The notes under the pieces were generated by a model that was given only the letters and a program-made list of their open reading frames with translations, did not search any database and was not told where the DNA came from. This document shows, in pieces, positions 1 to 43,962 of a DNA stretch of 43,962 bases. The position numbers and the translations under genes are program-made. The stretch is from NCBI GenBank assembly GCA_021828285.1, contig JAKASG010000019.1, forward strand, positions 1 to 43,962. Direction: 5' to 3'. How positions within the stretch are numbered: the stretch's first letter is position 1; each line of letters starts with the position of its first letter. This stretch comes from Acidobacteriota bacterium. Its GTDB lineage: Bacteria > Acidobacteriota > Terriglobia > UBA7540.

Positions 1-501
1 CTCGATAGCGAATTTCAGGGCGAGTATTTCTTCCTCGATCAGCCCGTCCACAAATTGAACCCGAAAAAGCGCGCCGAGCTGAATAAAAAATATATCGGCT
101 TCGTCTTCCAGCAATATCACCTGCTCGATGGTTTGACCGTCGCAGAAAACCTTGATATTCCGCTATCCTACCGTGACGTTCGCGCTTCCGAGCGGCAAGC
201 GCTCGTCGCGGACACGCTCGACCGCTTCCACATCGTGGGCAAAAAAGATCTTTTCCCCAGCCAGCTTTCGGGCGGCCAGCAGCAATTGGTCGCCGTCGCG
301 CGCGCCGTCATCGCCAGTCCCAAGCTGATTCTTGCCGATGAGCCGACGGGCAATCTGCACTCAAGCCAAGGCAAGGAAATCATGGAGCTCTTCAAAAAGC
401 TCAACGACGCAGGCGCCACCGTCGTTCAAGTCACGCATAACGAAACCTGGGCGGCTTACGGCAGTCGCGTCGTCAATCTCGAAGACGGATGGATCAAGTA
501 A
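1..501 (+). CDS. ABC transporter ATP-binding protein, MacB/LolD-like (5' end missing)
   Basis: The reading frame is open from base 1, so the gene begins before the window; the N-terminus with the Walker A motif is not visible. What remains is the C-terminal two thirds of an ABC ATPase: a Q-loop region ([10 protein letters not shown]), the signature [14 protein letters not shown], Walker [12 protein letters not shown] and the H-loop histidine in VTHN. The wording of the Q-loop and the DEPTGNL motif fit the MacB/LolD/FtsE class, which powers export or lipoprotein/macrolide extrusion rather than uptake. It sits 76 nt before a response regulator and kinase gene on the same strand, so transporter and two-component system probably form one unit. 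Substrate cannot be inferred. Confidence 0.9.
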
Positions 502-577
502 GGTTGATTCATTGTCTGGGCCGGCCCGCGAGCGCCGACGGCCTTCTTTCGCGCTAAGATAGTAGAAGCTGCCAACG

Positions 578-1948
578 ATGAAAACCTCATCTCAGACAAA
601 GCCGCGAGTGTTGGTTGCCGACGATCAACCGGATGTTCTCGAAGCGCTGCGCCTTTTGTTCAAGGGTGAAGGCTACGAAGTCGAAACGGTGAATTCTCCG
701 GCGCGGCTGCGCGCGGCGCTCAATGCCAAAGATCCCGACCTTGTCCTGATGGATCTGAATTACGCTCGCGATACGACTTCCGGCCAGGAAGGCATGGATC
801 TTCTGGCGGAGATTCAGGCGGCGGATGGCGCCTTGCCCGTCGTGGTGATGACGGCCTGGGGAACGGTGGATCTCGCGGTCGAGGCGATGCGGCGCGGCGC
901 GCGCGACTTCATTCAGAAGCCGTGGGAGAACGCGCGGCTTCTCGCGACGGTTCGAACGCAGATGGAGCTGGGGCGAGCTTTGCGGCAGGAGCGGCGGCTT
1001 GAAGCGGAAAACCGGCTGTTGCGCGGCGAGCGCCAGCCGGTCTTCATCGCCGAATCATCCGCGATGAAGCCGGTTCTTGACCTGATCGCACGCACCGGCC
1101 CTTCGGATGCGAACGTCCTGATTACGGGCGAGCATGGAACGGGCAAGGAAGTGATTGCCCAGACTCTTCACAATGTTTCCGCTCGCGCCGCGAAGCCGCT
1201 GATCGCCGTGAACACCGGAGCGCTTTCCGAAGGCGTTTTTGAAAGTGAATTGTTCGGGCACGTCAAGGGCGCCTTTACCGACGCGAAGATGGATCGCGTC
1301 GGCCGCTTTGAACTGGCCGACGGCGGCACGCTTTTCCTCGATGAGATTGCCAACATTCCTCCCAAGCATCAGGCGACGCTGCTGCGCGTCATTGAGACGG
1401 GCGAGTTCGAGCGCGTCGGCTCATCGCGCACCCGCAAGGTGGACGCGCGGATCATTTCCGCGACCAACGCGGATCTCGCCGCCGAAGTCGCCGCCCGGCG
1501 CTTCCGCGAAGATTTGCTTTTCCGGCTCAACACGATTGAAATTCATTTGCCGCCCCTGCGCGAGCGTCGCGAGGACATTCTTCATCTGGCCATGCACTTT
1601 CTTCGGCTTTATGCCGAGCGGCATCGGCGCCGCGTGGAGGCGTTCGACCCGCCCGCGCTTGAATCGCTTCTCGAATACGCGTGGCCGGGAAACGTCCGTG
1701 AGCTTGAGCACACCGTCGAACGGGCCGTCTTGCTCGTGCGCGGTGAGACGATTCATTCGAGCGACCTGGGCTTGCGCATGGCGACGGACGGGCCGGCAAG
1801 GCTTGAAGCGATGAGCCTCGAGGAAGTCGAAGGCTTCCTCATTAAGAAAGCGCTCGCGCGGTACCAAGGCAACATCAGCGAAGCGGCAGAGGCATTGGGT
1901 CTGAGCCGCAGCGCGCTCTATCGCAGACTCGAAAAATATGGACGCTGA
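578..1948 (+). CDS. Sigma-54-dependent response regulator, NtrC family
   Basis: A 456-residue enhancer-binding protein with three domains. Residues 10-125 are a receiver with an acidic pair (DD15-16), phospho-acceptor Asp59 in [11 protein letters not shown] and Lys114. Residues 155-390 are the AAA+ domain with Walker A GEHGTGKE, Walker B GTLFLDEI and the sigma-54 contact loop at 231-236, which reads GAFTDA instead of GAFTGA. The C-terminus is a Fis-type helix-turn-helix ([19 protein letters not shown]). It should activate sigma-54 promoters after phosphorylation by the kinase encoded just downstream. The position behind an ABC export ATPase suggests it controls that transporter operon. One sigma-54-like promoter is seen elsewhere in the window (20393-20408), but nothing links it specifically to this regulator. 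Confidence 0.95.
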
Positions 1949-1989
1949 CCGAGCCCATTCCGCGCTCGAGAACGCTCCGAGGTGAACAC

Positions 1990-3378
1990 TTGGCTGAGCG
2001 GCCGAACCGTCCCCGGGCTCTCGATGCGCGGATGATGCTCCTGGCGCTTGCGGGAGGGCTGCCCGCCGTGGCCGTTGCGATGGTGCTTTTATGGACGCGC
2101 GTCGCGAGCGCGGAGGCGAGGTGGACGCTCACGCTCGTGATTGTCCTTTGCTGGGTCGGGTTTTCTCTGGCGCTGCGGTCGCGGCTCATTTTCGTTCTCA
2201 ATACCCTCTCGAATCTTCTCGGCGCGATGCGGGACGGCGATTTCTCCCTGCGCGCGCGCGGCGCACGCCCGGGCGACGCGATGGGTGAAGTGCTGCGCGA
2301 AGCGAACGCGCTCGGCGATACGCTGCGCGAGCAGCGGCTGGGCGCGGAAGAAGCGGCGGCGCTGCTCGCGAAGGTGATGGAAGAAATGGACGTCGCCATT
2401 TTCGCCTTCGACAGCCGCGCTCGGCTGCGCCTGGTGAACCGGGCGGGAGAGAAATTGCTCGGCCGCGCGGCCGCGGAATTGCACGAAAAAACGGCGGGCG
2501 AACTGATGCTTGCAGATTATCTCGAGGGCGAAACCGAGCGGATTGTGGAACGGGCTTTCCCCGGCCGGCCGCAGGCGGGGCGCTGGGAAGTGCGCCGTGG
2601 TGTTTTTCGCGAGCGAGGTCTGCGGCACACGCTGCTCGTCATCGCCGATCTCAGCCGCCCTCTCCGCGAAGAAGAGCGCCAAGCCTGGCAGCGCATCGTC
2701 CGCGTGCTCGGCCACGAACTGAACAATTCGCTTGCGCCCATCAAATCCATGGCGGGAACGCTCCAGGGAATTCTGGCGCGCGAAAATGAGGCCCCGGAAT
2801 GGCGCGAAGATTTGAGGCGGGGCTTGGGCGTGATCTCCGGCCGGGCGGAAAGCCTGGCACGATTTATGGAAGCTTACGCGAAGCTCGCGCGACTGCCGCA
2901 GCCGCGGATCACGTCCGTGAATCTGGGCGCGCTGATCCGGCGCGTCGCGAGCCTTGAAACACGCATCCGCGCGCGGGTCGCAGGAGGACCGGAAATTGTG
3001 ATTCAAGCGGACGCCGACCAGCTCGAACAGCTTCTGATCAACCTGGTGCGCAATGCGGCGGATGCGGCGCTCGAAACCGGCGGCGCCGTCGAAATCCGCT
3101 GGGCGGAGAACCACCGCGCGGTTGAAATCGAGATCGCGGATGAAGGCCCGGGCCTTCCGAACACTGCGAACTTGTTCGTCCCTTTCTTTACGACCAAGCC
3201 CGGCGGCACGGGCATCGGTCTCGCCCTGAGCCGCCAAATTGCCGAGTCGCATGGCGGTGCGCTCACGCTTGAAAACCGCCGCGCCGGCCCCGGCTGCCTC
3301 GCCACCCTCCGCCTGCCTCTTTCCGCCAACGGTGAGCAGCTTCGCGCGGCGGCGCCGCGACTATTGGACCGCGAATGA
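1990..3378 (+). CDS. Membrane histidine kinase, NtrY-like, partner of the upstream regulator
   Basis: A 462-residue sensor kinase starting at TTG, chosen because GAGGTGA lies just upstream. Two hydrophobic segments (about 15-36 and 45-70) span the inner membrane with almost no periplasmic loop, so sensing is probably intramembrane or cytoplasmic. A HAMP-like linker (70-120) is followed by a PAS-like domain (125-220), the HisKA box with His242 in VLGHELNNSLAPIKS, and a HATPase with N box NLVRNAADAA, DEGPGL and GGTGIGLAL. The GHELNNSLAPI box is typical of NtrY-type kinases that pair with NtrC regulators, and the regulator gene ends 41 nt upstream. Its 3' end overlaps the convergent gene 3361-4704 by 18 nt. 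Confidence 0.93.
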   Translation: MAERPNRPRALDARMMLLALAGGLPAVAVAMVLLWTRVASAEARWTLTLVIVLCWVGFSLALRSRLIFVLNTLSNLLGAMRDGDFSLRARGARPGDAMGEVLREANALGDTLREQRLGAEEAAALLAKVMEEMDVAIFAFDSRARLRLVNRAGEKLLGRAAAELHEKTAGELMLADYLEGETERIVERAFPGRPQAGRWEVRRGVFRERGLRHTLLVIADLSRPLREEERQAWQRIVRVLGHELNNSLAPIKSMAGTLQGILARENEAPEWREDLRRGLGVISGRAESLARFMEAYAKLARLPQPRITSVNLGALIRRVASLETRIRARVAGGPEIVIQADADQLEQLLINLVRNAADAALETGGAVEIRWAENHRAVEIEIADEGPGLPNTANLFVPFFTTKPGGTGIGLALSRQIAESHGGALTLENRRAGPGCLATLRLPLSANGEQLRAAAPRLLDRE

Positions 3379-4704
3379 CGCTGATTCGATGCCCACGTTG
3401 TTGTGGTTATCGAACGCGTAAACGTAGATTTTCCAGACCCCTGCCGTTTTCGGAGCGGTGACGGAGAAGGTATCCGGGCCGGTTTGCGTAAACGTAGCGT
3501 TGCTGAGGCTGGAGCTTCCGTTGATGTACATTTCGTTCAACATGATGTTGTACGTCATCGGATCCCCTTCGGGATCGGTGAAGTCAGCCGTCACCGTAAA
3601 AGCCGCGCCCGGCGCGATGCCCGACGTCTGGCTGAGCGTCATGCTCTGGATCACCGGCGGTTGATTGGCCGTCGGCGGAACGCCCGTATACATCTGCTGG
3701 ATCGAATAGTAGGAGAGTCGCTTCGTCATCGCGCTGCTGTATTCCGTGTTGAACCACACACCACTGAAATCGTTCGTATTCCCGTAAATGAATGCGGTGC
3801 CTCCAAGCGACACGCCGGCGGCGCCGTTTCCATTCGAGCCGCTGATGCAAGCCCAGGCGTTCGGATAAGCCTGAGCTTTTTGGACGTCCGTCGGCTCGAG
3901 CGGGACTCCGTTTTCGTCATTGGGGACCTCCCACGAACCGGACGGCCCGAATTCGGTCAGGATATACGGCTTTGTATAGGGGACGCCGTTGCCCGTCGGC
4001 CCCGCTTGCCAGGAACCTTGCACCGTGCAAACGCCGCCGTATTGGTTCACGGCCAGCAGGTCGAGGTCCGGCGAATACGTCGCGTAATAGGGCCACGCTC
4101 CGGTCCATGCGTCCGTTGAGGTTGTCGGGTGATTGGGGTCGGCGGCGTGGATGGCTTGGGAAATCTGGTTCACGTACTGCGCATAGCAGACGCGGTCATT
4201 CTGCAGGGTCGTGCCGGAAAAATAATTCTGCGCCTGCAGGATCACCTCGTTGCCGATATCCCACATCAGTACGCCAGGGTCGGCTTTGTATTGGTTGACG
4301 TAGCCGACGATGCTGTTCAGTGTTTTGCCCAAAGTGCGGTCCGTACAATAATTGACGTTTTGATTGAGCCAGAATCCCATCACCACGCGCATGTTGTTTT
4401 GATCCACCGCCGTCAGCAATTTGGCTGTGTCGGAGCTGGTGCCCCAGGTGCGGGTCGTGTTCGCGCCCGTTGCGGCCAAATCGGCGACGTAGGCGTTGAT
4501 CTGGCTTTGAGTATTGGTGCTGAGCGACGGGCCGAAGTCCAGCCCTTTGATGTAATCAGGCTGGCCGTTCACGTTGAGTTGCCAGTTTCCCTGAGTTCCT
4601 GTGACGGTGACGACGCTCTGCGCCATCAGCGGAGCCCCCAGGCACACGTCTAAAAGGAAAGCTGCGAAACAGGCGAGCACTGCTTTCGACCTTCGATGTT
4701 GCAT
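3361..4704 (-). CDS. Secreted glycoside-hydrolase-like protein with C-terminal Ig-like domain
   Basis: A 447-residue protein with a signal peptide (about 1-29, ending APLMAQ). Residues 35-340 look like a TIM-barrel glycosidase of clan A type (GH2/GH5-like): WDIGNEV places a candidate acid/base at Glu153 and ILTEFGPSG a candidate nucleophile at Glu251, after beta-strands 4 and 7. Residues 349-447 form an Ig/PKD-like domain (DPEGDPMTY), which often acts as a spacer or sugar-binding module. The enzyme is presumably exported and acts on a polysaccharide; the substrate is unknown. A strong ribosome site (GGAGGAGG) precedes the ATG. It is transcribed alone, from the promoter at 4779-4807. Confidence 0.75.
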   Translation of the reverse strand: MQHRRSKAVLACFAAFLLDVCLGAPLMAQSVVTVTGTQGNWQLNVNGQPDYIKGLDFGPSLSTNTQSQINAYVADLAATGANTTRTWGTSSDTAKLLTAVDQNNMRVVMGFWLNQNVNYCTDRTLGKTLNSIVGYVNQYKADPGVLMWDIGNEVILQAQNYFSGTTLQNDRVCYAQYVNQISQAIHAADPNHPTTSTDAWTGAWPYYATYSPDLDLLAVNQYGGVCTVQGSWQAGPTGNGVPYTKPYILTEFGPSGSWEVPNDENGVPLEPTDVQKAQAYPNAWACISGSNGNGAAGVSLGGTAFIYGNTNDFSGVWFNTEYSSAMTKRLSYYSIQQMYTGVPPTANQPPVIQSMTLSQTSGIAPGAAFTVTADFTDPEGDPMTYNIMLNEMYINGSSSLSNATFTQTGPDTFSVTAPKTAGVWKIYVYAFDNHNNVGIESASFAVQ

Positions 4705-5029
4705 TTTGGTGTACCTCCTCCAGTGGCTTGTTAATTCAGATTCCTTGGATCCGGACTTTCTGTACTGGCCAGGCGCGCAATATACTCCATGTGGCGTAGT
4801 AATACAATAGTTAAGTAACTGCCTAATTTCTGGAGCTTTTCAGCCGCGACGACGCCTGCTGTACGAGGCGATTCAGCCGGAGATAAGCATCTTTCGTCTC
4901 CCGATGAATTCCAAGGACCTAAAAAGGCGGATTTACGAATTCTGCCGCCTGGGCGAAATGCCTCCCGCGCGAGTGAATCCGGTGGTATGATTTCTGGTCA
5001 TCAATGGATTGGCTACCTGGAGATAAACC
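4705..5029. other. Divergent intergenic region with promoters for 3361-4704 and 5030-6616
   Basis: This 325-bp stretch separates two divergent genes for secreted hydrolases. It is less GC-rich than its surroundings near 4720-4830. It contains the minus-strand promoter given separately. On the plus strand there is an extended -10 candidate (TGG followed by TATGAT, 4983-4991) about 40 nt before the esterase start, with no convincing -35. No open reading frame with coding character was seen. Confidence 0.5.
4779..4807 (-). promoter_or_regulatory. Sigma-70-type promoter for the glycosidase-like gene
   Basis: Read on the minus strand, a -35 element TTGTAT (4802-4807) is followed by exactly 17 nt and a -10 element TATATT (4779-4784). 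Transcription would start near 4771, leaving a leader of about 65 nt that includes the GGAGGAGG ribosome site before the ATG at 4704. Confidence 0.55.
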
Positions 5030-6616
5030 GTGAAACTTTTGCGTCCGTTCATCCTTGCAGTGTGCGTAGTAGCGTTATCCGCAGGTTCGAGCGCCGCGGC
5101 GCCGAATTCATCTTCCCCCATCGTTCGAATTCACTCCGGCCGCGTGCGCGGGATCTCCCGCGGCGGGCTGATGATTTTCAAGGGCATTCCTTACGCCCGG
5201 CCGCCGGTCGGCAAGTTGCGATGGGAGCCGCCCAAGCCTGCCAAGCGGTGGAGAGGCGTTCATTCCGCCACGGCCTACGGCAACGATTGCATGCAACTGC
5301 CTTTCCCGCATGATGCTGCGCCGCTCCGCACCACCCCGAGCGAGGATTGCCTTTATCTGAACGTTTGGGCGCCGCGCCATGCGAGCGCGCCTTTGCCCGT
5401 CATCGTTTGGATTTATGGCGGCGGTTTTGTCAACGGCGGCAGCTCGCCGGCCGTTTATAGCGGCGCCAATTTCGCCCGCGATGGACTCGTCTTCGTCAGC
5501 TTTAATTACCGGCTTGGCCGTTTCGGATTTTTCGCTTTTCCCGCTCTCATCAAAAAAGGCGGCCTCGTCGGCAATTACGCCTTCATGGATCAGATTGCCG
5601 CGCTCAAGTGGGTTCGGCGGAACATCAGCGCCTTCGGCGGCGATCCGCACGAGGTCACGATTTTCGGCGAATCGGCGGGCGGAATGTCCGTCAATCTGCT
5701 GCTCACTTCACCGCTCGCCCACGGCTTGTTCGAGCGCGCGATGATTGAGTCGGGCGGCGGTCGGGACAATCTTCTCGCGCCTCCTCCGCTCGATCATGCC
5801 GGCCCGCACGGCCAGCGCTCCGCCGTCGAGGACGGCATCGCCTTCGCGAAGGCGATGGGCATTCATGGCACGGGCGCCAAAGCGCTCGCCGCTCTTCGCC
5901 GCCTGCCCGCCAAACAAATCGTCAACGGCATCAACATGGCGACGATGTTCCAGCAGCGCAAGATTTATTCCGGCCCGATGCTGGACGGCAAGATTATGGT
6001 CGAGCCTTCGGACGCCGTCTTCGAGGCCGGCAAGCAAACGAAAGTTCCGGTTGTGGTCGGAGCGAACAGCGCCGACCTCGGATTCTCGCTGGCTACGACA
6101 TTCGCCCAGCTCTTCAAGCCGTTCGGCGCGCGTGCGGACGAAGCGCGCAAGGTCTTCGACCCTTCGAATACGGGAACGGTCAGGGCCGTCGGCGCGGAAA
6201 TCGGCGCGGCGCACATGATGATCGAGCCCGCGCGCTTTGTCGCCCGCGAAGTCGCCACGGCCGGCGACGCGTCTTATGAATACCGTTTTTCCTACGTTGC
6301 CTCGGCCATTCGCAGCAGGTATCCGGGCGCGCCGCACTCTTCGGAAATACCCTACGTCTTCGATACCCTCCCGAAATCCATGTGGTCGGATTACGGCAAA
6401 GGAATCACGCAGCAGGACCTGGCGATCGCTCACGACATGCATGCCTATTGGGTCAACTTTGCGAAGACCGGTGATCCGAACGGCCCCGGCCTTCCTCATT
6501 GGTCGAAGATGACGCCCGAGGGCAACGAGCTCATGAACTTCACCTTCGACGGCCCGAAGGGTGAAACAGACCCCTGGAAAACGCGGCTCGATCTGATCGA
6601 GCCCAGCCAGCCTTAG
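5030..6616 (+). CDS. Secreted type-B carboxylesterase
   Basis: A 528-residue alpha/beta-hydrolase with a signal peptide (1-24, ending SAAAP), starting at GTG with GGAGA upstream. It shows the full type-B carboxylesterase pattern: N-terminal block KGIPYARPPVGKLRW, EDCLYLNVWAP, oxyanion hole GGGF (130-133), nucleophile elbow GESAGG with Ser215, and catalytic His436 in PHSSEIPYVF. The acidic member of the triad, normally Glu in a G(T/A)NxDEG motif, is Asp349 here (GANSADLGF). Expected role: hydrolysis of carboxylic esters in the periplasm or outside the cell. Length is normal for the para-nitrobenzyl esterase group. Natural substrate unknown. Confidence 0.92.
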   Translation: MKLLRPFILAVCVVALSAGSSAAAPNSSSPIVRIHSGRVRGISRGGLMIFKGIPYARPPVGKLRWEPPKPAKRWRGVHSATAYGNDCMQLPFPHDAAPLRTTPSEDCLYLNVWAPRHASAPLPVIVWIYGGGFVNGGSSPAVYSGANFARDGLVFVSFNYRLGRFGFFAFPALIKKGGLVGNYAFMDQIAALKWVRRNISAFGGDPHEVTIFGESAGGMSVNLLLTSPLAHGLFERAMIESGGGRDNLLAPPPLDHAGPHGQRSAVEDGIAFAKAMGIHGTGAKALAALRRLPAKQIVNGINMATMFQQRKIYSGPMLDGKIMVEPSDAVFEAGKQTKVPVVVGANSADLGFSLATTFAQLFKPFGARADEARKVFDPSNTGTVRAVGAEIGAAHMMIEPARFVAREVATAGDASYEYRFSYVASAIRSRYPGAPHSSEIPYVFDTLPKSMWSDYGKGITQQDLAIAHDMHAYWVNFAKTGDPNGPGLPHWSKMTPEGNELMNFTFDGPKGETDPWKTRLDLIEPSQP

Positions 6617-6667
6617 AATCTCGCGGCCCGGGTCGGCATCAGCTCGCGCCGGTTCACAAATCAGCTT

Positions 6668-6676
6668 TGGTATAAT
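6668..6676 (+). promoter_or_regulatory. Extended -10 promoter placing the start site at the ATG
   Basis: TGG directly precedes a perfect TATAAT (6671-6676). Exactly 7 nt (6677-6683) separate it from the ATG at 6684, so transcription should begin at or next to the start codon and the mRNA would be leaderless. No convincing -35 was seen, which an extended -10 can tolerate. Confidence 0.6.
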
Positions 6677-6683
6677 CCTGCAC

Positions 6684-7934
6684 ATGGGTCACGAAAGAAT
6701 CCGCCAACTCCTGGTGGACACATTTCCGTCGCCGGAAGCGGCCGGGCGCACGTCCGTCCCCGAAGGCAAGAAGGGACCGTACTTGAGGATCCATTGCTTT
6801 TCCGTCTTCGTGCGGGACATGGAGCGAAGCCTGGACTTCTATCTGAACCGCCTCGGCTTCCGTGAGCTTTCCGATTCGACCGAAGAAATGTCTCGATGCG
6901 TCACGGTCGCTCCGCCCGACGGAACCGCAATCCTCGCTCTCGTCGCGCCGACGCCGGAATCCGATGAATACGCGCTTATTGGCAAATGCCGGTTCACCGT
7001 TCTCGTGACCGACGATGTGGTTGCAAAATTTGATGAATGGAGCGCGCGCGGAGTCTGGTTTCCTCATCCGCCGCTGCGCGAGTCATGGGGCGGCGTTGTG
7101 ACGGGTTTCGTGGATTTGGATGGGAACCGTTTTACGCTGGTCGGGTTCGACCCCGCGAACGAAGAAATCGGCGCGCACCGCACCGCCGCGCACGAGCTTG
7201 AATATGCCCGCGACGTTCAGGCCAAGTTGTTTCCGCAAATCATGCCGCCCGTTAAGACCCTGGACTACGCGGGCGCGTGTCTGCCGGCGCGCCATGTGGG
7301 CGGCGACTATTATGATTTCCTCGACCTCGGCCGCGGCCGGATCGGCCTGGTCCTTGCGGACATCTGCGGCAAGGGAATCGCGGCGGCGCTGATGATGTCG
7401 AACCTTCAAGCGCACGTTCGCAATCTCTGCGAAAGTTACTCGAGCCGCCCCTTCGTGCCCCTCGCCGCGCCGCAGCCGCAACGATTTCTCGAAACCGTCA
7501 ATCGCCTGTTCTTTGGAACGACAGCGGCGGAAGCTTATGCCACGCTCATCTTCGTCGAATATGACGATGCCGAGCGCCGCCTGCGCTACGCCAACTGCGG
7601 GCATCTCGCCGCCTTGCTTTTCCGCAGCGATGGCGCCGTCGAGCGCCTCCCTTCGACTTGTGGCGTGCTCGGCTTATTCAAGAATTGGGAGTGCGTTGCG
7701 GGCGAGCGCCAGGTCCTTCCCGGCGATACGCTCTGCCTTTATACCGACGGCGTCACCGAGTCTTTCGACGACACGGGCGGCGAATTCGGCGAAGACCGCC
7801 TCATTGCCTCACTGCGCCGACATCGCCCCGCGCCCGCCGAAGCCATCGTTCAATCTGCGATCGAAGAAGTTCAATCCTTCAGCGCCCGCGAGCGGCACGA
7901 TGACATCACGCTCATCGTTGCAAAATGCCGCTGA
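6684..7934 (+). CDS. VOC-domain / SpoIIE-type PP2C phosphatase fusion
   Basis: A 416-residue two-domain protein. Residues about 30-160 form a vicinal-oxygen-chelate (glyoxalase/bleomycin-resistance) fold: IHCFSVFVRDMERSLDFYLNRLGF at its start and GFVDLDGNRFTLVGF at its end. Residues about 170-416 are an RsbU/SpoIIE PP2C-type serine phosphatase: RDVQAKLFPQ, the metal-binding GGDYYDF, DICGKGIAAALMM, LRYANCGHLAALLF, LYTDGVTES and HDDITLIV. Such phosphatases usually dephosphorylate anti-anti-sigma factors to start a partner-switching stress response. Here the usual sensory domain (PAS, GAF, receiver) is replaced by a VOC fold that could bind a small molecule. No anti-sigma or STAS gene is next to it. 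The start sits 7 nt after a perfect -10 box. Confidence 0.88.
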   Translation: MGHERIRQLLVDTFPSPEAAGRTSVPEGKKGPYLRIHCFSVFVRDMERSLDFYLNRLGFRELSDSTEEMSRCVTVAPPDGTAILALVAPTPESDEYALIGKCRFTVLVTDDVVAKFDEWSARGVWFPHPPLRESWGGVVTGFVDLDGNRFTLVGFDPANEEIGAHRTAAHELEYARDVQAKLFPQIMPPVKTLDYAGACLPARHVGGDYYDFLDLGRGRIGLVLADICGKGIAAALMMSNLQAHVRNLCESYSSRPFVPLAAPQPQRFLETVNRLFFGTTAAEAYATLIFVEYDDAERRLRYANCGHLAALLFRSDGAVERLPSTCGVLGLFKNWECVAGERQVLPGDTLCLYTDGVTESFDDTGGEFGEDRLIASLRRHRPAPAEAIVQSAIEEVQSFSARERHDDITLIVAKCR

Positions 7935-8089
7935 CCGTCCGGGTTGGATAACTACGGCCAACGCCTTCCCGTCGGCGAGCTCTTCACCGCGAGACTGGGC
8001 CCACGATCAATCGCGAACCAATGGGCCGTGGCGACCCCCTCGTTCCATAATGAAGTCTGAGTCTGCTACATTGTTGACGGAGCCGGAGA

Positions 8090-9274
8090 ATGGCCAAGAC
8101 TCGCCTCTTGATGGTTGCGGGCGAACGGTCGGGCGACCTTTACGGCGCGGCGCTTGCGCGGGCGCTCAAGGCGCGCCTCGGCGACGTCGAAATTTTCGGC
8201 TGCGGCGGTGAAGCCATGCGCGCGGCGGGCGTCGAGACGCTTGTGGACTCGCACTCAATTGCGGTTGCCGGCATTGTTGAAGTGCTGCCCGGCCTCGCTC
8301 GGATTTACCGGGCGTATCGCCTGTTGGTTCGGGAAGGCGCGCGCTGCCCGCCTGCGCTCGCCATCCTCATTGATTTTCCCGATTTCAATCTGCGCCTCGC
8401 CCGCGCCCTGAAGCGCAAAAACATTCCTATCGTCTATTTTGTGAGCCCGCAAATCTGGGCGTGGCGCAAAGGGCGGATCAAGCCGATGAAGCGCGTGGTC
8501 AGCCGGATGTTGTGCCTCTTCGATTTCGAGCGGGAGTTTTACCGCGCCGCGGGCGTTCCGGTCGAATGGGTCGGGCATCCGCTTGTGGACAGGGTGAAGC
8601 CGCAGCTTTCGCGCGCCGAATTTTTCGCGCGCGCGGGGCTCGATCCGCAAAAGGAAACCGTCGCGCTGCTTCCGGGCAGCCGGCGAGGGGAAGTCTCGCG
8701 CATCCTGCCGGCCGCGCTCCGCGCCGCCGCGCGCATCGCCGCCGAGCGTCCCGTCCAGTTCGCGCTAGCCCTTGCGCCCACGATTGATCTTGAATGGATC
8801 GACCGAATTCTTGCCAAAAGGCTTCACGGCTCCGCCACAGTTCGCACGCTGCGGGATCTCACGGGCGACGTTTTGGCGCATTGTGATGCGGCGATCGTGG
8901 CGAGCGGCACCGCGACGCTTGAAGCCGCGCTCGCCGGTTGCCCGATGGTTGTCGTCTATCGCGTCTCGCCCGTGACCTGGTGGGTCGGAAAATTGCTGGT
9001 CCGCGTCCCGCACTATTCCATGGTCAACCTTCTCGCCGGCCGCGCGGTCGTGCCGGAGCTGATGCAACGCGAGTGTTCGCCCCGCACGATCTCGGATCGA
9101 ACTCTCTCGCTTCTTCGCAGCCGCGAGGCCCGCGAAACGATGAAAACCGAGCTGCGTAACATTCGTGCGCGGCTTGGCCCTCCGGGCGCTGCGGAGCGCG
9201 CCGCCGACGCGATCGCGCGCTTCCTGCCCGCCCCGGCGGGGCATCCAATCGCCGAGCGAGTCGCATCTCCATGA
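8090..9274 (+). CDS. lpxB: Lipid-A-disaccharide synthase
   Basis: A 394-residue GT-B glycosyltransferase, the usual LpxB length. It joins UDP-2,3-diacylglucosamine and lipid X into the lipid A disaccharide at the inner membrane. Family marks: N-terminal GERSGDLYGAALARAL (GEASGD in most homologues), FGCGGEAMRAAG, IDFPDFNLRLA, YFVSPQIWAWRKGRI, EWVGHPLVD, LLPGSRRGEV, and the C-terminal nucleotide-binding stretch ASGTATLEAAL...PMVVVYR. The ATG is preceded by GGAGCCGGAG. The gene shows that the organism makes lipid A and so has an outer membrane. No other lpx gene flanks it here. Confidence 0.96.
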   Translation: MAKTRLLMVAGERSGDLYGAALARALKARLGDVEIFGCGGEAMRAAGVETLVDSHSIAVAGIVEVLPGLARIYRAYRLLVREGARCPPALAILIDFPDFNLRLARALKRKNIPIVYFVSPQIWAWRKGRIKPMKRVVSRMLCLFDFEREFYRAAGVPVEWVGHPLVDRVKPQLSRAEFFARAGLDPQKETVALLPGSRRGEVSRILPAALRAAARIAAERPVQFALALAPTIDLEWIDRILAKRLHGSATVRTLRDLTGDVLAHCDAAIVASGTATLEAALAGCPMVVVYRVSPVTWWVGKLLVRVPHYSMVNLLAGRAVVPELMQRECSPRTISDRTLSLLRSREARETMKTELRNIRARLGPPGAAERAADAIARFLPAPAGHPIAERVASP

Positions 9275-9310
9275 ATGAAGCCTTCTCGAGGCGGCTGGAT
9301 ATCCAGGCGG

Positions 9311-9316
9311 TATAAT
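9311..9316 (+). promoter_or_regulatory. -10 box before the M1-like gene
   Basis: A perfect TATAAT stands 5 nt before an in-frame ATG at 9322. Transcription would start near 9323-9324, inside that codon, so the ATG at 9322 is unlikely to be used. This supports the downstream ATG at 9394, which has GAGGTG 6 nt before it. Confidence 0.45.
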
Positions 9317-9393
9317 CGCGAATGAGGCACGGTGCTGAAGAAGCGGCTATGCGATTCGATTCGAATTCGCTAACATGTTCTGAGGTGAGTCCA

Positions 9394-11418
9394 ATGATAC
9401 CGGCGACTCCTGCGGCAGGTGAGTGCCGCAACCATGCCCATCGGCCTGTTCTGCCCCGGGGGGCGGGGGCGGTGATGTTCGTCGCCGCAGTCCTGCTGTT
9501 CAATGTTTCCGCTCGCGCTCAGCAGCCGCCGAGCTTTTACGTCACCGGATATTCGATTCGAGCGCAGCTTTTTCCCTCGACGCACATGATGACGGCGACC
9601 GCGAGAGTGGATTTTACGCCGAATGAGGAATTGACCTCGGTGAATTTTCAATTGAACAGCGCGCTCAAAGTGGAGCGGGTCACGGACGCAAGCGGACAAA
9701 GCGCGGAATTCGAGCGAAAAGGCCTGAACCTCAAAATCAATTTGCTCCAGCCGGCGCAGGCGGATCAATCAACGTTCGTCACCGTGCTCTACGGCGGCAC
9801 GCTGAGTTCGCCGGCCGGAAGTCCGGTTGAAGATTTGCAGCTTGCCTACGTCGGCCCCGAGGGTTCTTACCTATTGTACGCGGGCGACTGGTTTCCCGTG
9901 CGGCCTCCGGGACTCGACCGGTTCAAGGCGAAGATGGTGATTACCGTGCCCGCCGATGAGACCGTGATCGCTTCCGGTGAGTCCGCGGCGCCCGAGCAGC
10001 AAGAGGGCAATGCGACTTACTCGTTCAATTTCGACAAGCCCTCTTTTCCCGGAACCGTTCTCGCCGGCAACTACAAGGTGATTCCCTCTACCGCGACCGG
10101 TGCGAACATCACCTTTTATATGAAGCCGGGCCAGCAGGCTTACGTCGAAGACTACGGTCAGGCTGCCGAAAATATCATCGAATACTACTCGTCGAAGTTC
10201 GGTTCATTGCCGAGCGGACACCTGGCGATCGCGGAAATCGCCAACGATACGGTTAATGCCTATTCGGCCCCCGGTTTGGTGGTGCTCGCCTCGCGTTCGT
10301 TCACGAAGCCGGTGGATGATCGCCTCCTCGCGCATGAAATTGCCCGTCAATGGTGGTGGTGTCTGCTGAGTCCCGCGACGGCGAACGACGCTTTCCTGGA
10401 TCAAGGGCTCGCCACTTACTCGACGGCGCTCTATACGGAAAACTCCGCCGGCGAAGAAGCGTTCGAGGAATTGATGCACAACATCGCCATTGACGCGCTC
10501 ACACACGAAGGCTCGGCGCCGATCAGCGAGGCCGGTCAGCTTCAGCCGTTCACGCCAGACTACGATTCCATCGTTTACAACAAGGGCGCCATGATCTTCC
10601 ACATGCTCCGCTGGGTGATCGGCGACCCCGCGTTCTTCGAGACTTTGCAGAATATGGTCAAGGATTACGCCTGGAAGACCGTCACCATCGCCGAGTTTCA
10701 GCGCCTCGCCGAGCAGGCGAGCAAGAAGCAGCTCACCTACTTCTTTGCGCAGTGGGTGGATTCGACGGGAGTGCCTCAGTTTACGCAGATGTGGGCCGTT
10801 TATAAGCTGCAAAAGGGCTACCAGATCGTTGGCAAAGTCCAGCAGGATTTGGATATTTTCCGCATGCCCGTGAACATTCGCGTGGATCAGTATGGACGCC
10901 CGCCCATCAATGACAAAGTGGAAATGGTGGGAACCAGTGCGAACTTCACCCTCAACACTCCGACTTATCCCTATCGCATCACCGTCGACCCCGGAAGCCA
11001 CATCCTTAAAATGGATAGCCATCTGAAGATTGACGTGCTGATGGCGCGCGCCCGCCAGCTCGTCCAGGAACAGGCTTATTTTGACGCCATCAAGGAATAC
11101 GAAAAAGTTGTCGCGCTCAACAAGAACAACTCCCTCGCGCACTATCGTTTGGGGACCATCTATTTTCTATTGCAGAACTACAACGCCGCTCTCGAGGAAA
11201 TGCAGGCTGCTCTCAACGGCGATCTCAAGCCGAAATGGATTGAAGTGTGGGCGCATCTGACGGAGGGCAAGATCTTTGACGCCATCGGACAGCGCGACCG
11301 CGCGCTCAATGAATATCAGCGCGCGCTCCAGACCAACGACAACACTCAGGGCGCGCTTGCCGAAGCGAATCGGTATATCAAAAAGCCCTATCAAGCGAAG
11401 AGCCGCCAAATCAGTTAG
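9394..11418 (+). CDS. Secreted M1-aminopeptidase-like protein with degenerate zinc site and C-terminal TPRs
   Basis: A 674-residue protein from the chosen ATG (GAGGTG ribosome site); an ATG at 9322 is in frame but lies at the predicted transcription start. A hydrophobic segment with signal-peptidase site (VMFVAAVLLFNVSARAQ) predicts export. The central part follows the M1 (gluzincin) fold: N-terminal beta domain, then the helix that should carry HEXXH-X18-E. Here it reads HEIARQWWW (His314) and, 18 residues on, LDQGLATY, so the second zinc His is Arg and the third ligand Glu is Gln. Catalytic Glu is kept, but the metal site is probably lost. The last 120 residues form two to three TPR repeats (AIKEYEKVVALNKNN, ALNEYQRALQTNDN). 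Probably a non-catalytic binding or scaffold protein; substrate and partner unknown. Confidence 0.82.
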   Translation: MIPATPAAGECRNHAHRPVLPRGAGAVMFVAAVLLFNVSARAQQPPSFYVTGYSIRAQLFPSTHMMTATARVDFTPNEELTSVNFQLNSALKVERVTDASGQSAEFERKGLNLKINLLQPAQADQSTFVTVLYGGTLSSPAGSPVEDLQLAYVGPEGSYLLYAGDWFPVRPPGLDRFKAKMVITVPADETVIASGESAAPEQQEGNATYSFNFDKPSFPGTVLAGNYKVIPSTATGANITFYMKPGQQAYVEDYGQAAENIIEYYSSKFGSLPSGHLAIAEIANDTVNAYSAPGLVVLASRSFTKPVDDRLLAHEIARQWWWCLLSPATANDAFLDQGLATYSTALYTENSAGEEAFEELMHNIAIDALTHEGSAPISEAGQLQPFTPDYDSIVYNKGAMIFHMLRWVIGDPAFFETLQNMVKDYAWKTVTIAEFQRLAEQASKKQLTYFFAQWVDSTGVPQFTQMWAVYKLQKGYQIVGKVQQDLDIFRMPVNIRVDQYGRPPINDKVEMVGTSANFTLNTPTYPYRITVDPGSHILKMDSHLKIDVLMARARQLVQEQAYFDAIKEYEKVVALNKNNSLAHYRLGTIYFLLQNYNAALEEMQAALNGDLKPKWIEVWAHLTEGKIFDAIGQRDRALNEYQRALQTNDNTQGALAEANRYIKKPYQAKSRQIS

Positions 11419-11492
11419 CGTCTTTCCGCTTGCTAAAAAGCCGCGTCCCTTCATGAGCTCCTCTCGCGCGTAAAATTGGCCTCATCCTTATC

Positions 11493-12521
11493 TCAATTGC
11501 TGAGAAGGTCTTTCTTTGCGCCTCCGTCGCGCGGGCGTCGGCCGAGCCACAAGTCTTCGAGCGCACGCCGGACGAAAATTCGAATCATGCGGCGACGGTA
11601 TTCGGGCGACGAGGCGGAAGTCGTGAGCGGCTTCGCTGTGCGGATTGCTTCGTGCGCGATTTCGTCCACGAGGCCGGCGGAAAATTCTTTCCCGATCAGC
11701 GCTTCGGCTTTTGGGAGAAGCCGAGGCGCCGGATTGACCGCCGTCAGCGCGATCCGCGCTTCGCGGCAGATGCCCCCGGAATCCTTGCGCATCACGGCCG
11801 CCACGCCCGCGAGCGGATAATCAATGGATTTCCGGATCCGCAATTTCTGGTAAATTCCCTCGAATCCCGCATTTCGCGCGGGCACGCGCACGCCGATCAG
11901 GATTTCGTCTTGCGCTTTGCGCAGGCGAACCATTCCATCATTCACATAAAACTCGGCAAGCGGAATCTCGCGGTTTCCGCGCGGCCCGGCGAGCTGGACC
12001 GTCGCTTCAAGCGCCAGCAACGCCGGAGCGCAATCGCCCGAATACGCCGCCCAGCAGAAATTTCCGCCGGGCGCGACGTGGCAAATGTGGCCGTCTTTTT
12101 TGAGGCAGCCGCCGAGCGACTCGCGCCAAAACGCCGACTGGTTGTAATAAAGGCAGCGGGTGTCGAGACAAAGATTCCCGCCGAGCGTTCCCAGATTGCG
12201 CAAAAGCGGGCTCGCGATGGATGCAGCCGCTTGATGAAGGACCGGGAATTCCCTCGCGATGAGCGCCGATTCAGAGATCTCGGTGATCGTCGCGAGCGCG
12301 CCGAGTTCGAGGCCCGCTTCAGGATTGAACCGAATGTAATTCAATTCGCCAAGACCCTTCACGTCGAGCAGCACGCGCGGCTCGAAGAGCCGCTGCTTCA
12401 TGCTGGGAATCAAGTCCGTCCCGCCCGCCACGATTTGCGCTTCCGGCCCGTAGCGCAGGAGCGCTTCAAGCGCCTCATCGAGCGAGCGGGGACGAACGAG
12501 TTTGAACGCGGGCAAGCTCAT
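11493..12521 (-). CDS. FAD subunit of a 4-hydroxybenzoyl-CoA-reductase-like molybdoenzyme (HcrB-like)
   Basis: A 342-residue CoxM/HcrB-type flavoprotein. The start MSLPAFKLVRP matches the family; an AAGGA site lies upstream, and the frame stays open further but without family similarity. FAD motifs VAGGTDLIPSMKQR (about 31-44) and RNLGTLGGNLC (about 108-118) are present. An insert carries Cys123, Cys139, Cys147 and Cys156, with spacings 16-8-9. From memory these equal the [4Fe-4S] ligands Cys122/138/146/155 of Thauera HcrB, a cluster not found in ordinary xanthine dehydrogenases. The subunit would pass electrons between ferredoxin and the 2Fe-2S subunit for reductive removal of a phenolic hydroxyl. 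It is the last gene of the operon, 43 nt after the molybdenum subunit. Confidence 0.86.
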   Translation of the reverse strand: MSLPAFKLVRPRSLDEALEALLRYGPEAQIVAGGTDLIPSMKQRLFEPRVLLDVKGLGELNYIRFNPEAGLELGALATITEISESALIAREFPVLHQAAASIASPLLRNLGTLGGNLCLDTRCLYYNQSAFWRESLGGCLKKDGHICHVAPGGNFCWAAYSGDCAPALLALEATVQLAGPRGNREIPLAEFYVNDGMVRLRKAQDEILIGVRVPARNAGFEGIYQKLRIRKSIDYPLAGVAAVMRKDSGGICREARIALTAVNPAPRLLPKAEALIGKEFSAGLVDEIAHEAIRTAKPLTTSASSPEYRRRMIRIFVRRALEDLWLGRRPRDGGAKKDLLSN

Positions 12522-12564
12522 GTGCCCGATTCCTTTTCGCGTCTTCCGCTCTGCGGCATGGCGT

Positions 12565-14871
12565 TCAACTTCCCGTCCTGCGCTGTTTTTCTTCAAGCGC
12601 TTTCAGGATTCTTTCAGGCGTGATCGGCAGCGTCGTCATCCACACGCCGACCGCGTCGTAAATGGCATTCGCGACCGCAGGAATCACGGCGGCGAGCGAT
12701 CCCTCGCCCGCTTCTTTTGCGCCGAGCGGCCCTTCGGGATCGGCGCTCTCGACCAGGATCGGCCGAATCTCCGGCGAGTCGAGCGTTGACGCCGACCGGT
12801 ATTCGAGCAGCCCGGCATTCATCAGCCGGCCGTTTTTCCAAACCATTTCTTCCTCGAGAGCTTGTCCCAAACCCATCCACACGGAGCCTTCCACCTGTCC
12901 CTCGACGGTCAGCGGATTGATGGCCTTTCCGCAATCGTGCGCGGCGTAAATGCGCTCGACGGTCACCTGGCCCGTTTCCACATCAACACTCACTTCCGCT
13001 ACCTGCGCGCTGTAACTATAGGCCGGCGACGGGCCGACGCCCGCGCCTTTATATTTTCCGCCGCGCGCTTCTGCGGGCGTCGAGTAGGATCCCGTCGCGC
13101 GCAGCACGGTCTCGGGTTTCGCGGCCAGCAGCACCGCTTGCGCGAGCGGAAGCGCCTTCGCGCGATTGCCCGCCTCAAAGATTCTGCCGTCTTCGAGAAC
13201 CAATCGTTCCGCCGGAACGTCGAAGTAGGTTGCGGCGGCGTTCAGGATCTGCCGCTTCGCTTCGCGCGCCGCTGCCAGCGCCGCGTTGCCTGCCATGAAC
13301 GTCACGCGGCTCGAGTAGCTGCCCAGGTCAATCGGCGTGCGCGCCGTATCGGCGGCAACAATTTTCACGCGGTCGAGCGCGATGCCCAGTTCGTGCGCGA
13401 CGATTTGCGCCTGCACGGTGTCCGAGCCCTGCCCGATCTCGGAAGCGCCGGTAAGAATTGTCGCCGTGCCTTCCCCGTCGAGTTCGAGATTGACGGTCGA
13501 GTGCGGCTGGTCCGAGCGAATGATGGGGTTTGCCGCGCCGCTGACGTAATGGCTCCCCGCGATCCCGATGCCTTTGCCGAAGGGCAGCTTGCCGCGCTTC
13601 TCGCTCCAGTTCGAAGCCTCCGCCACGCGCTCGAGGCATTCCGGGTAGCCGTAGCTCAGAATGCGCAATCCGTTGATGGTCACGCACGGCGGCTTCAGAA
13701 GATTGCGCCGGCGAATTTCCGCGGGATCGATTCCCAGTCCGGCGGCGATCATGTCGAGGTGAGTTTCAAAGGCGTAGCGGACGTTGACCGTGCCGTGGCC
13801 GCGCATTGCGCCGCAGGCGGGCTTATTCGTCAGCACGCGATAGCCGTCGTATTTGACGTTTGGGATGTCATAGAGCGCATTGAGCAACTGGCCCGAGTAA
13901 AGCATCGTGACGGGCCCATAGCCGCAAAACGCGCCGCCGTCCTGGATGACGCGGCCTTCGACAGCCGTGAGCCGCCCGTCGCGGCGGACACCCGTCTTGA
14001 GCTCGACGATCGTGCGAGGTCGTCCGCGGTGCGCGTAAAAAACCTCTTCGCGTGTGTAAGTGATTTTCACCGGGCGGCCCGCTTTGCGCGCGAGCACCGC
14101 CGCCGCAAGCTCGAGCGGAATCACCTCGCTCTTACCGCCGAACCCGCCGCCCACCAGAGGCTTGATGACGCGCACGTTCTCTTCCGGCATTTCGAGCGTA
14201 GCGGCAAGCGTCTTCATCAGGTAATAAGGAACCTGGGTCGAAGACCAGACGGTGAGTTTTCCGTCATCGTCAAAGGAGGCGAGCGTCGAGTGCGGCTCGA
14301 GCGCGGCGTGCGTCACTTCCGCGCAATCGAAGCGGTCGAATCGAACGAGATCCGCGGCCTTGAACCCCGCTTCAACGTCGCCGAAATGGTGGTGATATTC
14401 CTTTTCGATATTGTGCGGCCGCCCGTCGTGAATCAGGTTCGACTCCGCCCGCATGGATTTTTCCAGGTCGAGATGAGCGGGAAGGATTTCATATTCCACG
14501 CGGATCCTGCGGAGGGCTTCTTCGGCGATTTCGGCGGACTCGGCCGCGACGCCCGCAACGTTGTCGCCGATGTAGCGGACCTTATCGTCCGCGAAAATCC
14601 GCTCATCGTGGCCGATCGGAAGAATTCCGTATTTCACCGGCGTCTCCTTGCCCGTAACGACGGCGAAGACGCCCGGCAATTGCCCGGCTCTCGACGCGTC
14701 GAGCCGGCGAATGCGTGCGTGCGCGTGAGGGCTGTGAAGAATCTTTCCGACGAGCGTTCCCGGGAGAACCAAGTCGTCCGCGTATTTCCCCGCGCCCGTG
14801 ACTTTCTCGAAGCTGTCCACCATCGGGACGCGCGACCCGACGGGCGAATTCGGAATGGAGCCGGCGCTCAC
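12565..14871 (-). CDS. Molybdopterin-binding large subunit, 4-hydroxybenzoyl-CoA-reductase-like (HcrA-like)
   Basis: A 768-residue xanthine-oxidase-family catalytic subunit, normal length for HcrA. It starts at GTG overlapping the stop of the 2Fe-2S gene by 4 nt, a sign of translational coupling. Visible motifs: KVTGAGKYADDL, VGGGFGGKSEV (molybdopterin binding), ACGAMRGHGTVNVRYAFE, EIGQGSDTVQAQIVAHELG, SYSSRVTFMAGNA and, near the end, GAKEAGEG, whose Glu720 corresponds to the active-site Glu of the family. SYSSR and GAKE are closer to the Hcr branch than to xanthine or CO dehydrogenases. Predicted reaction: reductive dehydroxylation of an aromatic acyl-CoA, or the reverse. Exact substrate not proven. 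Confidence 0.85.
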   Translation of the reverse strand: MSAGSIPNSPVGSRVPMVDSFEKVTGAGKYADDLVLPGTLVGKILHSPHAHARIRRLDASRAGQLPGVFAVVTGKETPVKYGILPIGHDERIFADDKVRYIGDNVAGVAAESAEIAEEALRRIRVEYEILPAHLDLEKSMRAESNLIHDGRPHNIEKEYHHHFGDVEAGFKAADLVRFDRFDCAEVTHAALEPHSTLASFDDDGKLTVWSSTQVPYYLMKTLAATLEMPEENVRVIKPLVGGGFGGKSEVIPLELAAAVLARKAGRPVKITYTREEVFYAHRGRPRTIVELKTGVRRDGRLTAVEGRVIQDGGAFCGYGPVTMLYSGQLLNALYDIPNVKYDGYRVLTNKPACGAMRGHGTVNVRYAFETHLDMIAAGLGIDPAEIRRRNLLKPPCVTINGLRILSYGYPECLERVAEASNWSEKRGKLPFGKGIGIAGSHYVSGAANPIIRSDQPHSTVNLELDGEGTATILTGASEIGQGSDTVQAQIVAHELGIALDRVKIVAADTARTPIDLGSYSSRVTFMAGNAALAAAREAKRQILNAAATYFDVPAERLVLEDGRIFEAGNRAKALPLAQAVLLAAKPETVLRATGSYSTPAEARGGKYKGAGVGPSPAYSYSAQVAEVSVDVETGQVTVERIYAAHDCGKAINPLTVEGQVEGSVWMGLGQALEEEMVWKNGRLMNAGLLEYRSASTLDSPEIRPILVESADPEGPLGAKEAGEGSLAAVIPAVANAIYDAVGVWMTTLPITPERILKALEEKQRRTGS

Positions 14872-15380
14872 GGGCGCACAACCTCCCCGGCCGATTCTTT
14901 TTCCATCAGTTCGATGGCGCGGCGAACGGACTCGAGAATTTGCGTGTAACCGGTGCAGCGGCAGAGATTACCGGAAAGCGCCTCATTGATTTCAGCGTCG
15001 GTCGGGTGAGGAGTTTTCTCGAGCAAACTGCAGGTCGTGAGAATCAATCCCGGCGTGCAAAATCCGCATTGCACTCCGCCGCATTCCGCAAAAGCGCGCT
15101 GGAGCGACGCGAGCTCGCTCAAGCGCGTTTTGCCCGGCGCGAGCCCTTCGATGGTCGTGATTTCCGCATCCTGATAGGACGCGGCGAGCATCAAGCAGGA
15201 CATCGCGGGACGGCCATTCACCAGAACGGTGCAGGCGCCGCAGCTCGAGTCGTCACATCCGCACTTTGTTCCCGTCAGGCCCAAATCCTCTCTCAGCGCC
15301 TCCAGCAAAAGCCGGTTCGGCGCGGCCTCGAGTTCCTGCGTCGCACGGTTGACGTGGAGAAGAATCTTTTGCTTCGTCAC
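14868..15380 (-). CDS. 2Fe-2S subunit of the molybdoenzyme (HcrC-like)
   Basis: A 170-residue iron-sulfur protein of the CoxS/HcrC family. The first cluster is plant-ferredoxin type: Cys40, Cys42, Cys47, Cys50 and Cys62 lie in CGCDDSSCGAC...MSC. The second uses Cys105, Cys108, Cys140 and Cys142 (GVQCGFCTPG, GNLCRCTGY). I chose the GTG at 15380 because family similarity begins there and AAAGG precedes it; the frame is open upstream to 15593 but that part overlaps the previous gene. It links the FAD and molybdenum subunits electronically. The stop overlaps the start of the large subunit by 4 nt. Confidence 0.92.
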   Translation of the reverse strand: MTKQKILLHVNRATQELEAAPNRLLLEALREDLGLTGTKCGCDDSSCGACTVLVNGRPAMSCLMLAASYQDAEITTIEGLAPGKTRLSELASLQRAFAECGGVQCGFCTPGLILTTCSLLEKTPHPTDAEINEALSGNLCRCTGYTQILESVRRAIELMEKESAGEVVRP

Positions 15381-15390
15381 GCTGCGCCTT

Positions 15391-16173
15391 TCAATCACCC
15401 GTCCATTTCGGCGGGCGCTTTTCAAGGAAAGCGCGCAAACCTTCTTGCGCGTCGCGCGTCTTGACCAGTTCTTCCAGATAAATCCTTTCGCTTTCGCGCA
15501 GCGCCGCCTCAAAATCGCCGCGGAATCCGATCCGTTCCGCTTTGCGAGCGAGCGCAAGCACGGCAGGGCTTCGAGCGAGCAAGCGGTTTTCAAGCGCTTG
15601 CGTCTCGCGCTTCAGATCTTCCGCCGGGACCACGCGATGGACGAGTCCCCAGGCGCACGCTTGCGCCGCGGTGATCGGATCGCCGGTCAGAATCATTTCG
15701 CGCGCGCGGCTTTCTCCGATCAGGCGCGGCAGCAGGACCGCCGCGACGGGCGGAAACGCTCCGACGGCGATTTCCGGCTGGCCGAAGCGCGCGTCTTCGG
15801 ACGCGATGATGAAGTCGCATGCGAGAGCGAGTTCCATGCCTCCGCCGAGGCAGTGTCCGCGCACCTGCGCGATGACCGGGGCGGGCGCATCGAGCGCGGC
15901 GTGGATGAGCGCGTGAAATTCGCTCAGCATCAACTCCGCGCGATCCGGGAAGTGGTCGCGAATTTCGACGCCCGCGGAAAACGCTTTGTCCCCCGCGCCG
16001 GCCAGCTCGATCAGCCGCACGCCCTTTTCGTTTGCGGCCGATTGGATCCCGGCGCGAAGCTCGCGCAAAGTTTCAATATCGAGAATGTTGAGCGGCGGGC
16101 GGTTGATGACGAGGCGCGCGACGGCTTCGCGGCGCTCGGCGGAAATTGCTCCTGCGGCTTGCGGGGTCGCCAC
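15391..16173 (-). CDS. Enoyl-CoA hydratase family protein, resembling cyclohexa-1,5-diene-carbonyl-CoA hydratase
   Basis: A 260-residue crotonase-fold protein starting at GTG with AAAAGGG upstream. Oxyanion-hole stretches FSAGVEIRDH and RGHCLGGGMELALACD are present, with GQPEIAVGAFPPVAAVLLPRL in the active-site region. NILD near the N-terminus, FSAGV..DH, GQPEI.VG.FPP and the ending EGLRAFLEKRPPKW resemble Dch/BamR hydratases of anaerobic benzoyl-CoA degradation more than ordinary beta-oxidation hydratases, which carry PGTGG at the FPP position. This is from memory of the family, so subfamily assignment is tentative. It lies between the BoxB-like and HcrC-like genes, 25 nt and 10 nt away, so it is co-transcribed. 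Confidence 0.8.
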   Translation of the reverse strand: MATPQAAGAISAERREAVARLVINRPPLNILDIETLRELRAGIQSAANEKGVRLIELAGAGDKAFSAGVEIRDHFPDRAELMLSEFHALIHAALDAPAPVIAQVRGHCLGGGMELALACDFIIASEDARFGQPEIAVGAFPPVAAVLLPRLIGESRAREMILTGDPITAAQACAWGLVHRVVPAEDLKRETQALENRLLARSPAVLALARKAERIGFRGDFEAALRESERIYLEELVKTRDAQEGLRAFLEKRPPKWTGD

Positions 16174-16198
16174 GGATTACCCTTTTCCGCGCGCGAAC

Positions 16199-17338
16199 TC
16201 AATGCATCCTTCGCGCGCCTTCCGACGGCTCGAACTCGTGCTCGTTCTTTGGAACGATCCAGTCGTTTTCCTTGAAAATATCCGCCAGAGTTTCGCGGTC
16301 CTTGGCGGAAGGCAGAACGGCCGGCAGATATTTTTTGTATTCGTCCTGCGCCATCCGGTCGCCGCTCAAGCTGTAGCACTTGCCCGCGTGCTCTCCGATT
16401 TGCCGGTTGAACCTGATGTCCGGCACGACGAGCTTCGGCTCGCCCGGACGAATGTTCTTGTTGAGCAGCTCCGTTAGCTTTTCCACTTCCTGGTAATAAA
16501 GCATCCGGGCCGAATCATTCAGCTCGTCCTTGCTCGCATCCATGCCCGCCGTGCGCTCGTTGTAACGCCCCTTGAGCCCCCACACGTAGGACCAATGCGC
16601 CGAAGACGACCGGTCCGTCCCGAAAAGGTCGAAGGAGGTCGGCAGCCATTTATTGAAATACCGTTGAATGATGGCGACGGGTATGCGCCCTGCCTTGATG
16701 ACCCGCATCAGGCCGTTGTTGCCCGTGCCGAGGTGAAACGATTCTTCCTTGAGCATCGGGCCCATGCTCTGCGCGACCGGCAGAAACGCGGAATAGGAGA
16801 GCATGGTGAGCTGGAATTTTCCGTCGCGGTCAACGAACTGCGTGTAGGTGAAGAAATCGAGCCAGTCGTTCACCGGCTGGTTGAACGCGCCGAGCAGGCG
16901 GTCGTCCGTGAAGGCGCGCCGCTCGAGGAGCTTCTGCGCTTCGAGCCTTCCGGAGCGGCCGAACTGCGAAATCAGCACGTGGCTCATCTGCCAGCCGTGC
17001 CGCATTTCTTCCGTCATCACGCGGACGAGGCTCAGGTAATCGTAGCGGCTGGGCGCGGTTTCAAACAATCGCCGCTGCTGCTCGACGCTTGCGAATTCCG
17101 TGTCCCCCTGATAGACCACCAGGTTCAGCGCGGCGTCGCGAATGCGCTGGTCGGGAATGTGCATCACCGTCTTCCAGCGCAGCGCGCCTTTATAATCGCC
17201 GAACTCGATTTCGGACGTCACTTCGCCGTATTTCGCTTCGAACCGGTATTCCTTGAATTCCGGAGCATCGAGCCCGATGTCCTTTTGCCAGCCGTAGAAG
17301 TAATCAATCCAATCGTCGAAATTCGACAATTTGAGCAT
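16199..17338 (-). CDS. BoxB-like di-iron epoxidase (benzoyl-CoA 2,3-epoxidase family)
   Basis: A 379-residue ferritin-like oxygenase. Stretches QGDTEFASVEQQRRL, TAPSRYDYLSL, EEMRHGWQM, LGAFNQPVNDWL, FVDRDGKFQL and LKEESFHLGTG align by eye with BoxB of the aerobic benzoyl-CoA (box) pathway. All six expected iron ligands can be placed: Glu81, Glu111, His114, Asp170, Glu199 and His202. It is shorter than typical BoxB (about 470), lacking N-terminal and late internal segments, so it may be a separate subfamily related also to PaaA. Predicted role: O2-dependent epoxidation of an aromatic acyl-CoA. No BoxA-type reductase or BoxC is in the window. GGAGGTG precedes the ATG. Confidence 0.85.
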   Translation of the reverse strand: MLKLSNFDDWIDYFYGWQKDIGLDAPEFKEYRFEAKYGEVTSEIEFGDYKGALRWKTVMHIPDQRIRDAALNLVVYQGDTEFASVEQQRRLFETAPSRYDYLSLVRVMTEEMRHGWQMSHVLISQFGRSGRLEAQKLLERRAFTDDRLLGAFNQPVNDWLDFFTYTQFVDRDGKFQLTMLSYSAFLPVAQSMGPMLKEESFHLGTGNNGLMRVIKAGRIPVAIIQRYFNKWLPTSFDLFGTDRSSSAHWSYVWGLKGRYNERTAGMDASKDELNDSARMLYYQEVEKLTELLNKNIRPGEPKLVVPDIRFNRQIGEHAGKCYSLSGDRMAQDEYKKYLPAVLPSAKDRETLADIFKENDWIVPKNEHEFEPSEGARRMH

Positions 17339-17389
17339 CCCGCACCTCCGCTCGACTCGCTCGCGTCGCGGCCCATTCGCCGTGCGCGA

Positions 17390-18097
17390 CTATTTCTCAG
17401 CCGCTTTCCGGCACTCGCCGATGAATTGCTCGAAAATTTTCCGCTGCTCCGGCTGCTCCGTCATCTCTTCGGGATGCCACTGCACGGCGAGCAGGAACGG
17501 ATAGTCGTCCGCCGCTTCGACCGCCTCCGGCAAGCCGTCCTCCGAGTAGGCTGTTACTTTCAGGCCGTGCCCGACGCGTTTGATGGCCTGGTGATGCAGG
17601 CTGTTCACGCGGCAGCTTCCGCGCATCGCTCCTCCCAGGCGCGAATCGGGCTCCGTGATCGTCACCGAGTGCACGGGCGCCGTGCGGTCGTCCGCTTGCC
17701 GGTGGTTGATGCCGCCCGCAAATCCCGGCTCCGAGGCAAGATCCTGATAGAGCGCGCCGCCGAACTTCACGTCAATCATCTGCGCGCCGCGGCAAATGCC
17801 CAGAATCGGCAGCCGCCGTTCGAGCGCGCGCTCGAGCAGCGTCATTTCGAATTGGTCGCGCGTTCTCGCCGGGCGCACGCTTCTATGTCTGATTTTTTCG
17901 TCATAGTAAGCGGGATCGACGTCCTCGCCGCCGGCAAAAAGAATGCCATCGTACTCTTCCGCATGGACGTCTGGAGCCGCCGCGGCGACGAGTTCAACTT
18001 CTTCCGCTTTTGCGCCGGCCGCGACGAGCGCACGGGCATAAGGGGAACTCTTCCCCTTGGTTTTTTCCTTCGCCGAAACTGAAATCGCGATTTTCAT
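17390..18097 (-). CDS. Class I glutamine-amidotransferase-like hydrolase (gamma-Glu-GABA hydrolase / PuuD family)
   Basis: A 235-residue protein; the ATG giving MKIAISVSAKEK fits the family start. Motifs: FAGGEDVDPAYY, nucleophile elbow LGICRGAQMID with Cys102, QDLASEP, NSLHHQAIKRVG and AVQWHPEE with His208 and Glu210, giving a complete Cys-His-Glu triad. The family hydrolyses gamma-glutamyl amides such as gamma-glutamyl-GABA in putrescine breakdown. No other putrescine genes are here; instead it sits inside an aromatic-CoA operon, between an enoyl-CoA hydratase (129 nt away) and the BoxB-like gene (51 nt away). It might act on a gamma-glutamylated aromatic compound, but that is only inference from position. 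Confidence 0.85.
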   Translation of the reverse strand: MKIAISVSAKEKTKGKSSPYARALVAAGAKAEEVELVAAAAPDVHAEEYDGILFAGGEDVDPAYYDEKIRHRSVRPARTRDQFEMTLLERALERRLPILGICRGAQMIDVKFGGALYQDLASEPGFAGGINHRQADDRTAPVHSVTITEPDSRLGGAMRGSCRVNSLHHQAIKRVGHGLKVTAYSEDGLPEAVEAADDYPFLLAVQWHPEEMTEQPEQRKIFEQFIGECRKAAEK

Positions 18098-18226
18098 TTT
18101 GATTGGCCTTGGAAGCCACGAATCGCAAGCGTGGAGCACGAAGGCGCATTCACGGCCGCCCTTCAGCCTTCATACTTGCTTTATCCCCTCCGCCGTTCTT
18201 TCGTGACCCGGCTTCTGTCTCCTTCT

Positions 18227-19039
18227 CTATTTCGCTTTGAATTTCGGCGTGCGCTTTTCGACGTACGCCGTCAATCCCTCGTGGGCGTCCTCGCTCTTGA
18301 AGAGGTCGAACTGCAATTCGCGCTCGAGCGCCAGGCCCTCCGTGAGCGGCATTTCGAGCCCGGAGCAGACCGCGCGCTTGATCCGTCCGACGGCGCGCGC
18401 GGCCTTTTGCGGCGGCAGGAACTGGCCGGCGTAATCCTTCACCTGCTCGAAGAAATCCGCGCGATCGAGCACCTGATTGACCAGCCCCATTTCCTCCGCT
18501 TCTTCGAAGGAAAACGTCCGGCCCATCGCCATCATTTCAATCGCGCGCGATTTGCCGATGAGCCGCGAAAGCCGCTGCGTCCCGCCGGTTCCGGGAAGCA
18601 CGCCGAGCGCGACTTCCGGCAGTCCGATTTTCCCCGCGTCCCGCCGCGCCAGGCGAATGTCCGCCGCGAGCGCGATCTCGAGCCCTCCGCCCACCGTGTG
18701 CCCGTTGAGCGCCGCGATCACGAGCTTCGGCGTGTGCTCCAGCCGGCTGAGCGTTTCGTTCGCGTGCAGGCAGAAGTAATACTTGAATTCGGGCATGACG
18801 CTCGCAAGCATCTTGATGTTCGCCCCCGCGGAGAAGAATTTTTCTCCCGCCCCGCGCAGAATGATGACGTGCACGCTCTCATCCATCCGGGCGTCGAGAA
18901 TGGCTTCGTCGAGCTCCCGCATCATGTCGTAAGTGTAGGTGTTCGCCGGCGGATCGTTCATTTCCATCCAGGCGATCCCGTTTTCGGCCTTGTAGTTGAT
19001 TAGCCGGTGGCTTTCCGGCATCGGCGCTGTTGCAGACAT
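18227..19039 (-). CDS. Enoyl-CoA hydratase/isomerase family protein
   Basis: A 270-residue crotonase. The start at 19039 is fixed by an AGGAGGG ribosome site 7-8 nt upstream; the frame runs on to 19285 but inside the TetR gene. Both catalytic glutamates of classical hydratases are present, in VGGGLEIALAADIRLA and GLPEVALGVLPGTGGTQRL, with FFSAGANIKM forming the other half of the oxyanion hole. Expected reaction: syn-hydration of a 2-enoyl-CoA in beta-oxidation-like steps. It follows the TetR gene by 53 nt and probably starts the catabolic part of the operon. Confidence 0.92.
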   Translation of the reverse strand: MSATAPMPESHRLINYKAENGIAWMEMNDPPANTYTYDMMRELDEAILDARMDESVHVIILRGAGEKFFSAGANIKMLASVMPEFKYYFCLHANETLSRLEHTPKLVIAALNGHTVGGGLEIALAADIRLARRDAGKIGLPEVALGVLPGTGGTQRLSRLIGKSRAIEMMAMGRTFSFEEAEEMGLVNQVLDRADFFEQVKDYAGQFLPPQKAARAVGRIKRAVCSGLEMPLTEGLALERELQFDLFKSEDAHEGLTAYVEKRTPKFKAK

Positions 19040-19092
19040 CGCTGAACCCTCCTTTGCGTCCTGCACCCTTCCTTCGCAAGCAAAGCCACTTG

Positions 19093-19779
19093 CTATTGCG
19101 CGGCGGATCGCGCCGGTCGGGCTTCGTGTAATGCGTTCGCCGCGAGGAATGCACCCGCGGCTCTCTCCCGTCCGCGCACGGCGGTCTTCGCGCGGCTTCG
19201 TTCCCGGCGAACGCCCAGGAAGAACATCTCGGCCATCGCCTCGGCCAGGCTCTCCGCTTCCGGATCGCTTCCCGGCCGGTACCACATGTAAATCCAGTTC
19301 ATCATGCCGAAGAGCGAAAGCACCGCGATCCGCGGATTGATCCGCCGCAGCTTGCCCGCCGCTGCCAGGCGCTCAACCTGCTCGTAAGCGAGCTGGTAGT
19401 ACGCTTTGCGCAGCGCGTGGATCTCGCGCCGCCACGCTTCCTCGAGCGAATGCTCTTCGTGCGTCAGCACTTTCATTTCGCTCGGATGCTCGAGGAAAAA
19501 GCCGAGGTGAAGGCGGATGATCGCGCGCAAGCGCTGCTCGGGGTCGGAGGCCGCGCCGAGCGCCCCGCGTGCGTTCGCAAGAAGAGTTTCAAAACTGTTC
19601 CGCTGAATCAGGTAGAGAAGATGCTCTTTGCCGGAAACGTAATAGTAGAGGCCCGCGAGGCTCGTATCCGCCGCGCGCGCCACGTCGCGCATCGAAGCCG
19701 CGTGATACCCGCGCTCGCAAAACACCCGGGCCGCCTGGCTCAAAATGTCATTCAGTTTGCGCGATCGGTTGTTGATCAT
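19093..19779 (-). CDS. TetR-family transcriptional regulator
   Basis: About 228 residues from the ATG at 19779; an in-frame ATG at 19830 is possible but lies only 4 nt from a 16-bp palindrome and has no ribosome site. The N-terminus is a typical TetR helix-turn-helix (ILSQAARVFCERGYHAASMRDVARAADTSLAGLYYYVSGKEHLL), followed by a helical ligand domain. Its sequence style resembles regulators of fatty-acid or aromatic-CoA catabolism that respond to acyl-CoA. It is the first gene of the operon running to 11493, so it probably represses itself and the pathway until an acyl-CoA inducer binds. Confidence 0.9.
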   Translation of the reverse strand: MINNRSRKLNDILSQAARVFCERGYHAASMRDVARAADTSLAGLYYYVSGKEHLLYLIQRNSFETLLANARGALGAASDPEQRLRAIIRLHLGFFLEHPSEMKVLTHEEHSLEEAWRREIHALRKAYYQLAYEQVERLAAAGKLRRINPRIAVLSLFGMMNWIYMWYRPGSDPEAESLAEAMAEMFFLGVRRERSRAKTAVRGRERAAGAFLAANALHEARPARSAAQ

Positions 19780-19834
19780 GGCCCGCTGCCGCGCCGCTCG
19801 CCCGGCGGCTTGGCCGGCGGGGGCTCGCATTCAA

Positions 19835-19850
19835 TCGAACGTTCGTTCGA
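19835..19850. promoter_or_regulatory. Putative TetR operator, perfect 16-bp palindrome
   Basis: The sequence tcgaacgttcgttcga is two 7-bp arms (TCGAACG and CGTTCGA) around TT. It lies 55 nt before the likely start of the TetR gene, where its promoter should be. Size and symmetry match TetR-family operators; binding by this regulator is inferred. Confidence 0.55.
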
Positions 19851-19967
19851 GCTCATCCTATCGCTTTCCATCCAAAAGTCAAGCGCCGCCGCAAGCTGGC
19901 CGCCGCAAGCCATCCGTTCAACGTCCCCCAAGGCGCACCCCGTTGCATCGCTCTCGCTTCCGGCTTT

Positions 19968-19982
19968 TTCCCAAAATGGGAA
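19968..19982. promoter_or_regulatory. 15-bp palindrome TTCCCAAAATGGGAA, possible activator site 1
   Basis: Perfect 6-bp arms TTCCCA and TGGGAA around AAA. A second copy differing at two central positions lies 122 bp downstream, and a sigma-54-like promoter lies about 410 bp downstream. Paired palindromes at this distance are the usual layout of enhancer sites for NtrC-type activators. Confidence 0.4.
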
Positions 19983-20089
19983 TCCGCTCCGATTCGGAAC
20001 TTGTGATGGAAGCGCCGCTTCGGTTCGCGCGGCAGGCCGTCAAATCGCGGCTTGATCTGCCCGTCCGTGGCGCGTGCGGCCGTTGTTCT

Positions 20090-20104
20090 TTCCCAAATCG
20101 GGAA
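20090..20104. promoter_or_regulatory. 15-bp palindrome TTCCCAAATCGGGAA, possible activator site 2
   Basis: Arms TTCCC and GGGAA around AAATC, differing from the copy at 19968-19982 only in the centre. It is about 290 bp before the sigma-54-like promoter of the sigma-factor gene. The protein that binds is unknown. Confidence 0.4.
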
Positions 20105-20392
20105 AAGGCCGGCTCACGCTCCCGGCTTCGCGGCGCGTCTAGCCGGTTTCTGCGCCGGTCTAGCCTACACACAAAATTTTCGGGGGACTCGCAAGCGCTC
20201 GCGTGGCGCCTTCACCGCTCCGGGTTCCTCGCTCGCCCCGAATCCTCCTGAAGCCCTTGAAAACACGGTCGAATCGCCGTGCCGAATCGCGCTTGCCGGC
20301 TCGAGCTTCCCTCATCGGATATTTCCTCGCCGCTTCAAACCGAGGCTCGCGCGATTCATCGAAGCTGGCGCGCCCGTTCCGCCCTCGGACGA

Positions 20393-20408
20393 TGGCAGGC
20401 CTCGTGCA
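20393..20408 (+). promoter_or_regulatory. Sigma-54-like (-24/-12) promoter
   Basis: TGGCAGGCCTCGTGCA has the GG and GC dinucleotides separated by exactly 10 nt, as required. The -24 block TGGCAG differs from TGGCAC at one base, and the -12 block is GTGCA instead of TTGCA. It lies about 100 nt upstream of the sigma-factor start at 20511. Confidence 0.35.
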
Positions 20409-20464
20409 TAACCTGCAGGCGAGCGCCGGGAGTTCTTCCTAGCCTAGCGCGCTCCGAGCGAAAA

Positions 20465-20496
20465 GGCGGACCGGCTGGATCCGCCGTGCAAGCCGG
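20465..20496 (+). promoter_or_regulatory. Leader structure: hairpin with a possible pseudoknot before the sigma-factor ribosome site
   Basis: GGCGGA (20465-20470) pairs with TCCGCC (20480-20485). The loop begins with CCGGCT (20471-20476), which is fully complementary to AGCCGG (20491-20496) just before the GGAG ribosome site (20501-20504). The two stems could form a tight pseudoknot (if the first stem loses its last pair) or be alternatives, which could control access to the ribosome site. It does not match a riboswitch class I know. Confidence 0.35.
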
Positions 20497-20510
20497 AGCG
20501 GGAGACGGAC

Positions 20511-21446
20511 ATGTTGAACGCGCGCGAGGTTCGAAGTGGGGTTCGGGCGGATGGAATGGGCGAAAACGGGCGACGGGCAAGGTTTGAGGAGCATGCGCGG
20601 CGCGAGGCAGCGGGCGCTTGCGTCGCCGCCGAGCCGCTCCGGCCCCGCGCCGGGAGGGTGTCGGGAGAATGCGCGCATCGCGATAGCCTCGTCCTGGACC
20701 TGGCGACGCTCGTGAGGAAGATCGCGCTCCAGATTCATCGCCGCCTGCCTTCGCACGTCGAACTCGATGACCTGATTGGCGCGGGAACGCTCGGACTGAT
20801 TGAGGCGATCCGCCGTTTCGATCCCTCGCGGCGAGTGGACCTTGCGCAGTACGTGCGGCATCGCATCCGCGGCGCGATCCTCGATTCGCTTCGCGAGCTT
20901 GATCCGGCGCCTCGGGATTTGCGCCAGCAGATGAAGCGCTTCGAGCGGGCGTTCGTGGAACTTCAGGGCCGGCTGGGGCGCCCCGCGACCGAAGAGGAGA
21001 TGCAATCCGCTCTCGACTTGAAATCCGGCGAATGGGCGCGGGAGGTGCGCGGTCTTCGGGCGCTCGCTTATGACCCGATGCGGCCAGCCGCCGCCTGGGG
21101 AGCAAGCCAGCCGCTCGATGAAACAATGCTCGAGGCCCGTTCGGAAGACGGCCCGTTCGTGCTCTGCTACCGCAGCGAGCAGCGCGACATTCTGCGCCGC
21201 GCTCTCGCCGGGCTCAGCCCGCGCGACCAGACGCTGATGGCTCTCTATTATCGCCGCGGATGGACAATGCTGAAAATAGCCGGGCGTCTGGGAGTTGATG
21301 AATCGCGCATCTCGCAGCTTCACGCCGCCGCGTGCGCGCGGCTGCGCTCGGCGGTGGCGGCGGCTTTGGAGGGTCCGGCGCGGCCTCTTCCCGCCGTTCC
21401 GGAACGGCATGCGCCGGCCGCTGCCAATTCCAATTGCATCGCGTAA
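20511..21446 (+). CDS. RNA polymerase sigma factor, FliA/sigma-28-like
   Basis: A 311-residue group 3 sigma factor; GGAG lies 6 nt before the ATG. The first 60 residues are unconserved, low-complexity and Arg/Ala-rich. Region 2 follows (LVRKIALQIHRRLPSHVELDDLIGAG, GLIEAIRRFDPSRRVDLAQYVRHRIRGAILDSLREL), then region 3 (PRDLRQQMKRFERAFVELQGRLGRPATEEEM) and region 4 with helix-turn-helix (LSPRDQTLMALYYRRGWTMLKIAGRLGVDESRISQLHAAA). The RIRGA..D.LRELD..PR block is typical of FliA/WhiG/SigF factors for motility or stress genes. No flagellar gene or anti-sigma factor is adjacent, so the regulon is unknown. Its promoter region suggests sigma-54 input. Confidence 0.88.
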   Translation: MLNAREVRSGVRADGMGENGRRARFEEHARREAAGACVAAEPLRPRAGRVSGECAHRDSLVLDLATLVRKIALQIHRRLPSHVELDDLIGAGTLGLIEAIRRFDPSRRVDLAQYVRHRIRGAILDSLRELDPAPRDLRQQMKRFERAFVELQGRLGRPATEEEMQSALDLKSGEWAREVRGLRALAYDPMRPAAAWGASQPLDETMLEARSEDGPFVLCYRSEQRDILRRALAGLSPRDQTLMALYYRRGWTMLKIAGRLGVDESRISQLHAAACARLRSAVAAALEGPARPLPAVPERHAPAAANSNCIA

Positions 21447-21641
21447 CCGGAGAGAGCAGCAGTCCGTCAAATCAGGTGCGCAATCATGTAATGCCATTGT
21501 TCGCAATTGCAAGAGGGCCGGTCCAATGGTAGGCTGCGAACGGCCCGTTCAAGCGCCGCGATCTGCGTGCGGAACTTCTGGAAAGCAACCCTGCGCGGCC
21601 ACGGCGGGAGAAAACTCGATGGGGGCGATTGCGATTCGCTC

Positions 21642-21899
21642 ATGACCCGACACGAAGGTGAAGTCTTTGAAAATCAGCACGTCGTTCTCGATGATGGCGT
21701 CTTCGTCAACTGCCTCTTCAAAGCGTGCAGCCTGGAATATTCCGGCGGAGACGTTTACGTTCAAAATTGCCGTGGCGAAAGCTGCCAACTGGTTTGGCGC
21801 GATGCGGCGATGCGGACGGTTTTTTTGCTGCAAGGTCTCGGGCTGATGAATCCTCCCGCACAGGCTTCGGGCACTGCAGGGTCTTCACACCTCAACTGA
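21642..21899 (+). CDS. Small conserved-looking protein of unknown function
   Basis: About 85 residues, starting MTRHEGEVFENQHVVLDDG. The core FVNCLFKACSLEYSGGDVYVQNCRGESCQLVW alternates aromatic/Cys residues in a short beta-strand pattern that recalls single-turn pentapeptide or right-handed beta-helix fragments. Five cysteines lie in the first 55 residues. The frame is open further upstream (to 21507), but the composition there is not protein-like. Ribosome site is weak. No operon partner; the sigma-factor gene ends 195 nt upstream. I do not recognise a characterised family. Confidence 0.5.
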   Translation: MTRHEGEVFENQHVVLDDGVFVNCLFKACSLEYSGGDVYVQNCRGESCQLVWRDAAMRTVFLLQGLGLMNPPAQASGTAGSSHLN

Positions 21900-22038
21900 C
21901 GCCATCCCAGCCGCTCGAAGGCATGACGGAAATTTCGACCGAGCGCCTTCGTTCGTGTCCGGGCCCTTCCCCTCGCCCTCATGCGCCCGCCCCAGGCTGC
22001 TGAATTCCCGCCGCGGCGCGAACTGTCCCGAAACGATA

Positions 22039-22044
22039 TATAAT
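22039..22044 (+). promoter_or_regulatory. -10 box of the CRTAC1-like gene
   Basis: TATAAT within an AT-rich patch in otherwise GC-rich sequence, 68 nt before the ATG at 22113. No clear -35 at the normal distance. Confidence 0.35.
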
Positions 22045-22112
22045 TTGCAAAGCTATGGAAACGACCGCGGGCGTCCGGCCTTTCCCATTCTCTCGAAATC
22101 GGAAAGCCTGAA

Positions 22113-23837
22113 ATGCGCCGGCGTGAGTTCCTCACACTCGGCTCCATTCTTGCGATGGGCAAGCTCGGCCGGGCCGGTTCCGTTCCGCGACAAAGCGCTT
22201 CGCCCGCCGCCGGCGCCTCGTCCATCCGCTTTCGCGATATCGGCGCTGAAGCCGGACTCACCACCGTCCCCAACTTTTCCCCCGAAAAGCGCTACGTGAT
22301 CGAGACGACGGGTGGCGGCATTGCCCTCTTCGATTGCGACAATGACGGCAGGCTGGACATCGCCGTGACCAATGACACGACCATCGAGCGTTACCTCGCC
22401 GGCGGCGACCGCATGATCACGCTCTACCGTCAGGGTGCGGACCGGCGTTTCAAGGACATCACGGAATCCGCCGGACTTTCGGCGCGCGGCTGGGGCATGG
22501 GCCTTGCGGTGGGGGATTACGATAATGACGGCCTTCCCGATCTTTACGTGACGGGTTACGGCCGCAACGTGCTTTACCACAATCTGGGCGGCGGCAAATT
22601 TGAAGACGTCACGGATCGCGCCGGAGTGGCCGGCGGCGGATTCAGCCTCGCCGCTGCATGGGCCGATTACGACCGCGACGGCCATCTGGACTTGTTTGTT
22701 TCCCGCTACGTTCCCTACGACATTCATCATCTGCCCCGTCTTTGGACAGGTTCAGCGGGCGGCCGCGCCCTGCCGGTGGAAGGCCCGGTCAAGCGCGGCG
22801 AAACTTATTTTCTTTTCCACAATCGCGGCGACGGAACCTTCGAAGAGGTTGCGCAAAAGGCGGGAGTCAGCAACCCTCGCAGGCGCCGCGGCATGGGCGC
22901 CGTCTGGGGCGATTACGACAATGACGGCTGGCCTGACCTCTACGTCAACAACGACGTGGGTCCGAGTTTTCTCTTCCATAACAATCGCGATGGAACTTTC
23001 ACCGACGTCGGGATGCTTTCCGGCACTGCGCTCGATTCCGACGGCCAGGCCATGGGAAACATGGCGGCGGATTTTGGAGATTTCGATCGCGATGGAAACC
23101 TCGATCTGACCGTGACTCGCTGGTCCGGCCAGGCGATGGCTCTCTACCATAACGAGAAGCAGGGGTTTTTCCTCGACATCGCCTCATCGGCGCGAATCGC
23201 GGAGCCCAGCTTTTATCCGGTGAAATGGGGAGGGGGATTCGCGGACTTCGATAACGACGGCTGGCTCGATATCCTGGTCGCGAATGGCAATGTGTCGCCT
23301 CTGGTGGATCCGTTTCTCAAGAGGAGCCCTTATCGCGAGCCGCTTCTTTTCTTTCATTACGAGGGCGATCTTACCTACCGGGATATTTCCTCCCTCACGG
23401 GACTCAATGCCGGCCCGCTTCAATCGAGGCGAGGCACGGCTTTCGGTGACATCTTCAACACCGGCCGCGTGGGCGCTGCGGTCTATAACCTCTGCGGTCC
23501 ACCGTCCTTGTTCGTCAACGAGACGCGTGATGCCGGCCATTGCGTCCTCTTTCGCCTCGTCGGCGCGAAGAGCAACCGCGCGGCCATCGGCGCTCGCGTC
23601 ACCGTGCACACGCCGAAGATGATCCAGATGGATGAAGTGCGCGGAGGCGGAAGCTACGCTTCGTCAAACGATCAGCGCCTTCACTTCGGGCTCGGCGGCG
23701 ACGCGGTCATGTCTCGCGTCGAAATTCGCTGGCCGAGCGGCCTGAAGGAAACGCTCACGGCCATGCCCGCCGATGCGATTTACGAAATTACGGAAGGCAA
23801 GGGCATCACGAATAAAACCCCGTTGCAGGGATTGTAG
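22113..23837 (+). CDS. Secreted FG-GAP/VCBS repeat protein with C-terminal ASPIC/UnbV domain (CRTAC1-like)
   Basis: A 574-residue protein. The N-terminus MRRREFLTLGSILAMG has a twin-arginine-like signal. The body contains about six FG-GAP/VCBS blades with calcium-binding loops, for example FDCDNDGRLDIAV, DYDNDGLPDLYV, DYDRDGHLDLFV, DYDNDGWPDLYV, DFDRDGNLDLTV and DFDNDGWLDILV, forming a beta-propeller. The C-terminal 90 residues (NRAAIGARVTV, GGGSYASSNDQRLHFGLG, VEIRWPSG) are an ASPIC/UnbV domain. Such proteins are exported and thought to bind surfaces or polymers; no enzyme activity is established. No signal for co-transcription with neighbours. Confidence 0.93.
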   Translation: MRRREFLTLGSILAMGKLGRAGSVPRQSASPAAGASSIRFRDIGAEAGLTTVPNFSPEKRYVIETTGGGIALFDCDNDGRLDIAVTNDTTIERYLAGGDRMITLYRQGADRRFKDITESAGLSARGWGMGLAVGDYDNDGLPDLYVTGYGRNVLYHNLGGGKFEDVTDRAGVAGGGFSLAAAWADYDRDGHLDLFVSRYVPYDIHHLPRLWTGSAGGRALPVEGPVKRGETYFLFHNRGDGTFEEVAQKAGVSNPRRRRGMGAVWGDYDNDGWPDLYVNNDVGPSFLFHNNRDGTFTDVGMLSGTALDSDGQAMGNMAADFGDFDRDGNLDLTVTRWSGQAMALYHNEKQGFFLDIASSARIAEPSFYPVKWGGGFADFDNDGWLDILVANGNVSPLVDPFLKRSPYREPLLFFHYEGDLTYRDISSLTGLNAGPLQSRRGTAFGDIFNTGRVGAAVYNLCGPPSLFVNETRDAGHCVLFRLVGAKSNRAAIGARVTVHTPKMIQMDEVRGGGSYASSNDQRLHFGLGGDAVMSRVEIRWPSGLKETLTAMPADAIYEITEGKGITNKTPLQGL

Positions 23838-23950
23838 CGGGAATCCCGATTTCCGCCGCCTGCCTCTTTCGCGTCGCCTGATTTTCACCCAATCAATTGA
23901 GAAATCTAGTCTCGTGTAACAGAAGAAAGGGATACACGTCGTCGCACTTT

Positions 23951-24027
23951 CATGCTGAGCGAAGCGAAGCATCGGCTGTTCCGCCGGAGGAACAGGCAAA
24001 AGCGGATTCTTCGCTGCGCTCAGAATG
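23951..24027. repeat. REP-like inverted repeat with nested hairpin, between convergent genes
   Basis: Two 23-nt arms (23951-23973 and 24005-24027) are inverted copies with 3 mismatches; their core is CTGAGCG(A/C)AGCGAAG. Inside is a second hairpin, CTGTTCC (23976-23982) with GGAACAG (23989-23995). The element sits between the convergent genes ending at 23837 and 24068, where it may end transcription in both directions. A solitary arm occurs at 38566-38588. Confidence 0.7.
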
Positions 24028-24067
24028 ATGGGTTATCGGGCGTGTAACTTATTTCGACAACGCGGTG

Positions 24068-25756
24068 CTAGTTGATGTCCGCGCGCCAGTGTATCCCGTT
24101 CGGATCTTTCCACGAACCGATCATCAGCCAGTGGAGGTGGCGGGCGATCACGGCTGACCCTCCCGACTTCAGCCATTTCTCGAAGGCCGCGACGTTTTCG
24201 GCGTCTTTCGCGTCCTTCTGCTTTTCGAGAACCATCGAAAAGGGCTTGAGGGAATCGGCCCAGCGAGCGTTTGAGAAATCCGCAAAATCGAGCCCGGACA
24301 ACTCGGCGGGCATCAGGGCGCGGGCCGCCTGGAAGCTTGGCTCAGCGGAAAGCCCGGGGGGTAAGGGTGCGGCGCTCGTGACGGAATGCGCCGTCTTGCG
24401 GACGAGCGCTTCATCTTTGCTCGCCAAAAGGAGGTGCGGCGTCAGCGCGATGAAGTAGGGGCATGTCGCGGAATTCTTCAGCGCGCCTCCTTTCTGTGGA
24501 GTGTTCCCGCCGGATGGGTTCTGGCCCGGCGTTGGGTTTACGCCGGCCGTAAAATCGGGCATCGGCGGCGTACGGTAATAAACGATCGGTCCTTCTTGTC
24601 CGGCCGGATGCACGAAGGCTGCGAGCAACGACGTGAATAGCTCATTCGCGGCTTTCGAATGAATGGTCATGGCGATCAGGGACGTGGGAGGGTCGGCATT
24701 GTCCGGCGCAGGCTTCGATATCACCGCATACTCTCCCCCAAGCATCGGCATGACGGGGCTCACGAACAAGTCAATGGCCGCCTTGAATTTCGCCATTTGC
24801 GCAGGATTCATCGCCGCCGAAAGTGCGGCCGTAATGTCGGCCGCAAAAGCGGGCAAATCCATGCGGGTGACGCTGAGCGAAGAACCCGCGGGCGCGAGGG
24901 CGAGCGCATCGAACGATGGGGTGTTCGCGCCAAATACATCGAAGACGCTGCCGGGTGAAGTGTCGCCCATGATCGAGAAGCGCGCCAGCTCGCTCGGCGC
25001 GTCCAGATTAATCTCGCCGTATGCTTCATGCAGGCGCTCGGCGTGCAGGGCGTGCAGAAACGCGACCCAATTGAAATTCGGCGAGTTGGCCAGGTGCAGT
25101 TCCGAGAGGGCGGGAAAGCGAAGGAAAAACTCGAGCGACGGTTGCCCGGAAGATTGCGCTTGGGCTTCGCGATAAGCCGCCACGCCCGCTAGCGATGTCG
25201 CAGGCGCCGCGGCGCTGCTGAAGCGCGCGACGAGATCGTTTCGCGTTCGGACATCCGCCGCGGACACGAGGAAGCCGGCGGGCGTGATTTTCATGTTCGC
25301 CGCGGTTTTGGGGTCGCTCGAAGCCAGTGCGGAAATCAAATCCCGGCCTGCTTTGCCCGCGCGCTCGACCACCATGAAGCCGTGGACGAGAGACTTCGCT
25401 CCCGTTTTTTCATCTGGGTCGGGCGCCGTCAAACGCGCGCCGACGATGATCGGCTGTTCGAGCAAGGCGCGAACTTCGTGTGCGGGCAGGTGTGCAGCCT
25501 TCGGATTTCTTTGCAGCGCACTCTCGATATTCTCTTCAATCAGCGCGCGTGCAGGCGCGAACCCCGGATCGTACCAGAGCGCCACAAGCGCATCGCGGCT
25601 CGCGGGCGAGATCGCGCTTGCGCCGTGCCAATAGAGGTAGCAAAAAGTATCGGCGGGCAGGCGCTCGGCAAGGTTTGCCGTTTGGGCGCGCGCCGGAGCG
25701 GCATGAACCAGGAACACGGAAGCCAGCAGAAAGCTTGCGGCATTGAATCGTGACAT
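24068..25756 (-). CDS. Secreted protein of unknown function
   Basis: A 562-residue protein with a clear signal peptide (LLASVFLVHAAPARAQ). After it, ERLPADTFCYLYWHG and a long Ala/Leu-rich body suggest mixed alpha/beta repeats of the kind seen in large uncharacterised exported proteins (DUF3352-like in style, not proven). A low-complexity Pro/Gly linker (NPTPGQNPSGGNTPQKGG) lies near residue 410, separating two halves. It ends WLMIGSWKDPNGIHWRADIN. GAGGT precedes the ATG. It is transcribed alone; no function can be assigned. Confidence 0.72.
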   Translation of the reverse strand: MSRFNAASFLLASVFLVHAAPARAQTANLAERLPADTFCYLYWHGASAISPASRDALVALWYDPGFAPARALIEENIESALQRNPKAAHLPAHEVRALLEQPIIVGARLTAPDPDEKTGAKSLVHGFMVVERAGKAGRDLISALASSDPKTAANMKITPAGFLVSAADVRTRNDLVARFSSAAAPATSLAGVAAYREAQAQSSGQPSLEFFLRFPALSELHLANSPNFNWVAFLHALHAERLHEAYGEINLDAPSELARFSIMGDTSPGSVFDVFGANTPSFDALALAPAGSSLSVTRMDLPAFAADITAALSAAMNPAQMAKFKAAIDLFVSPVMPMLGGEYAVISKPAPDNADPPTSLIAMTIHSKAANELFTSLLAAFVHPAGQEGPIVYYRTPPMPDFTAGVNPTPGQNPSGGNTPQKGGALKNSATCPYFIALTPHLLLASKDEALVRKTAHSVTSAAPLPPGLSAEPSFQAARALMPAELSGLDFADFSNARWADSLKPFSMVLEKQKDAKDAENVAAFEKWLKSGGSAVIARHLHWLMIGSWKDPNGIHWRADIN

Positions 25757-26017
25757 TTTAGGACCTCGATTCTTCTCTTGGCACTGCGTTCAATTGGCGA
25801 CCAGCATATACCGGACGGACGCAGGGGGCAACAGGCTTGAATAGTGGGCTTTCGCATCGGCCGGCATTCCCTCTGAGATCAGTTCCGCGCGGCGTGGGCT
25901 GGACGAATCGCCGTGAACGTTCCCGAGCGCGCTCTCCTTGCATGAGAGGATCAATTGGTCGAACAATCCCGCGGTCCTCGATTCGCCGCCCGCTTCCTGG
26001 AATTGCGCCGAGGTGAT

Positions 26018-26518
26018 TTACGGGGAATATCGCCGGACCGAAAGCGCGATCGGCAATCCGACGAAGAACCAGTGCTCGACGAATTCGCAAGCGCGCAGGA
26101 ACAACGCCATGGGATGATGCGGAGCGGCGGAAAGCGGCAGCACCACAAGCTGCATGAATCCATAGACCATCGCGCCGTAAAGGAGCCCCGACGCAAAAGC
26201 GCGGGTCACCATGAACGGGATCTTGCGGCTCGCGAGGTAATAGACCGTTGCGGCGCCAAATGCAATGGTGAAGTGAAGGAGGACTCCGAGGATGGCGGTT
26301 GCCATCCCTCCGTCATATGCGCGCTCTCCGAGGAGCCCGCTCGCAATCGTCTGCGGAATCAGAATCGGATGGCGGGGACTGTAAACCAGGATGGCATACG
26401 TCAAATCGAGCGCGCCGACGATGAGCCCGCCGACGGCAATCGCCGTGAGCGGCCGCGATCGTTTTGCGTTTGGGCGTTCCGAGGCGTCTTTTTCAAATTC
26501 TGCCGTTCGAGGGCTCAC
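26018..26518 (-). CDS. Small integral membrane protein (YagU/DUF1440-like)
   Basis: A 166-residue protein with four hydrophobic segments: ITAIAVGGLIVGALDLTYAIL region (about 25-45), GMATAILGVLLHFTIAFGAATVYYL, AFASGLLYGAMVYGFMQLVVLPL and the C-terminal FFVGLPIALSV. The arrangement and the short loops resemble the YagU/DUF1440 family of inner-membrane proteins of unknown function. It lies 33 nt after the GMC oxidoreductase gene on the same strand, so it is probably co-transcribed and might anchor or assist that enzyme; that is inference only. Confidence 0.65.
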   Translation of the reverse strand: MSPRTAEFEKDASERPNAKRSRPLTAIAVGGLIVGALDLTYAILVYSPRHPILIPQTIASGLLGERAYDGGMATAILGVLLHFTIAFGAATVYYLASRKIPFMVTRAFASGLLYGAMVYGFMQLVVLPLSAAPHHPMALFLRACEFVEHWFFVGLPIALSVRRYSP

Positions 26519-26551
26519 GACGGTGGCTCACGTCTCCTCCAAATTCCCGGC

Positions 26552-28216
26552 TCAATGTTCTCCGCGCCGGAACTTCTCGGCCAGATACTCGGAGGTCCGA
26601 AGAGTAAAAGCGAGAATCGAAAGCGTCGTTGTCTTGTCCGTGCAATTCAGAAACACGCCCGCGTCGCAAACGTAGAGATTCGGCACGTCGTGGGTTTGTC
26701 CGAAGCGGTTGGTCACGAACTTTTTGGGATCGTTCCCCATGCGGCAGCAGCCCGTTTCGTGAAGGCTGTAGCCGGGCGAGTTCGGATGGTCCGCCGCGCC
26801 CTGATACTCGCCGCCGGCCGCCCGCAGCACTTCCTCGCAAACCTGTTTCGAGTGTTCCCACATCTTGAGTTCATTCGGACCCCATTGGAAATGGATGCGC
26901 ACGCAGGGAACGCCGTAAACGTCCCTCGCCTTCGGATCGATATCCACGTAGTTGGTTTTGGAAGGGAGCGACGGCGCCTGCGGCGTGAAGCCGATCGGCG
27001 TCGGATAATAGCGCTTGATATTCCGCTTGAACGCCGGTCCGAACCCTTCGAGCTGGTCGAAATACCACGGAAACTCCGAGCAGCCGCCTCCCGGATATAC
27101 CGAATATCCGCGCACGAACTTCTCCTCGTGCGGGCTTTTCAGGTTCTGCCAGCGAGGCATCCAGACGATCGTGCTGTCGGAAACGTTATCCGGAAAACTC
27201 GGCTGGCCGAGCAGTTGCGGCAGGTAGCCGTGCCCCGAGTCGCCGTAAATATGGTCGCAGAGGTTGCGCCCGAGTTCGCCGCTCGAGTTCGCGATGCCGT
27301 TCGGCCAATGCCGCGATTTGGAATTGAGCATGATGTGCGCCGATTCGATGCAGGACGCCGCGACCACCACCACGCGGCCTTCAACTTCCATTTCGCGCCG
27401 GCTTTCGCGGTCAATATAGGCGACGCCGCGCGCGCGCCCGTTCTCGTCCGTCAGAATTTCATGCGCGTAAGCGTTTGCCCGGACTTCCAGGTTTCCGGTC
27501 TTCTGCGCGAGCGGCAGAAAGAACCACGGCGATGAAAAGAATGCGCCGACCTCGCATCCCTCCGTGCAATCTCCGCAAAAATGGCAGGGCGGATGTCCGT
27601 TCAGCGGTTCGGTGAGCTGCGCGATGCGGTCGGGCAGGTAAGGCACGCCCGCTTTGTCCGCGCCCGCTTTGAGGATCCAGTCGAGGCAGCGGAAGTTCAT
27701 CGGCGGCAGATAGTGCCCGTCCGGATTGCTCGGCCGATGCTGCACCGTGCTTGCGACGCCGATCATCTCCTCGACGCGCGTGTAATAAGGCGACATTTCC
27801 TCGTAGCTCACGGGCCAGTCAACGTCATATCCGTCGAGGCTCGCAGCCTTGAAATCAATGTCGCCGAAGCGCGCCGATGACCGCCCCCAGAAATTCGTTT
27901 TCCCTCCCACTGCATAGCATCTCGGCCACATCCATTCCGACCCCGGCGCCACCGTGAACGTGATCTGGTGCTCCCAGATGCCTTTCACGTATTCGTTGTC
28001 CATGTATCCGTAAGATTGCGCGCGAGTCTTCGGATTGCCGAAAGCCCGGTACTTCAAATCCCACGGCATGCGGTGGTTCCGGAAATCCTTTTGAGGATTC
28101 AGCCATCGCCCGGCGCTCAGCGCGCACACTTTGAGTCCCGCCGCGCACAGCGTTTTGACGGCCATGCCGCCGCCTGCTCCCGTTCCGATCACAATCACGT
28201 CGTACTTCTTCGGCAT
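26552..28216 (-). CDS. GMC-family oxidoreductase, gluconate 2-dehydrogenase large-subunit-like
   Basis: A 554-residue FAD enzyme. The N-terminal dinucleotide motif is VIVIGTGAGGGMAVKTL. A GMC-type block follows (AVGGKTNFWGRSSARF), then a Cys-rich loop CHFCGDCTEGCEVG, typical of membrane-bound sugar/alcohol dehydrogenases of this branch, and RVVVVAASCIESAHIMLNS. The C-terminus has ETGCCRMGNDP and NLYVCDAGVFLNCTDKTTTLSILAFTLR. Expected role: oxidation of a sugar, sugar acid or alcohol at the membrane, with electrons passed to a respiratory cytochrome. The small subunit is encoded 64 nt upstream; no cytochrome c subunit is in the window. GAGAGGA precedes the ATG. Confidence 0.9.
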   Translation of the reverse strand: MPKKYDVIVIGTGAGGGMAVKTLCAAGLKVCALSAGRWLNPQKDFRNHRMPWDLKYRAFGNPKTRAQSYGYMDNEYVKGIWEHQITFTVAPGSEWMWPRCYAVGGKTNFWGRSSARFGDIDFKAASLDGYDVDWPVSYEEMSPYYTRVEEMIGVASTVQHRPSNPDGHYLPPMNFRCLDWILKAGADKAGVPYLPDRIAQLTEPLNGHPPCHFCGDCTEGCEVGAFFSSPWFFLPLAQKTGNLEVRANAYAHEILTDENGRARGVAYIDRESRREMEVEGRVVVVAASCIESAHIMLNSKSRHWPNGIANSSGELGRNLCDHIYGDSGHGYLPQLLGQPSFPDNVSDSTIVWMPRWQNLKSPHEEKFVRGYSVYPGGGCSEFPWYFDQLEGFGPAFKRNIKRYYPTPIGFTPQAPSLPSKTNYVDIDPKARDVYGVPCVRIHFQWGPNELKMWEHSKQVCEEVLRAAGGEYQGAADHPNSPGYSLHETGCCRMGNDPKKFVTNRFGQTHDVPNLYVCDAGVFLNCTDKTTTLSILAFTLRTSEYLAEKFRRGEH

Positions 28217-28280
28217 CGCTTATCCTCTCAATCAAGTTTCGCCCGTCCGGCCGGGCGCATGGCATCGCCGCGCCGCGTCT

Positions 28281-28889
28281 TCAGGCTTCGGCTTTCGGCA
28301 AATGAGCGTGCGCGCGGTCGTCATCGTGCGGACAGGCCGGCGACCCGGGATAATAGTGTTTGAGCGCAGGGCAATCCAGTTCCTCCAGCCCGGCTTTGGT
28401 CGTATAAAAACCCATCACCGTGTACTCTCGCATCAGGCGGAAGAATGCCTGACCGTCCTCTTCGCCCACGCGATACTTCTGCTTGTACGCCAGATGGCCC
28501 AGCAAATCCTCTTGCAGATGGGGAGCCAAAAACCCGAAGCGCTTTCCGTAGAGCTGTTCCGCGCGCGCCTCGAGCCACGTCAGCCCGTAGCGGAAGTTGT
28601 ATTGAATCGCCGGATCGCTCCAGACCATGAAGTCGATGAATTCGCTCACGCCCGTCTCGCGCGCTCCGGGCGTTCCATCACTCGGGATAATCATGTCCGC
28701 CAGGCGCTCGACCGTCGCGTACTCGCTCGGCGTGAAGAAGCGGGGAACGTAATGATCGGGCCGCGCCGCGCCCGCGCCGGGATGTCCGCAGGCAAAAGTC
28801 CAGCGCGAAAATCCCGGAAACTGCGCCGCAACGCTCGCGAGCGCCATCACCCGCAACGCCTCGCGCCGATCCATTCCTTGTCCGCCCAT
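28281..28889 (-). CDS. Gluconate 2-dehydrogenase subunit 3 family protein
   Basis: A 202-residue protein. MDRREALRVMALASVAAQFPG near the N-terminus is a twin-arginine-like signal, so the folded protein is probably carried out with its GMC partner, which lacks its own signal. FFTPSEYATVERLADMIIPSDGTPGARETGVSEFID is the family hallmark. GAGGGG lies 8 nt before the ATG at 28889; the ATG at 28874 is also in frame but poorly spaced. It lies 55 nt after the S9 peptidase gene and 64 nt before the GMC gene. Confidence 0.9.
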   Translation of the reverse strand: MGGQGMDRREALRVMALASVAAQFPGFSRWTFACGHPGAGAARPDHYVPRFFTPSEYATVERLADMIIPSDGTPGARETGVSEFIDFMVWSDPAIQYNFRYGLTWLEARAEQLYGKRFGFLAPHLQEDLLGHLAYKQKYRVGEEDGQAFFRLMREYTVMGFYTTKAGLEELDCPALKHYYPGSPACPHDDDRAHAHLPKAEA

Positions 28890-28944
28890 GATTTCATCCC
28901 CTCACTTGCAGATTCGCCGCGCCCTTCGCTCGATGAAGAGCGGA

Positions 28945-31041
28945 TCACTCCGCTTTTTTCTTGGCTGCCTTCTTTGCCCACGGCTGATACGTTAATTTCA
29001 CGTTTTTTCCGAGTACCCACTTGTCATACCAGTTGAACCAGTACTGGTAGCGGTCCCGAATGTAGGTCGGCCGCGTGAATTCGTGGAATTGCTGCGGATA
29101 GACAATCAGCGCCGAGGGCACGTGCAGCGTCCGCAACGCTTCGTACATCTGTTCGCCGCCCTCCACCGGCACGTTGAAGTCGCTCGTGCCGCCCATGAAC
29201 AGCGTCGGCGTGTGAATCCGATCCGCGTGCAGGAACGGGTAGCCGATCTTGAGATACGTCTGTAGGTCCCTCCACGGCGGGCCCAGTTCAAAGTTGTATT
29301 GGTTCACGTACTCGTCCACGCCGTAGAACTCCACCGGATCGCCCACGCCTGCGCCGGCGCTCGCCGCCTTGAACTCGTTCGTGCTCGCAATCATAAAGTC
29401 CGTCATGATGCCGCCGTAGCTCCAGCCGCCCACGCCCATCCGCTTCGGATCGGCAAGCCCTTCGTGAATGGCCTTGTTCACGCAGGCTTCAACGTCCTGC
29501 ACTTCGTCCACGCCCCAGTTCCTCCAGATCGCTTTCTGAAACGCGATCCCGCGCCCGTTGCTGCCGCGGTAATTCACGTTCAGCACCGCGTATCCGCGTG
29601 CCGCAAACAACTGCCGCACCGCCGAAAACCCATGCGCGTCCTGTCCCTGCGGCCCTCCGTGGATCCACAACAGCATCGGATACGGCTTCGTCGCTCCGGC
29701 CTGATCCGGCAGCGTGATCAGCCCGTCCACGCGCGTGCCGTCTTTGCTCGTGGCTTCCATATTTTCAGCCTTCGCCAGCGCCAGCTTCCTCAGCAGCTTC
29801 GCGTTTTGGCGGGTCAACGGCCGCAAATGCCCATCGCTCAGCGCATAGACTTCGTTCGGCTTCGTATCGGTCGTCCACAGCAGCGCCTCATGTCCGGCTT
29901 TGCCGGAGTGGCCGCTTGAAGCGCCCTCGCTCTCCACCAGCCGCTTCACCTTCTCCGTCGCCACGTCAATGCTCGCCGGATACCGGTTCCGATCGTCCGT
30001 CACCAGCGCAATGATGTGCTGGCCGTCCGGCGTCCACTGCGGTTCATGGATCGGCCGGTCGAAATTCGCCGTCACCACCGTCGTGCGCCCGCTGCCGTCG
30101 GCCGCAATCACCGCCAGCCGATTCTCCTGATACTGCCAGTACTTCACGTGCCCGCCGCGCAAAAACGCGATCTTCTTCCCATCCGGACTCCACGCCAGGG
30201 GTCCGACGTCCGCGCCCGTGTAGTGCGTCAGTCGCCGCGGTTCCGATCCCGCATTCGCCGCCGTCACAAACACGTCCGTGTTGATGTTCCGCTCCGGCTC
30301 CGCCGTGTGATTGCTGATGAACGCAATCTCCTTCCCGTCCGGAGACCACGCGCCGTCGCGCTCGTCGTATTTTTCTCCGGCCGTGAGCTTGCTCATCTTC
30401 CCCGTCGCGATGTCATAGAGATAAAGGAACGTGTGCGACTTCGCCGTCACGTACCCAATCTTGTCCTCTTTGAACAGGTATCGCGTAATCACAATCGGCG
30501 GAATATATTTCTTCTCTTTCGCATCGTTGAATGCGTTCGCGCTCACTGTCCCGCCGGTGTGCACCGTCAGCAGCAGCCGTTTCCCGTTCGGGGACCAGCG
30601 GTACGCCTCGATCGTGCCCTGCTTTTTCGTCACCTCGGTAAGCTGCCGAGCCTCGCCGCCGCTCCGGCTCAGTACCCACACCTGCTCGCCCTTGGCCTTG
30701 CCCTTTCGGCTGGACAGAAATGAAATGTACTTCCCGTCCGGACTCCATGCGGGTGAACTCACCTCTCCGTTATACCCAAAAGTCAGTTGGACGTCCTGCT
30801 TTCCGTCCCAGCTCACCATCCACAAGTCCGTTGTCCGCCGATCCTTCTTCAAATCCATTGACGAGACGGTGTACAACACCCAATTTCCGTGCGGCGACAC
30901 TTTCGGATTCCCCACGTCTTTCACGCGAAACACATCGTTCAGCGTCATCGGATGGCGCTCAAGTGCGGTCTGCGCCGTCAACGGAGCAACCATCACAAGC
31001 GCCAGTGGCAACAACGGCAATCCGGCCCTTACTTTTCGCAT
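28945..31041 (-). CDS. Secreted S9 family peptidase (dipeptidyl-peptidase / acylaminoacyl-peptidase-like)
   Basis: A 698-residue prolyl-oligopeptidase-family enzyme. Signal peptide: RAGLPLLPLALVMVAPLTAQ. Residues about 40-400 form a beta-propeller with TolB/PD40-type blades (SPDGKYISFLSS, SPDGKEIAFISN, SPDGKKIAFLRG). The catalytic domain follows: HGGPQGQDAHGF, nucleophile Ser541 in GGWSYGGIMTDF, Asp in MGGTSDFNVP and His in QQFHEFTRP. It should cleave short peptides in the periplasm. The ATG at 31041 is chosen because the signal peptide starts there and a -10 box lies 7 nt upstream; the frame continues to 31275 without protein-like sequence. It may lead the operon that continues with the gluconate-dehydrogenase-like genes. 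Confidence 0.93.
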   Translation of the reverse strand: MRKVRAGLPLLPLALVMVAPLTAQTALERHPMTLNDVFRVKDVGNPKVSPHGNWVLYTVSSMDLKKDRRTTDLWMVSWDGKQDVQLTFGYNGEVSSPAWSPDGKYISFLSSRKGKAKGEQVWVLSRSGGEARQLTEVTKKQGTIEAYRWSPNGKRLLLTVHTGGTVSANAFNDAKEKKYIPPIVITRYLFKEDKIGYVTAKSHTFLYLYDIATGKMSKLTAGEKYDERDGAWSPDGKEIAFISNHTAEPERNINTDVFVTAANAGSEPRRLTHYTGADVGPLAWSPDGKKIAFLRGGHVKYWQYQENRLAVIAADGSGRTTVVTANFDRPIHEPQWTPDGQHIIALVTDDRNRYPASIDVATEKVKRLVESEGASSGHSGKAGHEALLWTTDTKPNEVYALSDGHLRPLTRQNAKLLRKLALAKAENMEATSKDGTRVDGLITLPDQAGATKPYPMLLWIHGGPQGQDAHGFSAVRQLFAARGYAVLNVNYRGSNGRGIAFQKAIWRNWGVDEVQDVEACVNKAIHEGLADPKRMGVGGWSYGGIMTDFMIASTNEFKAASAGAGVGDPVEFYGVDEYVNQYNFELGPPWRDLQTYLKIGYPFLHADRIHTPTLFMGGTSDFNVPVEGGEQMYEALRTLHVPSALIVYPQQFHEFTRPTYIRDRYQYWFNWYDKWVLGKNVKLTYQPWAKKAAKKKAE

Positions 31042-31048
31042 GGCTCGC

Positions 31049-31054
31049 AGTATA
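31049..31054 (-). promoter_or_regulatory. -10 box of the S9 peptidase gene, suggesting a leaderless mRNA
   Basis: On the minus strand TATACT is followed by exactly 7 nt and then the ATG at 31041. No ribosome site fits between. Transcription would begin at the start codon. Confidence 0.5.
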
Positions 31055-31364
31055 TGCCAAAAACCTATGCTGGGAACCTGATTCTGAGCGGATTTCGGAA
31101 GAAAAATGCGCAGCTTTTCCGCGCTGCGCGAGCCGCTATCGCAAAGGTTCGATACTCTGCCGCTCAGCGGTTCGGAGTGCGGCAGCTTGCTAGCCGCGGT
31201 TGAGCGCACGTCGCCCTCCCGCCTGTCATGCCCACCCCTCCGCTGTCGTGCTGAGCAGATAGCAGGTAGCGCCACAGACTAAGGCAACTTGATCCGGCGT
31301 GCGGCGCAGACGCGGCGCGAGTGTCTGCGGCACATAGCCGTTCGCGTGACGCTCGAACCGCCGT

Positions 31365-31370
31365 TATAAT
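31365..31370 (+). promoter_or_regulatory. -10 box of the PD-(D/E)XK-like gene, suggesting a leaderless mRNA
   Basis: Perfect TATAAT, then 7 nt (gggcggc), then GTG at 31378. An in-frame ATG at 31369 overlaps the -10 box itself, so it cannot be transcribed from this promoter. A weak -35 (TTCGCG) lies 18 nt upstream. Confidence 0.5.
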
Positions 31371-31377
31371 GGGCGGC

Positions 31378-32910
31378 GTGCCAGGTGAGTCCGCTCAACA
31401 TGCCCTCGAGAAGCTGCGCGAGGAAATCGAAACGCACATTCGGGCGCTCGGCCATCCTGTGGCCGCGCAGGACGACGCGGAATTGTTCGATCTCACCGCG
31501 GCGAGCTGGCGGCTTGCAGTTGAATACGGCAAGCTGACGCTCGAAATCTGGAATTCCGCGCGCTCGATCGTTCGCCGCGTTGAGGACGTCGCCTATCGCG
31601 ACCACGATCGTTTGGGCCTCTTCGTTCGGCGCGCCGGCGGGCGCGAAACCGAAACTCTGGAGCTGAGAAATCTCCACTCTGCCGGGCGTCGCGACCGCGG
31701 CGCGGATCGCAATCTCTTCCTCAAAAAATTTCTCGGGGCGCTCGGGCGGCAATTTCCCGGCTGGAAATTCGAGCGGGTGAGCCATCGGTCGGACCGCGAA
31801 TTTTCATTGTCCGCCCGTTACGCTCGCGGCCTGGCGCGGCGCGGAACGAGCGCCTGGGCTTTCCTCGCGCTCGCCGAATCGGAATCGCCTGAAGCCGCGG
31901 ATTCGGCGCTCGCGTTCGCATTGATTTGGCTTGACTGGCTTCGCAGCCACGCGGAGCGCGTCACAGTTTCCGGCCTCAAATTGTTTCTGCCGCCTTCCGC
32001 CGTCGAGCTCAATGCCGCTCGCGCCCGGGCGCTCGACTCGCGCGCGTTTCAGCTCGAGCTTTTCGAATATAGAGCGGAAGAGGATTCGCTCGAACCCGTC
32101 GCCGCGGAAGCCGGCGCGGACCTCGGAGTGCACCTCGTTCCGCGCCTTGCCGGAGAGCGATTGCTCGAGCGCCACAGGGATACGCTGCGCGCGCTGCTCG
32201 GCGAGTGGATCGAGCGGGTGGCGGTTGTTCCCGATAGCGCGGGAATGTTTTTGTCCGTGCGGGTCAAAGGGCTTGAAGTCGCGCGCATTGAGGGCGATCT
32301 CGCGCCGCGCATTCTTTACGGCCTTGAAGGCAGCGTCCGCGATTTTCGGCCGGGCGACGAAGCCGCGTTGCGCGCCTTTGTCGCATCGGCCGTCGAGCGC
32401 CGCCGTCCGGATAATCCCGTCCGCACGGATGATTTCTATCGTCTCCAGCCGGAACGCTGGCTTGAGAGCCTGCTGGTTGAGGATTTGACGCGGCTTGATT
32501 CCGAACTCTCACCGGTGATGGTCTATCCGCAGGTTCCCGCCATCACGCGCGCCGGCCGCGGACTGATTGATATTCTCGCCGTGACGCGCGGCGGCCGCCT
32601 CGCGGTGATCGAGCTGAAGCTCCATGAAGAAATCAATTTGCCCATTCAGGCGCTCGACTATTGGTTGCGCGTTAGGGAGCTGAACGGCCATCAGGCGTTG
32701 TCAAGCTCCGGCTTTTTCCCCGGCGTCGCGCTCGATCCTCGCGCGCCGCTCCTTTACCTTGTCTCACCCGGCCTGCGCTTCCATTCGACCACGTCATGCA
32801 CTCTGCGCTATTTCGATCCAGCCATCGAAGTGCGCCGCGTTGGAATCGGATCGGATTGGCGGAATGGAATCAAAGTACTGTTTCGGAAAGCCGGGCGCGC
32901 AGGCCTCTAG
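31378..32910 (+). CDS. Uncharacterised protein with C-terminal PD-(D/E)XK nuclease-like motif
   Basis: About 510 residues from the GTG at 31378. The N-terminal 300 residues contain no motif I recognise; HALEKLREEIETHIRALGHP begins a helical segment and an aromatic-rich mixed region follows. Residues about 385-440 read GRGLIDILAV...LAVIELKLHEEINLPIQALDYWLRV. Asp398, Glu412 and Lys414 match the D-(X)n-ExK signature of restriction-like nucleases, with the helix after the ExK strand seen in NucS/Mrr-like folds. It could be a DNA-acting nuclease or a catalytically silent relative. It stands next to dtd and 0.6 kb before the phage block, but on present evidence belongs to the host. Confidence 0.72.
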   Translation: MPGESAQHALEKLREEIETHIRALGHPVAAQDDAELFDLTAASWRLAVEYGKLTLEIWNSARSIVRRVEDVAYRDHDRLGLFVRRAGGRETETLELRNLHSAGRRDRGADRNLFLKKFLGALGRQFPGWKFERVSHRSDREFSLSARYARGLARRGTSAWAFLALAESESPEAADSALAFALIWLDWLRSHAERVTVSGLKLFLPPSAVELNAARARALDSRAFQLELFEYRAEEDSLEPVAAEAGADLGVHLVPRLAGERLLERHRDTLRALLGEWIERVAVVPDSAGMFLSVRVKGLEVARIEGDLAPRILYGLEGSVRDFRPGDEAALRAFVASAVERRRPDNPVRTDDFYRLQPERWLESLLVEDLTRLDSELSPVMVYPQVPAITRAGRGLIDILAVTRGGRLAVIELKLHEEINLPIQALDYWLRVRELNGHQALSSSGFFPGVALDPRAPLLYLVSPGLRFHSTTSCTLRYFDPAIEVRRVGIGSDWRNGIKVLFRKAGRAGL

Positions 32911-32966
32911 CAGAGCGAATCCTCCCCACACACCTTTGTTTTCCTCGAGGCGCGAGCTGCCTGAGC

Positions 32967-33428
32967 CTATTCTTCCCAGGAAATGAAATCCGCCGAGTCG
33001 AGGAACAACGTGACCGGCCCGTCGTTAACAAGCTCAACTTCCATCATCGCGCCGAATTCGCCGGTTTCAACGGGAACGCCGCGTGCGCGCAGAGCCGCGA
33101 CAAATGCTTCGTAGAGATCCTTCGCCACTGATGCCTTCGCGGCGCGCTCAAAGCTTGGTCGCCGCCCTTTTCGGCAATCGGCGTACAAGGTGAATTGCGA
33201 GACCACAAGAAACTCGCCTCCGACATCCTGAGCCGAGCGGTTCATCCGGCGGGCGTCATCGTCGAAGACCCGCAGAACGATGATCTTCTCCGCAAACGTC
33301 ATTGCAACTTCCTGCGTATCGTCCGCGGTAATCCCGATGAGGACCAGCAAGCCTTTGCCGATGCGCGCCACGACTCGGCCTTCGATTCGCACCTCTGCTC
33401 GCTTCACCCGCTGAATCAGAGCCCGCAT
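32967..33428 (-). CDS. dtd: D-aminoacyl-tRNA deacylase
   Basis: A 153-residue protein, full length for the family. It removes D-amino acids (and glycine from tRNA-Ala) from mischarged tRNAs. Both active-site motifs are present: SQFTLYAD (77-84) and [11 protein letters not shown] (135-145). [15 protein letters not shown] is the standard N-terminus, fixing the start at 33428; the frame is open far upstream to 34343 without similarity. The gene is convergent to 31378-32910, ending 56 nt from its stop. It is the last clearly host gene before the phage block. Confidence 0.97.
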
Positions 33429-33528
33429 CCGCAGAAGTCTAGCCGAGAAGACGACGCCCGGCAAATCGCCGTAATCCCTGTTGTACGGACTATTGTTCAA
33501 AAGAAATTTTGATTTTTTGCAAAAGTCT

Positions 33529-33629
33529 CCCATTCGTCCCAATCGTCCCGGCATGCGGCTGCTAGGCTTGTTTTGTCGGGCAGCGAGGACGGGACGAACT
33601 GGACGAATGGGACGATTGGGATGAATGGG
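33529..33629. repeat. Inverted repeat built from a 9-bp unit at the edge of the phage block
   Basis: The left arm (33529-33549) and right arm (33609-33629) are 21 nt each and complementary at 20 positions, around a 59-nt centre. The right arm belongs to four tandem 9-bp units of type GGACGAATG (33593-33628); the left arm contains about two such units in the opposite orientation. It could fold as a long stem or act as a set of binding sites (iteron-like). It overlaps the first codons of the muramidase-like reading frame, which makes those codons doubtful. Confidence 0.6.
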
Positions 33630-34346
33630 AAAAGGATCGGCGGGGCGAAGGCCAATACGTCCAGCAAAGTCTTCACGGCTGCGGGTGACGACGCTTTGAT
33701 GGAGCGCGTCTATGAACGCTGCCACGAGGCCATGGCCCGCGCGACAGCGGCCGCGACGGCGCCGGAAGCATTTTTGGCGGCACTCGTGGCGAACGAATCG
33801 GGGGCTGAGGCTACTGCGGCGCGATTTGAACCGGCGGTGTATGCGCATCTTGCAGCGGTGGGGCGCGGGGAAGAGCCGGCCTTCGGAAGCATACGGGCCG
33901 CGGCGCTCGACGCGGAAGTGGCCGACCTGCTGCATCCGAAGACGGCGAGCTACCATGCGCGGGCTTTGGGGTTGGTGACAACGAGCCGGCTTAGCGCGCT
34001 GCTTGCCGAGCTGAACGATGAGGCGCTGAGGGAACTCGCGACCTCGTGGGGCTACACGCAGATCATGGGCTATCACGTCATCAACCGGCAGGGCACATTG
34101 CGCGATTTGCTGGACGCGGATTTTCACTTTCGCATGGCCGTCGCGCTGCTCTCGGAATTCGCGGAGGCGTACCAGCTCGATTCGGGACGCGAGTTCCGGG
34201 AAATGTTCTGCTGCTGGAATACCGGGCGGCCCTACGGCGTCACATTCGATCCGGAATACGTGGAAAAGGGGCTGGCGCGGATGGAGATTTATCGAGGAAT
34301 ACTGGCGGCGGAAACGAGCGCGACGACGGCCGGCGCGCAGCAATGA
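33573..34346 (+). CDS. Muramidase-like endolysin
   Basis: Up to 257 residues from a TTG at 33573. The first 20 codons lie in the 9-bp repeat array, so the true start may be the ATG at 33621 or 33699. The core [31 protein letters not shown], followed by [15 protein letters not shown] and [12 protein letters not shown], resembles the N-acetylmuramidase lysins, with Glu in NESG as candidate catalytic residue. It should cleave peptidoglycan for phage release. No signal peptide is seen, so a holin is needed; the following small genes fit that role. Confidence 0.68.
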
Positions 34347-34478
34347 AGCGCGGCGCGTAAGTTGCCGAGCCCACGGCCGGAAAACGCTGAACGGCGCGCA
34401 GCGGAGGGTGAAAGAGAAACAGCCATCGCGCGCCGGTCATAGAAATCCTCTGATTTCTGAGGGGAAAAGGAGAGAAAG

Positions 34479-34610
34479 ATGGAAATTCTTGCGGCGTTTG
34501 GAGCTGGAGCAGTGGCGGGAGGGTTCGCGGTGGCGCTTTTCTATCGCAAGGCGGCCCTTGACCTGGAATCGCTGAAGCGCGACCTGGAAGCGAAGGTGCG
34601 AAGCCTGTGA
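34479..34610 (+). CDS. Small single-span membrane protein of the lysis region
   Basis: 43 residues: MEILAAFGAGAVAGGFAVAL is a transmembrane segment, followed by a charged helix (DLESLKRDLEAKVRSL). A very good ribosome site (AAAAGGAGAG) lies 8-10 nt before the ATG, which supports it as a real gene. It lies between the muramidase-like and holin-like genes, so a part in lysis (pinholin- or antiholin-like) or membrane anchoring is likely. Confidence 0.6.
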   Translation: MEILAAFGAGAVAGGFAVALFYRKAALDLESLKRDLEAKVRSL

Positions 34611-34620
34611 AGAAGCAAGG

Positions 34621-34648
34621 AAGTCTGAAGTATGAAGTGGGAAGGCTG
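34621..34648 (+). repeat. Heptamer tandem repeat (AAGTNTG type), 4 units
   Basis: Four adjacent 7-bp units, AAGTCTG, AAGTATG, AAGTGGG and AAGGCTG, directly after the stop of the small membrane protein gene. The same heptamer family occurs in other gaps of the phage block. Confidence 0.6.
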
Positions 34649-34782
34649 ATGGCCGACGGTGGTTGGGGAAGCAGGAAATAACTGTGTGGCGCTTACCGGC
34701 TGCGCGCCTGGATCTCGAGCCGGCGACGGACGGCCGAACGCCGAGAATGCTCGATCGAGGTTCGCGGGGCGGGAAGCGATTG

Positions 34783-35007
34783 ATGCGGGAATTTCTGAAG
34801 CAACTTTTTTCAGAATCGGGCGAAGCGAGCTTCAGCCGGACGGGATCGTTTCTGGCGCTCGGGATTTCATGCGTCTGGGTGACCTACATCGTCTGGACGA
34901 CGCGCGCGCTGCCGAACCTGGAAGGCCTGACGCTTTTTATCGGGACGCTTTACGGCCTGGGAAAAACGGGCGAGACGGTGCAGCGAGTGGCGGGAAAAAG
35001 ACAGTAG
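34783..35007 (+). CDS. Holin-like membrane protein
   Basis: 74 residues from the ATG at 34783 (GGGAAG upstream); an earlier in-frame start at 34663 adds 40 residues without protein character. MREFLKQLFSESGEASFSRTG is an amphipathic head, then two membrane spans: FLALGISCVWVTYIVW and LEGLTLFIGTLYGLG, ending in a short basic tail (QRVAGKRQ). Size, two spans and a charged C-terminus fit small phage holins that open the inner membrane for the endolysin. It follows the muramidase-like gene by about 440 nt. Confidence 0.62.
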   Translation: MREFLKQLFSESGEASFSRTGSFLALGISCVWVTYIVWTTRALPNLEGLTLFIGTLYGLGKTGETVQRVAGKRQ

Positions 35008-35032
35008 CCGGAAGACAGAAGAGGGGAGCATG

Positions 35033-35046
35033 AAGTGCGAAGCCTG
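35033..35046 (+). repeat. Heptamer repeat, 2 units, in the gap 35008-35200
   Basis: AAGTGCG and AAGCCTG stand side by side in a purine-rich gap. The rest of this 193-bp gap is low-complexity AAG/GAAG-rich sequence without a gene. Confidence 0.35.
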
Positions 35047-35200
35047 AAGACGACGCGAAGAGTATCGAAGGCTGAAGGCGGGAGTCAGGGGATTGAAGTG
35101 AAAAGCAGCGGGCCGCGGGAGCGCGCGCAAAGACCAAAACGGCGAGCGGGCGCAGCTCAAGGCATGAAGGAAACGTGAAGGCCGGTGAGAGTGAAGCGGC

Positions 35201-35755
35201 GTGATTCCAACGTATCAAGCGCAATTCGCAAGACCGCTGGTGGATCAATTGATCGCCATATTGCAGCGGGACCAGCAGGCGGCGCTCGACATTGTGAACG
35301 CGATGCGGCCTTCGGGACGGGCGCTCAACCCGTTTACGGGGTTTTACAAGGAAGCGGCGCCGGTGCAGAACTGGCCGGCGGTGGTGCTGGTGGCGCAGAG
35401 CACGGCCTTCGATCCGAATTCGGACATCGGGCTGCGCTCGGAAACGGTGAAATTCGCGTGCTCGATGGCGATTACGGATTCGGACCCGGAATGGCTGGCG
35501 GAAGACGCGATGGATTACCTACACGCGGTGGACATGGTGCTCACGTCAATACAGTTTTCGGATTTTTATACGCCGCTTCCGATCACGCACACGACGGCGC
35601 CGAGCGGGATGACGGCGGGACTCAATCCGGCGGTGTCGAAGGTGCAGGACCTGCGGATCACGAGCCACGATTTGGGCGCCTTGATGCGGCGCGGCACGGG
35701 AGCGCTGGCGCGCAGCGCGCAGATCGGGTTTGAGGTGGAGATGGCGGAGACGTAA
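35201..35755 (+). CDS. Phage tail-terminator/completion-like protein
   Basis: 184 residues, starting at GTG. The layout resembles small tail-terminator and tail-completion proteins: N-terminal helix (LVDQLIAILQRDQQAALDIV), FTGFYKEAAPVQNWPAVVLV (the VP-x-(Y/W)PAV strand common in these families), then SETVKFACSMAITDSDPEWLAEDAMDYLHAVDMVL. No close family is recognised with confidence. In Mu, connector and tail genes follow the head genes; here this one precedes the terminase, so the order is rearranged. Confidence 0.5.
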   Translation: MIPTYQAQFARPLVDQLIAILQRDQQAALDIVNAMRPSGRALNPFTGFYKEAAPVQNWPAVVLVAQSTAFDPNSDIGLRSETVKFACSMAITDSDPEWLAEDAMDYLHAVDMVLTSIQFSDFYTPLPITHTTAPSGMTAGLNPAVSKVQDLRITSHDLGALMRRGTGALARSAQIGFEVEMAET

Positions 35756-35767
35756 GAATTAAGAATT
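35754..35767 (+). repeat. Heptamer repeat AAGAATT, 2 units
   Basis: Two perfect copies begin inside the TAA stop of the previous gene and are followed by GTGAAGTGG. It is another variant of the 7-bp repeats of this block. Confidence 0.4.
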
Positions 35768-35805
35768 GTGAAGTGGTGGATGGGCATTTGAATTGAAGGG
35801 GCGCG

Positions 35806-35973
35806 ATGGGCGGTTTCACTTTAAATATCGAATCGGCCGATGCATTCAAGGGGCTGGAGGGTCTTCCGAAGGCGGCAAAGCCGAATGAGGGAGATTCGGT
35901 CGGCGGCCGGTGGTGTGAAGTTCAGTCAGGCGGTCCAGGGATGCACGGGCGAGACGCCTGTGCCACAAGAACC
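35806..35973 (+). pseudogene. Truncated phage tail-completion (HK97 gp10-like) gene fragment
   Basis: 55 codons. The first 27 (MGGFTLNIESADAFKGLEGLPKAA, then KPN) read like the start of an HK97-gp10/virion-morphogenesis protein, which is normally over 100 residues. After that the frame runs into a palindromic intergenic repeat (35943-35965) and stops. The downstream part of such a gene is missing. I take it as a tail gene cut by deletion or by repeat insertion; a genuine 55-residue protein is possible but less likely. Confidence 0.45.
35943..35965. repeat. Palindromic intergenic repeat (CACGGGCG ... CGCCTGTG type)
   Basis: Arms CACGGGCG and CGCCTGTG surround AGA, pairing at 7 of 8 positions plus one G-T. 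I recognise the sequence type (translated as TGETPVP in one frame) as a frequent dispersed repeat in acidobacteria-like genomes. It lies inside the truncated gene 35806-35973. Confidence 0.5.
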
Positions 35974-36001
35974 TGATGATTCGAGAAGAGGCGGACGTTC
36001 G

Positions 36002-36817
36002 ATGAAGTGGCCGGCGAAGTGGGACGGGAAAGCGGCGGCGGTGGCGGCGGCGCTGATGGTGGCGGGACTCGCGCTGCACGAGCACGAAGTGTGGCGGAGG
36101 GAGCGAACGGCGCTTCAAGGGGAAGCGGCGAGCGCGCGGACGGCGGCGGCGGAGCAGGCGAAGGCGGCCGCAGCGGCGGAGCGGACAGCGAATGAAAACG
36201 GCGCGCGAGCCATGCGGCTCGAAGCGCGAAGCGCGGAACTCGAGAAGCGCAACCAGGCGCTCGAAGCGGAACTCGCGCGAATGACCGCGGACGAGCGGCA
36301 AGCGGAAACGCAGGCGGCAAAGATGCCGGTGAGCGAAGTCGTGCAGCGAATTGAAGAGCGAGTGGCAGGGAAAGAAACGGGGTCAGGGAAAGAAACGGGA
36401 TTGGCGGGCGCGGAGAGCAGGGGCGGGTTTCCGAACCTGCCGCACCGCCGGGCGCGAGCGGCCGGCGGACAAGGCGCGGTGCTGGCGCTGAACGGGACGG
36501 AAGCGAGGAAAGTGGAGACGGCGTTTATCGAACTCGATTCCTGCCGCGAGGAGCGGTCGAATCTGGAGGAGCAGGCGGCGGATTGCAGCGCGGAGACGGC
36601 GGACGAGACGCAATCGCTCGGGGCGGAACAGCAGGCGACGGCGAAATTGAAGCAGGCGCTCAAGGAGAAAGATCAGGAGATCGCGGCGCGCGAGAATCAA
36701 GCGCAGGCGGAAGTGAAGGCGGCGAGGGGAACGTTCTTCAGCCGCGTCGAGCGGACGGCCACGCACGTCCTGATCGGAGTGGGAATTGGCATTGCCGTTG
36801 GATTCGCGGTGAGGTGA
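36002..36817 (+). CDS. Coiled-coil membrane protein of the phage block (spanin-like layout)
   Basis: 271 residues from the ATG at 36002; the frame is open to 35840 but crosses a dispersed repeat, so the longer form is unlikely. An N-terminal membrane span (AAAVAAALMVAGLALHEHEVW) is followed by a long Ala/Glu/Arg-rich coiled coil (about 35-125), a Gly/Arg-rich hinge, a second coiled coil with two Cys (CREERSNLEEQAADC), and a C-terminal span (HVLIGVGIGIAVGFAV). The first half looks like an inner-membrane spanin (Rz), but the second span is unusual for Rz. Its place after the lysis genes supports an envelope function. Confidence 0.55.
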   Translation: MKWPAKWDGKAAAVAAALMVAGLALHEHEVWRRERTALQGEAASARTAAAEQAKAAAAAERTANENGARAMRLEARSAELEKRNQALEAELARMTADERQAETQAAKMPVSEVVQRIEERVAGKETGSGKETGLAGAESRGGFPNLPHRRARAAGGQGAVLALNGTEARKVETAFIELDSCREERSNLEEQAADCSAETADETQSLGAEQQATAKLKQALKEKDQEIAARENQAQAEVKAARGTFFSRVERTATHVLIGVGIGIAVGFAVR

Positions 36818-36838
36818 GGGAAGGGCGATGGCAATGCG

Positions 36839-37180
36839 ATGACGATGCCGAATGACTGGGCGAATGTGGCGATGTGGTGGGGGCCGGGAGCGGCGCTGCT
36901 GATCCTGCTCGGCTATGGAGGGTTGCGCCTGGCGCGCGTGTGGATCGAGAAGAGCCTGGACGTGCGGCGGCAGCAGATGGAAAGCATGCTGGGGATGGCG
37001 CGGCACTACGTCGAGCAGTTTCTGGGGGCGCAGAAGTCGCAGGTGGAAGCGCTCTCACGGCTGGCGAGCTCGGTCGAGGCGCGCGACACGCGCGAGAGCT
37101 TCGAGCATCAGGAAATTCTGATCGCGCTGAGAGCGCTGCACCGGGAAGTCGGCGACCTCTCCGCAAAAGGGAAGGCGTGA
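36839..37180 (+). CDS. DUF2730-like phage protein (Mu gp25 position)
   Basis: 113 residues: a short N-terminus, one membrane span (WGPGAALLILLGYGGLRLARVW), then a coiled coil (LDVRRQQMESMLGMARHYVEQFLGAQKSQVEAL) and RALHREVGDLS near the end. Size, single span and position directly before the winged-helix and small-terminase genes match Mu gp25/DUF2730, whose role is unknown. The start could also be the ATG at 36845. It lies 21 nt after the coiled-coil gene. Confidence 0.6.
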   Translation: MTMPNDWANVAMWWGPGAALLILLGYGGLRLARVWIEKSLDVRRQQMESMLGMARHYVEQFLGAQKSQVEALSRLASSVEARDTRESFEHQEILIALRALHREVGDLSAKGKA

Positions 37181-37193
37181 ATTTGGGAGACAG

Positions 37194-37242
37194 AAGTGTG
37201 AAGTATGAAGTGTGAAGTATGAAGTGGGAAGTATGAAGTATG
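37194..37242 (+). repeat. Heptamer tandem repeat AAGTRTG, 7 units
   Basis: Seven adjacent 7-bp units without any gap: AAGTGTG and AAGTATG alternate, with one AAGTGGG. It begins 13 nt after the stop of the DUF2730-like gene. This is the longest and cleanest array of the heptamer family in the window. Confidence 0.85.
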
Positions 37243-37288
37243 AAGGCGAGCGCGGGGCGCCTGAAACCTGGAAGGTGATACCCGAAAC

Positions 37289-37654
37289 GTGACGACAAGG
37301 AACGGACGAGGGCTCATGACTATTCGGCGACAGGAAGTAATTCGAGGAAGGCTTCTTTATTACCTGGCGCTGCTTTATCCGCAGGCGGCGACGCTGACGC
37401 TGCTGCAAGGCGAGATGGACCTGGTGGGCTATCCGATGATGGCGGACGATCTGAGGTTTCACGTGGCCTATCTTGCGGAAAAGGGCCTGGTGAGCGTCGA
37501 GCGGCAGCGCGGACCGCTCGGACGGAGGGAAGTGGAACTGGTGAAGATCACGGCGCGCGGGATTGATTACCACGACGGACGATTGCCGGAAGACGAAGGA
37601 ATTTATCGCGAGCGGAGCCGGGCGGAAGGCAGGGACGGGAAGCGGGAAGAGTGA
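37289..37654 (+). CDS. Winged-helix phage protein (Mu gp26 position)
   Basis: 121 residues; the start may instead be the ATG at 37316 (MTIRRQEV). The core RGRLLYYLALLYPQAATLTLLQGEMDLVGYPMMADDLRFHVAYLAEKGLVSVERQRG is a winged-helix fold: three helices, then a beta hairpin carrying LVKITARGIDYHDGR. This matches the small winged-helix protein that precedes the small terminase gene in many Mu-like phages. Its function is not established; DNA binding is likely. Its last codons overlap the 61-bp tandem repeat. Confidence 0.65.
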   Translation: MTTRNGRGLMTIRRQEVIRGRLLYYLALLYPQAATLTLLQGEMDLVGYPMMADDLRFHVAYLAEKGLVSVERQRGPLGRREVELVKITARGIDYHDGRLPEDEGIYRERSRAEGRDGKREE

Positions 37655-37803
37655 AGCATGAAGTGAAGGGATGAATTGCGATGCGGAAGACAGGGACGGG
37701 AAGCGGGAAGAGTGAAGCATGAAGTGAAGGGATGAATTGCGATGCGGAAGACAGGGACGGGAAGCGGGAAGAGTGAAGTATGAAGTGAAGGGATGAATTG
37801 CGA
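37622..37803 (+). repeat. 61-bp tandem repeat, almost 3 copies
   Basis: Copies begin at 37631, 37692 and 37753, with exactly 61 bp between them; identity is almost complete until 37803. The unit contains AAGTGAAGGG followed by ATG, so each copy carries a ribosome-site-plus-start cassette, and a heptamer-like GAAGCATGAAGTGAAG. Because 61 is not a multiple of 3, each copy shifts frame. It spans the end of the winged-helix gene and the start of the small terminase gene. Confidence 0.9.
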
Positions 37804-38521
37804 CGGGCGGCGGGCGGGGCATGTGGCGGGCGTGAAAAGAGGAACGGGAAAAGCGGAGGAGCCGAAGGGGCAAAAGCTCACGCCGGTGGCGGAGGTGGCG
37901 AAACTGCCGGCGGATTTGGTCGAACTGGTGATAAAGATTCTGGAGAAGGGCGGAGCGCTCGAAGACGCGGTGGAAGCGGTGGGAAAGCTCGGCGGGTTCC
38001 TGATTACGACGGCGGCGGTGCGCATCTTCTTCCACGAGCGGCCCGAGCTGGCAGAGCGGCGGATGGCGTATCTGCTTGAGAGCGCGCAACTGCTGCGCGC
38101 CAAGGCGAAGAATCCGTACTCGAAGACGGCGAAGGCGCTTCCCGAGCCGCTCGAACTTGATTTGACGAACGCGTGGCTGCTGACGGGGATGATGTTCCTC
38201 AATCGGGATGACGTGCGCTACACGCTGCGCGACGCGATGAGGGTGAAATTCCAGACCGAAAACATCGCGCTCAAAAGGGAAATCTTCCGACGCGATCTCG
38301 AGCAAGAAGGGCGAAGGTTGGAAGCGCAGGAATCGCGCCGGGAGCAGGAATCGCAACGGACCGAGCTGCTACGGCTGAAAGTGGCGGAGCTGCGGGAAAA
38401 AGCCCTGCGGCCGGGGCCGAAGTCGCGGGAAGAGTTGCTCGCGCAGGTTCATGAAATCTACGGACTGGTGGCGCCCGACGAGCCGGAGAACGCAATGCAA
38501 AGCGCGGAGCTTGAGAGCTGA
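37793..38521 (+). CDS. DUF3486-like small terminase subunit (Mu gp27 position)
   Basis: 242 residues from the ATG in the last repeat copy; the GTG at 37832 (VKRGTG) is an alternative start. KLTPVAEVAKLPADLVELVIKILEKGG...GFLITTAAVRIFFHE looks like the DNA-binding part of small terminases, and a long Arg/Glu-rich helix (EIFRRDLEQEGRRLEAQESRR...) forms an oligomerisation coiled coil. It should recognise phage DNA and load the large terminase. It lies 111 nt upstream of TerL, with a solitary REP arm in the gap. Confidence 0.62.
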   Translation: MNCDGRRAGHVAGVKRGTGKAEEPKGQKLTPVAEVAKLPADLVELVIKILEKGGALEDAVEAVGKLGGFLITTAAVRIFFHERPELAERRMAYLLESAQLLRAKAKNPYSKTAKALPEPLELDLTNAWLLTGMMFLNRDDVRYTLRDAMRVKFQTENIALKREIFRRDLEQEGRRLEAQESRREQESQRTELLRLKVAELREKALRPGPKSREELLAQVHEIYGLVAPDEPENAMQSAELES

Positions 38522-38565
38522 GGGGCGAAGGGTCTGCATTGTTTTCCATCCGCTGATGAAAAGCA

Positions 38566-38588
38566 GATTCTTCGCTTCGCTCAGAATG
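38566..38588 (+). repeat. Solitary arm of the REP-like element
   Basis: 23 nt matching, with one mismatch, the right arm of the element at 24005-24027 (core CTTCGCTTCGCTCAGAATG). No opposite arm is present. It lies in the 111-bp gap between the small and large terminase genes, so a host repeat has entered the phage block. Confidence 0.7.
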
Positions 38589-38632
38589 ACAAGGTTTAAC
38601 GGATTATTCGGCCCTCTCCCGGCGAAAAAAGG

Positions 38633-40180
38633 ATGCGGGGGATGACCAGCGGAGTGAATGACCCGATGACGACGATGCAGAGCCAAGTTCGATTGCTGCC
38701 CTACCAGCGGCGATGGGTGGAAGACGATTCGCCGCTCAAGATCGCGGTGAAGGCGCGGCAAATCGGATACTCGTTTGCGGCGACGTTGCGAGCGGTTCTC
38801 GAATGCATCGAGCGGCGAACGACGTGGATTTTCCTTTCGAAGGGCGAGCGGCAGGCGCGGCTGCTGATGGAAAAAGTGCGCGACCACTTGCGAACGTGCG
38901 GCGCGGTGGCGGAGTGGAACGACTCCTCCTTTCTCAAAGGGACGAGCACGCAGCAACTGGAAGCGAGGCTGCCAAACGGATCGGTGATTTACGGATTGCC
39001 GGCGAATCCGGATACGGCGCGCGGATATTCAGGGAACGTGACGCTCGATGAGTTCGCTTTCCACTCGGACGCGGAGAAGATTTACGCGGCGCTTTATCCG
39101 AGCATCACGCGAGGGTATTCGATCGAAATCATCTCGACGCCGAACGGGCCGCGAGGGAAATTTTACGAGCTGGCGAAGGCGGCGGGGCTCGATGAAAAGG
39201 CGTCCGCAGAAGGCTCGCAAAGCCGGCGGCTGAAAACCGGGAGCTGGTCGGGACACTGGTGCGACATTCATCAGGCGATCCGGGAGGGGCTTGCCAAGCA
39301 ATTGCGAATTCCGGAATCGGAGTTGGTGGCGATGCTGCGCGGCGGCGCGGACGACGCGACGTGGCGGCAGGAATTCCGCTGCGAGTTTCTCTCAACGGCG
39401 ACGCAATGGATTCCGCCGAAATTGTGGGCGATGAGCGTGTCAAGCGAAGCGAGCGCCAGCTTCGGAGGCGAGGAGACGGAAGGCGGAAGGCGGGAGAGCG
39501 ATGAGGGAGCCGCGCATTCTGACTCCTGTCCGCCAGGGGACGGACGGAGTTCCGGCCACTTGTACGCGGGGTGGGACGTGGCGCGGAAGCGGGACCTTTC
39601 CGTGATTTGGGTGATCGAGCGAGCGGGAGAAACGAGCTGGACGCGCGGAGTGATCGAGATGGAAAACCGGCCGACGCCGGAGCAGATGGAGCGTGCGAGG
39701 GCGCTGCTTGCAATGGGCGGAGACGAAGCGGAACGGGGCGGAGAGGCGCGGATCCGGCGGATGGCGATTGACCCGTCGGGAATGGGACTCGCGATTTACG
39801 AGGAACTGGCGCGGGAATTTCCGGGAAGGGTCGAGGGCGTGCAATTCACGCAGGCGACGAAAGAGGCGATGGCGGTGCGCGTGAAAGAGCGCATGGAACG
39901 CGGCTTGCTGCGCGTGCCGGATTCGGAAGCGATGCGGCAATCGTTCATGGCGCTGAAACGCGTGGTGACGGCGACGGGGCTTACGCGGTTCGATGCGGAA
40001 CACGACGCGCACTACGGACACGCGGACCACTTCTGGGCGTGCGCGCTTGCGGAGGCCGCGGCGGAACGAGGTTCGGCGAGGCGGCCGAGCTGGCGCGACG
40101 CGTTTGTCACGGAGGGAACGCCGATGATCAATCCGAAGGTCTTCGGGCTGCCGCATCTGGCGGGAGCGAGGCTGCTTTGA
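38633..40180 (+). CDS. Terminase large subunit, Mu gp28-like
   Basis: 515 residues; the start may be the ATG at 38642 or 38666 (MTTMQSQVRLLPYQRRWVEDD). The ATPase part has an atypical Walker A (IAVKARQIGYSFAA), WIFLSKGERQARLLMEKV, Walker B VTLDEFAFHSDAEKIY and coupling motif IISTPNGPRGKFYEL. The RNase-H-like nuclease follows: HLYAGWDVARKRDLSVIWVIE with the first Asp, AIDPSGMG with the second, and HYGHADHFWACALA with the last. It packages phage DNA by ATP-driven translocation and cuts it. Between the domains a low-complexity stretch (GGEETEGGRRESDEGAAHSD) is probably an insertion. Confidence 0.9.
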   Translation: MRGMTSGVNDPMTTMQSQVRLLPYQRRWVEDDSPLKIAVKARQIGYSFAATLRAVLECIERRTTWIFLSKGERQARLLMEKVRDHLRTCGAVAEWNDSSFLKGTSTQQLEARLPNGSVIYGLPANPDTARGYSGNVTLDEFAFHSDAEKIYAALYPSITRGYSIEIISTPNGPRGKFYELAKAAGLDEKASAEGSQSRRLKTGSWSGHWCDIHQAIREGLAKQLRIPESELVAMLRGGADDATWRQEFRCEFLSTATQWIPPKLWAMSVSSEASASFGGEETEGGRRESDEGAAHSDSCPPGDGRSSGHLYAGWDVARKRDLSVIWVIERAGETSWTRGVIEMENRPTPEQMERARALLAMGGDEAERGGEARIRRMAIDPSGMGLAIYEELAREFPGRVEGVQFTQATKEAMAVRVKERMERGLLRVPDSEAMRQSFMALKRVVTATGLTRFDAEHDAHYGHADHFWACALAEAAAERGSARRPSWRDAFVTEGTPMINPKVFGLPHLAGARLL

Positions 40181-40206
40181 ATGGTGAATGCAGGAGAAAG
40201 AAGAGG

Positions 40207-40234
40207 AAGCGCGAAGCAAGAAATACGAAGACTG
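40207..40234 (+). repeat. Degenerate heptamer repeat, 4 units, in the gap 40181-40314
   Basis: AAGCGCG, AAGCAAG, AAATACG and AAGACTG follow each other in 7-bp register. The 134-bp gap between terminase and portal genes is otherwise purine-rich and holds no gene. Confidence 0.35.
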
Positions 40235-40314
40235 AGAACTGGCGCCGAAACCCGAGGACCGGCGGATGAAAGCCTGAAACCGGGCCGAGGGACGGGGAAC
40301 CGCGGACAAAAGAG

Positions 40315-41631
40315 ATGAAATTAGGACCGATTGAAATTTCGTGGAAGCGGGCGCTGGCGGAATCGCAAGCGGCGATGCCGATGGAGCGGACCCGGGCGAA
40401 AGCGGAAACGCTGATGACGGGTTTGTCGGGCACGCCGATCTTCCACGGATTTCTCGAAGATTTCGGCGAATACAATCCCGAGCTTGAAGGGATGACGGGC
40501 GTGCGAGTGTACGAGCAGATGCGGCGCTCGGACGCGCAGGTGGCGGCGACGCTGCTGGCGTGCGAGCTGCCGATCCGCGCGGCGAATTGGGACGTCGAGG
40601 CGGCATCGGACGCGGCCGGAGACCGGGAAATCGCGGATTACGTCCGGGAAAATCTGTTCGGCGGGCTCGAATACGTTTCGCCGGCGGGACTGCGCGTGTC
40701 GCAGCCGTGGGACGACGTGCTGAGAAACGCGCTGCTGATGCTGGCGTTCGGCGCGTCGGCGCAGGAGGAGATTTACGCGATTGACGGCGACCGAGTGCGC
40801 CTGGCACGGCTCGCGCCGCGGCCGCCCATCACGTTCTACCGGTGGCTCACGGACGTGGACGGCGAAACGCTGGTGGCGCTCAATCAGTACGGCTACCGGA
40901 ACGCGAATTTCGAAAGCGTGATAATTCCGGCGGACCGCCTGACGGTGTTCACGTTCAACCAGGAGGGCGCGAATTTCTTCGGGCGATCCATGCTGCGGCC
41001 GGCGTACCTGCACTGGTACGTCAAGCAGCAGCTCTACCGGATTGACGCGATCGCGGGCGAGCGGAACGGGCTCGGCGTGCCGGTGATCGAGCAGGGGCCG
41101 GACGCTTCGCAGGAAGACCGCGAGGCGGCGGCGACGTGGGTGACGCAACTCGCGACGCACGAGAAAACAGGGCTCGCGCTGCCGAATGGATGGAAATTCA
41201 CGCTGCAGGGCGTGACGGGCACGGCGCGGGATCTCTACAACACCATCCAACACCACAACATCGAGATTTCGCGGACGGCGCTCGCGTTTTTCATGAACAC
41301 GGGAATGGGCGCGCGCTCGAGCGGGAACCGCGCGCTCGCGCAGACCCAGACGGATTTCTTCTACCGCGCGCTGCAGGCGACCGCGGAGCAGATCGCGCGC
41401 GCGATGACGGAAACGACGGTGAAGCGCCTGGTGGATTACAACTGGGAAAACGTGGAGGCGTATCCGACGCTGACCGTCGCGAACCTCGAGGCGCGAAATT
41501 TTACGGAGACGTTCGGCGTGCTCAGCCAGTTGGCGCAGGCGGGCGTGATCGCGCCCTATCCCGATTTGGCCGAGTACGTGGCGCGAGAGCTGGGATTGCC
41601 GCAGCCGAAGGCGGGAAATGGACGGCCGTAA
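40315..41631 (+). CDS. DUF935 portal protein, Mu gp29-like
   Basis: 438 residues. Motifs of the Mu-type portal family: MRRSDAQVAATLLACELPIRAANWDVE near residue 70, SAQEEIYAIDGDRVRLARLAPR, FTFNQEGANFFGRSMLRPAYLHWYVKQ, and SRTALAFFMNTGMGARSSGNRALAQTQTDFF. Twelve copies would form the ring through which DNA enters the head. Somewhat shorter than Mu gp29 (about 510), mainly at the C-terminus. The gp30/F minor head gene that normally follows is absent: only 173 nt separate it from the protease gene. Confidence 0.92.
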   Translation: MKLGPIEISWKRALAESQAAMPMERTRAKAETLMTGLSGTPIFHGFLEDFGEYNPELEGMTGVRVYEQMRRSDAQVAATLLACELPIRAANWDVEAASDAAGDREIADYVRENLFGGLEYVSPAGLRVSQPWDDVLRNALLMLAFGASAQEEIYAIDGDRVRLARLAPRPPITFYRWLTDVDGETLVALNQYGYRNANFESVIIPADRLTVFTFNQEGANFFGRSMLRPAYLHWYVKQQLYRIDAIAGERNGLGVPVIEQGPDASQEDREAAATWVTQLATHEKTGLALPNGWKFTLQGVTGTARDLYNTIQHHNIEISRTALAFFMNTGMGARSSGNRALAQTQTDFFYRALQATAEQIARAMTETTVKRLVDYNWENVEAYPTLTVANLEARNFTETFGVLSQLAQAGVIAPYPDLAEYVARELGLPQPKAGNGRP

Positions 41632-41708
41632 GTTCGAGGATTGAAGGGAAAAAGCAGAGGAAGGAAAAAAGCGAAGCGGATCGTTTGCGGCTCGCAGTGA
41701 TGTGAAAC

Positions 41709-41733
41709 TGCTCGCCTGAAGGCGGGCGCTGCG
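41709..41733. repeat. Small palindromic repeat (CGCCTGAAGGCG type)
   Basis: CGCCT and AGGCG pair around GA, extended on the right by GGCGCTGCGA. I recognise this as another common dispersed palindrome in such genomes. It lies in the 173-bp gap between the portal and protease genes, which otherwise shows no gene. Confidence 0.4.
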
Positions 41734-41804
41734 ACGCAAAGTGTTCGCGGACGTGAAGGGCGAAGTGTGCGCGCGCGAATGCGGGCGCGAATGAGGGTCG
41801 AAAC

Positions 41805-43346
41805 ATGGTGATGAAGAAAGAAGCGGACGGGGAACATGCGGCGGAAGATTACCTGGTGGTCGGCGACGCGCTGAAGCCGAGCACGTGGCGGCTGCGCGTG
41901 CGCGACGCCCAAGGAAAGCTCGACCACCGGCTGATGGGCGCGGCGTGGGCGGCGCAGCACAGCGGGTTCCGAGGAAGAGTTTATGCGGGTCCGGAACGGG
42001 CCGAGGCGATCCGGAAATTGGAGGCGCTCTACCGAAGCGAAGGCATGGCGCTGCCGCATACGAGCGCAGGCGAGGTGAGCGCGACGGGACCACAGTTCGT
42101 CGCGCGGCTCGCGGACTTCGCGGAAGCGGAGGGCGCGGACACGCGCGCGCGGATTCCGGTGGCCCTTACGGGGACGTGGGCGCGCGGAGGAGAACGGTTC
42201 TCCATCACAAGACGCGACCTCGAAAATATCGCGAAGAATTTTCGCGCGCGGCGGAACGGCGAAATCAATGTGGATTACGACCACGCGAGCGAGCAGCCGG
42301 AAGTGGCCGCGGGCGGGCCGGTGCCGAGCGCGGGACGGATTGTGGGGCTCGATGAGATCGAAGACACCGGAGAGCCGGCGACCGGGAATGGAACTCGCGG
42401 AGCGGCGAAGACGAATTCGAGTTTCACGACCCAAGATGGCAAAAATCCGGGCGGCGAGGCCCGGTCCATCCTCTGGGGGTGGTACGAGCCGACGGAGCGG
42501 GCGCGGAAACTGATTCGCAACCGCGAGTACCGGTATATCAGCCCGGCGATTGACTGGGGCGCGCGGTCGAAACGGTCGGGGAAACCACAAGGCGCGACGC
42601 TGACTTCGGTGGCGCTGACGAATCGGCCGTTTTTGGAAGAGCTGCCGGAGATCCGGCTTTCCGACCCGGCGTTTCGATTGATTGACACGGGCAGCGTGCA
42701 CGTGGAGACGTCGCTGCCGGATGAGCCCGTGAGCGAAAGCCGAGAGTCAGGAGATTCCAGAGAAGAGACAGGAGGAAACATGAAGAAGGTCAAAGTTCGA
42801 ACGCTGCCGGAGGAGCGGAAAATCGCGGTGGTGCATCCGGATTTTGCGGACGAGTACTACGCGGAACCGGAAGACCTGGAAACGGCGCTCGCGGAGCTGG
42901 GGATCGGGCTCGAGCCGGCGATATCAGTGAATCCCGATCCGGAAAGCATCACGCTTTCGGAAGCGTCGGCGCTCTCCTCGGAGACGCAGGCGCAGGGGAA
43001 AACCGTGGCGGCGGGGGAATTCTTCCGGGCGCGAGTGGAGCAGGCGGTCGAGGATGCGGCGCGGACGGGAAAGATTCTGCCGCGGCAGCGCGACGATTGG
43101 CGGCGGATCGCGCTCGCGGATTTCGCGACGTTCACCCGGCTGATGAGCGAACAGAAGCCGCGCGTGCCGACGGCGCCGATTGGAATCGCCGGCGGCGCGC
43201 CAACGGACGCGGCGAGCGAAGTGCGTCTGCTGGCCGAGCAACGAATGCGGGAGCGGGGCGTGAGCTTCGGCCAGGCGCTGAGCGAAATCGGACGCGAGCA
43301 GCCGCGGCTGGTCCGCGAATACCGGCGAAGCGTAAGCGCGGACTAA
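41805..43346 (+). CDS. Phage prohead protease (Mu gpI-like) with scaffold C-terminus
   Basis: 513 residues. Residues 1-95 are an N-terminal extension (LKPSTWRLRVRDAQGKLDHRLMGAAWAAQHSG) not found in Mu I. Residues about 110-300 are the phage I-like protease: ITRRDLENIAKNFRARRNGEINVDYDHASEQPEVA with the likely catalytic His, GWYEPTERARKLIRNREYRYISPAIDW, and LTSVALTNRPFLEELPEI. The last 188 residues are acidic and helical, as in scaffold proteins, and can be made separately from an internal start (next entry). The enzyme processes the scaffold during head assembly. Confidence 0.88.
   Translation: MVMKKEADGEHAAEDYLVVGDALKPSTWRLRVRDAQGKLDHRLMGAAWAAQHSGFRGRVYAGPERAEAIRKLEALYRSEGMALPHTSAGEVSATGPQFVARLADFAEAEGADTRARIPVALTGTWARGGERFSITRRDLENIAKNFRARRNGEINVDYDHASEQPEVAAGGPVPSAGRIVGLDEIEDTGEPATGNGTRGAAKTNSSFTTQDGKNPGGEARSILWGWYEPTERARKLIRNREYRYISPAIDWGARSKRSGKPQGATLTSVALTNRPFLEELPEIRLSDPAFRLIDTGSVHVETSLPDEPVSESRESGDSREETGGNMKKVKVRTLPEERKIAVVHPDFADEYYAEPEDLETALAELGIGLEPAISVNPDPESITLSEASALSSETQAQGKTVAAGEFFRARVEQAVEDAARTGKILPRQRDDWRRIALADFATFTRLMSEQKPRVPTAPIGIAGGAPTDAASEVRLLAEQRMRERGVSFGQALSEIGREQPRLVREYRRSVSAD
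42780..43346 (+). CDS. Nested scaffold protein from an internal start (Mu gpZ-like)
   Basis: An in-frame ATG at codon 326 of the protease gene has a perfect AGGAGG (42770-42775) 4 nt before it, a better ribosome site than the gene's own. The product, MKKVKVRTLPEERKIAVV onward, would have 188 residues: acidic N-terminal half, then helices EFFRARVEQAVEDAARTGKI and AEQRMRERGVSFGQALSEI. In phage Mu the scaffold Z is made in just this way from inside gene I. Expression from the internal start is inferred. Confidence 0.65.
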   Translation: MKKVKVRTLPEERKIAVVHPDFADEYYAEPEDLETALAELGIGLEPAISVNPDPESITLSEASALSSETQAQGKTVAAGEFFRARVEQAVEDAARTGKILPRQRDDWRRIALADFATFTRLMSEQKPRVPTAPIGIAGGAPTDAASEVRLLAEQRMRERGVSFGQALSEIGREQPRLVREYRRSVSAD

Positions 43347-43363
43347 ACGACTAACGATTGAGC

Positions 43364-43396
43364 GATTGGTGATTTGCGATTGTGCAATCACCAATC
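43364..43396. repeat. Perfect 11-bp inverted repeat before the decoration gene
   Basis: GATTGGTGATT (43364-43374) and AATCACCAATC (43386-43396) pair fully around an 11-nt loop; looser pairing of ATTGAG with CTCAAT extends outward. It lies between the protease stop and the decoration gene's ribosome site. No T-run follows, so it may be an RNA stabiliser or processing site rather than a terminator. Confidence 0.6.
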
Positions 43397-43427
43397 CCAA
43401 ATCACTCGATCACTCAATGGAGGAAAC

Positions 43428-43841
43428 ATGGCAGGAGCAACGTACGTACTGGACAAGACTTACAAGATCGTTTCGGCGGCCGGCGTGACGGAATACACGG
43501 CGCTCGTGGCGGGGCCGGCGGACGGACAAGTGCAGTTGCCGACCGCGGCGAACCAACTGGTGATGGGGATCGCGCAGGAAAACCAGCCCAACCAGAACGA
43601 AAATGTGGTGGTGCGGAAATACGGGATATCACGCGCCGTCGCCGCCGGAGCGATCACGGCAGGGCAATACGTGGAAGTGGCGAACACGCTCGGGCAATTG
43701 CAGCAGTCGAACCTGACGAGCGTGCCAGCGACCGCGACGCTCCACAACATCGTCGGCATCGCCGAAAGCTCGACGACGCAGGCGGGCGAAGTGTTCTTCG
43801 TGTTTCTCTCGCCCGCGCCGACCGTGGTGCCGGTGTCTTAG
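43428..43841 (+). CDS. Capsid decoration/cement protein, DUF2190-like
   Basis: 137 residues from the ATG at 43428, fixed by TGGAGGAAAC directly upstream; an upstream in-frame start at 43374 lies in the inverted repeat. AGPADGQVQLPTAANQLVMGIAQENQPNQNENVVVRKYGISRAVAAGAITAGQYVEV is a small beta-tulip-like fold typical of DUF2190 and lambda-D-like proteins that stabilise the head after expansion. In Mu-like phages it usually comes just before the major capsid gene; that gene is not visible in the 121 nt left. Confidence 0.8.
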   Translation: MAGATYVLDKTYKIVSAAGVTEYTALVAGPADGQVQLPTAANQLVMGIAQENQPNQNENVVVRKYGISRAVAAGAITAGQYVEVANTLGQLQQSNLTSVPATATLHNIVGIAESSTTQAGEVFFVFLSPAPTVVPVS

Positions 43842-43962
43842 TAATACTAGGTTAAGTTCTATGAGGTGTCCGTGAACTCCGTAAGGCACCACGCACAACG
43901 TCCACTGAGTCTAATCAGCAGCGCGAGGAGCTGCCGGCGGACTCGGGGCAGACTCCACGTCG
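43842..43962. other. Window end, no gene recognised
   Basis: 121 nt after the decoration gene. GGTGTCC (43865-43871) and GGCACC (43884-43889) could pair with a bulge as a weak hairpin. No ribosome site with start codon for the expected major capsid gene is present. Confidence 0.3.

Follow-up and report, generated by a model that had tools for sequence, protein, structure and literature searches.

A candidate gene transfer agent related to Mu-like phages in a family of Acidobacteriota

Gene content of the block and its continuation

At the right-hand end of the window, the 43,962-nucleotide stretch that was analysed (positions 1-43,962 of contig JAKASG010000019.1, GCA_021828285.1, Acidobacteriota bacterium, UBA7540), phage lysis and head genes lie immediately beside host genes. 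The question raised by this locus is whether these genes belong to a decaying prophage, to a phage that still moves, or to an element that has been kept by its hosts. A preliminary description had left the choice between a defective prophage and a gene transfer agent (GTA) candidate; its account of the gene content was upheld, but its claims of a broken tail gene in the window and of host-type repeats were not.

The left boundary of the block is an open reading frame that we take to be dtd (D-aminoacyl-tRNA deacylase), the name also used in the preliminary description (Table 1). Homologues in relatives (55-68%) adjoin host gene L, the lysin gene or both; gene L itself was present in 36 of 39 family genomes, and in several genera it lies next to both dtd and the block. 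As described, dtd is followed directly by an endolysin-like gene, kept at 50-59% in G010, G023, G006 and G029, and by other lysis-type genes, with no MuA, MuB, repressor or integrase matched in Pfam and PHROG scans. An NCBIfam scan gave a single match, under its cut-off.

Table 1. Features at the left side of the block and their position in the window
Feature	Position	Strand	Basis and remarks
Host gene L, 529 aa, without confident family	31321..32910	+	Left neighbour of the site
Host dtd	32967..33428	-	Open reading frame; left boundary of block
Endolysin-like, first block gene; start codon uncertain	33573..34346	+	Pfam, PHROG: Muramidase PF11860 E 0.027 (below cut-off); phrog_2860 E 0.0014
Small conserved gene, putatively holin-like by position	34663..35007	+	Relatives: identity 66-70% in four; no match in Pfam and PHROG scans
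Tail-connector/terminator-position gene	35201..35755	+	Homologues in relatives
Rz-like spanin candidate	35840..36817	+	phrog_89 E 0.02
Conserved small phage gene	36839..37180	+	52-65% in relatives
7/14-base tandem repeat	37193..37245	.	Repeat scan of window
Conserved phage gene, phrog_436	37289..37654	+	phrog_436 E 1.1e-14; 60-70% in both block types (A, B)
61-base tandem repeat, 3 copies	37622..37803	.	Repeat scan of window
Small terminase candidate	37793..38521	+	Via G010 homologue (Phage_Mu_Gp27, E 2.4e-6); itself no match in Pfam, PHROG
Large terminase (ATPase + nuclease)	38633..40180	+	Pfam, PHROG: Terminase_6C 9.9e-20, Terminase_6N 2.1e-13, phrog_2 9.5e-38
Portal, Mu type, without MuF-like extension	40315..41631	+	Portal_Mu 1.1e-48, phrog_113 7e-69
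Head maturation protease/scaffold, Mu gpI type	41805..43346	+	Mu-like_Pro 9.2e-21, phrog_328 2.6e-22
Head decoration/cement protein (D)	43429..43841	+	phrog_673 5e-10; Phage_cement_2 0.0074
Left end of multicopy insertion sequence, ends contig	43842..43962	.	End counts and target duplication

The head genes were long and intact, as reported: the large terminase, portal and protease genes are open across their full length, the terminase Walker B motif (LDEFAF) was kept in 25 of 25 rows, and the protease gene follows the portal gene with no gp30/F gene between them. The tail-terminator-like gene noted ahead of the terminase has been relocated, because its homologues sit 3' of the capsid gene in G010, G023, G006, G014 and G030; among the genomes compared, the upstream position was seen in the window's own genome only. 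Both tandem repeats were confirmed, but not their host-type character, since five motifs were absent from 13 other stretches of the same genome. No broken tail gene was found inside the window; the interruption affects the tail hub gene, which lies on contig C89.

The window ends at a copy of an insertion sequence lying between the D and capsid genes, and the contig end was thus ruled out as a phage end. This copy is bordered by a 4-base target duplication (TTAG, 43838-43841); nine left and nine right ends of the element occur in the genome, and their 4-base duplications pair exactly. Contig C103 was identified by gene content as the mate of the window across the insertion sequence, while C43 and C79 were rejected, only host-type genes being read near their ends. 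The rightward extension advised in the preliminary description showed that the block is real and runs onto C103 and C89, which carry capsid, siphovirus-type tail, hub and spike genes and then host PilZ genes, giving a whole block of approximately 25 kb. GC skew was 0.19-0.27 in the window block, compared to 0.025 for the block of G010 and 0.128 for that of G006; it was dropped as a sign of a GTA in view of these low values.

Pfam and PHROG scans of the window's own block (window, C103 and C89) matched neither a transposase or integrase nor a repressor or replication gene. None was found in G010 and G006 either, whose complete blocks lie between host flanks. Because some block proteins match no family, a divergent propagation gene could be missed in such scans. 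Across the whole genome that contains the window, the MuA family (phrog_310) gave one weak 48-position fragment only, on another contig. The tail hub is interrupted by an in-frame TAG at C89:1611, and this stop codon, together with the insertion sequence between the D and capsid genes, has probably impaired this copy of the block.

Distribution, chromosomal site and a related prophage

Portal and/or capsid genes were present in 34 of 39 host-family genomes, and one more carried a deletion remnant. The capsid gene was found in 32 of the 39 and, among 360 genomes that belong to the class but not to the family, in 11. A search of 61 genomes for the portal gene returned 28, comprising the window's own genome, 27 of 36 from the same family and 0 of 24 from outside it. 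A portal profile at 1e-20 detected none in a sample of 395 further genomes of the phylum, a result that bears only on the situation outside the family because this sample seems to be without other family members. Fragments of the block are contained in the IMG/VR viral catalogue, where they may have been counted as phages.

In 12 genomes from 9 genera the block occupied one common site beside dtd and/or PilZ/cyclodeaminase genes (dtd adjoins the lysin gene in 10, and the PilZ/cyclodeaminase side was seen in 8). Since Mu-type phages insert almost at random, a site common to these genomes argues for a single ancestral insertion. The site was empty in two genomes, G020 and G061, one from g3 and the other from g5, which have portal or capsid genes elsewhere, and the g14 block sits at a different site.

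A true Mu-like prophage was found on contig C47 of G029, a genome that also has the block; we take it to be a Mu-like transposable siphovirus of the B3/DMS3 type. It shares the gene order of the block and has related terminase, portal, protease, D, capsid and tail genes, its capsid being 56% to that of the window's own block. Unlike the block, it encodes MuA (phrog_310, 5e-66), MuB (phrog_296, 1e-26) and an HTH repressor candidate; its portal is longer, at 877 aa including a MuF-like extension, as is its tape measure, at 710 aa. MuA was found in true prophages of the family and was not matched beside the blocks. The adjoining MuA and MuB genes that mark a Mu-like transposable prophage are absent there.

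Inheritance, selection and the proposed mechanism

Portal distances were correlated with those of polA, the one gene used as host reference, in both block types (Mantel r 0.85 for type A, 8 genomes, p 0.0007; r 0.75 for type B, 9 genomes, p 0.0009), and the portal and polA trees, built by a quick method, had matching clades. The G061 polA (54% identity) was taken as a paralogue and left out of tree and distances. Inheritance is not purely vertical, given the exceptions in g3, g5 and g14. The portals of types A and B were approximately 50% alike, whereas host polA was 64-72% to that of the window's own genome, so that the block types differ more than their hosts; the window's terminase was closer to the g14 type B (54-57%) than to type A (46-50%).

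A temperate phage that is still mobile, with a preferred site beside dtd and with trees that agree through host restriction, is an improbable explanation of these data. Consistent with it, the block is absent from some genomes and elsewhere in others, true Mu-like prophages with related heads occur in the family, and block dS is below host dS in type A, where portal and capsid dS was approximately half that of polA; these two genes had a high GC3, which may lie behind their low dS. Against it stand the complete G010 and G006 blocks in which no mobility gene was found and the absence of MuA from block contigs. Furthermore, over 60 kb compared between G010 and G023, block and flanking host genes were similarly diverged: 22 block genes had a median dS of 0.55 and dN/dS of 0.18, compared to 0.68 and 0.14 for 27 flanking host genes.

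In same-genus pairs with unsaturated dS, dN/dS was approximately 0.05-0.35. An ordinary defective prophage, decaying and retained by chance, is less probable still: it is contradicted, for the family at large, by near-family-wide presence, by reading frames that are open across the compared genera and by dN/dS values well under 1 at a dS of approximately 0.4-1. The window's own copy, with its insertion sequence and hub stop codon, may be a case of such decay, and G012 has likewise lost the terminase through the hub by internal deletion. Synteny and dN/dS of the head genes across relatives, which the preliminary description had proposed for comparison, favoured selection for the particle. That description had also named a transposase to the right and occurrence in one strain as observations that would speak against selection for capsid function, as in GTAs; both were looked for, and with no transposase matched on C103 and C89 and the block spread through the family, its GTA-candidate reading was supported.

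A third alternative is a domesticated particle that transfers no genes. PBSX, a defective prophage of Bacillus, is a fixed, domesticated, DNA-filled particle; here, likewise, random host DNA could fill the heads while the tails serve as a weapon against relatives, with selection for killing and with variable spikes that define the target range. A fixed site and purifying selection are equally expected of such a weapon, and both models predict that lysis genes are kept and that spike genes diverge fastest, as they did between G010 and G023 (dS 1.45 and 1.92, compared to the block median). However, the head and packaging genes, needless for a tail weapon, showed some of the tightest constraint in this pair (dN/dS of 0.07 for the capsid and 0.10 for the portal), and the family scans matched neither toxin nor immunity genes; we consider this alternative unlikely, though less so than the other two. 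The block is taken to differ from PBSX in function, phage type and host phylum. It also differs from tailocins, which have no head or packaging genes, in that terminase, portal, protease and capsid genes are present and constrained.

Taken together, the lack of matched mobility genes, the common site, the near-family-wide presence, the agreement with polA and the low dN/dS make it well supported that the block is a domesticated, largely vertically inherited and selected element, and a GTA candidate. We put the probability that it is a domesticated Mu-like phage remnant, most likely working as a GTA, at roughly 0.6. A transposable, Mu-like phage whose tail was of the siphovirus type would have inserted beside dtd in the family ancestor and then lost its transposition, immunity and replication genes. 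Comparison with a single true prophage, that of G029, suggests that it also lost the MuF-like part of its portal and most of its tape measure. Since then the block would have descended mainly along with its chromosome, while purifying selection acted on it. A subset of cells may activate it; the terminase would then package fragments of the host chromosome into heads, and the lysis genes would let out short-tailed particles. The fast-diverging spike genes would choose recipient cells, and delivery to these recipients would presumably bring a benefit. That a GTA evolved independently from a Mu-like phage is an ancestral, near-universal trait of this soil-dwelling family and moves chromosomal DNA between its members has slightly better than even odds.

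Comparison with known systems

Acidobacteria are one of the commonest soil phyla, and the block, if functional, would provide them with a built-in DNA exchange system. No paper describing a GTA in Acidobacteria was found in the open-access literature searched; in passages of PMC5900883 the phrase gene transfer agent is used generally, and prophages are reported in other subdivisions. As put in Fogg 2024 (PMC11841831), the true prevalence of GTAs is an open question because those outside the Alphaproteobacteria are hard to detect by similarity. The present candidate, possibly a new kind of GTA, was picked without similarity to a known one, from family-wide presence, a shared and in places empty site, a prophage in the same genome as a block, and local dS.

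The block has the packaging, head and tail genes of a tailed phage; genes for its own propagation were not matched by family in the window's own block or in those of G010 and G006; site, trees and distances point to vertical inheritance, with the exceptions in g3, g5 and g14; and dN/dS indicates long-term purifying selection. Carbon content, which is low in RcGTA-type proteins, gave a mixed result and was not low overall: the portal had 4.87 carbons per residue (27 rows) compared to 5.02 (30 rows), in the expected direction, but for the capsid the difference ran against the GTA expectation, with 5.06 (15 family rows) compared to 4.91 (59 rows from distant viruses). The Sumerlaeota row (hand-picked list; three loci without that title) was left out of this comparison.

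RcGTA (family Rhodogtaviriformidae) and the RcGTA-like elements of Alphaproteobacteria are described in PMC11841831, PMC9836097 and PMC10883770 as sets of head, tail and lysis genes that lack mobility genes, are vertically inherited and evolve under purifying selection, and in these respects the block resembles them. A short tape measure is also common to both (248-311 residues in the blocks, approximately 216 in RcGTA as summed from part of PMC7296036). At a ratio of roughly 0.15 nm per residue, 250-310 residues would predict a particle tail of about 40-50 nm. In contrast to RcGTA, the block has portal, protease and capsid genes of Mu-type and gpE-type families (by Pfam and PHROG), holds lysis and tail genes together in its single unit, and lacks a carbon-poor capsid composition. 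The GTAs of Bartonella and Brachyspira, which belong to other phyla, are of independent origin according to PMC9662315, and the block would be a comparable case.

Gene content and continuation of the block

The preliminary description, in which host dtd was followed by lysis genes without a transposase, integrase or repressor and the head genes were open, was borne out by open reading frame and family matches. The phage-derived block occupied the window's right-hand 10 kb, beginning after dtd, with all genes open and on the plus strand. An endolysin-like gene, small lysis-type genes, a phrog_436 gene and a small-terminase candidate were followed by the large terminase, a Mu-type portal, a Mu-type protease and a decoration protein (D); no transposase, integrase or repressor match was found among the block genes of this 10 kb.

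The window is the whole of contig C109 in an assembly of 119 contigs (2.97 Mb, 92.7% complete) that is broken at a multicopy insertion sequence, whose left and right ends each lay at 9 contig ends. The 4-base target duplications at left ends (CTAG 4, TTAG 3, CTAA 2) paired exactly with those at right ends read inward (CTAG 4, TTAG 2, CTAA 3); such YTAR duplications are presumably typical of the IS701 family. Since the window ended in TTAG, its mate contig was C43, C79 or C103, and only C103 carried a phage continuation, with the capsid gene first. C103 overlapped C89 by 127 bases. Together they encoded the capsid (phrog_1005, 5e-86; Phage_cap_E), a connector, tail-tube and short tape-measure candidates, a large hub and a spike and, beyond the block, host PilZ genes, polA and lpxC (the last two named from reading of the translation). 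The entire block was approximately 25 kb. In this copy the insertion sequence sat between D and the capsid gene and the hub gene had an in-frame stop; block function may therefore be being lost in this genome.

Coordinates of features in the window's genome and in compared loci
Record	Positions	Feature
Window	43842-43962	Last 121 bases; end of insertion sequence
Own copy	35201-35755	Relocated connector gene, intact
L091 (G012 C291)	~10200-11000	Start of terminase fused to end of tail hub; both flanks kept
L052	5590-7896	Spike-type protein
L052	16487-18547	Spike-type protein
L050	3203-5380	Spike-type protein
L058	768-2870	Spike-type protein

Distribution and chromosomal site

The portal was present in 28 of 61 genomes (the window's own, 27 of 36 from the same family and 0 of 24 outside). 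Profile searches detected the capsid in 32 of 39 family genomes (E values 1e-91 to 1e-167) versus 11 of 360 genomes elsewhere in the class, where matches were much weaker (1e-28 to 1e-88). Portal and/or capsid genes were found in 34 of 39 family genomes, although these counts include a few true prophages, and on short contigs block and prophage are indistinguishable; neither gene was found in G002, G017, G025 or G035. Because a MuA match lay on the same contig, the capsid copies on G029 C47, G036 C62 and C764, and G061 C884 are true prophages; each of these genomes had a further capsid copy.

The lysin adjoined dtd in 10 genomes (own, G006, G007, G010, G012, G015, G019, G023, G028 and G029). 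The far end lay by PilZ or cyclodeaminase (R1) genes in own, G006, G010, G012, G014, G023 and G024, and in G029 capsid and R1 genes shared one contig, giving 8 genomes. One or both of these flanks were shared by 12 genomes of 9 genera (g1, g4, g7, g8, g11, g12, g13, g15 and g16), spanning sequence types A (portal 68-76% identical to own) and B (~50%). G020 and G061 showed these host genes side by side, with no block between them. In G012 the two ends of the block remained and its interior was deleted; the terminase-hub fusion there is either that deletion or an assembly join. Exceptions were g14, with the block at another site (right flank common to G026 and G030, left to G026 and G013), and G034 (g3), with the block among other host genes and once more no transposase seen. 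For most remaining genomes contigs were too short for site assignment. Many contigs of G003, G016, G019, G022, G028 and G032 broke off inside the block or a short way past dtd or host gene L, which would fit a region that assembles poorly.

Fifteen of the 49 capsid-profile loci (within L172-L204) were titled Candidatus Sumerlaeota, Sumerlaeia, Sumerlaeaceae or BRC1. Their similarity to the block was largely confined to the capsid (39-51%) and, in most of them, the decoration protein. A second, distinct lineage derived from a phage may be widespread in that phylum. Near-complete block fragments also occurred in the IMG/VR viral catalogue (L207-L220); one, L220, contains host dtd adjoining the lysin and is therefore chromosomal.

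Selection and co-divergence with the host

In same-genus pairs with unsaturated dS, dN/dS was ~0.11-0.29 for the portal, 0.07-0.15 for the capsid and 0.14-0.29 for the terminase. Across one 60-kb stretch of G010 and G023, 22 block genes had a median dS of 0.55 (dN/dS 0.18) versus 0.68 (0.14) for 27 surrounding host genes, a dS difference that was significant (p = 0.003) but small. The block has therefore resided there for roughly the same time as its flanking genes. Two spike-type genes were much more diverged (dS 1.92 and 1.45). The four tabulated spike-type proteins differed strongly between close relatives, and two had beta-helix or pectate-lyase-like Pfam matches.

Quick trees of portal and polA agreed on clades {g2, g12, g15, g16}, {g6, g14}, g7, g11, g3 and g5; the position of g1 and the way the types branch at depth were unsettled, and two g3 genomes of the portal tree lacked a polA row. 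Mantel correlations between portal and polA were 0.575 (22 genomes), 0.849 (type A, n = 8) and 0.747 (type B, n = 9), with p values of 0.0001 to 0.0009; those for terminase were weaker (0.31 for type A and 0.45 for type B). Identity of own to type A was 68-75% for portal, 69-77% for capsid, 65-69% for polA and 48-52% for L. As a counterpoint, type A portal and capsid dS was about half that of polA, with higher GC3; biased codon use, recombination or an exchange at a later time could each account for this.

Proposed function and relation to known systems

These sequence data make the block a strong candidate for a gene transfer agent of independent origin. Judging from the gene families present, the terminase would fill heads, the lysis genes would release particles and short tails would deliver DNA. 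The cargo would be host DNA, given the loss of propagation genes and the constraint on terminase, portal and capsid. The terminase Walker B motif was kept in 25 of 25 rows. A PBSX-like weapon is a less probable alternative to gene transfer.

G029 carried both the block at dtd and a separate prophage on C47, the one prophage compared, which had MuA, MuB, a repressor candidate and a portal that, judged by eye, carries a MuF-like extension (weak phrog_595 match, 0.0024). Its tape measure was 710 aa, versus 248-311 aa in eight blocks. The tail of RcGTA, an alphaproteobacterial gene transfer agent, measures 49 nm (PMC7296036). The type B holin of G014 matched PF11351, "Holin of 3TMs, for gene-transfer release" (9e-19); the name is that of the family and does not in itself prove such a role.
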